In this document: in pieces, positions 1-53,900 of the stretch
Layout: each line of letters begins with the position of its first letter
How positions within the stretch are numbered: position 1 is the stretch's first letter
DNA from: a virus
Direction: 5' to 3' (one strand)
Length of the DNA stretch: 53,900 nt
Virus record (IMG/VR): IMGVR_UViG_3300030107_003563
Location: 1-53,900 of that record
Position numbers and translations under genes: made by a program
Notes under the pieces: generated by a model
The model's database searches: none
Told to the model about the DNA's origin: nothing
Seen by the model: only the letters and a program-made list of their open reading frames with translations

Positions 1-574
1 AAAACTCATATCCAAACAGTTTGCTGTATATATAGGCTTGTGAGTCATAGTTATACTTTGACGCTGACCATTGAAATCTCTCAATGTCTGCTGTTGTTTT
101 TAAATCAATAATTAACTTTTCTTCATGATTAACAATATCCGCTTTACCTTTCCATTTATTACCGAATAACTCTGTGATCATTGGAACCTCGTATTCTTTC
201 CATGCTTTTTCACCATTATTTATAATAAGGTCTCTACATATATCATTATCATATAGCTTTGTTCTCATTAATTCAATTTGATCTACTTCGTGTTGCAGTA
301 GACATAGTTCGCCACCAGCAACATCTTTATAGGCCTTGGTATTTCTAGTAGTTGACTTAACAACTTTGTATTTTTCTAGCTTATCGGGTTCTAGAATACA
401 CGTATGGAAATACCCACCAACTAAAAACGCAGGAGATGGCTTGCTTGGTTCGAAGGCTCTTAATGGATCTTTTAATAATCTACCAACATGTGAGTTGGAT
501 AAAAATTGATTACCAAATTCACCATAATAGTCTTCATCATTTTTTAACTTCTGTAGTATCTTTTCTTTTTTCAT
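1..574 (-). CDS. PD-(D/E)XK exonuclease, RecE/Cas4-like (3' end outside window)
   Basis: The gene runs off the left edge, so only the first ~191 codons are visible. The visible C-terminal half carries a PD-(D/E)XK nuclease core: GKADIV, then KLIIDLKTT (the D...(D/E)xK strand pair), then the downstream helix YNYDSQAYIYSKLF that fits the QxxxY motif of RecB/RecE/Cas4-type nucleases. The N-terminal part (SNSHVGRLLKDP, FLVGGYFHTCILEP) resembles the phage exodeoxyribonuclease VIII-like family. The start is the ATG at 574, which overlaps the end of the ERF gene by 38 bases. Such nucleases resect double-stranded ends to give single strands for an annealing protein, which fits the ERF neighbour. Assignment to the fold is strong; the exact family is inferred. 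Confidence 0.85.
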   Translation of the reverse strand, partial: MKKEKILQKLKNDEDYYGEFGNQFLSNSHVGRLLKDPLRAFEPSKPSPAFLVGGYFHTCILEPDKLEKYKVVKSTTRNTKAYKDVAGGELCLLQHEVDQIELMRTKLYDNDICRDLIINNGEKAWKEYEVPMITELFGNKWKGKADIVNHEEKLIIDLKTTADIERFQWSASKYNYDSQAYIYSKLFGYEF

Positions 575-1133
575 TTTCTAATAATAAGTTTTGTTCTTGA
601 ACTACTGTTAGTTGATATTTAGATTTTATAGCATCAACCTCTCCTCCTGCGGCTACATATTCAATAGCTTTTTTCATTTGTGCTTCAGTTATCTTAGGTT
701 TAGCCGCTTGTTTGATTTTATTAACTACATTGGATTTTTTACCATGATCATTAGTAGCATCCGCGTCTTCAGTGTCATCAATTAAAAATAGATTACCCAA
801 CGCATATTTCTTACCATAAGAAGATGCGGCTCCAAATTGTTGAGCGGTTTGCATACCTTTTTGATTAAGGTCTACACCTACTATAGCGGTCGCGTGTATA
901 GCATTTTCGCCATCTGATATTGTTGCTGTTGATTTAATTGTTGGAACAGGGTCGTGTGCTATCATGTCCTCTTTAAGAGTAACCGTGACGCCTTGCTCCA
1001 TTAAGAAAGGCTTTGTAGCCTCTAAGATGTCTTCTGCTTTACGGAAATAGTATTTTCCAAAGCTATTATATGAAGACTTTTTTGCTTTTAGCTTAGTCTG
1101 AATGACTGCTAGTTTTTGGTTTAATTCTTTCAT
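537..1133 (-). CDS. ERF-family single-strand annealing protein
   Basis: A 198-residue protein of the ERF superfamily. Visible signatures are FGKYYFRKAEDILEATKPFL near residues 25-45 and QFGAASSYGKKYALGNLF followed by an acidic DDTEDAD stretch around residues 100-130, which matches the conserved ERF core. ERF proteins anneal complementary single strands during phage recombination and concatemer formation. It is encoded just upstream of the PD-(D/E)XK exonuclease with a 38-base overlap, making a Red/RecET-like pair. The C-terminal ~60 residues are lysine-rich and variable, as is usual in this family. No promoter motif is seen in the 62-base gap to the sigma gene. Confidence 0.9.
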   Translation of the reverse strand: MKELNQKLAVIQTKLKAKKSSYNSFGKYYFRKAEDILEATKPFLMEQGVTVTLKEDMIAHDPVPTIKSTATISDGENAIHATAIVGVDLNQKGMQTAQQFGAASSYGKKYALGNLFLIDDTEDADATNDHGKKSNVVNKIKQAAKPKITEAQMKKAIEYVAAGGEVDAIKSKYQLTVVQEQNLLLENEKRKDTTEVKK

Positions 1134-1195
1134 AATTTTGGTCTTTTGGTGTATATGTATAATTACACGTTTTTATTTAAATTTACATTAGTAAC

Positions 1196-1954
1196 TTACA
1201 GGAAATCAAGCACTTGCGAGTGATCTACGTTTTCTATTAATTTATCTACTGCTTGCTTTTTTAACTGTGAAATACGCACATAAGCACTACTACCTTCTAT
1301 ACTTAAATGCTTAGCTATTTCAGCAGCAGAATGTTTGTCACAATTAAGTCCATAACTCATTCTTAAAACTTCATATTCTTTAATTGTTAAATGTTGTTTT
1401 AATAAAGATGTTAAATATGCGTTCATCATTTCTATATTGTATGGTTCTGTTTCGTCAGGTATTTCGTAAACAGAGTTATCGTCTTCATTTAATCCAGCAT
1501 CTAAACTTAAAAATACTGAATTAAAAAACATTGCAACTGTTTTCTTATCTTTACCAAAGCTTTTTCTTATTTCATTTAATTTATGCTCGGGTATTCTTAT
1601 ACTACCTCTGTTTATATCTATACCTCTTCGTATTGCCCCTTTAATACGTTTTGAAAAGAAAGATTTTAATGTTTTTTCCATATCGTCAGACTCTAAAAGT
1701 CTTTCCATATCTAATCTTTGAACTGCTTTTACTAAACCAAAACTTCCTTCTTGTATAAGGTCTAATATAGACATGCAACCACTAGCTTGTTGGGATGTTG
1801 CAAACTTTCTAGCTATGTTTTCTACTAAAGGTAAAAACTTTATTTCAAGTTCTTTAGTTGTGTATTCGTGCCATTGTTTTTTAGGTAAGCGTTTAATTGC
1901 TTTTTCTACATCATTTTTGTATCTAATATAGTTTTGTACATTGTAATATTTCAT
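1196..1954 (-). CDS. Phage-encoded sigma-70 family RNA polymerase sigma factor
   Basis: A 252-residue sigma factor. Region 2 spans about residues 40-112, with the core-binding helix ILDLIQEGSFGLVKAVQRLD and the following KRIKGAIRRGI. A short region-3-like RIPEH follows at about 120. Region 4 spans about 189-240, with LTIKEYEVLRMSYGL leading into a helix-turn-helix (SAAEIAKHLS...AYVRISQLKK). All parts needed to redirect host RNA polymerase are present, so this is not a remnant. It sits in the early minus-strand module, which contains five copies of a promoter-like motif unlike the usual Bacteroidota TTG / TAnnTTTG promoter; recognition of that motif by this protein is an inference. Confidence 0.93.
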   Translation of the reverse strand: MKYYNVQNYIRYKNDVEKAIKRLPKKQWHEYTTKELEIKFLPLVENIARKFATSQQASGCMSILDLIQEGSFGLVKAVQRLDMERLLESDDMEKTLKSFFSKRIKGAIRRGIDINRGSIRIPEHKLNEIRKSFGKDKKTVAMFFNSVFLSLDAGLNEDDNSVYEIPDETEPYNIEMMNAYLTSLLKQHLTIKEYEVLRMSYGLNCDKHSAAEIAKHLSIEGSSAYVRISQLKKQAVDKLIENVDHSQVLDFL

Positions 1955-1965
1955 TAGTATTGTTT

Positions 1966-2076
1966 TTATTTATTAAATGGTTTTGATCTTACTACTTTAT
2001 CTCTTTTCATTCTCTTGAGCGTCCATAAAATATCTGTTAATAATTTAAATAATTGTTCTTCTTGTTTTCCTGTCAT
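1966..2076 (-). CDS. Small unknown protein, 36 aa
   Basis: A 36-codon frame beginning MTGKQEEQLFKLLTDILWTL, ending in basic residues and TAA. Its ATG overlaps the stop of the helix-turn-helix gene upstream by four bases, the classic translational-coupling arrangement. It is followed 11 bases later by the sigma gene. The N-terminal half forms an amphipathic helix. No family is recognised. Position between a putative regulator and the sigma factor would suit a small regulator, but that is a guess. Confidence 0.6.
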   Translation of the reverse strand: MTGKQEEQLFKLLTDILWTLKRMKRDKVVRSKPFNK

Positions 2077-2687
2077 AATTGCTTGTTTAATAATTCTTTT
2101 TCTCTTTTTAATTCTTCACACATGTTTCTATGTATGGTTCTAGTTGAGCAGTCTAACAAACCTGCTATTCTACTTATTGTAATTTTTTTACCCATATCAT
2201 TCATGTCTAACATACATTGGTAAATATCATCGGCATGTATACGTTTAGATCTACCTATTAATTCACCTACAACTCTAAGTTTTTCTTCTTTAGATAACCT
2301 GTTGCCATATTTAAATATTACTTTACGTAGTTTATTTTTTGGAGGTTCTTCTAGGTCTAACATACTAACTTCATATACTATTTTTCTTAGTAATTCAGCA
2401 TGTATAGTAAAGCTAGTAAACCCATTTGGTTTATGAGCTATAACCTCTGCTATTTTCATAAACTCATCTTGATCAAGTTGAGGATTTAAATACCATAAAA
2501 CTAGTAAATGCCATTTAAGAGATTTAAAAGTAGTTATTTTTGCTTTACTATTAAACAAATGATAACACTCATGTGTACCATTAAGATAAAACATATAACA
2601 TTCATTCTCTTGGTCTGGTTTATCAGTTATTGGGTCTCGTCTATAGACGATGCGGTTATTATTAAAATAATTTAAGTTACGTGACAT
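2073..2687 (-). CDS. Unknown protein with C-terminal helix-turn-helix
   Basis: A 204-residue protein. The first ~165 residues have no recognised domain. Residues ~169-204 read as a helix-turn-helix (ITISRIAGLLDCSTRTIHRN followed by a basic, acidic helix), similar to the DNA-binding part of phage replication or regulatory proteins. It lies directly upstream of the 36-residue gene and the sigma factor, and downstream of the denV-like cluster. A role in replication initiation or early transcription control is plausible, and the sequence does not decide between them. Confidence 0.75.
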   Translation of the reverse strand: MSRNLNYFNNNRIVYRRDPITDKPDQENECYMFYLNGTHECYHLFNSKAKITTFKSLKWHLLVLWYLNPQLDQDEFMKIAEVIAHKPNGFTSFTIHAELLRKIVYEVSMLDLEEPPKNKLRKVIFKYGNRLSKEEKLRVVGELIGRSKRIHADDIYQCMLDMNDMGKKITISRIAGLLDCSTRTIHRNMCEELKREKELLNKQL

Positions 2688-2694
2688 TAGCCTA

Positions 2695-2838
2695 TTACTC
2701 TTTATATTTAGGGGCTGTTGTCACAGTCCCCTCTGGTTTTAATGTTTTTAAAATAATTACTGTTCTATCAGGATAATCAATATTACCATATTTTTTATCT
2801 ACCCATTGTTTTATTCTATTTCTTAGGTTTTCGTTCAT
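2695..2838 (-). CDS. Small unknown protein, 47 aa
   Basis: A 47-codon frame beginning MNENLRNRIKQWVDKKYGNI and ending TTAPKYKE. The start overlaps the 3' end of the pyrimidine-dimer glycosylase gene by 23 bases, and the stop lies seven bases before the start of the helix-turn-helix gene, so it fills the gap exactly. It is charged, has no membrane segment, and no family is recognised. Confidence 0.6.
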   Translation of the reverse strand: MNENLRNRIKQWVDKKYGNIDYPDRTVIILKTLKPEGTVTTAPKYKE

Positions 2839-3178
2839 CTATTCTTTGTTTTATTATTTTTATATCATTTGCTTCTACAGTATAATCATTCATTAATTCT
2901 TGTGGTACTTTATCCCATGCGCCTATATAATTCTGTACATTAAATCCTCGTTTAATACATTCGTTATACAGGCTAATATATCTATTTTTAAGATATAACA
3001 GTTTATTATAAAAGAACTTAACGTGACCAGTACCTAATTTAAATTTATCAGGTATACCTTCCATATTATACTTGCCTTTGGCAATACAATTTGGTATACG
3101 TTTAATTTCTCTGTGTTCAGCTATTAAATGTTGATTAACTAAGTCAGCTGGCGGTATTCCTACATTTATTCTAGTCAT
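2816..3178 (-). CDS. denV: T4 endonuclease V-like pyrimidine dimer DNA glycosylase
   Basis: A 120-residue homologue of phage T4 DenV, a base-excision enzyme that cuts the glycosyl bond at cyclobutane pyrimidine dimers and then the strand. The N-terminus MTRIN gives Thr2, whose free amino group is the nucleophile in T4. QHLIAEHRE supplies Arg23 and Glu24, equivalent to T4 Arg22 and catalytic Glu23, and Arg27 matches T4 Arg26. The block LGTGHVKFFYNKL plus ECIKRGFNVQ matches the T4 core. It ends at about T4 residue 120 (KQRIDERKPKK), so the aromatic WYKYYGKA tail of T4, which takes part in dimer recognition, is absent. Repair of sunlight damage fits a surface-water phage. Confidence 0.9.
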   Translation of the reverse strand: MTRINVGIPPADLVNQHLIAEHREIKRIPNCIAKGKYNMEGIPDKFKLGTGHVKFFYNKLLYLKNRYISLYNECIKRGFNVQNYIGAWDKVPQELMNDYTVEANDIKIIKQRIDERKPKK

Positions 3179-3278
3179 ATTGTTGTTTTGCTAATTTTTC
3201 TATTACTTTTACTAGTTTAGTTAAGGCTTTAGTTAAGTCGCTAATGTCCTTATACATTTGTTGTTGATTTCTATTCAT
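3171..3278 (-). CDS. Small unknown protein, 35 aa, helical
   Basis: A 35-codon frame beginning MNRNQQQMYKDISDLTKALT and continuing with KLVKVIEKLAKQQ, a strongly amphipathic, probably coiled-coil helix. It overlaps the ligase stop by eight bases and the denV start by eight bases, so it is packed into the operon as a coupled gene. No family is recognised. Confidence 0.6.
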   Translation of the reverse strand: MNRNQQQMYKDISDLTKALTKLVKVIEKLAKQQYD

Positions 3279-4215
3279 AATCTCTAATACATTTAAATAA
3301 TGGGTGTCTATAACTACCCGCTTTAGTTCGTTCAAAATACGTGAACGTCGCTACACATCCAACCCATGTTTTCATTGTCTCAAAGTTTTCTTGTAAATAA
3401 TCAAACTTATCCATAACAGGCATACCAAATTCATTACCATCAGCATCTATAGCCATAAACTTACCAATAGTACCTTTACGCTTACCTTTACCTTCAACCC
3501 AAGAAGTTAATGTAGCTTCAGCGTCGTGAAAATCTTTAAATTTTCGTAATGACCAAGATCTACCACATTTATATACATCATTAGTACGCAATATAGAACC
3601 TTCATAACCTTCATTTAAATTATCTTGATGACAATCTTTAGCTTGTGCCTCTGTGTGCATTAATATAGTTGACACATGTTTAACACAATTGTTGCGTGGT
3701 ACAAATTTTGTAATAAATCTATTACGTTCATCAAATATTTTGGTTTCATCTATTATATCATAACAATGAAATTGCACGAGATCTTCTGATTCTAGCATGT
3801 CTATGTCATCGGGATTTTGTCTTCTGACCAAAGATATAATAGTCTCAAAATCGTCTCTTAGATCGTGATTATATAACTCACCATCAAGTATAACATTGGG
3901 GTGTTTTTGGAAGAAAGGAACTAAACTCTCAAGTATATGGTGCATATTTCTCCATTCTTTCCCCGTACGCGAATATGCTCTTACTACTGGAAGTCCCATG
4001 AATTCTTCAGATTGTATTAAACATCTAACACCGTCTAATTTTGGTTGCATAAATACATTTTGACTATAATCTATTGGTTTATCGCTTACTGGGTAAGCTA
4101 ACATTGGTTTCTTTCTCATTCCTTTTATTATTTTATCGTTTGAAAACACTATTTGAGGCATAAATGTCATAGCGACAGAGCCTAGTGTTATTTGTTTTAA
4201 GAATTGTCTTCTCAT
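3271..4215 (-). CDS. ATP-dependent DNA ligase with Tat-like N-terminal leader
   Basis: A 314-residue ATP-dependent ligase. The adenylation motif is KLDGVR with Lys59 as the nucleophile. Further motifs are VILDGELYN, EGYEGSILR and LRKFKDF, then an OB-fold-sized C-terminus (about 250-314). It would seal nicks in phage DNA. The oddity is the N-terminus: MRRQFLKQITLGSVAMTF is followed by a polar stretch, which reads as a twin-arginine (Tat) signal peptide (RRxFLK plus hydrophobic core). An alternative start at Met33 (MRKKPMLAY, base 4119) would give a normal-looking ligase without the leader. Overlap of the upstream ATGA with the preceding gene supports the long start. The ligase call is secure; export is speculative. 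Confidence 0.92.
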   Translation of the reverse strand: MRRQFLKQITLGSVAMTFMPQIVFSNDKIIKGMRKKPMLAYPVSDKPIDYSQNVFMQPKLDGVRCLIQSEEFMGLPVVRAYSRTGKEWRNMHHILESLVPFFQKHPNVILDGELYNHDLRDDFETIISLVRRQNPDDIDMLESEDLVQFHCYDIIDETKIFDERNRFITKFVPRNNCVKHVSTILMHTEAQAKDCHQDNLNEGYEGSILRTNDVYKCGRSWSLRKFKDFHDAEATLTSWVEGKGKRKGTIGKFMAIDADGNEFGMPVMDKFDYLQENFETMKTWVGCVATFTYFERTKAGSYRHPLFKCIRDYE

Positions 4216-4556
4216 TTATTATGTTTTCTTAATATTTTATTTACTTCGTCCATTCGTTGTTTTATAATAGCACATTTTTCGTATGCTTCGTCTTCTTTGA
4301 ATAAATTCATTAGTGTCATAAGCTTTGCAGCCTCACCTAACGCATTTTCTTCTTCAGTGAGTTCAAGATCTTCATAAGCCGTTGACCAAGCTATGTCAGA
4401 CTTGGACACATGGATAAACCAGTCTTCCATAGACTTAAGTTTTACCATACGGCTTACGATCTTGATTGCTAATGTGTTAAGACCTTCTTCGCCAACTTTA
4501 AGGTCATTAATTTTATCTAATATTTGTTTGTTTGTTACACGTTTATTATCCGTCAT
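4212..4556 (-). CDS. Unknown acidic/helical protein, 114 aa
   Basis: A 114-residue, mostly helical, charged protein with no recognised domain, signal peptide or membrane segment. Its stop overlaps the ligase start by four bases and its start overlaps the end of the upstream 120-residue gene by 11 bases. Promoter-like motif A lies across its start codon, so transcription from that motif would serve the ligase rather than this gene. Confidence 0.7.
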   Translation of the reverse strand: MTDNKRVTNKQILDKINDLKVGEEGLNTLAIKIVSRMVKLKSMEDWFIHVSKSDIAWSTAYEDLELTEEENALGEAAKLMTLMNLFKEDEAYEKCAIIKQRMDEVNKILRKHNK

Positions 4557-4574
4557 TGTTCGTATTTATTTTGT
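4543..4574 (-). promoter_or_regulatory. Promoter-like motif, copy A
   Basis: Read on the minus strand: ACAAAATAAATACGA, eight bases, GGATAATAAA. It matches the four other copies in both boxes and in the exact 8-base gap, with one change in the first box. It lies inside overlapping coding sequence, so it may be an internal promoter for the ligase and genes beyond, or a weaker chance match. Confidence 0.5.
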
Positions 4575-4908
4575 ATTTATCAATTAATTTCTGTGGTTCA
4601 CCTACGAATATACATTCAAAGTCATCACCATCACCATAACCTGCGAATATACTTATCCACGCGGCTTTACCTGGCGCCTGCCATACATAATATATGTACT
4701 CAAGATCGCCATGTCTAGCGTCAAGACGTTCTATTTCCCAACCTTCTACTTTGGTATATTTTTCTAAAGACTCTGCTATCTCTACACCTAATCCTTCTGG
4801 ATAACCATCACTGTGATTATAGAACTGCGCGTGTATAACATTTGGATGCTCGTTAAATGACACACCAACTTCTCTTGTTGCAAATCTAATCTGTGCTCTT
4901 GTGCTCAT
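4546..4908 (-). CDS. Conserved phage protein of unknown function, 120 aa
   Basis: A 120-residue soluble protein beginning MSTRAQIRFATREVGVSFNE. Features include NHSDGYPEGLG near residues 31-41, a DLEYIYYVWQAPGKAAW strand-rich block near 68-84 and the acidic turn GDGDDFECIF. This pattern (MSTRAQI..., YNHSDGYPEGLG) is familiar to me from phage proteins of unknown function; I cannot assign an activity. It overlaps both neighbours (11 and 23 bases), consistent with one operon from motif B. Confidence 0.8.
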   Translation of the reverse strand: MSTRAQIRFATREVGVSFNEHPNVIHAQFYNHSDGYPEGLGVEIAESLEKYTKVEGWEIERLDARHGDLEYIYYVWQAPGKAAWISIFAGYGDGDDFECIFVGEPQKLIDKYKINTNNDG

Positions 4909-5170
4909 AATATTTCATTTTTAATGTTTCTATAATATTTCTACCTGTCGCTGTGTGAAAACCATAATTATGTGTATGTAATGCTGGTATTGGATCATTA
5001 AAGAATAACAATCTCATAAAATCTAATGCCTTTAATTCTTCATTAAATTCATTATTAAACTTTATAGCCATATCATTACAAGCTGCTGATATACAATCAG
5101 GACAATGTATTAGCTCTTCGTCTGATCTATAAGACATATAGTCTCTCACTTGTTTACTTGTTAATTTCAT
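4886..5170 (-). CDS. Unknown protein, 94 aa
   Basis: A 94-residue protein with the cysteine pair HCPDCISAAC at about residues 22-31 and a histidine cluster LHTHNYGFH near 64-72. The arrangement could bind a metal but does not match a zinc finger I can name. It overlaps the upstream gene by four bases and the downstream gene by 23, so it is part of the operon starting at 5571. Confidence 0.75.
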   Translation of the reverse strand: MKLTSKQVRDYMSYRSDEELIHCPDCISAACNDMAIKFNNEFNEELKALDFMRLLFFNDPIPALHTHNYGFHTATGRNIIETLKMKYYEHKSTD

Positions 5171-5571
5171 TGTTGTAATTTTTCTACTGGGTGATTATCT
5201 GGTTCTGTTGTATCTAATTCCTCAGGGCACTTAGCTTCTTTAAATAGTTTACATACATTATTAACTATTTGCTCTGTTAATTCATAAGAACAAGATAAGT
5301 CAACGCTTTCAACATATACCTTACCATCATATTCCATACCAAACTCAAATTCATAGTTATCATTATTGCTAAAGTCAAAACCTTCAACGGCTTTTTCTAT
5401 AGCATTGTGAATATTATCAATCATCATTGGTGTAATTTCTGGTTTATTAATATCTTCAATTTGCTTTTCTAATTCTGCTATTTGATTTTGATACTCTCTA
5501 ACTTTATCGTTAGTTTCGCTTTGCAACAACTTTAATGCTGCCATGTTTGTTTCTAATTGTTCTTTTGTCAT
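5167..5571 (-). CDS. Unknown coiled-coil protein, 134 aa
   Basis: A 134-residue acidic protein. Residues 1-45 form a coiled coil (MTKEQLETNMAALKLLQSE and on). The remainder is strand-rich and acidic (FDFSNNDNYEFEFGMEYDG). No family is recognised. It is the first gene downstream of promoter-like motif B, whose GGATAATA box ends about 20 bases before the ATG, so the leader would be very short. Confidence 0.75.
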   Translation of the reverse strand: MTKEQLETNMAALKLLQSETNDKVREYQNQIAELEKQIEDINKPEITPMMIDNIHNAIEKAVEGFDFSNNDNYEFEFGMEYDGKVYVESVDLSCSYELTEQIVNNVCKLFKEAKCPEELDTTEPDNHPVEKLQQ

Positions 5572-5590
5572 GTTTTTATTATTTATTTAA

Positions 5591-5624
5591 TTATATTATC
5601 CGACTTACGTCGTATTTAGTTTGT
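5591..5624 (-). promoter_or_regulatory. Promoter-like motif, copy B
   Basis: Minus strand: ACAAACTAAATACGA, eight bases, GGATAATATAA, placed about 20 bases before the ATG of the 134-residue gene. This full match to the consensus, in a non-coding gap and in the right direction, is good support for a real promoter. It probably drives the 5571-to-left operon. Confidence 0.75.
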
Positions 5625-5631
5625 AATAAAA

Positions 5632-5824
5632 CGAGGTCGGGCAGGTGTGGTTCTTTGCTTTATCCTGCCGTTCTGCCAAGTGAGTAAGATCGCTATATGA
5701 GTTAGTGGGCTACTGTCTTGCAGATTTATGCGCTAACTTCCAAGCGTACACGTCTCACGCGCTACCACCCTCACCTCGTATATTCACCTATGGTCTTTCG
5801 ACGAAGGGAATTATTCATACCATA
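5632..5824. ncRNA. Structured RNA island 1 (strand unknown)
   Basis: A non-coding stretch, visibly richer in G+C than its surroundings, enclosed by a terminal helix CGAGGT (5632-5637) with ACCTCG (5773-5778). Inside are GGCAGG with CCTGCC (around 5639-5665), GTTAG with CTAAC (around 5701-5737), and a small GCG/CGC helix. A second hairpin follows, TATGGT (5789-5794) with ACCATA (5819-5824), closing around a CTTT-CGAC-GAAG stem. It contains no open frame of note and lies between motif B and the 53-residue gene. No T-loop or known riboswitch core is seen, so the class is unknown. Structure is seen in the sequence; being transcribed is inferred. Confidence 0.5.
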
Positions 5825-5850
5825 TTGCGTATACTTTTACACCTTTAGGT

Positions 5851-6012
5851 TCACACATTAATATTTTTTTCTTTATTGGTTGTTCTTTTAATAGGCTTTT
5901 GTCCCAATATTTTGGATTCTTGCTGTTCAGTTTTCTTTTTTTCGTCATATTTTTCTATGTTTTTTAATAGTTTTTCGTTTTGATCTTCTTGTTTTCTAAA
6001 TAATCTTATCAT
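5851..6012 (-). CDS. Small basic unknown protein, 53 aa
   Basis: A 53-codon frame starting MIRLFRKQEDQNEKLLKNIE and ending TNKEKNINV. It is very rich in Lys, Glu and Gln and is likely one long helix with a basic tail. Its ATG is one base from the stop of the 164-residue gene upstream, so it is probably translated by coupling. No family is recognised. Confidence 0.6.
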   Translation of the reverse strand: MIRLFRKQEDQNEKLLKNIEKYDEKKKTEQQESKILGQKPIKRTTNKEKNINV

Positions 6013-6013
6013 A

Positions 6014-6508
6014 TTATAGTATTTTATGTCTTACTCCGTTTACTGTTACACTTACTTCTGTAACAAAATTATTAATTTCGTCAATTCTTTTTTGTACTTC
6101 ATCTTCATATTTCCATTTAGGTATAAAATTACCACTTGATAACATATTAGCTTGACCAATATAATAGTTTTTGAGACAAAAGGCTATTAAATATTCTAAT
6201 CTATCTTGCTCGTTTGGTATTAATATTCTTTCAATTGAGTAATATTTATATCCACTTGGAAATGATTTTTCAAAGTTTTTCTTAGTTTTATTTAGCTGCC
6301 AACTCGGAGAATATCCACCTGCTTTAGTACGCCTTACATAACCACTAGCAAAAGTCGCTACATGCATTTCACCTCCATATTGATCTTTCATTGGTAACTT
6401 AAATTCACGTGTACCATTTTTCTTTTGTCTTTCAGTTGTAACCTCTTGAATATCAAGGAATTGCAACATTCTTTCTATTTCTACGAAATTGTTAAATTGT
6501 TTCTTCAT
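6014..6508 (-). CDS. Unknown protein, 164 aa
   Basis: A 164-residue soluble protein with a basic, aromatic middle (YVRRTKAGGYSPSWQLNKTK, about residues 57-76). It has no signal peptide or membrane segment and no domain I recognise. It is flanked at one-base distances by two 53-residue genes, so all three should be co-expressed. Confidence 0.75.
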   Translation of the reverse strand: MKKQFNNFVEIERMLQFLDIQEVTTERQKKNGTREFKLPMKDQYGGEMHVATFASGYVRRTKAGGYSPSWQLNKTKKNFEKSFPSGYKYYSIERILIPNEQDRLEYLIAFCLKNYYIGQANMLSSGNFIPKWKYEDEVQKRIDEINNFVTEVSVTVNGVRHKIL

Positions 6509-6509
6509 A

Positions 6510-6671
6510 TTACTCTGTTATTATTTTGTTATTACTATGTATCATCCACTCGCAATTAGACAAGTTGTGACCTTTTTCTTCCATAAATTCTATTAATTCT
6601 TCTTCTTGAAGACGCACTTTGTATTGGTATACTCTACCATTTTCAAAATCTAGTATTGTTACATATTCCAT
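6510..6671 (-). CDS. Small unknown protein, 53 aa
   Basis: A 53-codon frame: MEYVTILDFENGRVYQYKVR opens with a beta-hairpin-like stretch, followed by an acidic helix and a C-terminal NCEWMIHSNN. The start gives a gap of only six bases to the zinc-ribbon gene upstream, and the stop lies one base before the 164-residue gene. Similar short beta-helix proteins are common in phage early regions; no function is assigned. Confidence 0.65.
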   Translation of the reverse strand: MEYVTILDFENGRVYQYKVRLQEEELIEFMEEKGHNLSNCEWMIHSNNKIITE

Positions 6672-6677
6672 ATTATA

Positions 6678-6890
6678 TTATTTTAATAGTGTTCCATAAC
6701 CTCTGCGTTGAGTCATCTTGGATATGCGAGCAGCATCACTCATCGACATGATTTGTATGCCGTTACCCGTTTTGTGATTGATTAGTGGCGCGCAACCATA
6801 TTGCTCTGTTGTAGAGCATTCAACACACACTTTATAGCCAAGATCGACTCTGCCTTGAGGTATTATATTATTACATTTACACTGCAACAT
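6678..6890 (-). CDS. Small zinc-ribbon-like protein, 70 aa
   Basis: A 70-residue protein with paired cysteines CKCNN near residues 4-8 and CVECSTTEQYGC near 22-33, the spacing expected for a small zinc ribbon. A conserved-looking basic tail follows (RISKMTQRRGYGTLLK). Phages often carry such small ribbons, sometimes as transcription modulators, but nothing here fixes the partner. It overlaps the upstream 63-residue gene by 14 bases. Confidence 0.75.
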   Translation of the reverse strand: MLQCKCNNIIPQGRVDLGYKVCVECSTTEQYGCAPLINHKTGNGIQIMSMSDAARISKMTQRRGYGTLLK

Positions 6891-7068
6891 AAGTAAGTCC
6901 TTTATAATTAAACCAACTAGTTATGTGAGAAAAGCCGTCTTTATCTACTTCACCGAATCTAGTGTCAGCAAGAGAGCAAATGGTATATGGTTTATAAGTA
7001 ATACCATTTAATTGGATTTTTTGTAGACCAGTGGTCATGCTTGGTTTTAAGAATTTAATTGTTTGCAT
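6877..7068 (-). CDS. Small unknown protein, 63 aa
   Basis: A 63-residue beta-rich protein (MQTIKFLKPSMTTGLQKIQL ... HITSWFNYKGLTYVAV). No family is recognised. It is the first gene after promoter-like motif C, whose GGATAATA box ends about 30 bases before the ATG, with an A-rich leader (AAACAAATAAAAATT) typical of Bacteroidota translation starts. Confidence 0.7.
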   Translation of the reverse strand: MQTIKFLKPSMTTGLQKIQLNGITYKPYTICSLADTRFGEVDKDGFSHITSWFNYKGLTYVAV

Positions 7069-7097
7069 AGTTATATAATTTTTATTTGTTTAACATT

Positions 7098-7130
7098 ATT
7101 ATTATCCATTAGTGTTCGTATTTAGTCTGT
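7098..7130 (-). promoter_or_regulatory. Promoter-like motif, copy C
   Basis: Minus strand: ACAGACTAAATACGA, eight bases, GGATAATAATAA. It has one change from consensus in the first box. It sits in the 65-base gap between the secreted 114-residue gene and the 63-residue gene, about 30 bases before the latter's ATG. Confidence 0.7.
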
Positions 7131-7133
7131 AAA

Positions 7134-7478
7134 TTAGTCCATTTCATCACAGTTCATACAGTCATACATCTCTGACCTTGTAGTTCTTTCATCTATTCTG
7201 TAACGAAACAAGTCTGCCACTAAATTGTCATTTTCTGACTTTAGAGCTAATAATTCTTTAACATAATATATACCATTTTGTTGAGTAATTCTACCATAAT
7301 ACATATCCATTCTAATAGCACTTATAATATCGTCTATTTTTATATCTATCATATGGAATTTTGATATATTATTCTTGTAATTCACATCATTTATTGAGTC
7401 AACACATATTTGATTACATTGACTATAACCTACTCCTGCAATTAACAGTGCTGCTACACTTAATTTAATTTTCTTCAT
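7134..7478 (-). CDS. Secreted protein of unknown function, 114 aa
   Basis: A signal peptide (MKKIKLSVAALLIAGVGYS, cleavage before QC) is followed by ~95 residues with an N-terminal CNQIC and a C-terminal CMNCDEMD, suggesting disulfides or metal binding in the periplasm. No domain is recognised. An exported protein in a phage early region could act on the cell envelope, for example in superinfection exclusion, but this is inference. It is preceded upstream by structured RNA island 2. Confidence 0.75.
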   Translation of the reverse strand: MKKIKLSVAALLIAGVGYSQCNQICVDSINDVNYKNNISKFHMIDIKIDDIISAIRMDMYYGRITQQNGIYYVKELLALKSENDNLVADLFRYRIDERTTRSEMYDCMNCDEMD

Positions 7479-7523
7479 TTAATTTGTTTTTATGTTTAGT
7501 TTTTCTGTTGTATTTTTTCTTAT

Positions 7524-7603
7524 TAACAAACGTCGAGGAGCCTGGTGGTCTCACACCTTGCTCGAGTTCTACTCGCCTTTTGACTCCTCGTTTCTGTTTG
7601 TTA
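7524..7603. ncRNA. Structured RNA island 2: three-stem element (strand unknown)
   Basis: A compact, almost fully paired element. The outer helix is TAACAAAC (7524-7531) with GTTTGTTA (7596-7603). The inner helix is CGAGGAG (7534-7540) with CTCCTCG (7584-7590). It encloses two hairpins, GGTG/CACC (7544-7557) and CGAGT/ACTCG (7563-7575). It is not followed by a T-run on the minus strand, so it is not an ordinary terminator for the 81-residue gene. It contains no coding frame. Three-way-junction form recalls small ribozymes or riboswitches, but no hammerhead core is present. Confidence 0.5.
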
Positions 7604-7613
7604 TTTAATTTCA

Positions 7614-7859
7614 TTAATCTAGTGATGGTTCTATTCCGTTTTTTTCATCTATTTCTATACAGTTTGCTATTGCGTTTGCTAATAAATCTTGTGATTCTTG
7701 ACTATTAAACCAATCTTCTTTCTCCCATACATAGTAAATCCAATCATTTGCTTCACTCGCTGTCTCAAAGTAATTGTCGTAAGTATTACCATAACTATCA
7801 GTTACTTTTGCATGATACCAAGTATTATTATCTTTTCTTGTTATACTAAAATCTCTCAT
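7614..7859 (-). CDS. Unknown acidic protein, 81 aa
   Basis: An 81-residue protein with a beta-rich N-terminal half (FSITRKDNNTWYHAKVTDSY) and an aromatic helix (ANDWIYYVWEKEDWFNS) before an acidic C-terminus. It resembles small phage early proteins of unknown function. The start lies two bases after the stop of the 37-residue frame upstream. No family is recognised. Confidence 0.7.
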   Translation of the reverse strand: MRDFSITRKDNNTWYHAKVTDSYGNTYDNYFETASEANDWIYYVWEKEDWFNSQESQDLLANAIANCIEIDEKNGIEPSLD

Positions 7860-7861
7860 AT

Positions 7862-7975
7862 TTACTTTATTGTTAAAGTTATTAATTCAAATTCATCATT
7901 AGTAATCAATCCACTCATCAAAGCTAAGTATTCTGTACTAATATCTCTACCTGTTATTTTATTTATTATAGTCAT
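7862..7975 (-). CDS. Small unknown protein, 37 aa
   Basis: A 37-codon frame beginning MTIINKITGRDISTEYLALM and ending FELITLTIK. Its stop is two bases before the 81-residue gene, the tight spacing seen between other genes of this operon. No family is recognised; being a real gene rests mainly on position and spacing. Confidence 0.5.
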   Translation of the reverse strand: MTIINKITGRDISTEYLALMSGLITNDEFELITLTIK

Positions 7976-8011
7976 AATTTCTATATTTTATTAGTTATAC
8001 ATTTTATTTAG

Positions 8012-8051
8012 TTGTAGTGTGAGAATCGAACTCACATTAACCATTACTACA
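8012..8051 (-). ncRNA. tRNA-like element: T-arm and acceptor-like stem without anticodon arm
   Basis: The minus strand carries a perfect T-arm, GTGAG-TTCGATT-CTCAC (8019-8035), with the invariant GTTCRAnnC pattern. It is followed by ACTACAA, where an acceptor strand would be. A partner TGTAGT lies only 11 bases before the T-arm (8046-8051), separated by AATGGTTAA, which resembles a D-loop. A second possible partner (GTGTAGT) lies near 8109-8115, but neither reading gives a standard cloverleaf with an anticodon arm. No CCA is encoded. An adjoining perfect 8-bp hairpin, ACTACACG/CGTGTAGT, spans 8109-8139. It may be a degenerate tRNA or a tRNA mimic. Confidence 0.45.
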
Positions 8052-8160
8052 TGTTACTCATTCGCATTTTTTATAACTCGCTAAACAAGTGGAACTACGA
8101 GTCTGCCCACTACACGCTAATCAGCACTTCACGTGTAGTTACTACTGGCAAGTTTTTATA

Positions 8161-8403
8161 CTACTCAGTAATTTGTAAGTCACGACAGAAAGCTGGTATT
8201 GCATTACTGTTTGTATATGACTTGTACTTTGCAAAACAATTCATTGCTTCAAATCTTTCTTTATGAGTATTATATACTTCATCATGATTATATGATACAT
8301 TTTCTTGTTTTTTGTTTACAAAAGTTATAATTGTATTTTTACCAATTAGACTTTTTCTAATTACAAATCTTTTAGTTGTTAAAGTGTTAGTTAATTTTGA
8401 CAT
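8161..8403 (-). CDS. Unknown protein, 80 aa
   Basis: An 80-residue basic protein (MSKLTNTLTTKRFVIRKSLI ... FCRDLQITE) with no recognised domain. It is the first gene of the minus-strand module, about 43 bases downstream of promoter-like motif D and ~180 downstream of motif E, so it may be among the first and most strongly expressed genes after infection. Confidence 0.7.
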   Translation of the reverse strand: MSKLTNTLTTKRFVIRKSLIGKNTIITFVNKKQENVSYNHDEVYNTHKERFEAMNCFAKYKSYTNSNAIPAFCRDLQITE

Positions 8404-8445
8404 AGTTAATTTATTTTAGTTATTATTAATTTATTTTGTTTACAT

Positions 8446-8479
8446 TTATATTATCCAATTTGTCTCGTATTTAGTTTGT
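8446..8479 (-). promoter_or_regulatory. Promoter-like motif, copy D
   Basis: Minus strand: ACAAACTAAATACGA, eight bases, GGATAATATAAATGTAAAC. It matches the consensus fully and is followed by the same ATGT-AAAC tail seen after copies C and E. It lies ~43 bases before the ATG at 8403. Confidence 0.78.
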
Positions 8480-8585
8480 AAAAGTATATTGTTTGTTTAT
8501 TATATAATTTACTATTGTATGTATTGCCGCGACTTTCTTATTGTATAATTTAATTTATTTAGTTGTTGTTATTTATTTGTTACAT

Positions 8586-8619
8586 ATATATTATCCAAAT
8601 GCTATCGTATTTAGTTTGT
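8586..8619 (-). promoter_or_regulatory. Promoter-like motif, copy E
   Basis: Minus strand: ACAAACTAAATACGA, eight bases, GGATAATATATATGTAAC. It is a full match and lies 140 bases upstream of copy D in the same direction, with no gene between them, so D and E look like tandem promoters for the leftward module. Confidence 0.75.
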
Positions 8620-8751
8620 AGAAAAAAGCTAAAATGTTTTAATACAAATGAATTTTGAATTATATAATATAAATAAAATAAATATAAAAAATATACAATT
8701 TTAAATGAAAAACGAAGGCGAGGCGGCAAAAATGAATTGAGTTTTAAGCTA

Positions 8752-8777
8752 GGGGGGCGGGGGCCTATAGGAGGGGG
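8752..8777 (+). other. G-rich tract, possible G-quadruplex
   Basis: GGGGGG-C-GGGGG-CCTATAGGA-GGGGG in otherwise AT-rich DNA. The runs of six, five, two and five G could form a two-layer quadruplex, or a three-layer one if the first run folds back. It sits in the divergent control region next to an AT-rich stretch. Confidence 0.5.
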
Positions 8778-8880
8778 CTACATTTTACCCCAATATATAC
8801 AATGTACCCTTTTATATGACATTAGCCTATTAATAATACCTAGTAACTAGCTAGTGTCACACTTTTAAATAAACGAGTAT

Positions 8881-8894
8881 ATAAGTAACTATAA
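8881..8894 (+). promoter_or_regulatory. Candidate late promoter element, copy 1 (diverged)
   Basis: ATAAGTAACTATAA lies five bases before the first late ATG. It resembles ATAAGTGACTATAG at 53003-53015 and GTGTGACTATAG at 38012-38023. The match is imperfect, so this copy is tentative. Confidence 0.3.
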
Positions 8895-8898
8895 TTAT

Positions 8899-9345
8899 AT
8901 GAACAAACTACTAATTACAATTCTACTATGCTTTAACTATGTTAGTGCTCAAACATTATGCGATTCTCTATCTTTTAGTATTGCCACAAGCTCAGCGCTT
9001 ACAGTTATAGGTACAAACATTTCTTCAGATAGTACCAACTTTATGTGGGGTGTTTGTGATAACAGTATGTGTTACTCTTCAAGTGGCGATACTGCATATT
9101 TCCTTTTAGTTAACCCACTCGACACGGTAAAAGTTTGCTATGACATATCTCCACAATGGTCGTGTACCGAGTGTTATTATGTTATGTTTAATGGTTTCAC
9201 GTGGCAATTGCTTAATACAATTACACATGTTAACGATTTAAAACCACAAGTAAATAATAGTAAAATATATGACTTATTAGGAAGAGAGTTAAAAAGTATA
9301 CCTAAAGGCAAGTTATATATTAGAAATGGCAAACTATATAAATAG
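8899..9345 (+). CDS. Secreted protein with type IX secretion C-terminal sorting domain
   Basis: A 148-residue protein. Residues 1-18 are a signal peptide (MNKLLITILLCFNYVSA, cleavage before QT). The middle is Ser/Thr- and Cys-rich (CDNSMCYSSSG; WSCTECYY), suggesting a disulfide-bonded beta domain. The last ~30 residues contain KIYDLLGRELKSI, then a G-x-LYI turn and GKLYK, which is the form of the Bacteroidota type IX (Por) secretion sorting domain. The known role of such domains is passage through the outer membrane to the surface or medium. It is the first gene of the late module. A phage protein built to use the host's own secretion system is unusual; its function is unknown. Confidence 0.8.
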   Translation: MNKLLITILLCFNYVSAQTLCDSLSFSIATSSALTVIGTNISSDSTNFMWGVCDNSMCYSSSGDTAYFLLVNPLDTVKVCYDISPQWSCTECYYVMFNGFTWQLLNTITHVNDLKPQVNNSKIYDLLGRELKSIPKGKLYIRNGKLYK

Positions 9346-9380
9346 TGTAAATTATAAATTAATTGTGTGATAATAGAGTT

Positions 9381-9647
9381 ATGAGTAAATTTAAACTAAA
9401 GGGGCCATCGCTTTATCCAAATATAATAAGATCTTCTTCTGGATATCGGATTAATTCCGATGCATACAATGAAAGTTGTTTAATTGTACCTGATAACAAA
9501 ATCAGCATGAAAGAAGAAAATGGCGATCCTTTAGAAAAAGGTAAGATAAAAGGTACTGGTTTAACAACTGGAACAACAATAATAATGGAACCTGGTAAAG
9601 AATACGAATTTCCTGGAGATGAGGAAGTATTAGAAGAACCAGTATAA
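9381..9647 (+). CDS. Small protein with KFKLKGPSLYP N-terminus, 88 aa
   Basis: An in-frame ATG lies at 9363, but the ATG at 9381 is preferred because it yields MSKFKLKGPSLYPN, a diverged form of the MAFKMKGSPMYRN leader seen on the genes that follow. The remaining ~75 residues are polar, with a short predicted beta section (TGTTIIMEPGKEYEFPG) and an acidic end. No domain is recognised. It is followed 13 bases later by the first canonical MAFKMKG gene. Confidence 0.65.
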   Translation: MSKFKLKGPSLYPNIIRSSSGYRINSDAYNESCLIVPDNKISMKEENGDPLEKGKIKGTGLTTGTTIIMEPGKEYEFPGDEEVLEEPV

Positions 9648-9660
9648 AAAAAATAGTAAT

Positions 9661-10029
9661 ATGGCATTTAAAATGAAAGGTTTTCCATTTGCAGGAAAAT
9701 CACCAATAAAAGATATAACAAGAAATCCTTCGTACCCAGGTTCTCATAATGAGGCTCATCAATTATTTGACGAAGGAAAAGGTCCAGATCCACACGCAGA
9801 AACTAAGCCTCTTAAACAAAAAGAAGAAAAAAGCTTTACAGACAACGAAGAATCTTACATGGATAAAGTTTACGCAGAAGTAAGTAAAATGATGGGAGAT
9901 AGTGGTGGCTATGATATTGGAGAAATAGTAGCTATGTCTGAAAAAGAAAGAATAGGTAATATAGACGGTTATGAATCAGGAGATTTTGCTAAAATGGTAG
10001 CAAAAGCTAAAAAGAAAGTTAAAAGATAA
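9661..10029 (+). CDS. MAFKMKG-leader protein, 122 aa
   Basis: The first canonical member of the MAFKMKG family: MAFKMKGFPFAGKSPIKD opens the protein, giving both the FKMKG and the (K)SP elements of the signature. The rest is charged and helical with a lysine-rich end (MVAKAKKKVKR). No domain, membrane segment or signal peptide is recognised. It probably belongs to the virion or its assembly, because the same leader appears on other late genes. Confidence 0.75.
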   Translation: MAFKMKGFPFAGKSPIKDITRNPSYPGSHNEAHQLFDEGKGPDPHAETKPLKQKEEKSFTDNEESYMDKVYAEVSKMMGDSGGYDIGEIVAMSEKERIGNIDGYESGDFAKMVAKAKKKVKR

Positions 10030-10035
10030 ATAAAC

Positions 10036-10293
10036 ATGGCGTTTAAGATGAAAGTACCTTTTCTTATCACCTATAAAATGAAAGGTGGCATCCTATGTGA
10101 TGCTCATGGTAAACCTGTTGGGCCCACAAATCCTAATAGGTGTAACCCATACGATCATCCTCCAGGTCCAGATAATCCATGTACTAAAAAAAATAAAGAT
10201 CCAAAATTAGCTGCAATAGGCGGTGAAACTAGTTGGCGAAATAAAGGAGGTCTTTTCGCGTATAAAAAGAAAAGATCTTGCGGTTGTAAATAA
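10036..10293 (+). CDS. MAFKMK-leader protein, Cys/Pro-rich, 85 aa
   Basis: The MAFKMK leader is followed by a second partial copy of the same string (TYKMKGG, residues 13-19). The middle is proline- and cysteine-rich (NPNRCNPYDHPPGPDNPC) and the C-terminus is KKRSCGCK. The cysteines could bind metal or cross-link. It starts six bases after the previous stop. No domain is recognised. Confidence 0.7.
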   Translation: MAFKMKVPFLITYKMKGGILCDAHGKPVGPTNPNRCNPYDHPPGPDNPCTKKNKDPKLAAIGGETSWRNKGGLFAYKKKRSCGCK

Positions 10294-10307
10294 AAAATAA
10301 ATAAACT

Positions 10308-10838
10308 ATGGCATTTAAAATGAAAGGATTCCCAATGCACAATACATCTGCATTGAAAAACTATAAAAACCCACAAGACTACAAAGTATTTAACATGGGT
10401 AATAAACCATCACCATTTGAGCAAACAGATGGTGATCTAAGAGAGTGGTTATTAGGTGAAAAGGGGTTTAGCCAAGAAGAAGCTGACCAAATGATTACAT
10501 CTGGAGCTTATACTACTTCTAATGAAGATTTCTTAGCGTGGTATAATAAAAGAGGAGAAACTCAAGATTTAGCAGAAGAACGTGTAGATGCCCCAGTAGA
10601 AGATCCTCCAGTAGAAGGTTCTGCAATGAACTATAAATCTCCAATGGCGAATAGAGTAACAAGTGATGTAACCAAACTACCAGTTAATCATGAACATAAG
10701 GATAAAGATGGTAACGTTATAGAAACTCATACTTATGCGCAACCTAAATATTATGAAGGCACCAAAAGGATCAGACCAGGAGGAGTTGATAAAGTGGGAA
10801 CAATAACACCAGCTCCAAAGATGAAAAAGAAAAAATAG
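10308..10838 (+). CDS. MAFKMKG-leader protein, 176 aa
   Basis: Begins MAFKMKGFPMHNTSALKNYK. An acidic helical middle section (EWLLGEKGFSQEEADQMI) is followed near residue 105 by AMNYKSPMANR, an internal SPM motif that recurs in the 904-residue virion-type protein. The end is basic (PAPKMKKKK). No enzyme motif is seen. Its position and leader suggest a virion or assembly role. Confidence 0.72.
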   Translation: MAFKMKGFPMHNTSALKNYKNPQDYKVFNMGNKPSPFEQTDGDLREWLLGEKGFSQEEADQMITSGAYTTSNEDFLAWYNKRGETQDLAEERVDAPVEDPPVEGSAMNYKSPMANRVTSDVTKLPVNHEHKDKDGNVIETHTYAQPKYYEGTKRIRPGGVDKVGTITPAPKMKKKK

Positions 10839-10849
10839 GGAAAGTCCCT
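10837..10849 (+). terminator. Small hairpin after the 176-residue gene
   Basis: AGGGA-AAG-TCCCT forms a 5-bp hairpin directly at the stop codon. It is not followed by a T-run, so it is a weak terminator candidate at best and may only be a transcript-end or stability element. Confidence 0.25.
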
Positions 10850-10884
10850 AAACCAAGTCAATATTAACCAAAAAAACCAAAAAA

Positions 10885-11178
10885 ATGACTTATTTATACT
10901 ACAAGACTAGTACATTAACTAGCAACACAAAACCAAATGAGAAAACTATTAACCAATGGGAGCATTTAGCCAGTAAGAAAAACTGGAGAATTACGCAATT
11001 ACCTAATGGATTTTACCAAACAGAGGTAAATGATCCAGAAAATGACAAAAATTGGCATGACGTAACGCGTAGAGAGACCATAGAAGGCGCAGAAGCTGCA
11101 ATTGACGGCAGTGTTGAACATTTCTCAAAGAAATTAGAGGCTACAAAAGGCCCAAAAGTAATAAAAACGTTCGAATAG
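10885..11178 (+). CDS. Unknown protein, 97 aa
   Basis: A 97-residue soluble protein beginning MTYLYYKTSTLTSNTKPNEK, with WEHLASKKNWRITQLPNGFY suggesting a small alpha/beta fold. It lacks the MAFKMKG leader. It lies 28 bases before the chaperonin gene and probably shares its transcript. No family is assigned. Confidence 0.7.
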   Translation: MTYLYYKTSTLTSNTKPNEKTINQWEHLASKKNWRITQLPNGFYQTEVNDPENDKNWHDVTRRETIEGAEAAIDGSVEHFSKKLEATKGPKVIKTFE

Positions 11179-11206
11179 AGCACAATTTAATTAAATTTAA
11201 TCAAAT

Positions 11207-12772
11207 ATGGAATACAATCAGCCTAGCGAGATTGTCAAAGATGTAAATTTTGGCGATATTGCTAAAAACAAAGTAATTGCTGGTGTAGAAAAGCTAGCAA
11301 AAGCAGTAAAATCAACCTTAGGAGCATCTGGAAAGTGCGTAATTTACGAAGACGCCAGAGGTCTCCCGGTCATAACAAAAGATGGAGTAACAGTAGCAGA
11401 ATCTGTAGTCTTATTTGACCCGGTTGAAAATATGGGTGCTACCCTTATTAAAGAAGCTGCAAGAAATACAGTAAGAGAAGCAGGTGACGGTACTACTACA
11501 GCTACCGTCCTTGCTGAATCTTTGATAAAAGAAGTTAGTAAGTGTAAAGCTAATACAAGAGAAATAAAAGACGGGATTAAATCTGGTCTTACAAAAGTAA
11601 ATGATTACCTTAATAAGATTTCTGTCAAGATCGAGGGCGATATGCTGAAATCTGTTAGTTCAATTAGTTGTAATAATGATGAAGAGCTAGGAAAGATTAT
11701 AGCAGAAGCTTATACTAAAGTAGGTAAAGATGGTGTGGTGTTAATGGAGGAGTCTCCAACAGAAGAAACGTATGTTGAAGTCGTAGATGGTGTACAGATA
11801 GACTCAGGACTCACATCTCCACATTTTGTTACCGATAAAGACAAGCAAATTTGTGAGCTTGATAATCCTTTAGTATTAATCGTTTCTTCAGAAATCCCAA
11901 ATATAAGAAGAATACAAAAAATATTAGAGTATGTTATTAAGAATAAGAGATCATTATTAATTGTAGCACCAGTTGACCAGCAAGTTAAAGCTGCTCTTCT
12001 TATGAATAAGGTAAAAGGTAACATTAAAGTTAACATCGTTGACTTACCAGGCTTTGGTCCTACTAAAGAAGATACAGTTGCTGATTTAGCATTCTTGGTT
12101 GGAGCTAAAGTAATTAATGAGCAATTAGGTGATGATCTTGATTTAATCGATATAGATTGTTTAGGTGAAGCATACACTTCTATAACTGACGATAAAAACA
12201 CTGTTCTTACTATAGATACTCCAGAAGATCAAATGGAGGAGAGAATTAAAAGTATTAAGAAAACTATAGATAAGTGGGATAAAAATCCATTTATACAAAA
12301 GAAACATAAAGAAAGATTAGCTATGCTATCTGGATCAGTAGGAATGGTAAAAGTAGGTGCTGATTCTAAAGTTGAACTTAAAGAAAAGAAAGATAGAATA
12401 GAAGATGCTATCTACGCCACAAAAGCAGCTTTGAAAGAAGGTATTGTACCAGGAGGAGGTGTAGCGCTATTAAACGCTTCTCAAAAAATTTCGACCGACT
12501 GCGTCGGTGAAGAGATACTTTCCAAGGCTATTCAAGCTCCTTTCTACACTGTATTAGAAAACGCGGGTATTACCTACCCAGATTACGATGGTGTAGATGG
12601 TGAAGGTGTTGATGTTGTTACTGGAGAAAAAGTTGATATGATTAAAGCTGGTATCATTGATCCAGTGCTTGTAACTAAGTCAGCATTAAAAAACGCTGTA
12701 AGTGTAGTTTCAACAATTATATCTGCAGATTGTGTAATTTCAAATATGAGAATGAATGAAAGCGATCAATAG
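11207..12772 (+). CDS. groEL: GroEL-type chaperonin (phage-encoded)
   Basis: A 521-residue group I chaperonin. ATP-binding signatures are TLGASGK near 37-43, VITKDGVTV near 55-63 and EAGDGTTTATVLA near 91-103, with the Asp94 position equal to GroEL Asp87. RIEDAIYATKAALKEGIVPGGG near 395-416 carries the catalytic Asp398 equivalent. The apical domain is present but diverged. The C-terminus ends NMRMNESDQ and lacks the flexible GGM tail of cellular GroEL. It should form a ring that folds phage proteins with the GroES-like partner, whose start overlaps this gene's end by 17 bases. Divergence and the phage context argue against a contaminating host gene. Confidence 0.95.
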   Translation: MEYNQPSEIVKDVNFGDIAKNKVIAGVEKLAKAVKSTLGASGKCVIYEDARGLPVITKDGVTVAESVVLFDPVENMGATLIKEAARNTVREAGDGTTTATVLAESLIKEVSKCKANTREIKDGIKSGLTKVNDYLNKISVKIEGDMLKSVSSISCNNDEELGKIIAEAYTKVGKDGVVLMEESPTEETYVEVVDGVQIDSGLTSPHFVTDKDKQICELDNPLVLIVSSEIPNIRRIQKILEYVIKNKRSLLIVAPVDQQVKAALLMNKVKGNIKVNIVDLPGFGPTKEDTVADLAFLVGAKVINEQLGDDLDLIDIDCLGEAYTSITDDKNTVLTIDTPEDQMEERIKSIKKTIDKWDKNPFIQKKHKERLAMLSGSVGMVKVGADSKVELKEKKDRIEDAIYATKAALKEGIVPGGGVALLNASQKISTDCVGEEILSKAIQAPFYTVLENAGITYPDYDGVDGEGVDVVTGEKVDMIKAGIIDPVLVTKSALKNAVSVVSTIISADCVISNMRMNESDQ

Positions 12773-13013
12773 ATATATAATAGTAGACAAGATAAAAACA
12801 GGGCCTAAAAAGGTTGCTGGTCTTATAATGACAGATGATACCGATGTTGACAATAGGTATTTAAAAGCAAAAATAATATCGTGTGGTAATTTAGTTGAAG
12901 GATTAAAAGATGGAGATACGATATATTACGATAAACATGCTGGACACGACATATCATGGAAAGATACTCTTTATAGAGTTATTCGTGATGGTGACGTTGT
13001 TCTAGTAGATTAA
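12756..13013 (+). CDS. groES: GroES-like co-chaperonin
   Basis: An 85-residue protein of GroES size and pattern: NRYIIVDKI (first strand), GPKKVAGLIMTDD in the mobile-loop position, then LKAKIISCGNL...GLKDGDTIYYDKHAG, the core strands of the barrel. It is shorter than typical cellular GroES (about 95 residues), like other phage co-chaperonins. The 17-base overlap with groEL in a groEL-groES order is the reverse of the usual bacterial groESL order. Transcription and translation should be coupled to groEL. Confidence 0.85.
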   Translation: MKAINRYIIVDKIKTGPKKVAGLIMTDDTDVDNRYLKAKIISCGNLVEGLKDGDTIYYDKHAGHDISWKDTLYRVIRDGDVVLVD

Positions 13014-13083
13014 GCCTAAACCACAACCCTTAAACCTTAAACTTAAAAACGAAAACAAATTATTAATTAAAAACAAAAAAATT

Positions 13084-13398
13084 ATGAACAGAAGTGATGA
13101 AGTTTATTGTTTTGCTCAGGTTGCAGATAACGACTCTTGTGGCTTTCCTTTATCTAGATTAAGATCTATAAACGGAGGGACAGGGGAACTTATTCTAGCT
13201 ATTGATGAGCCATCAGGAAACGTTGATGCTATTACACTAACAACTGGAGCAGATGAGCTTACTGCAGCAATGCAATTATGTAGAGCTTTAAGTGAAGCTA
13301 CTAGAAACACACAATCAAACGTTGTAGTATTAGCTAACTTAGCTGCTGCCACGGTAACTGTTATTCCAGAAATTACTGGTTGCAGTACTATAGCCTAA
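13084..13398 (+). CDS. Small beta-rich unknown protein, 104 aa (paralogue of next gene)
   Basis: A 104-residue protein with PLSRLRSINGGTGELILAID, an ITLTTGADELTAAMQLCRAL helix and a C-terminal hydrophobic strand-rich part. Order and spacing of elements match those of the next gene (PVSKMKGMEGKDGTVDISFD, then TINTSDEFQAMQDIAEAI), so the two look like diverged tandem paralogues. Small beta-helix proteins of this type are often virion components. No family is recognised. A 70-base A-rich leader precedes it. Confidence 0.72.
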   Translation: MNRSDEVYCFAQVADNDSCGFPLSRLRSINGGTGELILAIDEPSGNVDAITLTTGADELTAAMQLCRALSEATRNTQSNVVVLANLAAATVTVIPEITGCSTIA

Positions 13399-13423
13399 TT
13401 ATTAACATTATAAAATAAAAAAA

Positions 13424-13708
13424 ATGATAGAGAAATTTTTAGTCATGCAAACTGCAGCAAACGATGTTATGGTATACCCTGTATCTAAAATGAAAGGTAT
13501 GGAAGGTAAAGATGGTACTGTTGACATTAGTTTTGACACGGTTGGAGCTGACGACATATTAACAATAAATACAAGTGATGAGTTTCAAGCAATGCAAGAT
13601 ATTGCTGAAGCTATAGGTGGTAACAAAGATGGTGCTATCTTACTTGGTGATGATGTAGCTGGTACTTATATTAGTACTAGTATCACATCTATCGGTGATT
13701 CAGCATAA
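13424..13708 (+). CDS. Small beta-rich unknown protein, 94 aa (paralogue of previous gene)
   Basis: A 94-residue acidic protein, parallel in layout to the preceding 104-residue one: an opening strand (FLVMQTAANDVMVYPVSKMK), a beta-hairpin, a helix, then two Gly/Asp-rich strands. It lies 25 bases after its paralogue. The tandem pair could encode abundant small structural or decoration subunits, which is inference from size and position. Confidence 0.72.
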   Translation: MIEKFLVMQTAANDVMVYPVSKMKGMEGKDGTVDISFDTVGADDILTINTSDEFQAMQDIAEAIGGNKDGAILLGDDVAGTYISTSITSIGDSA

Positions 13709-13713
13709 TCTGA

Positions 13714-14154
13714 ATGCGATTAACCGCGCAGGATCTGCGTGAAATGAATATCCTTAAGTATTACAGGCTCACTAGAAAGTGGGTCTGTAAAACTTACGGG
13801 TTAAAAGATGCAGATTTAGAATTATTAATTTATTTAGATTGTAAAGGAAGATTTACACGACAAGACTTTATAGACGGTGTTTATACATATTCGTGGGATA
13901 AAGCAAGATGGGACAGATTAAGAAACGAAGGTTGGATTGATGTATGGAGACATAGAAATAGAACAACTATAATGTATTCAGTTTTTAAAACCTCGTGGAA
14001 ATGTTCTCAAATGATAAGTAGGATATATCGTATCCTATTAGGCGAGGAAGACTTGCCCACTTCAGAAAGAAGTGTATTTTATAAGAATAAATCATATACA
14101 GATAAAGTTTACAATAAAGCTATAGATGATATGATTAAAGATAAAGATAGATAA
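13714..14154 (+). CDS. Winged-helix (MarR-like) protein
   Basis: A 146-residue protein whose pattern fits a winged helix. KTYGLKDADLELLIYLDCKG (about 27-46) is the first helical section, FTRQDFIDGVYTYSWDKARW with LRNEGWIDVW corresponds to recognition helix and wing, and a following helix covers KCSQMISRIYRILLGEED. This resembles MarR-type DNA-binding proteins. Its presence among late genes is odd for a regulator; it might be a structural protein that reuses the fold. It is followed one base later by a MAFKMRG gene. Confidence 0.65.
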   Translation: MRLTAQDLREMNILKYYRLTRKWVCKTYGLKDADLELLIYLDCKGRFTRQDFIDGVYTYSWDKARWDRLRNEGWIDVWRHRNRTTIMYSVFKTSWKCSQMISRIYRILLGEEDLPTSERSVFYKNKSYTDKVYNKAIDDMIKDKDR

Positions 14155-14155
14155 T

Positions 14156-14362
14156 ATGGCATTCAAAATGAGAGGTTTTAGTCCCTTTACACAAAAAGTC
14201 GATCCAGATGCACCTGGTACTCCAGGAGAACCTGGATATGAACCACCGGTTAAACGTGAAGATTTAGACGAAATGGGTAAAAAGATTTGGGATTGTCACA
14301 GAAATCCAACAACTAGATGGAATAACAAGACTAAAAAGTGTGAACCAATAAAAAAAGATTAA
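14156..14362 (+). CDS. MAFKMRG-leader protein with C-x-WN-C motif, 68 aa
   Basis: Opens MAFKMRGFSPFTQKVDPD, which shows both the leader and the SPFxQK extension. It is followed by a proline-rich linker (APGTPGEPGYEPP) and a C-terminal module CHRNPTTRWNNKTKKC. A similar cysteine-bracketed WN module recurs in the 904- and 3701-residue proteins. It starts one base after the previous stop. Confidence 0.75.
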   Translation: MAFKMRGFSPFTQKVDPDAPGTPGEPGYEPPVKREDLDEMGKKIWDCHRNPTTRWNNKTKKCEPIKKD

Positions 14363-14363
14363 C

Positions 14364-14780
14364 ATGGCTTTTAAAATGAAAGGTAGTCCTATGTATAGAA
14401 ACTTTGGTATTAGCTCTCCTATTCAACAAAAACGTTGTTTGGAGGGTTTTAAAGGTAGCTGTAGGTTAAACTTATGGGACAGAATAAAAAGTAATAGAGG
14501 TTGGAAAAAATTCAAATACAATTTAAAAGAAGGATTTAAAGATATTGGAGAGGGATTAAGAGATGCTGGAGATTGGACTGGTATAACAGACTTTGATAAA
14601 GATGGACGCTGGTGGCAAAGTAATGACGATCAAACTTCTTGGGGTAGTGGTAGAGATCTTAGACACAAACCTATAAATAGAGGTAAAGGTAAAGAAGAAG
14701 AGTATATAACGCTAGAAGATGATATTTGGCAGCAGCAGTTTGAGCAAGACGAATCGGGAGGTGAACAAAGATTATCATAA
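14364..14780 (+). CDS. MAFKMKGSPM-leader protein, 138 aa
   Basis: Opens MAFKMKGSPMYRNFGISSPI followed by QQKR, the fullest form of the leader in the window. A basic section with CLEGFKGSC follows, then a long charged helical region (KKFKYNLKEGFKDIGEGLRD) and an acidic Trp-containing end. No enzyme motif is seen. Confidence 0.75.
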   Translation: MAFKMKGSPMYRNFGISSPIQQKRCLEGFKGSCRLNLWDRIKSNRGWKKFKYNLKEGFKDIGEGLRDAGDWTGITDFDKDGRWWQSNDDQTSWGSGRDLRHKPINRGKGKEEEYITLEDDIWQQQFEQDESGGEQRLS

Positions 14781-14792
14781 ATAATAAAAGAT

Positions 14793-15014
14793 ATGGCATT
14801 TAAAATGAAAGGGTGGTCCCCACTTAACCAAAAAAAAATATGGAAAGAAGGTGAAGATTACGTAGATAAAGATGGGAACTATTGGAGTTGGGATACTTTT
14901 ACAAACAAACATAATAAAATAGATATCGATTTAAGAGGCGTTCCGGCTAAAGATTGGAAGAAAGAAATAAGAAAACAAGATCCTGATTTTAAATTTCCTA
15001 ACGAAGATAAATAA
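14793..15014 (+). CDS. MAFKMKG-leader protein, 73 aa
   Basis: Opens MAFKMKGWSPLNQKKIW, then the KEGEDYVDKDGNYWSWDTF tryptophan-rich middle. The leader and SPLNQK extension are clear; the rest is a short charged domain with no recognised family. It starts 12 bases after the previous stop. Confidence 0.73.
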   Translation: MAFKMKGWSPLNQKKIWKEGEDYVDKDGNYWSWDTFTNKHNKIDIDLRGVPAKDWKKEIRKQDPDFKFPNEDK

Positions 15015-15015
15015 T

Positions 15016-15423
15016 ATGGCATTCAAAATGAAACGCACTAAAGCAACTTTTCCTTTTAAAGGAGAAGGTCATGACTTCTTACATAAAGGAGATTATAAAA
15101 TAGTACGTAAAGATTTAGACGAAGGTGTACTTGGAGAGGCTGAAAATGGTAAAACTATCAATATAGATGTAAGTATACCTAAAGGTAGTAAAAAAGAAAA
15201 AGAAGTTGTTACACATGAAATACATCATCAAGAGGAAATGAACAATGGTGATTTATCATATGATGATGATAGTGTAGAAGATAAAATAGCAAATAAAACA
15301 TATACAAGAGAAAACGGTAATTTAATAGATGATGAAACCGGAGAGGTTTACGAAGAAGGAGATGATAGTTTACCGCATGAGCAAAGAGCATACAAAGCTA
15401 GTAATAAAATAAAAAACGCATAA
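15016..15423 (+). CDS. MAFKMK-leader mini metalloprotease-like protein, 135 aa
   Basis: After MAFKMKRTKATFPFKG comes a small domain with the zincin motif HEIHH (residues 67-71, His67, Glu68, His71) on a predicted helix (EVVTHEIHHQEEM). Glu122 in HEQRAYKAS is the likely third zinc ligand. This layout (HExxH, then ExxAY some 50 residues on) matches small phage and contractile-injection-system peptidase domains. It could process virion proteins or attack the cell wall or a host target; nothing decides which. An unusually acidic insert lies between the motifs. Confidence 0.7.
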   Translation: MAFKMKRTKATFPFKGEGHDFLHKGDYKIVRKDLDEGVLGEAENGKTINIDVSIPKGSKKEKEVVTHEIHHQEEMNNGDLSYDDDSVEDKIANKTYTRENGNLIDDETGEVYEEGDDSLPHEQRAYKASNKIKNA

Positions 15424-15424
15424 T

Positions 15425-16045
15425 ATGGCATTCAAAATGAACAGGCCCTTAAAAATGGCTGGAACAAGAAAATCAACAATAAACAGATACGGTAGAAAAA
15501 CAAAGCCAGCTATGGAGATGGAAAGCGGTTTATACTACAATAGTGCCATGGGCCCTATGAAAATGCACTCACCATCTGCATTAAAGCAAATGGAAGAAGG
15601 TATGGGTGATATGGGTGGTATGGAAGCAATGATGGGTATGATGGGTGGAGCTCCAGAAGGAGGAGGTGCACCTGCTGATACAACAGCAGCTCCAGCTGAA
15701 AAAACAGAAAAGAAACAAGAATCTTGGAGTTTTGACGAAACTGATCTTCAAGGTGGTGATATGGGAGAAGTTAAAACAGATGAGGCTACTGGACAACTTT
15801 ACGTTATTGTAGAAAACGAAGACGAGTTAATCGCAGGCTTAGGACAAGATATTAAAGTTATAATACCCCCAAACATTGCAAAGCAGGCCAACGCTAAACC
15901 TGGTGAATTACTTACTGGTGGTGATTATCAAGTTCAGTTAAACCCTGAAACTAACGAGTACGAAATACAAACTATGAACGACGAAAGCCAAGGAGAAGCT
16001 ATTGAGAAAATAGAACAAGGCGAAGGAGGAGAAAGCGATTACTAA
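15425..16045 (+). CDS. MAFKMN-leader protein, Met/Gly-rich, 206 aa
   Basis: Opens MAFKMNRPLKMAGTRKS. Residues ~45-80 include MKMHSPSALKQ (an SP motif) and a striking Met/Gly-rich tract (MGDMGGMEAMMGMMGG), then an Ala/Pro linker. From ~100 the protein is acidic and beta-rich (DEDELIAGLGQDIKVIIPP-type strands). The Met-rich part looks disordered or membrane-active. The stop overlaps the next ATG by one base. No family is recognised. Confidence 0.7.
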   Translation: MAFKMNRPLKMAGTRKSTINRYGRKTKPAMEMESGLYYNSAMGPMKMHSPSALKQMEEGMGDMGGMEAMMGMMGGAPEGGGAPADTTAAPAEKTEKKQESWSFDETDLQGGDMGEVKTDEATGQLYVIVENEDELIAGLGQDIKVIIPPNIAKQANAKPGELLTGGDYQVQLNPETNEYEIQTMNDESQGEAIEKIEQGEGGESDY

Positions 16046-16251
16046 TGGGTTGGTTTAAAGTAATGGGTGGCGTGACCACCCCGTTTTTACAAAAGAAACC
16101 TGTTTTTGATGAAAGTAAAGGTTGGAAAAAAGGTGAGGCTTATACGACTAAAAGCGGGGTAAAAGGTCATTATGTTTTCGATCCTAAAGGTAAAAAATAT
16201 TTTATGACTAGTGATGGTAAACTACACACTGGTCAAATAGACGATTTATAA
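16045..16251 (+). CDS. Small protein, GGVTTPFLQK leader, 68 aa
   Basis: Opens MGWFKVMGGVTTPFLQKK, paralogous to the next gene's MGLFKFIGGVATPFLQKS. The TPFLQK element is the same as the SPFxQK extension on MAFKMKG proteins. The rest is a short basic beta domain (YVFDPKGKKYFMTSDGKLHT). No function is assigned. Confidence 0.68.
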   Translation: MGWFKVMGGVTTPFLQKKPVFDESKGWKKGEAYTTKSGVKGHYVFDPKGKKYFMTSDGKLHTGQIDDL

Positions 16252-16252
16252 T

Positions 16253-16480
16253 ATGGGACTATTTAAATTTATAGGTGGTGTTGCTACACCATTTTTGCAA
16301 AAATCATACTGGTTTAAAAAAGATGGTAAAAATATAACGCAAAAAGAATATTGTGAATGGCAAGGTAAAATAGGGCCAGATGTACCACCTTCTTTTAATC
16401 TACAGACAAACCATCCAGATGCTTGTGGTTTAAAGGCTAAAAGAGAAAAAGCAAGAAAAGAAAACGATAAAAAGAAATAA
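16253..16480 (+). CDS. Small protein, GGVATPFLQK leader, 75 aa
   Basis: Begins MGLFKFIGGVATPFLQKSYW. The first 18 residues are a close duplicate of the preceding gene's start while the remainder differs, so the leader has been conserved or swapped independently of the body. A Cys pair (YCEWQGK ... DACGLK) and a lysine-rich tail follow. It ends at the holin start. Confidence 0.68.
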   Translation: MGLFKFIGGVATPFLQKSYWFKKDGKNITQKEYCEWQGKIGPDVPPSFNLQTNHPDACGLKAKREKARKENDKKK

Positions 16481-16867
16481 ATGTTAGATAAATTATTTAC
16501 AGGTGGTGCAGCTGACCTAGTTAAAAGCGTGGGCGGTGTTATAGATGGTTTACACACTTCTGACGAAGAAAAACTAGCTGCAGAACAAAAAGTAAAAGAA
16601 TTAATCGCTCAATACGAAATAGAGATGGAGAAGAACATCACTGCTCGTTGGCAAGCGGATTTAAAATCAGACTCATGGCTTAGTAAAAATGTTAGGCCTA
16701 TGGTTTTAATATTTTTAATAATATGTACAATGTTATTAATATTTATTGACGCCGGCGCTATAAACTTCGATGTTAAAGATACATGGGTAGATTTATTACA
16801 ATTAGTATTAATAACAGTGATTGGCGCTTATTTTGGCGGTAGATCATTTGAAAAAGTAAAAAAATAA
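16481..16867 (+). CDS. Holin, 3TM/GTA-like family
   Basis: A 128-residue membrane protein. An N-terminal amphipathic part (FTGGAADLVKSVGGVIDGL) and a charged helix lead to SDSWLSKNVRPMVLIF, the signature of the GTA-type 3TM holin family. Transmembrane segments lie at about 72-91 and 104-121 and the tail is basic. Holins permeabilise the inner membrane at the end of infection. No endolysin is recognisable next to it; the mini metalloprotease four genes upstream is one speculative partner. Confidence 0.82.
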   Translation: MLDKLFTGGAADLVKSVGGVIDGLHTSDEEKLAAEQKVKELIAQYEIEMEKNITARWQADLKSDSWLSKNVRPMVLIFLIICTMLLIFIDAGAINFDVKDTWVDLLQLVLITVIGAYFGGRSFEKVKK

Positions 16868-16871
16868 AATT

Positions 16872-17207
16872 ATGGGAATAAATTCAACAGAAGTAGCTTA
16901 CAGTTTTGGTCAATTAGGTAGCGGTTTTAGTGACGAGGCTGTTGAGGTAACTCCTCCAGCTGGAAAGGTTATAGTGGCTATTCAATTTTTAGAAGACACA
17001 GTGCTTTCTACTTTAGTAGCGGCTACAGACACACCTGACACAGCTTACTTTAGTCATACAACAGCTGTAGCTAACAATGGTGGCGGTGCTGCAGAAACAG
17101 ACGCTGCAACAAGTTTTCCAAAGGGTTTGACTATATATGGAAGATGGGCTAGTTTTACTCCTCCTACTTCAACAGCTGGTGGCGTAATCTTTTATTTTGG
17201 ATACTAA
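16872..17207 (+). CDS. Small virion-type protein, 111 aa
   Basis: A 111-residue, Ala/Thr/Gly-rich beta protein (AYSFGQLGSGFSDEAVEVTP ... GRWASFTPPTSTAGG). It resembles small structural proteins that are common in marine phages near tail-fibre-type genes, though I cannot name the family. The stop shares its last base with the ATG of the LamG gene. Confidence 0.65.
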   Translation: MGINSTEVAYSFGQLGSGFSDEAVEVTPPAGKVIVAIQFLEDTVLSTLVAATDTPDTAYFSHTTAVANNGGGAAETDAATSFPKGLTIYGRWASFTPPTSTAGGVIFYFGY

Positions 17208-17983
17208 TGTTAGGATTAGGACATAATATAGCTACACCAATGGTAAGTGGGGAAACCCCATATTCAAACGATTATTATTACACAGGAACTCATGCTACCG
17301 CTACGTTTGTTAATACAAATTCTGCTATGCAATCGTTATTTAGAGATAGCTGGACGTTTTCTGGTTGGTTTAATTTTGATGACGGACAAACCAATCCTCC
17401 AAACGGTATATTTGGAGCTAAGCATGATAGTAACAATCAAGTTATATGTACTACTACTAAAAACGCTTCTGCAATAAATGTATCTTTTGTGGCTAATGGA
17501 GACACACATCTCACTGTGCTTGATGCAAACTCTTGGGGAAATGGGGCTACTGGTTGGCAGCATGTGGCTGTAACCTGCAATAAGGGGGCTAGTGCTGTTA
17601 CAATTACTATTTATGTAAATGGAAGTGCCCCAGCTCAAACATCAAACCCCTTAGTAAATCCAACTAACATGGCCGCTTTTACAAACACCCAAAGTATATA
17701 CATTGGTGCAATATATACTGGTAGTGTTATGGAAAGTCTTCGAGGTGATATGGATGATGTAGCTTTTCATTCTAAAGCTTTATCATCAAGTGAGGTTTCT
17801 GAAATTTATAACGGAGGAGTATCAGTTGATTTAACAAAAATTTCCACTTCTGGCGATCTTGTACATTATTATACGTTTAACAGTCAAAACGGTGATGATA
17901 GTGGTAGTGGGGAATCAGACGCTACTTTTGCTGAAGAAGGCCACTCTTTTAACGCACATTCAACACCAACCTCAGCACCATAA
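17207..17983 (+). CDS. LamG/concanavalin A-like domain protein
   Basis: A 258-residue protein with a LamG-type jelly-roll fold across about residues 30-215: the opening DSWTFSGWFNFDD, the mid WQHVAVTCNKGASAVTITIY (plus VNG) and the closing GDMDDVAFHSKALSSSEVSE are diagnostic. Such domains bind sugars. In a phage late module a receptor-binding or decoration role is likely. No signal peptide is present, so it is probably a virion protein rather than a secreted one. Confidence 0.85.
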   Translation: MLGLGHNIATPMVSGETPYSNDYYYTGTHATATFVNTNSAMQSLFRDSWTFSGWFNFDDGQTNPPNGIFGAKHDSNNQVICTTTKNASAINVSFVANGDTHLTVLDANSWGNGATGWQHVAVTCNKGASAVTITIYVNGSAPAQTSNPLVNPTNMAAFTNTQSIYIGAIYTGSVMESLRGDMDDVAFHSKALSSSEVSEIYNGGVSVDLTKISTSGDLVHYYTFNSQNGDDSGSGESDATFAEEGHSFNAHSTPTSAP

Positions 17984-18018
17984 CATAATAAATAAATAAT
18001 TAACTTAAATTAAATAAA

Positions 18019-18297
18019 ATGGCAAAAAAAGAAAAAATAGTAGACTTAAAGTCTAAACCTAAAAAAATAACTAAAAAAGAACTAGAAGAAGTTCAAGATG
18101 TTGTTAACGATATGAATAGAGCACAAATAGAAGTTGGCTCTATAGAATCTAGAAAACTACAACTATTATTTAGAATAGATGGTTATAAAGAAAAATTAAA
18201 TTTAATGCAAAAGTCTTTCGGTGATAAATATGGAACGTTTGATATAAACATCTCCGATGGTACTATAAACTATCCAGAAAATGGCAAAGCTAATTAG
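18019..18297 (+). CDS. Small coiled-coil protein before terminase, 92 aa
   Basis: A Lys-rich start (MAKKEKIVDLKSKPKKITKK), a long helix with possible coiled coil, and the end FGDKYGTFDINISDGTINYP, a tail I associate with small marine-phage proteins encoded ahead of terminase. Function is unknown. It overlaps the next gene by 17 bases. Confidence 0.7.
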   Translation: MAKKEKIVDLKSKPKKITKKELEEVQDVVNDMNRAQIEVGSIESRKLQLLFRIDGYKEKLNLMQKSFGDKYGTFDINISDGTINYPENGKAN

Positions 18298-18502
18298 AAA
18301 AATAAGTATTGGTAAAGATTATAAAAACGATGCTATGCACTACGCAGTTGGTCAAGAGGTTTATGGTGGTCATACTATTTGTGATATATTAGAAGAAGAA
18401 GATAAATACTCTGTATATATTAAAAAGAAAAAAGATGTACTACCTTGGAAAGACTTTAATAAAAACATGGCGGTATCCGTAGAATATAATTTAGAATACT
18501 AA
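18281..18502 (+). CDS. Small unknown protein before terminase, 73 aa
   Basis: A 73-residue basic beta protein (MAKLIRKISIGKDYKNDAMH ... VYIKKKKDVLPWKDFN). The layout is like a short SH3-type barrel, but no family is assigned. It overlaps both neighbours. Confidence 0.7.
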   Translation: MAKLIRKISIGKDYKNDAMHYAVGQEVYGGHTICDILEEEDKYSVYIKKKKDVLPWKDFNKNMAVSVEYNLEY

Positions 18503-19083
18503 TGAAAAGTGTTTACAACTTTGTTGTAACACCAAAAGGAGGAAGATATAATAACACTAAAAAGGTTGGCGATTCAGAACTAATTATTAACACCGAAATA
18601 TATAATCATCAATTTGTAAATAGAGAAGCAGTTGTTGTTTCAACCCCGATTGTTGGTAGTACAAGCATAAAACCAGGAGATACAGTAATAGTACATCACA
18701 ATGTTTTTCGTAGATGGCACAATGTAAAAAGTATTGAAAAAAATAGTAGAAGTTACTTTAATGAAAATACTTACCTTATAAATCACGATCAAATTTTTTT
18801 ATACAAAAGAGATAAAGAATGGGTAGCTCCTAAAGGTTATTGTTTTATAAAACCTTTAAAAGCTATAGATCAGTTTAATATTGAGTCTGAAAAACCTTTG
18901 CAGGGCATTGTTAAATACTCAGATGGCACTGTAGATGTTAATGATTTAATTGGTTTTAGACCAAAAAGTGAATATGAGTTTATAGTTGACGGCGAAAGAC
19001 TATATAGAGTTTTATCTAATTTTATTACAATTAAATATGAATATCAAGGAAACGAAGAAGAATATAATCCTAGCTGGGCGTAA
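18502..19083 (+). CDS. Possible GroES-like double-barrel protein, 193 aa
   Basis: A 193-residue protein beginning MKSVYNFVVTPKGGRYNNTK. Two halves look alike and GroES-like. The first has REAVVVSTPI...SIKPGDTVIVHHNVFR, which follows the GroES pattern of a strand, a variable stretch and a xKxGDxVxx strand. The second begins YCFIKPLKAI and ends GERLYRVLSNFITIKYEYQG, again like a GroES barrel. If correct, it is a second co-chaperonin-fold protein besides the gene at 12756. The similarity is only by eye, so this is tentative. Confidence 0.5.
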   Translation: MKSVYNFVVTPKGGRYNNTKKVGDSELIINTEIYNHQFVNREAVVVSTPIVGSTSIKPGDTVIVHHNVFRRWHNVKSIEKNSRSYFNENTYLINHDQIFLYKRDKEWVAPKGYCFIKPLKAIDQFNIESEKPLQGIVKYSDGTVDVNDLIGFRPKSEYEFIVDGERLYRVLSNFITIKYEYQGNEEEYNPSWA

Positions 19084-19315
19084 AGCAGTTAACGAGTTGA
19101 TTAAAGTTGCTGAAGAAAAGATTATTACAAACACAGAAGATGATGTCTCGGCTGATAGATTAAAAAACGCTGCAGCTACAAAAAAATTAGCTATATTTGA
19201 CGCATTTGAAATACTTAACAGAATCCAAGAAGAGGAGAACTTGCTTGAGGGCAAAACACCTGAAGAGACAAAGAAAGAAGTCTTTAGAGGATTCGCAGAA
19301 GGCAGATCTAAGTAA
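19037..19315 (+). CDS. Putative terminase small subunit, 92 aa
   Basis: An ATG at 18986 would overlap the upstream gene by ~100 bases; the ATG at 19037 gives MNIKETKKNIILAGRKAVNE and a 92-residue all-helical acidic protein (RLKNAAATKKLAIFDAFEIL). Position directly before the large terminase (one-base overlap) and size suit a small terminase subunit. No helix-turn-helix is obvious, so the assignment is by context. Confidence 0.5.
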   Translation: MNIKETKKNIILAGRKAVNELIKVAEEKIITNTEDDVSADRLKNAAATKKLAIFDAFEILNRIQEEENLLEGKTPEETKKEVFRGFAEGRSK

Positions 19316-21528
19316 TGTACGAGCAAAATTTAGTTAAAACAATAGAACCTATTAAACGCACGACTATAAGTCGGCTTAACAAATCTAAAAAATGGAAATA
19401 TGGATATGATAAAGAACACGATATCGTGGTTATCTCTAAAACTGGAAAAATTGGTGAAGTGGTTGAAATTCAAAACTTGCGAATTGGCTTGCCGTTGGAA
19501 CCAAAAAGAGTGTATATGCATCCCAAAAACAAATGGGAAAAAATAGAGTATCCAAAAGAATTAAATAGATTAAAAAATATATTTGATTGGAGAGCATACC
19601 CTGAAGAGCAAAAAGATCAGTGGTATGAGTATATAGACGAAGAGTTTAAGAGAAGAGAAGAAGGGTTTTGGTTTATGAACAATAGTAAGCCAACTTATAT
19701 AACAGGTACACATTATATGTATCTTCAATGGAGCAAGATAGATGTAGGCGCTCCAGATTTTAGAGAAGCAAATAGACTGTTTTATATCTTTTGGGAGGCA
19801 TGTAAAGCTGACAAAAGATGTTATGGTATGTGTTACCTAAAGAACAGAAGATCAGGATTTTCGTTTATGTCATCTGCAGAAACAGTTAACTTAGCCACAC
19901 TTGCAAGTGATAGTAGATACGGTATACTATCTAAAACAGGTTCTGATGCTAAGAAAATGTTTACAGACAAAGTCGTACCGATTAGTATAAACTATCCTTT
20001 TTTCTTTAAACCTATACAGGACGGTATGGATCGTCCAAAATCAGAGCTTGCCTATAGAGTTCCTGCTAGTAAGTTTACAAGAAAGAAAATTACTTCAAAC
20101 GAACAACTTGAAGATTTGCAAGGGTTAGATACGACTATAGATTGGAAAAATACTGGTGACAATAGTTATGACGGTGAAAAACTTAACTTACTAGTACATG
20201 ATGAAAGTGGTAAGTGGGAAAGACCTGATAATATATTAAACAATTGGAGAGTTACAAAAACATGTTTGAGATTAGGTAGTAAGATAGTTGGTAAGTGTAT
20301 GATGGGTAGTACATCTAACGCTTTAGATAAAGGGGGTGATAACTTTAAAAAATTATACAATGCATCAGATGTCACTAAAAGAAATAGAAATGGTCAAACA
20401 AAATCTGGTTTATATTCTTTGTTTATCCCAATGGAATGGAACTACGAAGGATTTATTGACGAGTATGGAGTTCCAGTATTCACTACTCCTGACACAGACG
20501 TGTTTGCCCCAGATGGCGAACTAATAGATATAGGCGTAGTAGATAGTTGGCAAAATGAAGTTGATGGTTTAAAAGGAGATCATGATGCTTTAAACGAGTT
20601 TTACAGACAGTTTCCAAGAACTGAAGAACACGCGTTTAGAGATGAAGCTTTAAATAGTATATTTAATTTAGTAAAAATATACGAACAAATAGATTATAAT
20701 GATGGAATAGGAAATGATGCTGTAGTATCTACAGGTAATTTTCAATGGGTAAATGGAGTTAAGGATACACAAGTTATATTTTATCCAGATCCAAAAGGTA
20801 GATTTAAGGTAAGTTGGGTGCCACCGTCTCATTTGCAAAATAAAATTATAGCAAAGAATGGAGTTAAATATCCTGGTAATGAGCACATAGGTGCTTTTGG
20901 TTGTGACTCATATGATATATCAGGAACAGTGGACGGTAGAGGATCTAATGGAGCGCTACACGGTTTAACTAAATTTTCAATGGAAGAAGCGCCTTCTAGT
21001 TCTTTTTTCTTAGAATATATAGCTAGACCACAAACCGCTGAGATGTTTTTTGAAGATGTGTTGATGGCATTAGTGTTTTACGGCATGCCAATACTTGCGG
21101 AAAACAATAAACCTAGACTTTTATACTATCTTAGAAGAAGAGGTTATAGAGGCTACTCAATGAACAGACCAGATAAAACATGGAAAAAATTATCTATAGC
21201 AGAAAAAGAAATAGGTGGTATACCAAACTCTAGTGAAGATATAAAACAAGCCCACGCTGCTGCTATAGAAATGTACATACAAGATAGAGTGGGTTTACAG
21301 TCTAACGGTAACTACGGCACGATGTATTTTAACCGCACGTTAAACGATTGGGCTAAATTTGATATAAACAAGAGAACAAAATTTGATGCCGCGATTAGCT
21401 CTGGTTTAGCCATAATGGCATGTAATAGACATTTGTACGCGCCAAATGCTAGGATTGAAAGACAAAAACTAAATATAAGCATAGCCAGATATAAAAACGA
21501 CGGCAATGTATCTAAAATAATTAAATAG
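19315..21528 (+). CDS. Terminase large subunit
   Basis: A 737-residue DNA-packaging motor. The ATPase domain carries a deviant Walker A, CYLKNRRSGFSFMSS (about 174-188), and Walker B LNLLVHDES (about 290-298, Asp and Glu). The C-terminal RNase H-like nuclease shows GAFGCDSYDISG with an acidic residue near 531 and a late acidic strand FDAAISSGLAIMAC near 690. Such proteins pump DNA into the prohead and cut concatemers. RRSG replaces the usual GKS/T of Walker A. It is followed five bases later by the portal gene. Confidence 0.92.
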   Translation: MYEQNLVKTIEPIKRTTISRLNKSKKWKYGYDKEHDIVVISKTGKIGEVVEIQNLRIGLPLEPKRVYMHPKNKWEKIEYPKELNRLKNIFDWRAYPEEQKDQWYEYIDEEFKRREEGFWFMNNSKPTYITGTHYMYLQWSKIDVGAPDFREANRLFYIFWEACKADKRCYGMCYLKNRRSGFSFMSSAETVNLATLASDSRYGILSKTGSDAKKMFTDKVVPISINYPFFFKPIQDGMDRPKSELAYRVPASKFTRKKITSNEQLEDLQGLDTTIDWKNTGDNSYDGEKLNLLVHDESGKWERPDNILNNWRVTKTCLRLGSKIVGKCMMGSTSNALDKGGDNFKKLYNASDVTKRNRNGQTKSGLYSLFIPMEWNYEGFIDEYGVPVFTTPDTDVFAPDGELIDIGVVDSWQNEVDGLKGDHDALNEFYRQFPRTEEHAFRDEALNSIFNLVKIYEQIDYNDGIGNDAVVSTGNFQWVNGVKDTQVIFYPDPKGRFKVSWVPPSHLQNKIIAKNGVKYPGNEHIGAFGCDSYDISGTVDGRGSNGALHGLTKFSMEEAPSSSFFLEYIARPQTAEMFFEDVLMALVFYGMPILAENNKPRLLYYLRRRGYRGYSMNRPDKTWKKLSIAEKEIGGIPNSSEDIKQAHAAAIEMYIQDRVGLQSNGNYGTMYFNRTLNDWAKFDINKRTKFDAAISSGLAIMACNRHLYAPNARIERQKLNISIARYKNDGNVSKIIK

Positions 21529-21533
21529 CAAAT

Positions 21534-23963
21534 ATGTTAAGATCAGGTGTAAAAGGTAATTTCCCGAGTCAAGTTGTTAGTGATCTAGAAAAGATGACTG
21601 GCGAGTATGGTTTAGAGGTTGGAAAAGCTATCTCAGGGGAATGGTTTAATAATGGCACTTATAATAATAAGTATTTAAATACAGCTAATAATTTTCATAG
21701 CCTAAGATTATACTCTAGGGGAGAGCAATCTATACAAAAATATAAGGATGAGTTATCTATAAACGGTGATTTGTCCTATTTAAATTTAGACTGGAAGCCT
21801 GTTCCAATTATACCTAAGTTTGTAGATATAGTTGTTAACGGAATGGCTGAAAGAATGTATGATATAAAAGCATACTCACAAGACCCTCATGGTGTAAGCA
21901 AGAGAACTGAGTATATGGAGTCTTTGTTAGGAGATTACCAAACTAAAGATTTAAACGCTTTAGTAGAAGAAACATTAGGTATAAGCTTAAATGAAAACGA
22001 CAAAGCAATGATACCGGCCTCAGAACAAGAGCTAGATCTACACATGCAGTTAACATATAAACAAGCCGTAGAAATAGCTGAAGAACAAGCTTTAAACGTT
22101 TTATTAGAAGGTAACAGATATGAGTTGATAAAAAAGAGATTTTATCACGACCTCACGGTATTAGGTATTGGCGCTATAAAGACAACTTTTAACCCTAGCG
22201 AGGGTGTTAAGGTAGATTACGTTGATCCAGCTAATTTAGTTTATTCTTATACAGAGTCTCCATATTTTGAAGATATATACTATGTTGGTGAGGTAAAAGA
22301 AATACCTATAAACGAACTAGTGAAACAGTTTCCAGATTTAACACATGAGAACTTAGAAGAGATAATAGATAACTCTGGTGGAAATAAAAATGCTTATAAG
22401 TTTGAAAGCGAAAGCGATGGTGACAATAACAAGGTTTCTGTTTTGTATTTTAACTATAAAACTCATATGAATGAGGTTTATAAAATGAAGCAAACAAAGA
22501 GTGGAGGGGAAAAAGCTATAGAAAAAGATGATACGTTTAATCCACCTGAAAATAAAGAAGGAGACTATAGCGCTTTAAAAAGATGTGTAGAGGTTTTGTT
22601 TGAAGGCGCTATGATTTTAGGTAGTGATAAATTACTTAAATGGGAGATAGCGGAAAATATGATGCGCCCTAAAAGTGATTTTACTAAAGTTAAAATGAAT
22701 TATGCTATAGTTGCACCTAGAATATATAATGGTAAAATAGAATCATTAGTTAGTAGAATAACAGGTTTTGCTGATATGATACAATTAACCCACTTAAAAC
22801 TACAGCAAGTTATGTCTCGCATGGTTCCAGATGGAATTTATTTAGATGCAGATGGACTTGCTGAAATAGATTTAGGTAATGGTACTAATTATAACCCACA
22901 AGAAGCTTTAAACATGTTCTTCCAAACTGGTAGTATAATTGGTAGATCGATGACTAGTGATGGGGAAATGAATCCGGGTAAAATGCCTATTCAAGAAATA
23001 CAGTCTAGTAATGGTGGTGCTAAAATGCAGAGTTTAATACAAACATACAACTATTATTTACAGATGATAAGAGATGTCACTGGATTAAATGAGGCTAGAG
23101 ATGGTGCTATGCCTGATAAATATTCTTTAGTTGGTGTACAAAAGTTAGCAGCTGCAAATTCTAACACAGCAACTAGACATCTATTGCAAGCTGGTTTGTT
23201 CTTAACACAAGAAGTATGTGAAGCTTTATCGCTTAGGATATCTGACATACTAGAGTACTCACCAACAAAAAATGCTTTTATACAACAAATAGGCGCTCAT
23301 AATGTTGCTACTTTAGATGAAATGTCAGAGTTACATCTATATGATTTTGGTATATTTATAGACTTGATGCCAGATGAAGAAGAAAAACAATTATTAGAAA
23401 ACAACATACAAGCGGCTTTAGCACAACAAACTATAGATATAGAAGATGCTATTGATCTTAGAGAGATAAGAAGTGTTAAGTTAGCGAATCAACTGCTAAA
23501 AGTACGTAGAAAAAAGAAATTAGAAAGAGATCAAAAGATACAACAAGAAAATATACTTGCTCAATCTCAAGCTAATATACAAACGCAACAGGCATCTGCT
23601 CAAATGGAAATACAGAAAAAACAATCTGAATCCCAGTCAATGCAGGAATTAGAGTCTATTAAAGCTAAATTTGAATCTGAAAGAATGATGCAAGAAACAG
23701 AGCTTAAAAAACAATTAATGGATCATGAGTTTGAAATTAAGATTAGAATAGCAAAACTAGAAGCTGACGCTATGAAAGCTAAAGAAGATGGTAAAGAAGA
23801 TAGAAAAGACAAAAGAACTAAAATACAGGCCACGCAGCAATCAGAACTTATAGATCAAAGGAAGAACGATAAACCACCTAAAAACTTTGAATCAGATGTT
23901 TTAGGTGGAGGAGCAGGGGTACCACCTCTACCAGGAGTAGGTGACCCACTTATGGGTGTGTAA
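21534..23963 (+). CDS. Portal protein
   Basis: An 809-residue portal. It lies immediately after the large terminase and before scaffold and capsid. Typical features are the N-terminal wing (YLNLDWKPVPIIPKFVDIVV), the long helical stem region (VSRITGFADMIQLTHLKLQQ) and a C-terminal Gln/Lys/Glu-rich coiled coil (about 660-780) that ends in a Pro/Gly tail. It forms the ring through which DNA enters. The size suits podovirus-type portals with long barrel extensions. Confidence 0.9.
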   Translation: MLRSGVKGNFPSQVVSDLEKMTGEYGLEVGKAISGEWFNNGTYNNKYLNTANNFHSLRLYSRGEQSIQKYKDELSINGDLSYLNLDWKPVPIIPKFVDIVVNGMAERMYDIKAYSQDPHGVSKRTEYMESLLGDYQTKDLNALVEETLGISLNENDKAMIPASEQELDLHMQLTYKQAVEIAEEQALNVLLEGNRYELIKKRFYHDLTVLGIGAIKTTFNPSEGVKVDYVDPANLVYSYTESPYFEDIYYVGEVKEIPINELVKQFPDLTHENLEEIIDNSGGNKNAYKFESESDGDNNKVSVLYFNYKTHMNEVYKMKQTKSGGEKAIEKDDTFNPPENKEGDYSALKRCVEVLFEGAMILGSDKLLKWEIAENMMRPKSDFTKVKMNYAIVAPRIYNGKIESLVSRITGFADMIQLTHLKLQQVMSRMVPDGIYLDADGLAEIDLGNGTNYNPQEALNMFFQTGSIIGRSMTSDGEMNPGKMPIQEIQSSNGGAKMQSLIQTYNYYLQMIRDVTGLNEARDGAMPDKYSLVGVQKLAAANSNTATRHLLQAGLFLTQEVCEALSLRISDILEYSPTKNAFIQQIGAHNVATLDEMSELHLYDFGIFIDLMPDEEEKQLLENNIQAALAQQTIDIEDAIDLREIRSVKLANQLLKVRRKKKLERDQKIQQENILAQSQANIQTQQASAQMEIQKKQSESQSMQELESIKAKFESERMMQETELKKQLMDHEFEIKIRIAKLEADAMKAKEDGKEDRKDKRTKIQATQQSELIDQRKNDKPPKNFESDVLGGGAGVPPLPGVGDPLMGV

Positions 23964-23990
23964 ATTTATTAACTATTATTATATTATATT

Positions 23991-25112
23991 ATGGAAGAAA
24001 ACAAAGAAAAAGAACTACCTAAAAAAGAGGAAGTACTAAGTCAACAAGAAAATACTAATGAAAAAGTAGAGGGTTTAAAAGTAAAAAAATCAAAAAGTAA
24101 AGAAATACCAGATATTGTTAAGGTAAAACTAACAAAGCCTACAGAGGAAGTTAAACCGGAAGTTACTAAAGTTGATTTGACTAACGCAAAGCCTGTTACA
24201 GAGGAAGTTGTAGAACAACCTGAAGTTGAGCAGCAACCTATAGTTGAAATTACAAATGAAGAACCAGTAAAACCTCAACTACCTCCACAGCCAGAATTAC
24301 CAGAAGGTATACAAAAGGTTGTTGATTTTATGAAAGACACTGGTGGTGATTTAAACGATTATATAAATCTAAATAGAAGTTTTGAAGATTATGGTGATGA
24401 TGATTTACTTAGATCGTATTATAAAGACACAAAACCTCATCTAAATGACGAAGAAATAAACTTTTTAGTACAGGAAAGTTTTGATTGGGATGAGAAAATA
24501 GATGACGAAAGAGATATAAAAAGAAAAAAATTAGCGTTAAAAGAGCAAGTTGCCAGCGCTAAAAGCCACCTGGACGGGCTAAAGTCCAAATACTATGAAG
24601 ATATTAAAATGGGGTCTAAGCTCACTGAAGAGCAACAAAACGCTATTAAATTCTTCAACGAGTCAAAAGAGAGACAACAAGCGTCAGAAAACGCGCAATC
24701 TATGTTTTTAGAACAAACTAATCAAGTGTTTAATGATGATTTTAAAGGCTTTGAATACAAAATTGGTGACAAAAGATTTAGATATAACGTGAGTGATACT
24801 GAAAAGGTGAAAACAACTCAAAGCGACATTAACAATTTCATAAGAAAGTTTCTTAATGAAAAAAATGAAATGGAAAACGCGAGTGGTTATCATAAAGGAT
24901 TATTTACAGCTATGAATTCCGATGCTATTGCTAATCATTTTTATGAACAAGGTAGAGCAGACGCTTTAAGAGAAAGTGTTGCAAAATCTAAAAACATTAA
25001 CATGGACCCTAGGCAATCACACAGTGGAGAGGTTAGGTCTGGTGTTAAAGTAAGAGTTTTAAATGATAATCCAAATGACTTTAAACAATTTAAAATTAGA
25101 AAAAATAAATAA
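23991..25112 (+). CDS. Scaffold protein
   Basis: A 373-residue acidic protein between portal and capsid. The N-terminal ~105 residues are a disordered Lys/Glu/Pro/Val-rich tract (VEQPEVEQQPIVEITNEEPV); the centre is helical and coiled; the C-terminus is short and basic (FKQFKIRKNK). This composition, and the place in the cassette, fit a scaffold that directs prohead assembly and then leaves. No protease motif is present, so a fused maturation protease is unlikely. Confidence 0.8.
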   Translation: MEENKEKELPKKEEVLSQQENTNEKVEGLKVKKSKSKEIPDIVKVKLTKPTEEVKPEVTKVDLTNAKPVTEEVVEQPEVEQQPIVEITNEEPVKPQLPPQPELPEGIQKVVDFMKDTGGDLNDYINLNRSFEDYGDDDLLRSYYKDTKPHLNDEEINFLVQESFDWDEKIDDERDIKRKKLALKEQVASAKSHLDGLKSKYYEDIKMGSKLTEEQQNAIKFFNESKERQQASENAQSMFLEQTNQVFNDDFKGFEYKIGDKRFRYNVSDTEKVKTTQSDINNFIRKFLNEKNEMENASGYHKGLFTAMNSDAIANHFYEQGRADALRESVAKSKNINMDPRQSHSGEVRSGVKVRVLNDNPNDFKQFKIRKNK

Positions 25113-25130
25113 CTTAAAAACAATTAAAAA

Positions 25131-26564
25131 ATGGCAATTACAGCAGGATCTCAGACTAGAGCTGCAGCAATACAAGCAGCTACATCTGAAAATTATTTAG
25201 ACATCCAAAATAATGGATGGGCACAGCAGTACTTACCTGACTTGATGGAAAAAGAAGCTGAGGTTTTCGGTAAGAGAACTATATCAGGTTTTTTAGCACA
25301 AGTTTCAGCGGAGGAAGCTATGCAATCAGACCAAGTTATTTGGTCAGAACAAGGTAGATTACATCTTTCATACAAATGTGATATGGTAGACGTTACAGCT
25401 AGTACAATCAATATTACTCATAATATTGATGATGTAGCACAAACAACTACACATGGTATTAGAGTTGGTGATCAAGTATTAATCGCTGGTGGTGGACAAA
25501 CTGTTACAGCTCGTGTAAGCGTTGCTGCAGCTGGTAACCAAACTATTACTGTACAACCTTACGGTTATGAACATATGACAAACGCAGGTTTTGTTAATGG
25601 TGATAACACTTGTACTATACTAGTATTTGGTTCTGAAAACGCAAAAGGAACTAGTTATGTTGGTGGTAGAGCTAATAAGCCTTCTTTCACTACATTTACT
25701 AACAAACCAATTATTTTAAAAGATATGTATGAAGTTTCAGGATCTGATGCTTCTCAAATCGGTTGGGTTGAAGTTTCTGGTGAAGATGGACAAAACGGTT
25801 ACTTATGGTACTTAAAAGCTGAAGGTGATACTAGAGCAAGATTTACTGATTACTTAGAAATGAGTATGATTGAATCTGAGAAAGTTCACGCTGATTCTGC
25901 TATCGCATTACCAACTGATGGTGGCGCTGGTACAGCGGGTACAGAAGGTTTATTCGCGGCTATTACATCTAGAGGTCATCAATCATCTGGTGTTACTGGT
26001 GTTAACGCAGCTACTGATTTAGCAGAATTTGATGCTATTTTAGCTGAGTTTGACAAAAACGGTGCTATCGAAGAAAACATGCTATTTGTAAACAGAGCTA
26101 CTAGTTTAGCAATGGATGACATGTTAGCTTCTATGAATTCTTACGGAGCTGGAGGTACTTCTTATGGAGTATTTGACAACGAAGAAGATATGGCACTTAA
26201 TTTAGGTTTCTCTGGTTTCAGAAGAGGTTCTTATGACTTCTATAAGTCTGACTGGAAATACTTAAATGATTTAGCAACTAGAGGTGGTATTAACGCTGCT
26301 GCTACTGGTGGTGAGGCTATCAGAGGGGTTGTAATCCCAGCTGGTGTATCTTCAGTTTATGATGAGCAATTAGGTAAAAACCTAAAACGTCCATTCTTAC
26401 ACGTTAGATACAGAGCTTCTCAAGCAGAAAGCAGAAAAATGAAAACTTGGGTAACAGGTTCAGTTGGAGCGCTTACTTCTGACTTAGATGCTATGACAGT
26501 CAACTTCTTATCTGAAAGATGTATGGTTGTTCAAGGTGCTAATAACTTCATGTTATTAAACTAA
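25131..26564 (+). CDS. Major capsid protein
   Basis: A 477-residue protein following the scaffold and followed by a strong terminator. The sequence is rich in Ala, Gly, Thr and beta strands, with codon use visibly shifted to GCT/GGT/ACT-type codons, as expected of the most abundant virion protein. The helical stretch DYLEMSMIESEKVHADSAIA and the terminal LSERCMVVQGANNFMLLN suit an HK97-fold capsid. No N-terminal delta domain or processing site is obvious. Confidence 0.88.
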   Translation: MAITAGSQTRAAAIQAATSENYLDIQNNGWAQQYLPDLMEKEAEVFGKRTISGFLAQVSAEEAMQSDQVIWSEQGRLHLSYKCDMVDVTASTINITHNIDDVAQTTTHGIRVGDQVLIAGGGQTVTARVSVAAAGNQTITVQPYGYEHMTNAGFVNGDNTCTILVFGSENAKGTSYVGGRANKPSFTTFTNKPIILKDMYEVSGSDASQIGWVEVSGEDGQNGYLWYLKAEGDTRARFTDYLEMSMIESEKVHADSAIALPTDGGAGTAGTEGLFAAITSRGHQSSGVTGVNAATDLAEFDAILAEFDKNGAIEENMLFVNRATSLAMDDMLASMNSYGAGGTSYGVFDNEEDMALNLGFSGFRRGSYDFYKSDWKYLNDLATRGGINAAATGGEAIRGVVIPAGVSSVYDEQLGKNLKRPFLHVRYRASQAESRKMKTWVTGSVGALTSDLDAMTVNFLSERCMVVQGANNFMLLN

Positions 26565-26577
26565 GCAATTTTTAAAA

Positions 26578-26606
26578 GACCGGGGCTTCGGCCTCGGCCT
26601 TTTATT
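26578..26606 (+). terminator. Rho-independent terminator after the capsid gene
   Basis: GACCGGGGC-TTCG-GCCTCGGCC, a GC-rich hairpin with a UUCG loop (seven consecutive pairs including one G-T), followed by TTTTATTTTATT. It lies 14 bases after the capsid stop. It would separate capsid-level transcription from downstream tail genes or stabilise the capsid message. Confidence 0.85.
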
Positions 26607-26632
26607 TTATTAATTTTATTATATATTATATT

Positions 26633-27460
26633 ATGGCAAAAAAACAAGAAACAAAAACAAAAGTGGAAACAACTCCACCGGTTATAGAGCAACCAAAAGT
26701 TGAAACAAAGGTTATGGAAAAACCATTACCTAAAAAAGATACTTGGGAGATTAAAGATAGAACTTATTTGCTAAAAAACGGACAAAAACCGTTAAGTAAA
26801 TCTATTAAAGCAGCCAATATTTATTGGTTTGACGAAAAATTAGGACACGAAAGAGAACTTAAATATTGCGAAAACCAAAGAACTCCATTTGTAGATGAGA
26901 TGAAAGGAGACCAAAGATTATCACATATTATTTTTAGAGCTGGAGTATTACGGGTACCTAAAAACAAAGTAGTTTTACAGAAATTACTATCTTTATACCA
27001 CCCACATAGAGATAAAATATTTTACGAGTTAAAACCTCAAAAAATAGCGGAGCATCAAGTTAATTTTATAGAAATGGAAATAAAAGCTCTTAACGCGGCT
27101 ATGGAGTTAGATATAGATATGGCTGAAGCAGTTATGAGGGCTGAGATTGGTTCTAAGGTGTCTAAGATGAGTTCTAAGGAGATAAAAAGAGATTTATTAG
27201 TATTTGCTAAAAGAAATCCAATGTTATTCTTAGAGTTAGTTACTGATGAAAATGTAATGCTTAGAAACTTTGGTATTAGAGCTACAGAAATGAACATATT
27301 AAAGTTATCTCAAGACCAAAGAACGTTTACCTGGGGATCTAACGATAGAAAATTATTTACAGTTCCTTTTGATGAACACCCATACTCAGCGTTAGCAGCT
27401 TGGTTTAAAACCGATGAGGGAATGGAGGTTTATTCAAATATTGAAAAAAGATTAAAATAA
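26633..27460 (+). CDS. Unknown virion-module protein, 275 aa
   Basis: Begins with a Lys/Thr/Val/Pro-rich disordered tail (MAKKQETKTKVETTPPVIEQ), then a mostly helical domain of ~230 residues (EMKGDQRLSHIIFRAGVLRV; KNKVVLQKLLSLYHPHRDKI). It sits directly after the capsid terminator. Head-completion or minor-capsid roles are plausible by position only. Confidence 0.7.
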   Translation: MAKKQETKTKVETTPPVIEQPKVETKVMEKPLPKKDTWEIKDRTYLLKNGQKPLSKSIKAANIYWFDEKLGHERELKYCENQRTPFVDEMKGDQRLSHIIFRAGVLRVPKNKVVLQKLLSLYHPHRDKIFYELKPQKIAEHQVNFIEMEIKALNAAMELDIDMAEAVMRAEIGSKVSKMSSKEIKRDLLVFAKRNPMLFLELVTDENVMLRNFGIRATEMNILKLSQDQRTFTWGSNDRKLFTVPFDEHPYSALAAWFKTDEGMEVYSNIEKRLK

Positions 27461-27474
27461 CAATAACAAGTAGA

Positions 27475-27498
27475 GCAACCATCTTAACGGGTGGTTGC
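27475..27498 (+). other. Hairpin in the gap before the small KDCGC gene
   Basis: GCAACCATC with GGTGGTTGC (nine pairs including one G-T) around a 6-base TTAACG loop. It has no T-run after it, so it may be a translational or processing element for the following small gene. A GTG at 27491 inside the hairpin could be read as a start, but the ATG at 27518 is a better one. Confidence 0.5.
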
Positions 27499-27517
27499 AA
27501 TACTAAAATCAAATAAT

Positions 27518-27691
27518 ATGAAATCAAAAGGTTTAGGAGACTCAGTAGAAAAATTTACATCAGCCACGGGAATAAAATCTTTTACAAAAATATTGGCCGA
27601 TAATGGAATATTTGGTAAAAAGAAAGATTGTGGTTGTTCAAAAAGAAAGGAAGCTTTAAACAAAGCTTTTCCTTATAAAAATAAAAAATAA
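27518..27691 (+). CDS. Small Cys-rich protein after capsid, 57 aa
   Basis: The ATG at 27518 (MKSKGLGDSVEKFTSATGIK) is preferred over the upstream GTG at 27491. The protein has GLGDSVEKFTSATGIKSF and, near the C-terminus, KKKDCGCSKRKEALNKAFPY. Short proteins with a GLGD...ATGIK start and a K-DCGC-(x)RKExLNKxFPY end are familiar from marine phage genomes; their role is not known. The CGC pair could bind metal. Confidence 0.78.
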   Translation: MKSKGLGDSVEKFTSATGIKSFTKILADNGIFGKKKDCGCSKRKEALNKAFPYKNKK

Positions 27692-27693
27692 AT

Positions 27694-28422
27694 ATGGCGA
27701 TAAGTGTAGATACAGTATATCAAAGAGTTTTAGCTTTAGCTAACAAAGAACAAAGAGGATACATAACACCTCAAGAATATAATTTGTTAGCAGAGCAAGC
27801 TCAATTATTAATATTTGAACAATACTTCCATGATATTGATAGATATTTAGAGGCTCACGGTAATAGTGGTGAGTATAGTGATAAAATAGACATTCTACAC
27901 GAAAAAATAGCCCCATTTGAACAATGGAAAGTAGCTATGTCAGCTGTAAGTGGTAACGAGGCCACTCTTCCAACAAGTACAGCTGTTCATAAATTAGGTA
28001 CAGTTTTTTATGCCGCTGGTACTTTTGATGTTGAAGTAGAACGTGTAGAGAAGAATGACTTACATTATTTAGAAAGAACCGCTTTAGCCGCGCCAACAGA
28101 CGATAGACCTGTTTATGTTAGAAAAACAGAAGCAATTGTTAAATTGTTTCCATCGTCACCAACAGTTGCTTACACTACTAGTAATGTAACTTGTAACTAT
28201 ATAGCAAAACCCGCGACTCCAGTTTGGGGTTATACGGTTGTAAATAATCAAGCTTTATATAATGCAGGATCATCTACTGATTTTGAGTTACAAGGTTCAG
28301 AGGAAGCTGAATTAGTATATAAAATACTAGAGCTAGCAGGAGTAACGTTAAACAAACCAGGTTTAACACAATTAGCAGCAAACGAAGATAATACTATAAC
28401 ACAATTAAAAAACATGCAATAG
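27694..28422 (+). CDS. Connector/adaptor-type tail protein, 242 aa
   Basis: A 242-residue protein with helical N- and C-terminal parts (SVDTVYQRVLALANKEQRGY; ELVYKILELAGVTLNKPGLT) around a beta-rich centre. Order after the capsid, and adjacency to the next connector-like gene, suggest a head-to-tail adaptor. No diagnostic motif was found. It ends directly before the next ATG. Confidence 0.6.
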   Translation: MAISVDTVYQRVLALANKEQRGYITPQEYNLLAEQAQLLIFEQYFHDIDRYLEAHGNSGEYSDKIDILHEKIAPFEQWKVAMSAVSGNEATLPTSTAVHKLGTVFYAAGTFDVEVERVEKNDLHYLERTALAAPTDDRPVYVRKTEAIVKLFPSSPTVAYTTSNVTCNYIAKPATPVWGYTVVNNQALYNAGSSTDFELQGSEEAELVYKILELAGVTLNKPGLTQLAANEDNTITQLKNMQ

Positions 28423-29292
28423 ATGGGATTAATAACACAAACAGGACAAGCATATTATACTGGTAGTAGTTTTGGAGATTATCAATTTACATCTTTAGAG
28501 CATATTATTAATCAATTTATAATTGCTTACGTAGGTGAAGATAAAATAATATCAAAAATAAGAAGAACAGACGTGGCTTTTCACGCTCAAAGAGCTTTGC
28601 AAGAACTATCGTTTGATACGTTTAAATCTACTAAGTCTCAAGAAATAACATTACCATCATCTTTAACAATGAAATTACCACAAGATTATGTTAATTATGT
28701 TAAAATTTCATGGAGTGATTCTAAAGGTGTTAAGCACGTAATACAACCTACATCAAAAACATCTAACCCAACAGACGTTGGTCAAGACGCTAATAACGAT
28801 TATACGTTTTCTACAAACGAATTAGTTACTGATACATCTTCAGAAACTTGGGAGAGCTACCAAGGTTTAACGCCAGTTTTGTTTGATGATGACGATTATG
28901 ACGATGATATATACGGCGCTTTGGTGGGACAAAGATATGGTATAGACCCAGAGCACTCACAGATAAACGGTACTTTTTATATGGATCCTAATACTGGTTT
29001 GATACACTTTAGTTCAAATTTAGCTGGAAAAACTATAGTATTAGATTATATAAGCGACAGTCTTGGTACTGATGCTGAAATGAAAGTTCATAAGTTTGCT
29101 GAAGAAGCTATGTACAAACATATTGCTTATGCTATATTATCAACGAGAGCTAACGTTCAAGAATATATAGTGCAAAGATTTAAAAGAGAAAGATTTGCTG
29201 AAACAAGAAAGGCAAAATTAAGGCTTTCAAATATTAAACTAGAAGAAATAACTCAAATTTTAAGAGGTAAATCAAAACACATTAAACACTAG
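28423..29292 (+). CDS. Head-tail connector-type protein, 289 aa
   Basis: A 289-residue protein opening with an alpha-helical section (IRRTDVAFHAQRALQELSFD), then beta domains (SLTMKLPQDYVNYVKISWSD) and a final helix with a basic tail. This helix-beta-helix pattern recalls the tail-tube/adaptor proteins of podoviruses (gp11-like). Function is inferred from layout and position only. Confidence 0.62.
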   Translation: MGLITQTGQAYYTGSSFGDYQFTSLEHIINQFIIAYVGEDKIISKIRRTDVAFHAQRALQELSFDTFKSTKSQEITLPSSLTMKLPQDYVNYVKISWSDSKGVKHVIQPTSKTSNPTDVGQDANNDYTFSTNELVTDTSSETWESYQGLTPVLFDDDDYDDDIYGALVGQRYGIDPEHSQINGTFYMDPNTGLIHFSSNLAGKTIVLDYISDSLGTDAEMKVHKFAEEAMYKHIAYAILSTRANVQEYIVQRFKRERFAETRKAKLRLSNIKLEEITQILRGKSKHIKH

Positions 29293-29295
29293 TAT

Positions 29296-32200
29296 ATGCC
29301 AGAGTTAAATCATAATTTTACACAAGGTCGAATGAATAAAGACCTTGACGAAAGAATGGTACCTAATGGTGAGTATAGAGATGCGATGAATATCGAAATC
29401 TCAACATCAGAAGGTTCAGATGTAGGTGCTGTACAAACTTTAAAAGGTAACACAGCTGTAACAAGTTTATTTGGTGAAAACGCTACTTGTGTTGGTAGTA
29501 TAGTAGATGAAAGTAAAAATAAATTATATTGGTTTATTTCTGCACCAGACAAAAATACAGCTGCTAGTACCACTTATTCTCACGCGGAGCAAGATAGTTC
29601 TGGCACTGTTAGCGTGGTACATGATATATACTCTGATTATATTATGGAGTATGACGAGGTCAACGACGAATTAAGCTATGTTGTGGTTGAGCATTATAAA
29701 ATAGAAACAACAATATCTAATGACGCTCACGGTGATGGTGATCATTTACATGTAACTGATTTAAACAAAGGTAACGATATTAGATACATAGGCATACAAG
29801 TAGGTATGGATGTTTATATAAACAACATGAAAACATCTATTACAAAAATAGAGTATGACGCGGCCCCATGGAACGGTTGGAGAGTGTATACCGAACACGA
29901 TGCTACTGATAATGGTTATGGTGGTTTATCTAGTGTCTCCGCTGGCACAAGCGTAGTTTTTGAATTACCACCTGAAAAAAGAGCTTTAGGTTTTTCTCGT
30001 TTTGCCTCTGTAAGACCAAAAAAATTAATAACAGGAATTAATATTATTGACAATCTTTTGTTTTGGACAGATAATCTTACTGAACCAAAGAAAATTAATA
30101 TTGATAGATGTAAAGTTGGTAGCCAACAACCGGTTTCAAAACAAATAGCTTTATTTACTTTAAGTTATAATATACAACAAAACAATCCCCACACTTGGGG
30201 TACTAATCTATTTCCAACGCTTTTAATCGTAAACGGTGGAATCCCAAGTTTTTCTAACGGTAGATTAGCAAGTATGTCTGTAGAAGACTCAGTACTGTCA
30301 TATCCCTTTTTTACTTATCGAAATGCTACTGTTATCAGGTACTCGCCAACACGGCCTTTAGCGTTAACTATGTCTAATTCAACTCAAGATCCTCAACAAC
30401 CTTTAGACGGTATGGTTATAGTAGAATCTTCAGTTATGCTTCCTGGTGGTAATAATAACGGTAGTAGTGATTTTTTCTACGATCAAAACGGGTCTAGATT
30501 AGCGTATGATGATACAACGCCTTCGCTTACTTTTAATCAAAATATGGATTGGGAAGTTGGTGACATTATTGAGTTTATACCAAATGATGATGAGGCTGGT
30601 TTTAGCAATGAAACTTTAGTTACCGCTAGTGTTGCTTCTATTGTAAATGGAATTACATTTACTTTTAAAATAATATCAATATCTCGTAGTATATCAAAAA
30701 CATTTGTTTCGTTTAAAGCTAAACTTCAACAAGGTGACCCTTTGTTTGAATTTAAATTTCCTAGATTTGCTTATAGATGGAAGTATGAAGATGGTGAATA
30801 TTCTACTTATTCTCCTTTTTCTGAAGTAGCCTTTCTTCCGTCTAATTTTGATTATATGCCTAAAAAGGGTTATAACGTTGGCATGACAAACAACTTAAGG
30901 TACTTAGTACTTTCTGGTTTTAAACCGTACGATACGCCTTTAGATGTTGTTGAAATAGATATTTTATATAAAGAATCTAGCTCACCAAACGTATATACTG
31001 TTGAAACTATAAAATCACCTAGCTATAGAAATGAAACATTAGAAACTTATCAGCACGGAGGTGATATTGGTTGGTTTGGTAAAATAGTAAAAAATAACGT
31101 AGAAGTTGAAGCGCCTAACACATTATCTACAGATACTTATGTAGTATCATCTACTTCTTGGGGTTTTGATGATGAAACTGGGCAGCTGTTAGATGTTTTT
31201 ACCTCTAGTAGTGGTGTAGATTTTATAGCGCTAAATCACTCTATGGAGGAGATAAATATAAAAATAGGTGATGTAATTGTGTTTACAGATGGACAAACAG
31301 GTTTAAATGCAGATGTAAAAATAGCAAATATACATAATAAGTTAGTAGACGGTAAATATTTTACATATATAGCCTTAACTCATAACGGTGTTGCGGTTGA
31401 TGTGTCAAATATGATCACTACAAATTGGTTGTATACTAACGCTACTTTTGTTGATCCAGATGGAACCCTAAATAGTGGTGATGAATACTGGGGTAACGAA
31501 ACAAACACTTTTAACTTTACAAGATCTAAGGCCGTAAAACCAGCTATATACGTTGATGATCCACAGGGTTCATTACAAATCACAACAGATATGATTCATG
31601 CTGCTCTACCGGCAAATCAACTATTACGACCATGGGATAATGTACCTAGAAAAGCATTAGCACAAGAAATAACCGGTAATAGACTAGTATATGGTAATTA
31701 TTTGCAAAACTACAATCTACAAGGTAAAGATAATAAAATTGTAAACTCTAAATTTAAAGTTTCAATTAATAAAAGAAGAAATATTAGAAGCAATGTACAA
31801 TACGACGACAGGACATCGTTGAGACATCCTTTAACAGGTGCTACCGTAGACTGGTGGGATGCGGCAAATAACATACAAGTTATTCCAGCGAATCCGGAAA
31901 GATCGCTGAAATCTTTAAGAGATTACCAAGTGGGCGTTGTGTATTCTGACGAGTTTGGTAGACAAACACCGGTGCAAGCAGATGATTCAGGTGTTATAAG
32001 AATAAAAAAAGCATTAGCCGACGATTATAATGGTTTAACTATTAGATTGGAAAACGGAGAATACCCTGATTGGGCCACTCATTTTAGATATTACATAAAA
32101 GAAAATTCAAACGAGTATTATAATTTAGCAATGGACCGTTTTTATCCTGCTGAAGATGGTAATGCTTGGATTAGTTTTCCTTCTTCTGAAAGAAATAAAG

Positions 32201-35200
32201 TAGACGAAGAAACCTTTTTAATACTTAAAAAACAACATGATGCTGATGTTTTTGTTAAAGATGACGCTAGATACAAGATACTAGCTATAGAAAATGAAGC
32301 TCCTGACTATGTAAAATTAAAGTTTGATACGTTTGGTGTTAAGAATCTAACCTTTCATACTAGTGGTGAGCCAAAAGAATTTCAGCAACATGTAACAGTT
32401 CCATCTGGTCACTTTGCTTCTGGAGCGCCTTTTGCAAAAACTTTAACAGAAAACAACTTAGTAATAAGAATAGGTGATACAACAAATTTATCCAAATGGT
32501 ATAACGTATCCAGTATAATTGACGATACATCTGGGTATAAAAAAATTATACTAAGAAGTCCTTTTAAAAGTGATATAACTTTTACCACTGATGATGGTCT
32601 TCCTACAGGTGATATGAATCCTAATTTAAAAATAGAAATAGCGAAAAAAGAGATGAAAAACCTACCTGAATTTGCTGGTAGATTTTTTGTCAAAATACAA
32701 AAAGACGGCTTGTTTGAAAAACATATATCATCTAGGGCTCCTGAGAAAAGATATATAACTACAGATATGTTAAAGTTGAAAAATATGAAATCCACGTATG
32801 ATGTAGGCGAAGATCAATTAACTAGAGATTTTTGGAGAGAATCAGACTCAGGACTCGGCCTTCAGAAACAGTTTTTTATAGACTGGATAGCTGCTGAAGG
32901 ATGCCACGTGAAAAGCGGGGCACCAAATGGTTTTGAAAATGGAAAAGGTAAACAAAATATTACATATAATAACAAACCAGCTTCAACTTTAGATATAGCC
33001 TACCACTGGTTTAATAGCGACATGGGTAAAGATGTACCTTGGAATTTACCTAGTAGTAGTGACTCTGGCGTAAAAGAATATGATAAAAAAATAGACCGTA
33101 TATTAAGAACAGCTGGAACATTATTTAGATGGAGAGGAGATACTACGACTTATAGAATAGAAGCAACAAGAGGTGGTCATGCTGTTGAAAACTATGTTGC
33201 AAAAAGTGGTTCCATGTACTATGAAGATGCTTCAAATCATAGATACAAATGGAGAGTTACAGTAACACCTAGAATAGGTAGCACGGATAAAGACGCTTTG
33301 GGCGTAGATGGTACTGGTTATAATCCTTTTAGTAATAATGCGGAAGGAACAACTGGAGGTAATCTTAATGATGTAACTTATAATAGTAGTTGGCATAATT
33401 ATGACGGTGACAACACTGGATCAAGACATAGGTCAATCGAATTTTTAGATGAGTTTACTTCAGATGGTACATATACTAGTGATAATCCGGCTATATGGGA
33501 AACAGAACCCAAAGAAGACATAGATTTAGATATTTACAATGAAGCTAGTAGATCATATCCTATTGACTTAGAGTTTAATGTTTATAAGAATAGATTTGAT
33601 AACGTAGCCTTCTTTAATAGATATAACCCAATTAAATATTACAACTGTTTTTCTTTTGGAAATGGCGTAGAATCAAACAGAATAAGAGATGATTTTAACG
33701 CTGTTACTATTGATAAGGGCCCTAAAGCTTCTACTGTTTTAGCAGAACAATACAAAGAGGAACGTAGAAAATCAGGTTTAATACACTCTGGCATATATAA
33801 TTCAACTAGCGGTATTAATAGGTTAAATCAGTTTATACAAGCAGAACCAATAACTAAAGATTTAAACCCAACTTATGGTAGTATACAGAAACTTTGGTCA
33901 AAAGATACAAATTTAACAGCTTTTTGTGAGGATAGAGTTTTAAAAGTAGCAGCTAATAAAGATATATTATATAATGCTGACGGTAACCCACAGGTTATAG
34001 CATCAAGCAAAGTTTTAGGTAACGCACAACCCGCTGGTGGTGATTTTGGTATATCTACAGATCCAGAATCATTTGCTTCGGATCAATATAGAGCATATTT
34101 TACTGATAGATCTAGAGGCGCGGTTATGAGAATGTCTCAAAACGGTTTGTCACCTATATCAGAATCTGGTATGAAGACTTGGTTTAAAGACGTTTTAAAA
34201 ACAAATGATACCACTTTAATTGGTAGTTATGATGACAGAAAAGGTCTTTATAATTTAACATTAGAGCAAAATGCTAGTGGTTTGGAATCATCACTTTCAA
34301 TAAACACGCCTTTAGGTACTGTTGGTTATGAGTATGGTATAACGGGTAACCAAGGTTTAGGGTTAACGCCTGGCACGGTTCAAGCTTATGATTGGGTTGC
34401 ATTTAATTCCGCTGGTACTATAGAATATGATGCTGCAGATATTACCCACATAGAAGTATCTACACATGACTATAATCAAACAGATGTTTCAACATGGTTA
34501 GAGGCGCTAAGAACAAGCGTAAACGCTGGTAACAGTCACAACTTATCTATAGCGCCAAACAACTTTGGTGGTGGTGGTATATCACCTGGCTCTGAAGCTG
34601 TATATACAGTAACCGCCGTTAATGCAGCTGCAACAAGTACAAATGGTGGTAGTTATTATAGAATAACATTAAACTGGGATTTCGGTGTATTTAATCTACA
34701 TGCACACGCTGCTAAAATAAGCTATTACGATAAGCCATCTGCTTCTGATGGTGATTCTGCCTCAACAATAATTCCATACACTATAAGTTTTTCTGAACAA
34801 TCTAAAGGTTGGACTAGTTTTAAATCTTGGATTCAAGAAACTGGTATTAGTTTAAATGATAAGTACTTTACATTTAAAGGAGGTGAATTATATGAACACC
34901 ACACTAACGAAACTAGAAACACTTTTTACGGATTAAATTCTGTTGATTCTACTTTATGTTTATTATTTAACGAAATGCCAAGCAGTGTTAAAAACTTTTC
35001 ATCTTTAAGTTACGAAGGAAGTCAATCTAGAATAATAGAAAACACTACAGATGGAGAATACTATAACAATACTAGTGTTGATGGTTGGTGGGCAGAATCT
35101 ATAGAAACAGATCTAGAAAAAGGATTTATTCCAGAGTTTAGAGACAAAGAAGGTAAATGGTTTAATTTTATAAAAGGTAACGAAGAAAATACTTTAGCTA

Positions 35201-35322
35201 ACCTTAATGTAAAGCAATTTTCAGTACAAGGCATTGGAACACCTACAACTGTAGCTACAACAATAGTAACACCACTACCTCAATACAAACTTACAATTCA
35301 CGATACAGGTGATCAAGATTAA
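29296..35322 (+). CDS. Giant tail nozzle/stabilisation-type protein, 2008 aa
   Basis: A 2008-residue protein. The start motif FTQGRMNKDLDERMVPNGEY followed by RDAMNIEISTSEGSDVGAVQ is a hallmark I associate with large tail stabilisation or nozzle proteins of crAss-like and marine podoviruses. The rest is beta-rich with many Gly, Asn and Thr. The C-terminal ~150 residues (from about 1850) form a separate module (KYFTFKGGELYEHHTNETRN). No signal peptide is present. It probably forms the main body of the short tail; domain limits cannot be set by eye. Confidence 0.75.
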   Translation: MPELNHNFTQGRMNKDLDERMVPNGEYRDAMNIEISTSEGSDVGAVQTLKGNTAVTSLFGENATCVGSIVDESKNKLYWFISAPDKNTAASTTYSHAEQDSSGTVSVVHDIYSDYIMEYDEVNDELSYVVVEHYKIETTISNDAHGDGDHLHVTDLNKGNDIRYIGIQVGMDVYINNMKTSITKIEYDAAPWNGWRVYTEHDATDNGYGGLSSVSAGTSVVFELPPEKRALGFSRFASVRPKKLITGINIIDNLLFWTDNLTEPKKINIDRCKVGSQQPVSKQIALFTLSYNIQQNNPHTWGTNLFPTLLIVNGGIPSFSNGRLASMSVEDSVLSYPFFTYRNATVIRYSPTRPLALTMSNSTQDPQQPLDGMVIVESSVMLPGGNNNGSSDFFYDQNGSRLAYDDTTPSLTFNQNMDWEVGDIIEFIPNDDEAGFSNETLVTASVASIVNGITFTFKIISISRSISKTFVSFKAKLQQGDPLFEFKFPRFAYRWKYEDGEYSTYSPFSEVAFLPSNFDYMPKKGYNVGMTNNLRYLVLSGFKPYDTPLDVVEIDILYKESSSPNVYTVETIKSPSYRNETLETYQHGGDIGWFGKIVKNNVEVEAPNTLSTDTYVVSSTSWGFDDETGQLLDVFTSSSGVDFIALNHSMEEINIKIGDVIVFTDGQTGLNADVKIANIHNKLVDGKYFTYIALTHNGVAVDVSNMITTNWLYTNATFVDPDGTLNSGDEYWGNETNTFNFTRSKAVKPAIYVDDPQGSLQITTDMIHAALPANQLLRPWDNVPRKALAQEITGNRLVYGNYLQNYNLQGKDNKIVNSKFKVSINKRRNIRSNVQYDDRTSLRHPLTGATVDWWDAANNIQVIPANPERSLKSLRDYQVGVVYSDEFGRQTPVQADDSGVIRIKKALADDYNGLTIRLENGEYPDWATHFRYYIKENSNEYYNLAMDRFYPAEDGNAWISFPSSERNKVDEETFLILKKQHDADVFVKDDARYKILAIENEAPDYVKLKFDTFGVKNLTFHTSGEPKEFQQHVTVPSGHFASGAPFAKTLTENNLVIRIGDTTNLSKWYNVSSIIDDTSGYKKIILRSPFKSDITFTTDDGLPTGDMNPNLKIEIAKKEMKNLPEFAGRFFVKIQKDGLFEKHISSRAPEKRYITTDMLKLKNMKSTYDVGEDQLTRDFWRESDSGLGLQKQFFIDWIAAEGCHVKSGAPNGFENGKGKQNITYNNKPASTLDIAYHWFNSDMGKDVPWNLPSSSDSGVKEYDKKIDRILRTAGTLFRWRGDTTTYRIEATRGGHAVENYVAKSGSMYYEDASNHRYKWRVTVTPRIGSTDKDALGVDGTGYNPFSNNAEGTTGGNLNDVTYNSSWHNYDGDNTGSRHRSIEFLDEFTSDGTYTSDNPAIWETEPKEDIDLDIYNEASRSYPIDLEFNVYKNRFDNVAFFNRYNPIKYYNCFSFGNGVESNRIRDDFNAVTIDKGPKASTVLAEQYKEERRKSGLIHSGIYNSTSGINRLNQFIQAEPITKDLNPTYGSIQKLWSKDTNLTAFCEDRVLKVAANKDILYNADGNPQVIASSKVLGNAQPAGGDFGISTDPESFASDQYRAYFTDRSRGAVMRMSQNGLSPISESGMKTWFKDVLKTNDTTLIGSYDDRKGLYNLTLEQNASGLESSLSINTPLGTVGYEYGITGNQGLGLTPGTVQAYDWVAFNSAGTIEYDAADITHIEVSTHDYNQTDVSTWLEALRTSVNAGNSHNLSIAPNNFGGGGISPGSEAVYTVTAVNAAATSTNGGSYYRITLNWDFGVFNLHAHAAKISYYDKPSASDGDSASTIIPYTISFSEQSKGWTSFKSWIQETGISLNDKYFTFKGGELYEHHTNETRNTFYGLNSVDSTLCLLFNEMPSSVKNFSSLSYEGSQSRIIENTTDGEYYNNTSVDGWWAESIETDLEKGFIPEFRDKEGKWFNFIKGNEENTLANLNVKQFSVQGIGTPTTVATTIVTPLPQYKLTIHDTGDQD

Positions 35323-35327
35323 TAAAT

Positions 35328-37640
35328 ATGGCAAATAACTATAACGTATCAAATGTTACAACTATGGAGGCCGCTGGAGAGTCAGTGGCAGGTGGTGGTA
35401 TTGCCCCTTCAACAGTACTAACTATAACGCCACATGCTGGCTATGTTATACAAGCAAGCGATTTTAGTATAGGTAATACTCTTCCTTCTGAGGTTACTTC
35501 TGTATCTTTTTCAGATACAACCACAGCCTTAGATGTTAACAATGAAGTTTTAGCAACGGTTAATTTAGCTACTTGGTTTACTATGCCGGCCAGCGGTAAC
35601 CTTGCAATTGGCGTGGATATAGATGGGGCCACACACACCGTAGTGCCTAGATTAAGTTTTTTTAATACTGTAGCTACTAACGTTACTAATGTTACAGCTT
35701 CTTTTGACTTGGTATCAATAACATCACCTGCGCAGAAGTCGATTAGTACATCTACTACAGACGGTATAGCACTAAGTACTTGTTATATAGATTTAGCAGC
35801 TAATCAACAAGTAGGCGTAGCAGCTTTAACAATAACAGCAGATAGTGGTTATCATTTAACTAGTATGCCTTCTTTTAGATTGGTGTCTAGTGATTATGAA
35901 AAATGGGTTATTTTAGAATCGCCTACATATAATAGTGACGGGCAAATTGATTCGGTGCTTTACAATATATCATATATAATGGGTGATTCTGACGTACCAG
36001 CTAGTCTTGGAGAGCATATTATATGGACTGTTCCAACCGCGGAGGCAGACATAGCTGTTACCTTACCAAAAATAGTTTCACTTGCTTATTATGATGGTTA
36101 TCCACATCAATCAATAATACCAGTTAATGCAAATAGTAACGACTTAATATTAAATGTACATGGTAATACAGACGCTAGTTATACCGTAAAAATAGTTGAT
36201 TCTAATGGGTTGTCTTATGATTTTAGTACTAATACTTTTACTAGACCAGCAACTGTTTCTGAAACTCAATATGTATATTCTCCATCTACTCAATTAGCAA
36301 TGGGTAGACATCCAAATAAAAATACCCACACTATAACAATACCTACTTATTCTAAAGAAATAAGATTTTCACGAACTTTTACAACTACAATAACACCTAT
36401 TGGAGATACGCGTACTGCTCAATCAGGAATGGAGACTGATGCTTCAGAGCCACTATCAATAATACTTTATCAATTAGGTCAAGTAGATTTTACGCTTCAA
36501 GCCGCAACAGCTACACATGGTGAGACTATTAGTACTTTAATTATAAAAAGTATAACTAATGGTTTCCCAATGCAAAAATTGTCTACTTTTAATCCAGCAA
36601 CAGCTCCTGGTTCTATTACTGGTTATAATGGTTATTTCACAACATCACAAGCCTTAGGATATACTATAACAAATGCTACAGAGGGAGCGGTAAGTGTAAG
36701 TGGTAGTCCTGCTACAATACAAATGGCCACAGCTCACGCTACTTTAAAGCTTCAAGAGGGTGATACTGTTACAGGTACTAATATAGCTGCTAACTCCACT
36801 ATAGCTTCCTTAGGTACAGGTGGGGGAGACGCACTTAAACAGTTTACACTGAACCAAGATGTTAGTGGTACTGTCGCTGATGAAACAACTCTAACGTTTA
36901 CTAGAACCGTTGGTATATCTAGACAACCAGTTGAAACAGATATAATAACATCTTCACCTATTACTTTAGCTGGAGGATTAAGTTCTAGCCAATCTTATCT
37001 TTGTAAAAATGATGTTAGTAACTCAGCAACTATACACTTAAAAAGCGATGATAACTCTCAAGTTGTATCTGGCTTAGTAGCTGGAATGTTAGTTAGTGGC
37101 GATGAAATAGTTGGTTTTCCAACCATACTATTTGTTAATGGTGATACTATAGCTATATCTAGCAGCCAAACAATAACCGCTGGACAAGCTTTAAAATTTA
37201 CCGTAGCAGGAACATCAACCCATATAACAGAGTTAAATGTTACAGGCGCTGGAACTGCTAATTGTAAATTAAACGTTTCTGGATATGTAGAAAGACTCGG
37301 TATTAATGATGTTGTAGCTAATTTAACTTTGGAAAACTTTGTTACAACATATGCAACACCAACAATAGTGGCTACAACGGCTAATTGTCCAGTGGGTGGT
37401 TCTGTTGTTATAGAGCCTTTGTCAGGTTGCACCGGGCATACTGGGACGTTAAATATAGCCACGGTACCTAGTAAGGGTGCAGGTGGAGCCGTTATAACTG
37501 AAGACGGCCAGTCTATACTTTATAGTTCCTCTGTTGGAGCTGGAGTAGAAATTGGAACAACAGATACTATAACATATACTATAAACGATGGGGTTAGTGC
37601 GAATACAAGCCCTGCAAATATAGTAGTAACTTTAACATAA
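35328..37640 (+). CDS. Tail protein with Ig-like domains, 770 aa
   Basis: A 770-residue, Thr/Ser/Val-rich beta protein with repeated units of the type TVLTITPHAGYVIQASDFSI and ALTITADSGYHLTSMPSFRL (two related repeats in the first 200 residues), and a C-terminal Ig/cadherin-like region (TDTITYTINDGVSANTSPAN, close to the VTYTPNxxFxGxDxFTYTxxDG pattern). It likely decorates or extends the tail for adsorption. It follows the giant tail gene by five bases. Confidence 0.7.
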   Translation: MANNYNVSNVTTMEAAGESVAGGGIAPSTVLTITPHAGYVIQASDFSIGNTLPSEVTSVSFSDTTTALDVNNEVLATVNLATWFTMPASGNLAIGVDIDGATHTVVPRLSFFNTVATNVTNVTASFDLVSITSPAQKSISTSTTDGIALSTCYIDLAANQQVGVAALTITADSGYHLTSMPSFRLVSSDYEKWVILESPTYNSDGQIDSVLYNISYIMGDSDVPASLGEHIIWTVPTAEADIAVTLPKIVSLAYYDGYPHQSIIPVNANSNDLILNVHGNTDASYTVKIVDSNGLSYDFSTNTFTRPATVSETQYVYSPSTQLAMGRHPNKNTHTITIPTYSKEIRFSRTFTTTITPIGDTRTAQSGMETDASEPLSIILYQLGQVDFTLQAATATHGETISTLIIKSITNGFPMQKLSTFNPATAPGSITGYNGYFTTSQALGYTITNATEGAVSVSGSPATIQMATAHATLKLQEGDTVTGTNIAANSTIASLGTGGGDALKQFTLNQDVSGTVADETTLTFTRTVGISRQPVETDIITSSPITLAGGLSSSQSYLCKNDVSNSATIHLKSDDNSQVVSGLVAGMLVSGDEIVGFPTILFVNGDTIAISSSQTITAGQALKFTVAGTSTHITELNVTGAGTANCKLNVSGYVERLGINDVVANLTLENFVTTYATPTIVATTANCPVGGSVVIEPLSGCTGHTGTLNIATVPSKGAGGAVITEDGQSILYSSSVGAGVEIGTTDTITYTINDGVSANTSPANIVVTLT

Positions 37641-37644
37641 TAAA

Positions 37645-38001
37645 ATGCCTACATTAACACTAACTTTTCCACAAAAAATACAAACTTCAACACAGGTTGG
37701 AGATATGGTTTTATATTGCAACCCAAGTACTACAGCTGGTTTTTCTACAGCAGCGCAATCAGATGTTGTTTTTTTAGGTGCTTGTTTAACTATAGCTGCT
37801 GATAGATTGTCTATGACCGTAGATTATGATGCTAGTACAGTTATACCTACATCTAGTAGCTTTATACTTTTTAGCAAAGATAAGTATTGTAATCCAAGTG
37901 GTTTACTAGGTTACTATGCTAAAGTATGTTTTAGAAATAATTCCACTACTAAAGCTGAACTTTTTGGAATAAATGCTGATATGTTTGAAAGTAGTAAATA
38001 A
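37645..38001 (+). CDS. Small tail-associated protein, 118 aa
   Basis: A 118-residue beta-rich protein beginning MPTLTLTFPQKIQTSTQVGD, with a cysteine-containing YCNPSGLLGYYAKVCFRNNS stretch. It starts four bases after the Ig-like gene and looks co-transcribed with it. The family is unknown; a tail or decoration role is assumed. Confidence 0.65.
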   Translation: MPTLTLTFPQKIQTSTQVGDMVLYCNPSTTAGFSTAAQSDVVFLGACLTIAADRLSMTVDYDASTVIPTSSSFILFSKDKYCNPSGLLGYYAKVCFRNNSTTKAELFGINADMFESSK

Positions 38002-38013
38002 TTAGCAAAAAGT

Positions 38014-38024
38014 GTGACTATAGA
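38014..38024 (+). promoter_or_regulatory. Candidate late promoter element, copy 2
   Basis: GTGACTATAGA in the gap between the 118-residue gene and the cupin gene, 18 bases before the ATG. The flanks (AGTAAATAATTA upstream) are shared with the copy at 53006. It recalls the core of single-subunit phage polymerase promoters (SP6: GTGACACTATAGA) with two bases missing. Confidence 0.45.
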
Positions 38025-38041
38025 CATATAAATCAAATTAA

Positions 38042-38521
38042 ATGCCTAATAATCAAATAAAGAAAAAAGATTTACTCGTAACAGAGCGAGACAAAGTGTT
38101 GGATATAGAAAAAGCTTTGATTGAAAACGCTGACGGAGAAAATATTGTAACAACACATGATACCGATGCTTTTCCTTTAAAGCATATTTTTGCAGATGGA
38201 GTGTATGTAAGACAAATGTACATGGCAAAAGGAACCGTTGTTATAGGTGCTATACAAAATCATTTACATGTATGGTATTTGTTAACTGGAAACATAGTCG
38301 CCGCCACTGAAGATGGTATTGTTGATTACAAAGCACCTTGTTATGTAGTAGCTCAACCGGGGACAAAAAGAGTTATACATGCTGTTGAAGATTCTATATT
38401 TATAAATATACATAAGAACCCTACGAATACACAAGATTTAGATGAACTAGAAAAACAAATAGTTTCTAGTAGTTATGAAGAATATGAAAAATACGTTAAT
38501 AATAAAAATAATATAATATGA
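38042..38521 (+). CDS. Cupin-fold virion protein, 159 aa
   Basis: A 159-residue protein with a cupin core: GTVVIGAIQNHLHVWYLLTG gives the metal-binding HxH strand, and YKAPCYVVAQPGTKRVIHAV the second conserved strand pair. Phage cupin proteins of this type are common among structural proteins in marine phages. Metal or sugar binding is possible. The stop overlaps the next ATG by four bases. Confidence 0.75.
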   Translation: MPNNQIKKKDLLVTERDKVLDIEKALIENADGENIVTTHDTDAFPLKHIFADGVYVRQMYMAKGTVVIGAIQNHLHVWYLLTGNIVAATEDGIVDYKAPCYVVAQPGTKRVIHAVEDSIFINIHKNPTNTQDLDELEKQIVSSSYEEYEKYVNNKNNII

Positions 38522-39153
38522 GCTGGATAATGGTTGGTGTTGCTGTTGTTGGTGGTGTATCTAAAATGATAAGCGCCAAAAAAGATCGTGACGCCAGAAA
38601 AGCAGAGCAAGAAAGAGCTAATAGAGAAATTGCTAAACGTAGACAAAGATTAGAAAGTCTAGACCTTACTAATCCATATGCTAATCTACAAAACACATAT
38701 GAAGATTTAACAATAAATCAACAGCAAGTTGACTTTCAAAGAAATCAAATGGCTATTCAACAAGCCAACGCTATGCAAAACTTACAAGCCGCGGCCGGTG
38801 GTAGTGGTGTAGCTGGTTTAGCACAGCAAATAATGAACCAAGGACAACAAATGTCAGGTCAAATAGCTGGAAGTATAGGTCAACAAGAAAGAGCTAATCA
38901 AATGGCTAGAGCACAACAAGAAGCAAGTATACAAAGCCAAAAAGCTCAAGGTGATCAATGGGTTTATAACAAGCAAGAGGCAAGAGAATCAGACTTTTTA
39001 TCTGCTGCTAGGGGTGAAAAAGCAGCCGCAGATAGAGCTAGAAGCGAAGCGGCAACGTTATCTTGGCAGGGTGCTAGCGAAATAGCGGGTGGCGTAGCAC
39101 AGGGAACTCAATACGGTGTGGATAACTACGGTTGGTTTGGTGGTGGAAAATAA
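38518..39153 (+). CDS. Internal virion protein-like, Gln/Ala-rich, 211 aa
   Basis: A 211-residue protein: a hydrophobic N-terminus (SWIMVGVAVVGGVSKMISAK), then a Gln/Ala-rich helical body (QQANAMQNLQAAAGGSGVAG; IMNQGQQMSGQIAGSIGQQE) and a Gly-rich end. This fits the T7 gp14-type ejection protein, which enters the outer membrane of the cell. The assignment rests on composition and on position before the two very large proteins. Confidence 0.65.
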   Translation: MSWIMVGVAVVGGVSKMISAKKDRDARKAEQERANREIAKRRQRLESLDLTNPYANLQNTYEDLTINQQQVDFQRNQMAIQQANAMQNLQAAAGGSGVAGLAQQIMNQGQQMSGQIAGSIGQQERANQMARAQQEASIQSQKAQGDQWVYNKQEARESDFLSAARGEKAAADRARSEAATLSWQGASEIAGGVAQGTQYGVDNYGWFGGGK

Positions 39154-39164
39154 CAATATAGAAT

Positions 39165-41879
39165 ATGGCAAAGAAAAAAGATAAGAAAGGTACAGGGTTT
39201 TTACAAAAAACTTACGACATAGCTACAGCTGGAGTTGATCAAGGTACACCAAGAGGTGGCTCTACTTTTGACGAAGCGTTTGCTGCCGCTGGAGGTGGTA
39301 GATATGGTAATCCTGGTGCTGGGAATACTGGTTATAGTGTAAACTGGAGTGAGGTTGATTTTGGTAAGAAAACCATTGAAGATTTAATGAAGCACCAAGA
39401 AAACCAACGTAATAAAAAAGACATCGACGCTAGAAGGAAAAAATGTATTGAACAAAAAGGACAGTGGAATCCAACAACAGGTACTTGTGATAAGGAAGGT
39501 TTAAAAGATGATCAGCAAATTTTCTTAAAAAAGAAAGCGTGTGCAAAAAGAGATGGATACGAGTGGAATGATGATTTACAACTTTGCGTAGAAATAGAAG
39601 GTAAAAAAGATGGCCCAATAATAGAGTGTAAATGTGGTGGTAAAGGAACACAAGAAGAGTGTGATAAAAAATGCAAGAAAAAAGATACAGATGATTGCCC
39701 AGAAGGTTATGAAAAAGTGGACGGGATATGCCAACCGAAAACAGATACGGATGGCGCGGTAGATAAGCCGTGTGAGTGTAATGGTGAAGTTACTAGAGTG
39801 CCAATCAGTCAAGATTGTCCACCTTGTGATGAACCAGACCCAAACCGATGTGCTGAAGACGAGTATTGGGATGGGGTAAGATGTGTTAAGAAAAGAAATC
39901 AAGGTAAAGATATACCTGGCTGTACAAATCCTGATTCTGAAAATTATAATCCTGATGCAACTATAGACGATGGTTCGTGTAAGCCTGTTAAAAAGAAAGA
40001 TGATGATGATGATGTTGTAATTGATGACGTAGATGAAATAAGTGAAGACGATATAGATAACACATATGCTAAAGGTTTAAATGACCCTTTTAACCCTGAA
40101 GTTACTTCCGATGAAGATATAGAAAAAATAAACAATTCGTTTACCGGTAGAAACGAAAATGAATCACTAATGCCAGGTTTAAGTCCAAACAATAGTTGGA
40201 ATGATTCAATTGGTGGTGGAGAATTTAAAAGTTTTGATCAAAAACAAAATTTTAAAAATGGTAAATTTTCCGGGTATCAAAGCAAAGGTAGAGATAGCCA
40301 GGGTAAGAGATGGAACTACAGCTTTAAAATAGATAAAAAAGGCTACATCCAGTTTGACAAGCCTTATAAAAAAATGGGGAGTGGTGTTAACTTGGTAATG
40401 CAGAAACTTGGTTTTAGTGGCAACAAGGGTAGGTTTACAAAAAGCGAATGGAATAGATTTACTAAAAAATACAATGAGGCTTTACAGGCCGCTATAAATA
40501 AAAGAACTGAACTAATAAAGCAATACGGTGAAAATCGTAATACAATAAACAAAATATTCTATGGATTAAATGCTGAGGAAAAAGCTTTACTTCGAATGCA
40601 CGCTAGGGGTTTTTTTAGAGGCGGTTCTACACCATTAAACTTTAAATCTCAATTTGATTATACGCAACCTATACCAGTTCAATTTAAATCACCATTTGCT
40701 AGTCGTTCTGCATTTAGAAGTCGTTTAAAAACACGTGAAAATTGGATGCCAATTCAATCGCCAATGAATTATGGTAGTCCACTACACCAGCAAGAACAAG
40801 ACATTAGCCAAATGCAGTTTGGAAGTATATGGGAAAAGATACAGGCATATGGCTCTGATATGGATAAGAAAATAGATAAGTTTATAAAACACAGTAATTA
40901 CAACGCTGAAACGGATAAACCTATAAATTCATTCCAAAACCAAGAGTGGATTGGTATAATAACAAAATGGTTGCAAGAGCAAAAGGCAGCGATGATTAAA
41001 GCTAAGAAGAATAATGATGAAAAACAAAGAATATCTACAGCTGTTAACACTTTAATACAAGATGTAACTACTTATTCAGGTAAGTTTTTAGATTGGATAG
41101 CTAGAAACGCTGGAGACGAAACAGAAGGTAATGCTGGTGGCTCTGTTGTTTCTCAGGGTTCTAGAAAAGATGAAAGATTTATTGGTAATATTACTTTTAT
41201 GGGTGATAAAAACACTACTATAGCTATTGGACCTGATGGTAAAATAGGTATAAAATCTTTTGGTTTACCTGAGGTTAAGTTTGTAGAAGAGTTAGACACC
41301 GATGTATTTGCTAAAGATGATATGGGTTATGCACAGTTTTTAAAAATATCAGAAGAACTTCAAAAGTTAGCAGAGAGTGGTAAGCCTTTAAATGAAAACA
41401 CTGTAAAGGGTAATGCTGATCAACTGTTAAAAAATGAAGATAGTATTTTATCTTGGGCGTTTGATCCTTTGTATGGTCAATCTTGGCTTCAAGATTATTT
41501 AGAAGTTGATCCTAATGTTGATGTTGATCAGTTTATGCCAGAAAGCTCTAAGTTTGACTTAGATCGTTTAACAGATGAAATACATGGTTGGTTAACTTCC
41601 AAAATGAAAGAGGCTTATAATCAAAATGTTCCACAGCAACCACAACAAAAAGGAGATGCTGCTCAAGCTATAATGGACCAAACGTTAGCTAGTGTAGAGG
41701 AGGAAAAACAAAACAAAGAAGGCGTTTATGCTGACTCACAACAAGGACCACCTCAAGGACCACCTCAGGGACCACCTCAAGGACCACCTCAGGGACCCCC
41801 ACCTCCGCAAGGAAGTCCAATGGCTTATTCAGAAAAGAAGAAAAGAGCTTTAAGATTGATAAACAAATATATTAAATAA
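39165..41879 (+). CDS. Large Cys-rich virion-type protein, 904 aa
   Basis: Residues 1-30 are a basic leader with FLQK (KKGTGFLQKTYD). Residues ~85-290 are a Cys-rich region with several C-x-(W/Y)-C modules (CIEQKGQWNPTTGTC; CAKRDGYEWNDDLQLC; CPEGYEKVDGIC) and the secreted-flavobacterial motif CTNPDSENYNPDATIDDGSC. Further on come internal SPM signals (SPMNYGSPLHQ near 532; SPMAYSEKKKR near 890), a helical domain, and a GPPQ collagen-like repeat near 862-882. It is probably a virion or ejection protein, since it sits between gp14-like and giant genes. No catalytic motif was found. Confidence 0.7.
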   Translation: MAKKKDKKGTGFLQKTYDIATAGVDQGTPRGGSTFDEAFAAAGGGRYGNPGAGNTGYSVNWSEVDFGKKTIEDLMKHQENQRNKKDIDARRKKCIEQKGQWNPTTGTCDKEGLKDDQQIFLKKKACAKRDGYEWNDDLQLCVEIEGKKDGPIIECKCGGKGTQEECDKKCKKKDTDDCPEGYEKVDGICQPKTDTDGAVDKPCECNGEVTRVPISQDCPPCDEPDPNRCAEDEYWDGVRCVKKRNQGKDIPGCTNPDSENYNPDATIDDGSCKPVKKKDDDDDVVIDDVDEISEDDIDNTYAKGLNDPFNPEVTSDEDIEKINNSFTGRNENESLMPGLSPNNSWNDSIGGGEFKSFDQKQNFKNGKFSGYQSKGRDSQGKRWNYSFKIDKKGYIQFDKPYKKMGSGVNLVMQKLGFSGNKGRFTKSEWNRFTKKYNEALQAAINKRTELIKQYGENRNTINKIFYGLNAEEKALLRMHARGFFRGGSTPLNFKSQFDYTQPIPVQFKSPFASRSAFRSRLKTRENWMPIQSPMNYGSPLHQQEQDISQMQFGSIWEKIQAYGSDMDKKIDKFIKHSNYNAETDKPINSFQNQEWIGIITKWLQEQKAAMIKAKKNNDEKQRISTAVNTLIQDVTTYSGKFLDWIARNAGDETEGNAGGSVVSQGSRKDERFIGNITFMGDKNTTIAIGPDGKIGIKSFGLPEVKFVEELDTDVFAKDDMGYAQFLKISEELQKLAESGKPLNENTVKGNADQLLKNEDSILSWAFDPLYGQSWLQDYLEVDPNVDVDQFMPESSKFDLDRLTDEIHGWLTSKMKEAYNQNVPQQPQQKGDAAQAIMDQTLASVEEEKQNKEGVYADSQQGPPQGPPQGPPQGPPQGPPPPQGSPMAYSEKKKRALRLINKYIK
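41742..41801 (+). repeat. 12-bp tandem repeat coding GPPQ
   Basis: About five copies of CAAGGACCACCT, with CAG for CAA in some units, coding a Pro/Gly/Gln repeat near the end of the 904-residue protein. Silent changes between units suggest the peptide is maintained. The repeat is collagen-like and the number of units could vary between related phages. Confidence 0.85.
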
Positions 41880-41887
41880 AATATAAT

Positions 41888-44800
41888 ATGAAAAAACCAA
41901 GTCCTTTTTTACAGGAAGTAGTTGAAGACATGTTGGAAAATGGCGCTAGCGAAAACGAGATAAAAGACGTTGTAGAAGTATATAGCGAAACTGGTGAGAA
42001 TCTATATGAGCAAGATCAAGAGATTATAGATGACTGTAATCGGAGAGAAGGATACTTTTGGAACTCAGAGGCTAATAATGGTTTAGGTGCTTGTGAGTTA
42101 GAAGTACAGATAGAAGACACTCCTAAAGAAGAAGATATAGATTTAGATTTTTTAACAGAAACTAGTGAGATTCAACCAAAGCAAAACGTAGAAGATTACG
42201 ATACTTTTTCCGAGCAAGTAGTAAGACATTTCGAAAAACTCCCGGTAGAAATGTGGGAGTTTCCAGATCAAGGCGGTTATTTGTTAGAAAACGAAATGTT
42301 TTTAAATGGACTTGACGTTTTAAGTAGACAGCTGGAAGAGGGTATTATTGAGCATTGGCCAGTAGACGATAATGGCGCACAAATACCTCTTGACTTTGAT
42401 GATTTAAAAATCTTTAACAACTACTTAACTATACGTAAGGATTATAATCCTTATGATGATGGCGAAATAGGTGAATCAGGTTATAGTGTGAATTTTGAAA
42501 AAGCTATTTTTGACTCTTATTTTACAAACCTTTCTAAGATGTTTGTGAAAACTACTAGGCCTTTGGATGACGCTTATGCTAGTGGTTATGGTAAAAACCA
42601 AAGAAAAGGACTTTTACCTCCAGCTATAAATAAAAGCGGTGTAGAAAGTGATGAGTTTTTAAAATATCTAATACAAGAATGTGATCATGTAAGGTTGTCT
42701 AGAGAATTAGACAGACTTGCTGAACGTAAAGGAACGGAAAGTTATAACGAGCTAGAAGAAGAGTATAATAGTATAAACGGTATAGAAAGAAAACATTGTT
42801 ATACGCTATCTTTAAATGCTTATGAAGACTACAGGGAGTGGGTTAATAATGACAAATTACCAACGGATTTAGGTGAGCTTGGTTTTGATAAAGTAGTAGA
42901 AAAAAGAACTCAACAATTACAATCAAATTTTTCAATTGAATTATCACGTAGCAATTGGGATCGTTATGCTAAGTTTTGGATTCTTAGGAGTCGTATTACT
43001 CAAGTTACAACTGATGATATTAAAATAGGAATGGGTCTTACGGATCCTTGGCTTACTGACAAAGACATGCGGGAAAGAGCCGAATTAGATCCTTCCCTAT
43101 ATAACACTGAAGAATTTAGAAATGCTATAAGAGACGAGAAAAAGAGGTACTATCGAAACATGCTTCCTAATGTTGAGGACTTCGAAGAGCAATTAACTAG
43201 TTGGACAGGGGGTTTAAACGAAACTAATTTAAGAAAAATACTTGTAGAATCATTCAAAAATCAATTTGGTGCAAATTGGGAGGGAACAACCCATAGCGTT
43301 GCTGGTGTAGAAATAGCTGAAACTGGCGATTGGGTTAATAAAGATGATTTTTGGATAGAAGAGTTGGTGGTTGGACTGGATGCTATTAGAGTTCACCATC
43401 CAAGTGGTTTTTATATGGATATAAACTTAGAAGGTGAGCCTGAGTGTTATAAATCAGGGGTTATTATGAAAAGCTATGAGAGAGATATATGTAAAGATAA
43501 AACTCATAAATGGCTTCAAACTATAATTAATTCTATATCTAACTTTATGGCTGGACCAAGTGATAAGTCTATAGACGGTGGTTATGCGTTTTCAGATAAT
43601 TGGGATGAAATTGGTTTTAAAATCATGCATAAGGACGGGAGAACGTGGGATGAAGTTAGAGATGCTGGTTTAACAAAAAGAAAATTAAATACTCTTAAAT
43701 TTGCTTATCCAGATCAACCAGAGATATTGTTAGAAGACATGGTTCATTCAGACCAAGGCGTGCCCTATACTTATGAAATGGCTGGGGGAACAGGATCTGA
43801 TTTAGCATGGTATAGAATAGATCAAGATGGCAACAAGCAGTTAATAGAAACCTGTGAAGAACAAGTAGCTAGATACATAGATTATAGAAACAAAGGAAAA
43901 GAATGGTACGGAGATGTTCCAAAATGTCAAACTAAAAACGAAAGTGAAGACTCTAAGTATGCGAGGGCTTTAAAATCTTTTTTAACATATAGATATTATT
44001 TCCAAACAAGAAGTTTAAATGGTATTCACGTGGGTTTACAGGGACCTAAATTAGAAAACAAGTTTTATTATCAAGCTCAAGAGAACTCTGTATTTATGGA
44101 TACAGATGTCGATAAAACAATAAGTATTTTATCTGAATGGTATGGTAAGTTAGGATTTACTTTTAGTAACACTAAAGACAAATACGGAGGTATTTCAAAA
44201 GCTTTTGGGGATTGTGCTGGTGAACAAATTGTAGTTACATATAAAGGTGATTCAATTAAATTTCCAACAGGTTTAGACTGTATGGTTTCAGAAACCAAAT
44301 ATATGGGTAGTGAAATGGCTCCTACGCCCACAGAGATTATCGCAGCTATTATAGGTAGTGCTAGAAATAAACTAACGTCTTTTATTGACAGTAAAATTGA
44401 TCCTGTTTATCTAACAAATGTAGAGTTAGACACAGCTATTTGGGATAGAATGTATGGCCCAGAAGGAGTGTTAAATCTTACTAAAAAACAAAAAGGAGAA
44501 TTAGAAGATTTTTTATACAACGAAGAAGATAAAATAAGAGCAGGTATAACAACGGCAGATTATAATGATTTAACCGCTGTAAGAGAAAAAATATATAAAG
44601 GTGATAAAGATAGTGAATACGCTGCGCAAATAAATTTAGCTATAAAAACTTTTAGAGATCTAGGTATTCCAAGCGATAAAATAACAGAGGAAAGAATAAT
44701 TGAATTTGTAACAAATATAATTAAAGCTAATAAAATTGATGAGTTTAGAGAAATTAATTTTTCTAAATGGTATCACAGCTCGCAAGGTAAACAAGATAAA

Positions 44801-47800
44801 AAATTTTGGAAAGACGCAGATAAAGAAGATATAAAAATAAAACTAGAAGCTATTGGAGCGGTTAAAGCAGGTGAAATAGAAATTGAAGTAGAAAACTCAC
44901 TAGAATTAATAAAAACCAAAGAGCAGCAAATTAAAACTAGTCCAGAGTATCAATGGGTACAAAGTCATTTAGATAATATATTAAACCCCGACCATCAATA
45001 TGAGTTAACTAACGCAGAAATACTTACTGGTGATTGGTATCGTGTTGAAACTGGTCCTGCGGCTGGGAAAATTATGCCGATGCGTATTGCTATTCAGTAT
45101 GCTATTTATCTTAAAGCTGTTGAAGAAAAATATGAAGTTTTAAACAAACAACGCGAGGAAGTTGATAAAAAAATATTTCAAATTGAAGATATTGATGCGT
45201 GTTTAAGAACTCTTCAAAAATCATATTCAACTACAGCTTGGATAAATTGGGATCATTTTATAGCTGGAGGACCCTTAACTTATTCAGGTTTAGTTGCACT
45301 ATTGAACTGGAACTCAATGGGAAGAGAAATGTATACGCATAATACAAAAGCTAAGCAGCTACGAATGTCAGAAGTTAGCCAGCATGCTAGAATAAGTTGG
45401 GATGAAGTTCGTGGCATTGATGATGCTTTAGGTTTTGCAGCGCAATTTTTTTCTGAACAAGCTTTTACGTTTGCAGTAATGGGTCCTTTTGGACTTACAG
45501 GGTCTATAGCTGCTAGGGCGGTAGGTGGAATAGTTGGTGGTACTGTTATAGCGTCAACTATGATGACTGGTACTTATTTACAAGCCTACGCTGTTCACGA
45601 AGCTAATGGTGGTACTTGGGATAATTTTGACCCAGACGGGACTGCAATGATGCAGGCTGTAGGTGTTGGTATATTAAACGGTGTGTCAGCGTTTTTCTCT
45701 ATGAGATATTTAGGTAATGTAGCTCAATTAATGCAAAAGTCTGGTACTATAAGAAACATATCAAGAGAGAGTATAATGTCAATGATGAAAAAATCATTAA
45801 ACCTTCAATCAGGTTATTTAGGTTCTAAACTAGCTGATATGTTTGTTGAAACTAGTACTGAACTTATAGAAGGTTATATAACAGGAGAACCTTTAGAAGC
45901 CAACCAAGCTTTAGATGTTTTCATGGAAGTAGGTTTATTTAATACAATACTTGGTTTTATACCTTCAATGAAAGGCGCTGTGTATTCATTCCTAGGAGAT
46001 CATAAGACAACAGAACAAATTCGAAAGAATGAAAAAATAAAGTTAGAAAATGAACAGTATGTATTAAACTGGCAAAAAGAAAGCGGTAGAGAGTTAGTTT
46101 TTGATGAAAATGGTAATATAGATTGGGAAAAAACAAATCAAAATGTAACAGATGGTTCTAAAAACAAAACTAAAGCTCACCAAGCTGGGTTTACGATAGA
46201 AGGAGTTGAGGCTAAACTTGAAGAAAACAAAAAATTACACGAGCAAAACATGTCAGATTTAAAGACAATATTTAATGCTGGTAATAAGTTTGATAAAGTA
46301 GCTTGGTTTGCTATAGGTGATATTTATAGACAGCAAGAAAGACTTAGAGTAAAATTTGAAAATATTCAAAATGACACTAGCTTATCAGCTGATGAAAAAA
46401 AGAAAAAATTAACTGACTTAACTATAGAGTTTAATGAGTTAGAGCAAGTAAGGGTAATGATGGTTAAAAATCCTCAAAGTAATCTTAGTAGATGGGGAGC
46501 TTTAATAAGTAGTAAGAAACAAGCTGATATAGATAAAGCAAACACAATAAGAGAAAGAGTAATTGAAAAGTATAAAAAAGATAATAACGGTAAAACACCA
46601 AGTGATGAAGAAATCGCTTCTCTAGCCTCTCAAGAATACCATGCTGAGTTAATTAGAGAAGATGATGCAAATGTACCTAAAAGAACAAACCTATCTAAAA
46701 GTCATGAGTTAAAAGAATCTATAGATGATGCGGTAACATACTTAACAGATTTATTTAATGATGCTATACAAAAAGTAAAAGCATCAGGAGATTCTCCCGC
46801 AAGAGTGAACGCTCTAAAAAGAGAATTAGAAGCGGCTATTAATGGTATAAGAAATGGTAATCACGGTGTAAACTTTAGTTTAGAACCTTGGAAAAAAGGT
46901 GAAGATCAAAAAAGACAATCTATAACGGTTGTTGAAAATGCTTCTAGAGATGGTAGAACAGAAAATAGAACTCATGAGTTGGGTCACACTGTATTTATAG
47001 AGCAGCTAGGGTTAAACCCAGAGTCGTATCAAGCTTTATCACAAATGGCACTAGAGTTTTTACAAAAACACCATCCACAATTGTTTATACAAATACAATA
47101 TGGTGTTGAAAGAAAAAAGAATAATTTAACTGGTGCTAATGAACTTGTTGCTGATGAAGTTGTGATGAGGTTTTTGGAATTCGTTGGAGATGGTAAAGTT
47201 GATTTGAATAGTAAAAACGCTAATGGACTTGCCACTATGATGATGTATTTTTCAAGTAAAGCTATATCAAAAGATACTAATGCTCAATTTGGTTATAGAC
47301 TAGATGGCGAAGCTGGTGCTATTAATTTTTTAATATCATTAGGTAAAAAAATAAAAGAAGGAACGTTTACTAGAAAAGATGTAGAAACTATTCGTAAAAA
47401 CCAATTTATACAAGAAGCTAAAGACAAAAACGCTGCTAAAGTATACAATACCAACGTGAAAATGAGTGTAGCTCAAGCTGCAAAAGTTAACAAGATTCAC
47501 GAGGAAGAAGGTGATACTGAGATGGGTATTTGGAAAATTATGGAAGAATACGAAGGTATGCTTAATAAAATAGCAAGTGTTTATTCTAATGTACCTGGGT
47601 ATTTTGAAAGCAAGCAAGATTTTATTGATGAAGTTAAAGTTTCTTCTTTTACAAATAATAAAGGAGAACCATATAGAAGTTTATATACATTGATAAAAGA
47701 ATATGATCCATCTACTGGCGTACCTTTATCTGCTTGGATAAATAAATATATAAAAGTTAGGGCTATTGAAGCCGCGGAAAGAATATTTAATTTTGATGGA

Positions 47801-50800
47801 GCTAACATCCAGTACGACGAAAATGCTAGTTATGATATAGTTGATAACTCTGATTCAATAATAGAATCAACAGAAGGTGTTATTGAGACAGGCGAACTAA
47901 GGAAAATACTAGGTATAGATATAGAAAGTGATTTAGCAAAAGAAGTTATATCTACAGTAGAAAATATTATTGCAGAAGATCCAAGTTTTGATGTTAACGA
48001 AAAGAAATTTAGACAAGGTTTAGAAAAAAGATTTGTTGATGCTTTTAGAATTAAAATAAAAGAATTAATTGGTAAAGATAAAGAATCGTTTTCTAATTTC
48101 TTAATAGAAAATAAAGATGCTATTACTAGTTTAATAGCTTTTAAATATAAAAATAGATTTCCAGAATTAACTAAAGGAACAGGTGCAAGAGAAAAAACCG
48201 CACAAGGAAATCAGATATTTGAGTTAGTAAAAATGTCCGATGAAGATTTTGTTGCTTTATTCACAGAGGGTAGAAAAGGTTGGGAAACTAGAAGAAATAG
48301 TTTGATAGATGCATTATCTGCTGAACTTGGTTTAGATGCTACATTTGACGCTTATAAAACTGTTAATCCTGATGGTTTAGAAAATAATTTAGCTTATATA
48401 ACAACCGCTATAGATAGAGATTCCAATGTTAAGTTTAGTCACGCGGGAACAATATGGGATATAACCGCTGAATATCGAGGCGATTCACAACGTTTTACAA
48501 ATGATGTTAGAGCTATATTCATGACCATGACTACTAATCAAAATTTTTTAGAAAGATTAGATAAAGAAAACTGGACTTTACTTGGTTATGATTTCCCACC
48601 AGCAGCTGTAGCTTGGACTTATAAGAATTTTTATGATCCAAACGATAACGCTATAAGCCAAAGATATATGAGCGTTATAAAGAACAACCCTAACCTTAAA
48701 GGTAATCCTGCTTTAGAAGGCTTTTTAAATCAAGGTACTTTTAGATATGATGAAGACGCTCAAGCTGAACAACACAATGCTAACTATGTTGTTGTGACAG
48801 AGTTTTTACCTGCTAGTATATGGGAGTTATTAAATGGTAGAGGTTTTGGTTATATTAAAAGAGGTATGGATGCCGCTGCTAGTAAGCTTAACGAAAAAGG
48901 CCCTAGAAAAGATGGTAAGAAAATGCCAGCTAGCAACCTGTCACACCGTGGTAAAACTCCACTACAGGTAAAAAACTGGGAGTTTGATTATGAAAAAGGA
49001 TTATTTGTTGGAACCGTTAATGGTGAAATCGTAACTAGCTTAGACCCAGTAAAAGAACATGGAGCTAAACTTATAACTGGTAAGCATTTTTTAAATTATA
49101 ACAGTATAAACGATAATTTAAACGAAGACTTAGAGTTTGATCAAGAGATTATTGATAATGTTAGAATAATGAATAAGGATGTTAACGGTGGTATTATGGC
49201 TAGGTATGACGCTATTAGATATGGTAGTGTAGAGGAGTATGGAGAGTATGGCACTGTGGAAAGAAGAAACAAACAAATAGCAGCGATAAAACTAATGTTA
49301 CCAGAAGTAATAGCTGCTAACAAAGCTAATGTTGAAATAGTTGTTACTTTAAATCAAGCTTGGTTTAATGCTATGTTATCTGGAAAAGTTAATGGTGCTC
49401 AATATTTAAGATTTTTACAATTACAAACAAACGACACATTAGGACCTAAAGGATTATCAACTATCACTGGTATACAATTACCCAACGAACCTAGAAAAGA
49501 GGGTGATAAAACACAAGGAGAGCATTTAATCGTTAATGCAGAGACTATGGCTAAAACAGCTGATTTAATGGCTAGAGCTCTTGAGTTTGATTCTGATGGA
49601 AATGTTATTGGATATAAAAAAGGTTTTGACGCGGACAAAGTAAAGGCAGAATTACAAAAAATATACAAAGCAAATACTCAGTTATTATTAGATGGTACTA
49701 TCAGTCAAGAGATGGATGCTGGACCTGGTGGCAAGACTAGTAGTGCTGCCGAACAAAGAGTTAACTTTATAAAGAGTGACGTTGATTTAATATCTATTGA
49801 CGGTACAGATTATAACGAAAGTGTACAAGATCAAAAAATTAATGATGCGGTAGAAGAATTAACAGCAGAACAAGAAATTATAAATATTAAAAATAGTAAA
49901 GTACAATCTGCTATAGAAAATATTATAGATAAATCAAATAACAACGCGGAAGTACAAGGCGCTAGCGTGTTTGATTTTGACGAGACTGTTGGTATTAGTG
50001 ATAACTATGTTATAGCAACTCGTTATAACAAAGAAACAGGCGTAACAGAGGAAGTTAGAATATCATCTGCTGATTGGCCAACCATGGGAGAGAAAATGAT
50101 TAACGAAGGTTGGACTATGGATTTTTCAGACTTTAACAAAGTAACAGATGGAAAACCTGGACCATTATTACCTAAGTTAAAAAATCAAATAGAAAAATAT
50201 GGTGTTGATAACGTTTATATATTAACAGCAAGAGCAGCTGAAAGTGCTGAAGCTATAAAAGCTTGGTTAGCATCTGAAGGTATAGATTTACCTATAGAAA
50301 ATATCGTTGGATTAGGAGATAGTACCGGCCAGGCTAAAGCTGATTGGATAGAGCAAACTCTTATATTTAACGGGTTTAATGATATATATTTTGTAGATGA
50401 TGCATTTTCTAACGTAGATGCTGTTGATAAAATGTTTAATAAATATCCTCCAGGTTTAATTGCCGATGGAGGTAAGTCTGTTTTGGTTAGACCTGAGCAT
50501 AGAGAAACACATGTTAAGTTTAGTGATAAAACTAATAACGAAACAATGAATATTTTTATCGAACAAACTTCTGGCGTTGATAGAAATAAAAGATATTCCG
50601 CGGCTCAAGCTAGGTTAAAAAGCGCGGCTAAATCTATGTTTAGTTTTAACAATCTTATACCTTATTCGGCTGAAGATTTTAGAGGTTTGTTATATCAGTT
50701 TTTAGCTTCAGGGGATATTGGTGAATACCAAATGGCTTGGTTTGAGGAAAAACTTATAAAACCTTATAGTAATGGTGAATTAAAAATTCAAGAAGCTAAA

Positions 50801-52993
50801 GTAGCTATAACAGAAGCATTTAATAAGTTAAAGAAAGATTTACCTAAAATTCAAAAATCTTTAAAAGAAAGAATAGAAAGACCAGATGGTAGGGATAGTG
50901 GTTTTACGATAGACCACGCTATAAGATTATATCTTTGGCATAAAAATGGTATTGTAACACCAAAGAATGCTAGTAAAAAATTAGGAATATCTAAAAGAGA
51001 TTATGATTTACTATTAAACACGGTATTAGCCGACCAAGGCTTAATAACATTCGCCAATCATTTAGGTGCAGCAACAGGTTTAAAAGAAGGATATGTTCAA
51101 CCTGGTAAACACTGGACGGTAGAAAATATAGCTAGCGATATTAGTAATGCTATAAACGTTGTTGGAAGAGAAACATATTTGTCAGAATTTATTAAAAATA
51201 AAAACGAAATATTTTCTGAAGAAAACTTAAATAAAATAGAGGCTATACACGGTATTAAGTTTAGAGAAGCTCTTGAGAATATATTAGACCGTATGGAAAC
51301 CGGTAAGTCTCAAGGAAAAACAGTGGTAAAAACGGACAGAGTTACAAACATGTATAATAATTGGGTAAATAATTCTGTTGGTGCCATCATGTTCTTAAAT
51401 GGTAGATCCGCTGTGTTACAGACACTTTCGACTTTTAATTACGTTAAAATGACAGGGCCTAATAATATGGTTAATGCCGCTGCAGCTTTTGCTAATCAAC
51501 CTCAATTTTGGGCAGACTTTGTTGCTCTTTGGAAATCTGACTACTTAGTGTCAAGAAGATCTGGCCAACAACGTGGTATTAACGAAGCTGAATTAATGGC
51601 AGCTGTAGAAAAAGCAGACAACAAAGCGAAAGCAGCTGTAGCTTGGTTATTAGAAAAAGGGTTTTTACCTACACAAATAGCTGATAGTTTTGCTATTGCA
51701 GCTGGAGGAGCTGGATACGTTAGAAACTACGCTAATTCAATTGAGAGTATATTATCTGGTGATCCAGCTACTATGTTTGATGATCAAGTTATATTTACGC
51801 AATCAGACTTAGATGCCGCGCTAGAAGGTAGAAATTTAAGTGATTTAAGTCCAGAAGAGATAAATCAACTAGCTTTTGAAATGGCAAAACAAAAGTGGGT
51901 ATTAGAAACAGAATCTGGCCAGCAGTCGTCAAGACAAGATATGTTATCTCAACAACAAACAGGAGGTTTAGGTAGGTTGATACTTGCTTTTAAAAATACT
52001 CCAATGCAGTATACTAGAAAGATACTTAGATCTGTACAAGATCTTAAAAACGGTAGAGGTAATCCCGCTGATCATATTAGTAAAATAGCATACTACGGTG
52101 TTGTTCAAAACATGATGTTTACAGGATTACAACAAGCATTATTTGCTAAGCTAGGTGAAGATGACGAAGAGTGGGATAAATCTACTGACAAGGTTATACA
52201 AGGTATGGTTGATAATATATTAAACGGTATGGGATTAACTGGAGCTGTTGTAGTTACTGTTAAAAACGGAGTTCTTGAATTCCAAGAGCAAGATAAAAAA
52301 GGTTGGAATGCTGATCACACTTATACTGTTTTAGAATTTGCAAACTTCTCTCCTACAATAGGTAGTAAACTTAGGAAAATATATAGTTCAATAAAAGGAC
52401 AGCAAATAAATGAAGACGTAATAGCTGAAATGGACTTATGGGATCCTCAAAACCCAGCTTGGGCATCTGTTGCAAACTTAATATCTGGACTAACAAATGT
52501 ACCTTTAGATAGAGCTGTTAATAAAATAAACAATATAATAGCGGCTACAAATAGTGAGAACGAGTTTTGGCAACAATTAGCATTAGTTTTAGGTTGGAAC
52601 ACTTGGGATGTTAATGTTACAACAAAAAGAGATGAGGTTAGAGATATAGTTAAAGAAGAGAAAAAGTATATAAACAAGCAAAACAAGCGTATTGAAAAGC
52701 AGGTTGAAGTTGACAAAGAGGTTGAAGAAGAGGTTAAGGCTGAAGAAGAAGGAAAAGGTAAAGACGTTAATAGATGTGGTGCCACGAAAAGTGATGGCAC
52801 GGGAAGATGTAACGAACCTGTTGATAAAGCTGGACAAAAATGTCAATACCACGCCTCTAAAGAAGAGTTAAAAAACAGGCCAAAGTGCTCGTTCATAAAG
52901 AAAAATGGAAAACAATGTGGTAATTACGCGGTGACTGATGCCGGTGTGTGTAATGTGCCACAACACCAACCTGATTATAAAAAAAGTAAATAA
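41888..52993 (+). CDS. Giant virion-associated multidomain protein, 3701 aa
   Basis: One unbroken 3701-residue frame. In order: an SPFLQE leader (KKPSPFLQEVVEDM); a C-x-YFWN-C module near 50-77; long unassigned helical sections; hydrophobic, possibly membrane-spanning stretches near 1184-1240 and 1256-1285; a metalloprotease motif HELGH at 1696-1700 with Glu1752 (NELVADEV); a sigma region 2-like section near 1870-1970 (LYTLIKEYDPSTGVPLSAWI); an HAD-like segment (DFDET, Asp2696/Asp2698; YILTARA near 2775; YFVDDAFSN near 2835); and two tandem Cys/His clusters at ~3628-3695. Such giants in other phages enter the cell with the DNA. Which activities are real is untested. Confidence 0.8.
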   Translation: MKKPSPFLQEVVEDMLENGASENEIKDVVEVYSETGENLYEQDQEIIDDCNRREGYFWNSEANNGLGACELEVQIEDTPKEEDIDLDFLTETSEIQPKQNVEDYDTFSEQVVRHFEKLPVEMWEFPDQGGYLLENEMFLNGLDVLSRQLEEGIIEHWPVDDNGAQIPLDFDDLKIFNNYLTIRKDYNPYDDGEIGESGYSVNFEKAIFDSYFTNLSKMFVKTTRPLDDAYASGYGKNQRKGLLPPAINKSGVESDEFLKYLIQECDHVRLSRELDRLAERKGTESYNELEEEYNSINGIERKHCYTLSLNAYEDYREWVNNDKLPTDLGELGFDKVVEKRTQQLQSNFSIELSRSNWDRYAKFWILRSRITQVTTDDIKIGMGLTDPWLTDKDMRERAELDPSLYNTEEFRNAIRDEKKRYYRNMLPNVEDFEEQLTSWTGGLNETNLRKILVESFKNQFGANWEGTTHSVAGVEIAETGDWVNKDDFWIEELVVGLDAIRVHHPSGFYMDINLEGEPECYKSGVIMKSYERDICKDKTHKWLQTIINSISNFMAGPSDKSIDGGYAFSDNWDEIGFKIMHKDGRTWDEVRDAGLTKRKLNTLKFAYPDQPEILLEDMVHSDQGVPYTYEMAGGTGSDLAWYRIDQDGNKQLIETCEEQVARYIDYRNKGKEWYGDVPKCQTKNESEDSKYARALKSFLTYRYYFQTRSLNGIHVGLQGPKLENKFYYQAQENSVFMDTDVDKTISILSEWYGKLGFTFSNTKDKYGGISKAFGDCAGEQIVVTYKGDSIKFPTGLDCMVSETKYMGSEMAPTPTEIIAAIIGSARNKLTSFIDSKIDPVYLTNVELDTAIWDRMYGPEGVLNLTKKQKGELEDFLYNEEDKIRAGITTADYNDLTAVREKIYKGDKDSEYAAQINLAIKTFRDLGIPSDKITEERIIEFVTNIIKANKIDEFREINFSKWYHSSQGKQDKKFWKDADKEDIKIKLEAIGAVKAGEIEIEVENSLELIKTKEQQIKTSPEYQWVQSHLDNILNPDHQYELTNAEILTGDWYRVETGPAAGKIMPMRIAIQYAIYLKAVEEKYEVLNKQREEVDKKIFQIEDIDACLRTLQKSYSTTAWINWDHFIAGGPLTYSGLVALLNWNSMGREMYTHNTKAKQLRMSEVSQHARISWDEVRGIDDALGFAAQFFSEQAFTFAVMGPFGLTGSIAARAVGGIVGGTVIASTMMTGTYLQAYAVHEANGGTWDNFDPDGTAMMQAVGVGILNGVSAFFSMRYLGNVAQLMQKSGTIRNISRESIMSMMKKSLNLQSGYLGSKLADMFVETSTELIEGYITGEPLEANQALDVFMEVGLFNTILGFIPSMKGAVYSFLGDHKTTEQIRKNEKIKLENEQYVLNWQKESGRELVFDENGNIDWEKTNQNVTDGSKNKTKAHQAGFTIEGVEAKLEENKKLHEQNMSDLKTIFNAGNKFDKVAWFAIGDIYRQQERLRVKFENIQNDTSLSADEKKKKLTDLTIEFNELEQVRVMMVKNPQSNLSRWGALISSKKQADIDKANTIRERVIEKYKKDNNGKTPSDEEIASLASQEYHAELIREDDANVPKRTNLSKSHELKESIDDAVTYLTDLFNDAIQKVKASGDSPARVNALKRELEAAINGIRNGNHGVNFSLEPWKKGEDQKRQSITVVENASRDGRTENRTHELGHTVFIEQLGLNPESYQALSQMALEFLQKHHPQLFIQIQYGVERKKNNLTGANELVADEVVMRFLEFVGDGKVDLNSKNANGLATMMMYFSSKAISKDTNAQFGYRLDGEAGAINFLISLGKKIKEGTFTRKDVETIRKNQFIQEAKDKNAAKVYNTNVKMSVAQAAKVNKIHEEEGDTEMGIWKIMEEYEGMLNKIASVYSNVPGYFESKQDFIDEVKVSSFTNNKGEPYRSLYTLIKEYDPSTGVPLSAWINKYIKVRAIEAAERIFNFDGANIQYDENASYDIVDNSDSIIESTEGVIETGELRKILGIDIESDLAKEVISTVENIIAEDPSFDVNEKKFRQGLEKRFVDAFRIKIKELIGKDKESFSNFLIENKDAITSLIAFKYKNRFPELTKGTGAREKTAQGNQIFELVKMSDEDFVALFTEGRKGWETRRNSLIDALSAELGLDATFDAYKTVNPDGLENNLAYITTAIDRDSNVKFSHAGTIWDITAEYRGDSQRFTNDVRAIFMTMTTNQNFLERLDKENWTLLGYDFPPAAVAWTYKNFYDPNDNAISQRYMSVIKNNPNLKGNPALEGFLNQGTFRYDEDAQAEQHNANYVVVTEFLPASIWELLNGRGFGYIKRGMDAAASKLNEKGPRKDGKKMPASNLSHRGKTPLQVKNWEFDYEKGLFVGTVNGEIVTSLDPVKEHGAKLITGKHFLNYNSINDNLNEDLEFDQEIIDNVRIMNKDVNGGIMARYDAIRYGSVEEYGEYGTVERRNKQIAAIKLMLPEVIAANKANVEIVVTLNQAWFNAMLSGKVNGAQYLRFLQLQTNDTLGPKGLSTITGIQLPNEPRKEGDKTQGEHLIVNAETMAKTADLMARALEFDSDGNVIGYKKGFDADKVKAELQKIYKANTQLLLDGTISQEMDAGPGGKTSSAAEQRVNFIKSDVDLISIDGTDYNESVQDQKINDAVEELTAEQEIINIKNSKVQSAIENIIDKSNNNAEVQGASVFDFDETVGISDNYVIATRYNKETGVTEEVRISSADWPTMGEKMINEGWTMDFSDFNKVTDGKPGPLLPKLKNQIEKYGVDNVYILTARAAESAEAIKAWLASEGIDLPIENIVGLGDSTGQAKADWIEQTLIFNGFNDIYFVDDAFSNVDAVDKMFNKYPPGLIADGGKSVLVRPEHRETHVKFSDKTNNETMNIFIEQTSGVDRNKRYSAAQARLKSAAKSMFSFNNLIPYSAEDFRGLLYQFLASGDIGEYQMAWFEEKLIKPYSNGELKIQEAKVAITEAFNKLKKDLPKIQKSLKERIERPDGRDSGFTIDHAIRLYLWHKNGIVTPKNASKKLGISKRDYDLLLNTVLADQGLITFANHLGAATGLKEGYVQPGKHWTVENIASDISNAINVVGRETYLSEFIKNKNEIFSEENLNKIEAIHGIKFREALENILDRMETGKSQGKTVVKTDRVTNMYNNWVNNSVGAIMFLNGRSAVLQTLSTFNYVKMTGPNNMVNAAAAFANQPQFWADFVALWKSDYLVSRRSGQQRGINEAELMAAVEKADNKAKAAVAWLLEKGFLPTQIADSFAIAAGGAGYVRNYANSIESILSGDPATMFDDQVIFTQSDLDAALEGRNLSDLSPEEINQLAFEMAKQKWVLETESGQQSSRQDMLSQQQTGGLGRLILAFKNTPMQYTRKILRSVQDLKNGRGNPADHISKIAYYGVVQNMMFTGLQQALFAKLGEDDEEWDKSTDKVIQGMVDNILNGMGLTGAVVVTVKNGVLEFQEQDKKGWNADHTYTVLEFANFSPTIGSKLRKIYSSIKGQQINEDVIAEMDLWDPQNPAWASVANLISGLTNVPLDRAVNKINNIIAATNSENEFWQQLALVLGWNTWDVNVTTKRDEVRDIVKEEKKYINKQNKRIEKQVEVDKEVEEEVKAEEEGKGKDVNRCGATKSDGTGRCNEPVDKAGQKCQYHASKEELKNRPKCSFIKKNGKQCGNYAVTDAGVCNVPQHQPDYKKSK

Positions 52994-53005
52994 TTATAAA
53001 AATAA

Positions 53006-53016
53006 GTGACTATAGA
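53006..53016 (+). promoter_or_regulatory. Candidate late promoter element, copy 3
   Basis: GTGACTATAGA just before the ATG of the last gene (start at 53020). With AGTAAATAATTA upstream, it matches the 38014 copy over most of a ~35-base stretch. If transcription starts at the G of TATAG, the leader would be only a few bases long. Confidence 0.45.
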
Positions 53017-53019
53017 AAA

Positions 53020-53900
53020 ATGGTAAAAAGACTAATAATATTGCTATTACTTGTATCAAATATAGTAACAGCGCAAACGTTTAATAAAGAAGATGTTAAG
53101 GAGCTTTTAAAGTTCTCTACATTTTATGCCGCTGTTAACGGTGGGACATCGCTGTCTGACGTTGATGTGTTTTCTGTAGATAATGGTTTGTCTACACAAA
53201 CTATTTCAACTCCTTATGATTACAACTTGACCATAGGTTTACGTAAGATAGCTAGATTTGGGTATGAAAATAAAGCGAACACTTTTTATGATGGAACGGA
53301 ATCTAATTACAGTGATGCGGCCACTGTTGGTAAAGTTAGAGGAGTTGAATACTTATTTGAAGTAGATTATAAAAGACAGGAAGGCGTAGACTATATGGAT
53401 CAACACCATTTCATTAGATTTAGTTCTGATGATGGTTGTGAAGACGCTTTGTGTGTAAACTTCTTTGCTTTAAAATTAGAATATCTTGAAGATGGTTTTG
53501 CTGATGTAAAATATTTTGAAGCTTCAGAAAGATATAGACATCGTAAAGATAAAAACCTATCATGGAACATAGGTTTAACACATCGTTTAGCAGAACCATA
53601 CGGCTACAACGCATTGGACGAATGGATATTAGACAACGGAAATATACACTATACTTATCTAGCTTTGCAAGAAGGCTATAATGTTGACGTGGCTAATAGT
53701 GAATACTACAACCCAGCTGGAGAGCTTGTTGCTACTAGCGCTGAGGTTTGGGAGGCGGTTGTTATACCAGAAGTTTTATCAGATTATACACAAAGAAAAA
53801 GAAACGAGTTAAAGAAAACAATACAACACTCTTTAGTTATAGGTTTTGATTATTATAAATATTCTAAGTCAACGTGGTTGCACGCTTGGGGAAGTATTAT
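53020..53900 (+). CDS. Secreted protein of unknown function (3' end outside window)
   Basis: The first 293 codons of a frame that runs off the right edge. Residues 1-19 are a signal peptide (MVKRLIILLLLVSNIVTA, cleavage before QT). The mature part is aromatic and strand-rich (YDYNLTIGLRKIARFGYENK; YLFEVDYKRQEGVDYMDQHH; YHTYLALQEGYNV-type strands), compatible with an outer-membrane beta-barrel or a periplasmic protein. A signal peptide on a late phage gene implies envelope action in the host, for example in lysis or exclusion of other phages. No family is recognised. Confidence 0.75.
   Translation, partial: MVKRLIILLLLVSNIVTAQTFNKEDVKELLKFSTFYAAVNGGTSLSDVDVFSVDNGLSTQTISTPYDYNLTIGLRKIARFGYENKANTFYDGTESNYSDAATVGKVRGVEYLFEVDYKRQEGVDYMDQHHFIRFSSDDGCEDALCVNFFALKLEYLEDGFADVKYFEASERYRHRKDKNLSWNIGLTHRLAEPYGYNALDEWILDNGNIHYTYLALQEGYNVDVANSEYYNPAGELVATSAEVWEAVVIPEVLSDYTQRKRNELKKTIQHSLVIGFDYYKYSKSTWLHAWGSI

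Follow-up and report, generated by a model that had tools for sequence, protein, structure and literature searches.

We analysed a 53.9-kb IMG/VR virus record (hereafter the window) in which eight small late genes open with a shared MAFKM-type peptide. We propose, with a probability of roughly 0.7, that this leader and a second motif often trailing it, together MAFKMKG(x)SPxxQ, constitute a virion-targeting address label for small late proteins whose bodies are unrelated. The leader also occurs beyond the window, as the signature of one lineage, a syntenic group of marine phages, and 249 distinct tagged proteins were sorted into ~121 body families, a count that applies at the clustering threshold used in this analysis. 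The particle address reading was adopted because, in a cultured relative, the family of one tagged body has been proven to be part of the virion. A literature search for the leader peptide returned no report of it.

The start ATGGCNTTYAARATG was found in eight exact copies in the window (0 mismatches), all on the plus strand and each at the beginning of an open reading frame, at positions 9661, 10036, 10308, 14156, 14364, 14793, 15016 and 15425. Only 0.12 copies were expected by chance, with a maximum of 1 in 100 shuffles, and the initial annotation, which had listed eight genes opening with MAFKM, was exact at every position. The genes are arranged in tight same-strand runs with gaps of -1 to 14 bases. 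They encode proteins of 122 aa (MAFKMKGFPFAGKSPIK; 9661..10029, with a body also found in one IMG/VR relative), 85 aa (MAFKMKVPFLITYKMKGG; 10036..10293, with a second FKMKG-like copy at residue 13), 176 aa (MAFKMKGFPMHNTSALK; 10308..10838, with an internal SPFEQ), 68 aa (MAFKMRGFSPFTQK; 14156..14362), 138 aa (MAFKMKGSPMYRNFGISSPIQQK; 14364..14780), 73 aa (MAFKMKGWSPLNQK; 14793..15014), 135 aa (15016..15423, a mini metallopeptidase described below) and 206 aa (15425..16045, starting MAFKMNRPLK and containing an internal MHSPSALKQ). The bodies of the eight were indeed unrelated, as first described, with no similarity among them by BLASTP; the best hit between bodies (E 0.015 over 16 residues) came from a pair involving the gene at 16045, outside the eight. 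None of the eight proteins had a significant match in Pfam or PHROGs.

A ninth plus-strand gene (9381..9647, 88 aa, MSKFKLKGPSLYPN) carries the leader variant MSKFKLKG, the start chosen by the ORF tool being a TTG at 9363. In its product the leader is followed by PSLY, as in the relatives' proteins MGFKMKGPSLYRN and MGKFKMKGPSLYR. Two further plus-strand genes encode possible degenerate variants, both weak, namely MGWFKVMGG (MGWFKVMGGVTTPFLQK; 16045..16251) and MGLFKFIGG...TPFLQK (MGLFKFIGGVATPFLQK; 16253..16480). The variant at 9381, the possible ones at 16045 and 16253 and the recurring downstream SPxxQ motif had been overlooked in the initial annotation. Scans of the window for tRNAs and Rfam families found nothing, and a promoter scan remained at chance level.

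The plus-strand gene at 15016 belongs to the commonest tagged family, and its earlier description as a mini metalloprotease fits a 30-member alignment, in which M1, F3, K4, H67, E68, H71 and E122 are invariant. The HExxH motif plus distal Glu forms a gluzincin-type signature, and the linker between leader and core ranges from a few to ~40 residues. In an AF2 model (mean pLDDT 74) the leader is disordered and the body folded. A fold search of this model against solved metallopeptidases gave no significant match, IrrE/PprI (8sln) with a probability of 0.77 over 55 columns being below significance and suggestive at most. Homologs of the core in XacN1, pT24, Cr30 and vB_OspM_OC lack the leader, and because the core occurs leaderless in these unrelated phages we regard the leader as a separable module.

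A back-translated MAFKMKG pattern matched at least 119 IMG/VR stretches. Strict leaders numbered one to eight in each of 46 IMG/VR records, always on a single strand, with the window having the most, and leader-like starts were found 86 times on the late strand versus in 3 of 441 ORFs on the other strand (p 1e-10). The 25 further whole contigs that were mapped are all syntenic with the window, defining one marine phage group. Their shared order is groEL, groES, the gene at 13714, tagged genes, the holin at 16481, terminase, portal, the gene at 23991, MCP and tail genes, continuing downstream with 38518, the gene at the 39165 position, 41888 and again tagged genes. The islands of tagged genes occupy fixed sites: one ahead of groEL, one between 13714 and the holin, one beyond 41888 and, in some cases, one immediately upstream of 38518; groEL and groES (11207..13013, plus strand) adjoin them in most contigs. 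The plus-strand gene at 23991..25112, in the scaffold position between portal and MCP, encodes a protein whose C-terminus alternates hydrophobic and Lys residues in an FKFKIK-like manner (DFKFKIKN and variants) in 26/26 contigs. This DFKFKIKN end resembles the FKMK of the leader, a likeness that we weight lightly as it concerns a single family.

Terminase identity to the window was 73-87% in the aligned contigs, 65% in the metagenomic phage ctfjg026 and 46% in the Flavobacterium elemo phages. The group is related to these cultured elemo phages and to Cellulophaga phi40:1 and is itself uncultured; judged by relatives, its hosts are Bacteroidota, and its gene order is podovirus-like. The leader was absent from the stretches read of elemoA, phi38:1, phi19:3, Panino, Gundel_1 and ctfjg026. 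It may not be universal in the group either, since of 18 terminase loci that were sampled blind to the leader, each having 6 kb or more of upstream sequence, 8 contained leader-like genes within that stretch. In bacterial and archaeal genomes the exact leader was matched 27 times in 257 Gb, against ~15 expected from base counts, which we attribute to chance; core genes of this phage group were found in none of these 27 loci.

The second motif, SP[FLM]xQ/K, is represented in the window by the SPxxQ forms SPFTQ, SPIQQ, SPLNQ and SPFEQ. Within the first 60 residues, SP[FLMAV]x[KQ] was present in 14 of 37 tagged families (2.2 expected) and in 31 of 178 other late families (7.7 expected), versus 2 of 169 families on the other strand (4.4 expected). 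It was not enriched in the core structural families terminase, portal, MCP and tail (2 of 9, 3.4 expected). The motif recurs on late proteins encoded on the plus strand near the right end of the window, or on their homologs. The predicted inner-virion protein at 38518..39153 is a homolog of gp099 of phi40:1 and phi38:1, and in some relatives it bears N-terminal SP[FLM]K extensions. An N-terminal SP motif was counted in 5 of 80 and also in 5 of 22 homologs, with 0.4 expected in each case, on extensions such as MANKKNSPFK, MANKKSSPMKQ, MKKINSPLKQ and MSLIRKSAFKKVSPFKQ (motif forms including KKNSPFK, SSPMKQ, NSPLKQ and VSPFKQ); these homologs are a minority, and the 38518 protein of the window itself does not carry it. 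The 904-aa protein at 39165..41879 contains KSPFAS and SPLHQQ, and the 3701-aa protein at 41888..52993, a homolog of gp101, starts MKKPSPFLQ. Profile comparisons with the phi38:1 copies confirmed that 38518 and 41888 are homologous to gp099 and gp101, and the correspondence of 39165 to gp100 is one of position; a search for the 904-aa protein in phages gave no match. A fold search with the 38518 model and a PDB profile search were likewise without a match, and this protein may be T7 gp14-like, judging by its position, long helices and Gly-rich hydrophobic start.

In phi40:1, gp099, gp100, gp101, gp069 and gp080 are annotated as structural "based on experimental MS/MS proteomics", a label that does not place a protein inside or outside the head. 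Both gp069 and gp080 are small, basic virion proteins, and gp080 follows gp078, the homolog of 13714, at a distance of two genes and so occupies the position of a tagged island in the leader group. Five contigs among the relatives of the window, rather than the window itself (G007 at 62522-63310, L408, L409, L410 and L411), encode a leader-tagged protein with a C-terminal gp080 domain. The domain was recognised in G007 (profile E 1e-22, BLASTP 3.6e-7) and in L409 (BLASTP 4e-8), and gp080 and L409 both match PHROG 6437. The L409 protein, with 107 residues, is barely more than MAFKLKSQSPLKQ plus the gp080 domain. These fusions are the strongest evidence, albeit indirect, that the leader sits on virion proteins. 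Since gp080 enters phi40:1 virions leaderless, the leader is not its targeting signal in that lineage. A similarity of phi40:1 gp069 to the tagged protein L118 (E 1e-4) was weak and Lys-rich and was not relied on.

Selection acts on the leader as a peptide. Its codons vary silently in the window (GCA/GCG/GCT, TTT/TTC, AAA/AAG), as the initial annotation had noted in arguing against recent DNA duplication, and in 154 MAFKMKG leaders the Ala, Phe and Lys codons have frequencies close to those of codons 2-8 of untagged genes. With synonymous sites free at the start-region background and the leader persisting while bodies diverge, its conservation across related phages exceeds what nucleotide identity would give. 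That the shared starts are copied DNA, a recent duplication or a recombination linker for gene shuffling, is extremely improbable: the islands turn over fast and their genes are tightly packed, as a linker might have it, but the background synonymous variation already contradicts copying, and conservative amino-acid variants (MGFKMKG, MAFKLKS, MAYKMKG) are frequent. The same codon frequencies bear on the main alternative offered initially, a translation-enhancing leader whose first codons boost initiation, the peptide being incidental. The leader is mostly at the extreme N-terminus, the region upstream is A-rich and MA starts are common, yet we consider this reading very unlikely. FKMKG also floats, beginning after 4-12 residues in some proteins (MSGPFKMKGSP, MKKSGFKMKGFSGF, MERKKAGKGFKLKGHTLPG), being duplicated in MAFKLKSSNTPSFKMMGSSPM and occurring internally at residues 74 and 97. 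MCP, portal, terminase and tail genes lack the leader. Nor would translation explain the linked SPxxQ motif or leader residues that are invariant alongside catalytic ones.

Another reading takes the leader as a localisation signal for a site other than the particle, such as the host membrane, a lysis complex or a replication compartment in late infection. The short basic and hydrophobic tail resembles a peripheral anchor, and some tagged genes adjoin holin or lysis genes, including islands next to the holin at 16481; the island after 41888 is distant from the holin, however, and the linked motif on homologs of the virion proteins 38518 and 41888, together with the fusion of the leader to the gp080 virion family, makes such a destination unlikely. 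Alternatively, the tagged proteins could be virion components that the leader docks to an outer or tail component instead of packaging them as internal cargo. MS/MS cannot tell inside from outside, and LamG and tail genes are close by, but the motif is also carried by predicted inner-core proteins and unenriched in terminase, portal, MCP and tail families, and cargo would be expected to have small, variable bodies of the kind seen; we hold this to be quite improbable.

The initial annotation had inferred a common signal for virion targeting, processing or anchoring. Targeting is supported indirectly by the late islands, the shared SP motif and the gp080 fusion. Processing by a prohead protease found no such support: scanning the late ORFs against Pfam detected no prohead protease family, the absence of a recognisable family being no proof, and no conserved cleavage motif was found after the leader, where residues are variable. 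In the address-label reading, the leader would form a disordered N-terminal tail on small late proteins and, during assembly, would together with the SP motif dock on one common phage component. Protein 23991 in the scaffold position, the portal and the 38518/39165/41888 inner core are candidate partners. The docked proteins would be loaded into the particle and then delivered into the host, with no leader cleavage indicated. We infer the presence of leader-bearing proteins in particles, their location in the head interior and a docking partner from these data, and their injection by analogy with the T4 internal proteins. A bolder version, in which the leader mimics the terminal docking peptide of the scaffold-position protein and so provides an extensible cargo code, readable from sequence, with which one marine phage group packages injected effectors of over 100 families, we regard as doubtful. 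Should the leader prove to be a packaging address, MAFKMKG at the start of a protein from these marine phages would mark a candidate for virion cargo or for an effector injected into the host. The ~121 families would then form a catalogue, derived from sequence alone, testable for host-takeover and anti-defence roles, and the leader would be a short tag with which to load phage heads with proteins.

Several phages are known or proposed to direct proteins into their particles. The Bacteroidota podophage crAss001 stores a cargo protein in its virion (PMC10172136); the cargos of crAss001 and of podophage ejectosomes described in the available part of that account are few and large, with no common leader mentioned there. 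In the giant phage SPN3US, N-terminal propeptides have been proposed to target ejection proteins (PMC5694885); they differ from the marine leader in being mostly long (several >100 residues) and processed. The N-terminal 30 residues of DarB of phage P1 suffice to send a reporter into the capsid (PMC9024508), a signal described on one large protein, whereas the marine leader is spread across ~121 families. The nearest comparison is the capsid-targeting sequence (CTS) of T4, a short N-terminal leader kept on highly diverse internal proteins (IPI-III, Alt) that directs them into the particle (PMC3012670, PMC5694885) and is cleaved by gp21 (PMC5694885). The marine leader differs in being accompanied by neither a detected prohead protease family nor a cleavage motif, in its link to the second SPxxQ motif, in that it can be internal, and in belonging to phages that are podovirus-like in gene order and infect Bacteroidota, judged by relatives. 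We know of no sequence resemblance between the two. Membership is not claimed, since cleavage is unsupported; the marine leader would nevertheless work like the T4 CTS, and both are short conserved N-terminal peptides on otherwise unrelated proteins.

The phage-encoded chaperonin genes for GroEL and GroES (11207-13013) adjoin the tagged genes, which encode small late proteins sharing the MAFKMKG N-terminal leader, across the phage group. On the minus strand, 3271-4215 encodes an ATP-dependent DNA ligase, which matches the Pfam family DNA_ligase_A_M and has PRK09125 as its top NCBIfam hit. The N-terminal stretch of this ligase, MRRQFLKQITLGSVAMTFMPQIVFS, resembles a twin-arginine-type export signal, an unusual feature for a phage replication-strand gene.

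The late protein encoded at 39165-41879 (904 aa) carries Cys-rich repeats (GCTNPDSENYNPDATIDDGSC) together with KSPF/SPLHQ motifs, and had no matches in the phage database. It is followed by a 3701-aa late protein (41888-52993) containing a HELGH motif, for which no confident Pfam domain was found; its homolog in phage phi38:1, gp101, has a counterpart verified by MS/MS in phi40:1. An exported-looking protein (MVKRLIILLLLVSNIVTAQ...KFSTFYAAVNGGTSLSDV) is encoded at the contig end (53020-53900), and its counterparts in relatives also lie after the 41888 homolog. In several relatives (for example L101, L108 and L093), CWKGYERVPGT...KKVCLPAAK and KFKVYPSAYAN segments were observed 3' of that homolog, on tagged or adjoining proteins.

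The scaffold-position protein (23991-25112), encoded between the portal and MCP genes, ends in an alternation of hydrophobic and Lys residues conserved across the 26 syntenic contigs, with variants such as FKFKIKN, SFKIRKK and KLKIKTK. Its homologs in the phages elemoA and phi38:1 begin with MFKMKLEG and MAFFKKQG, respectively.
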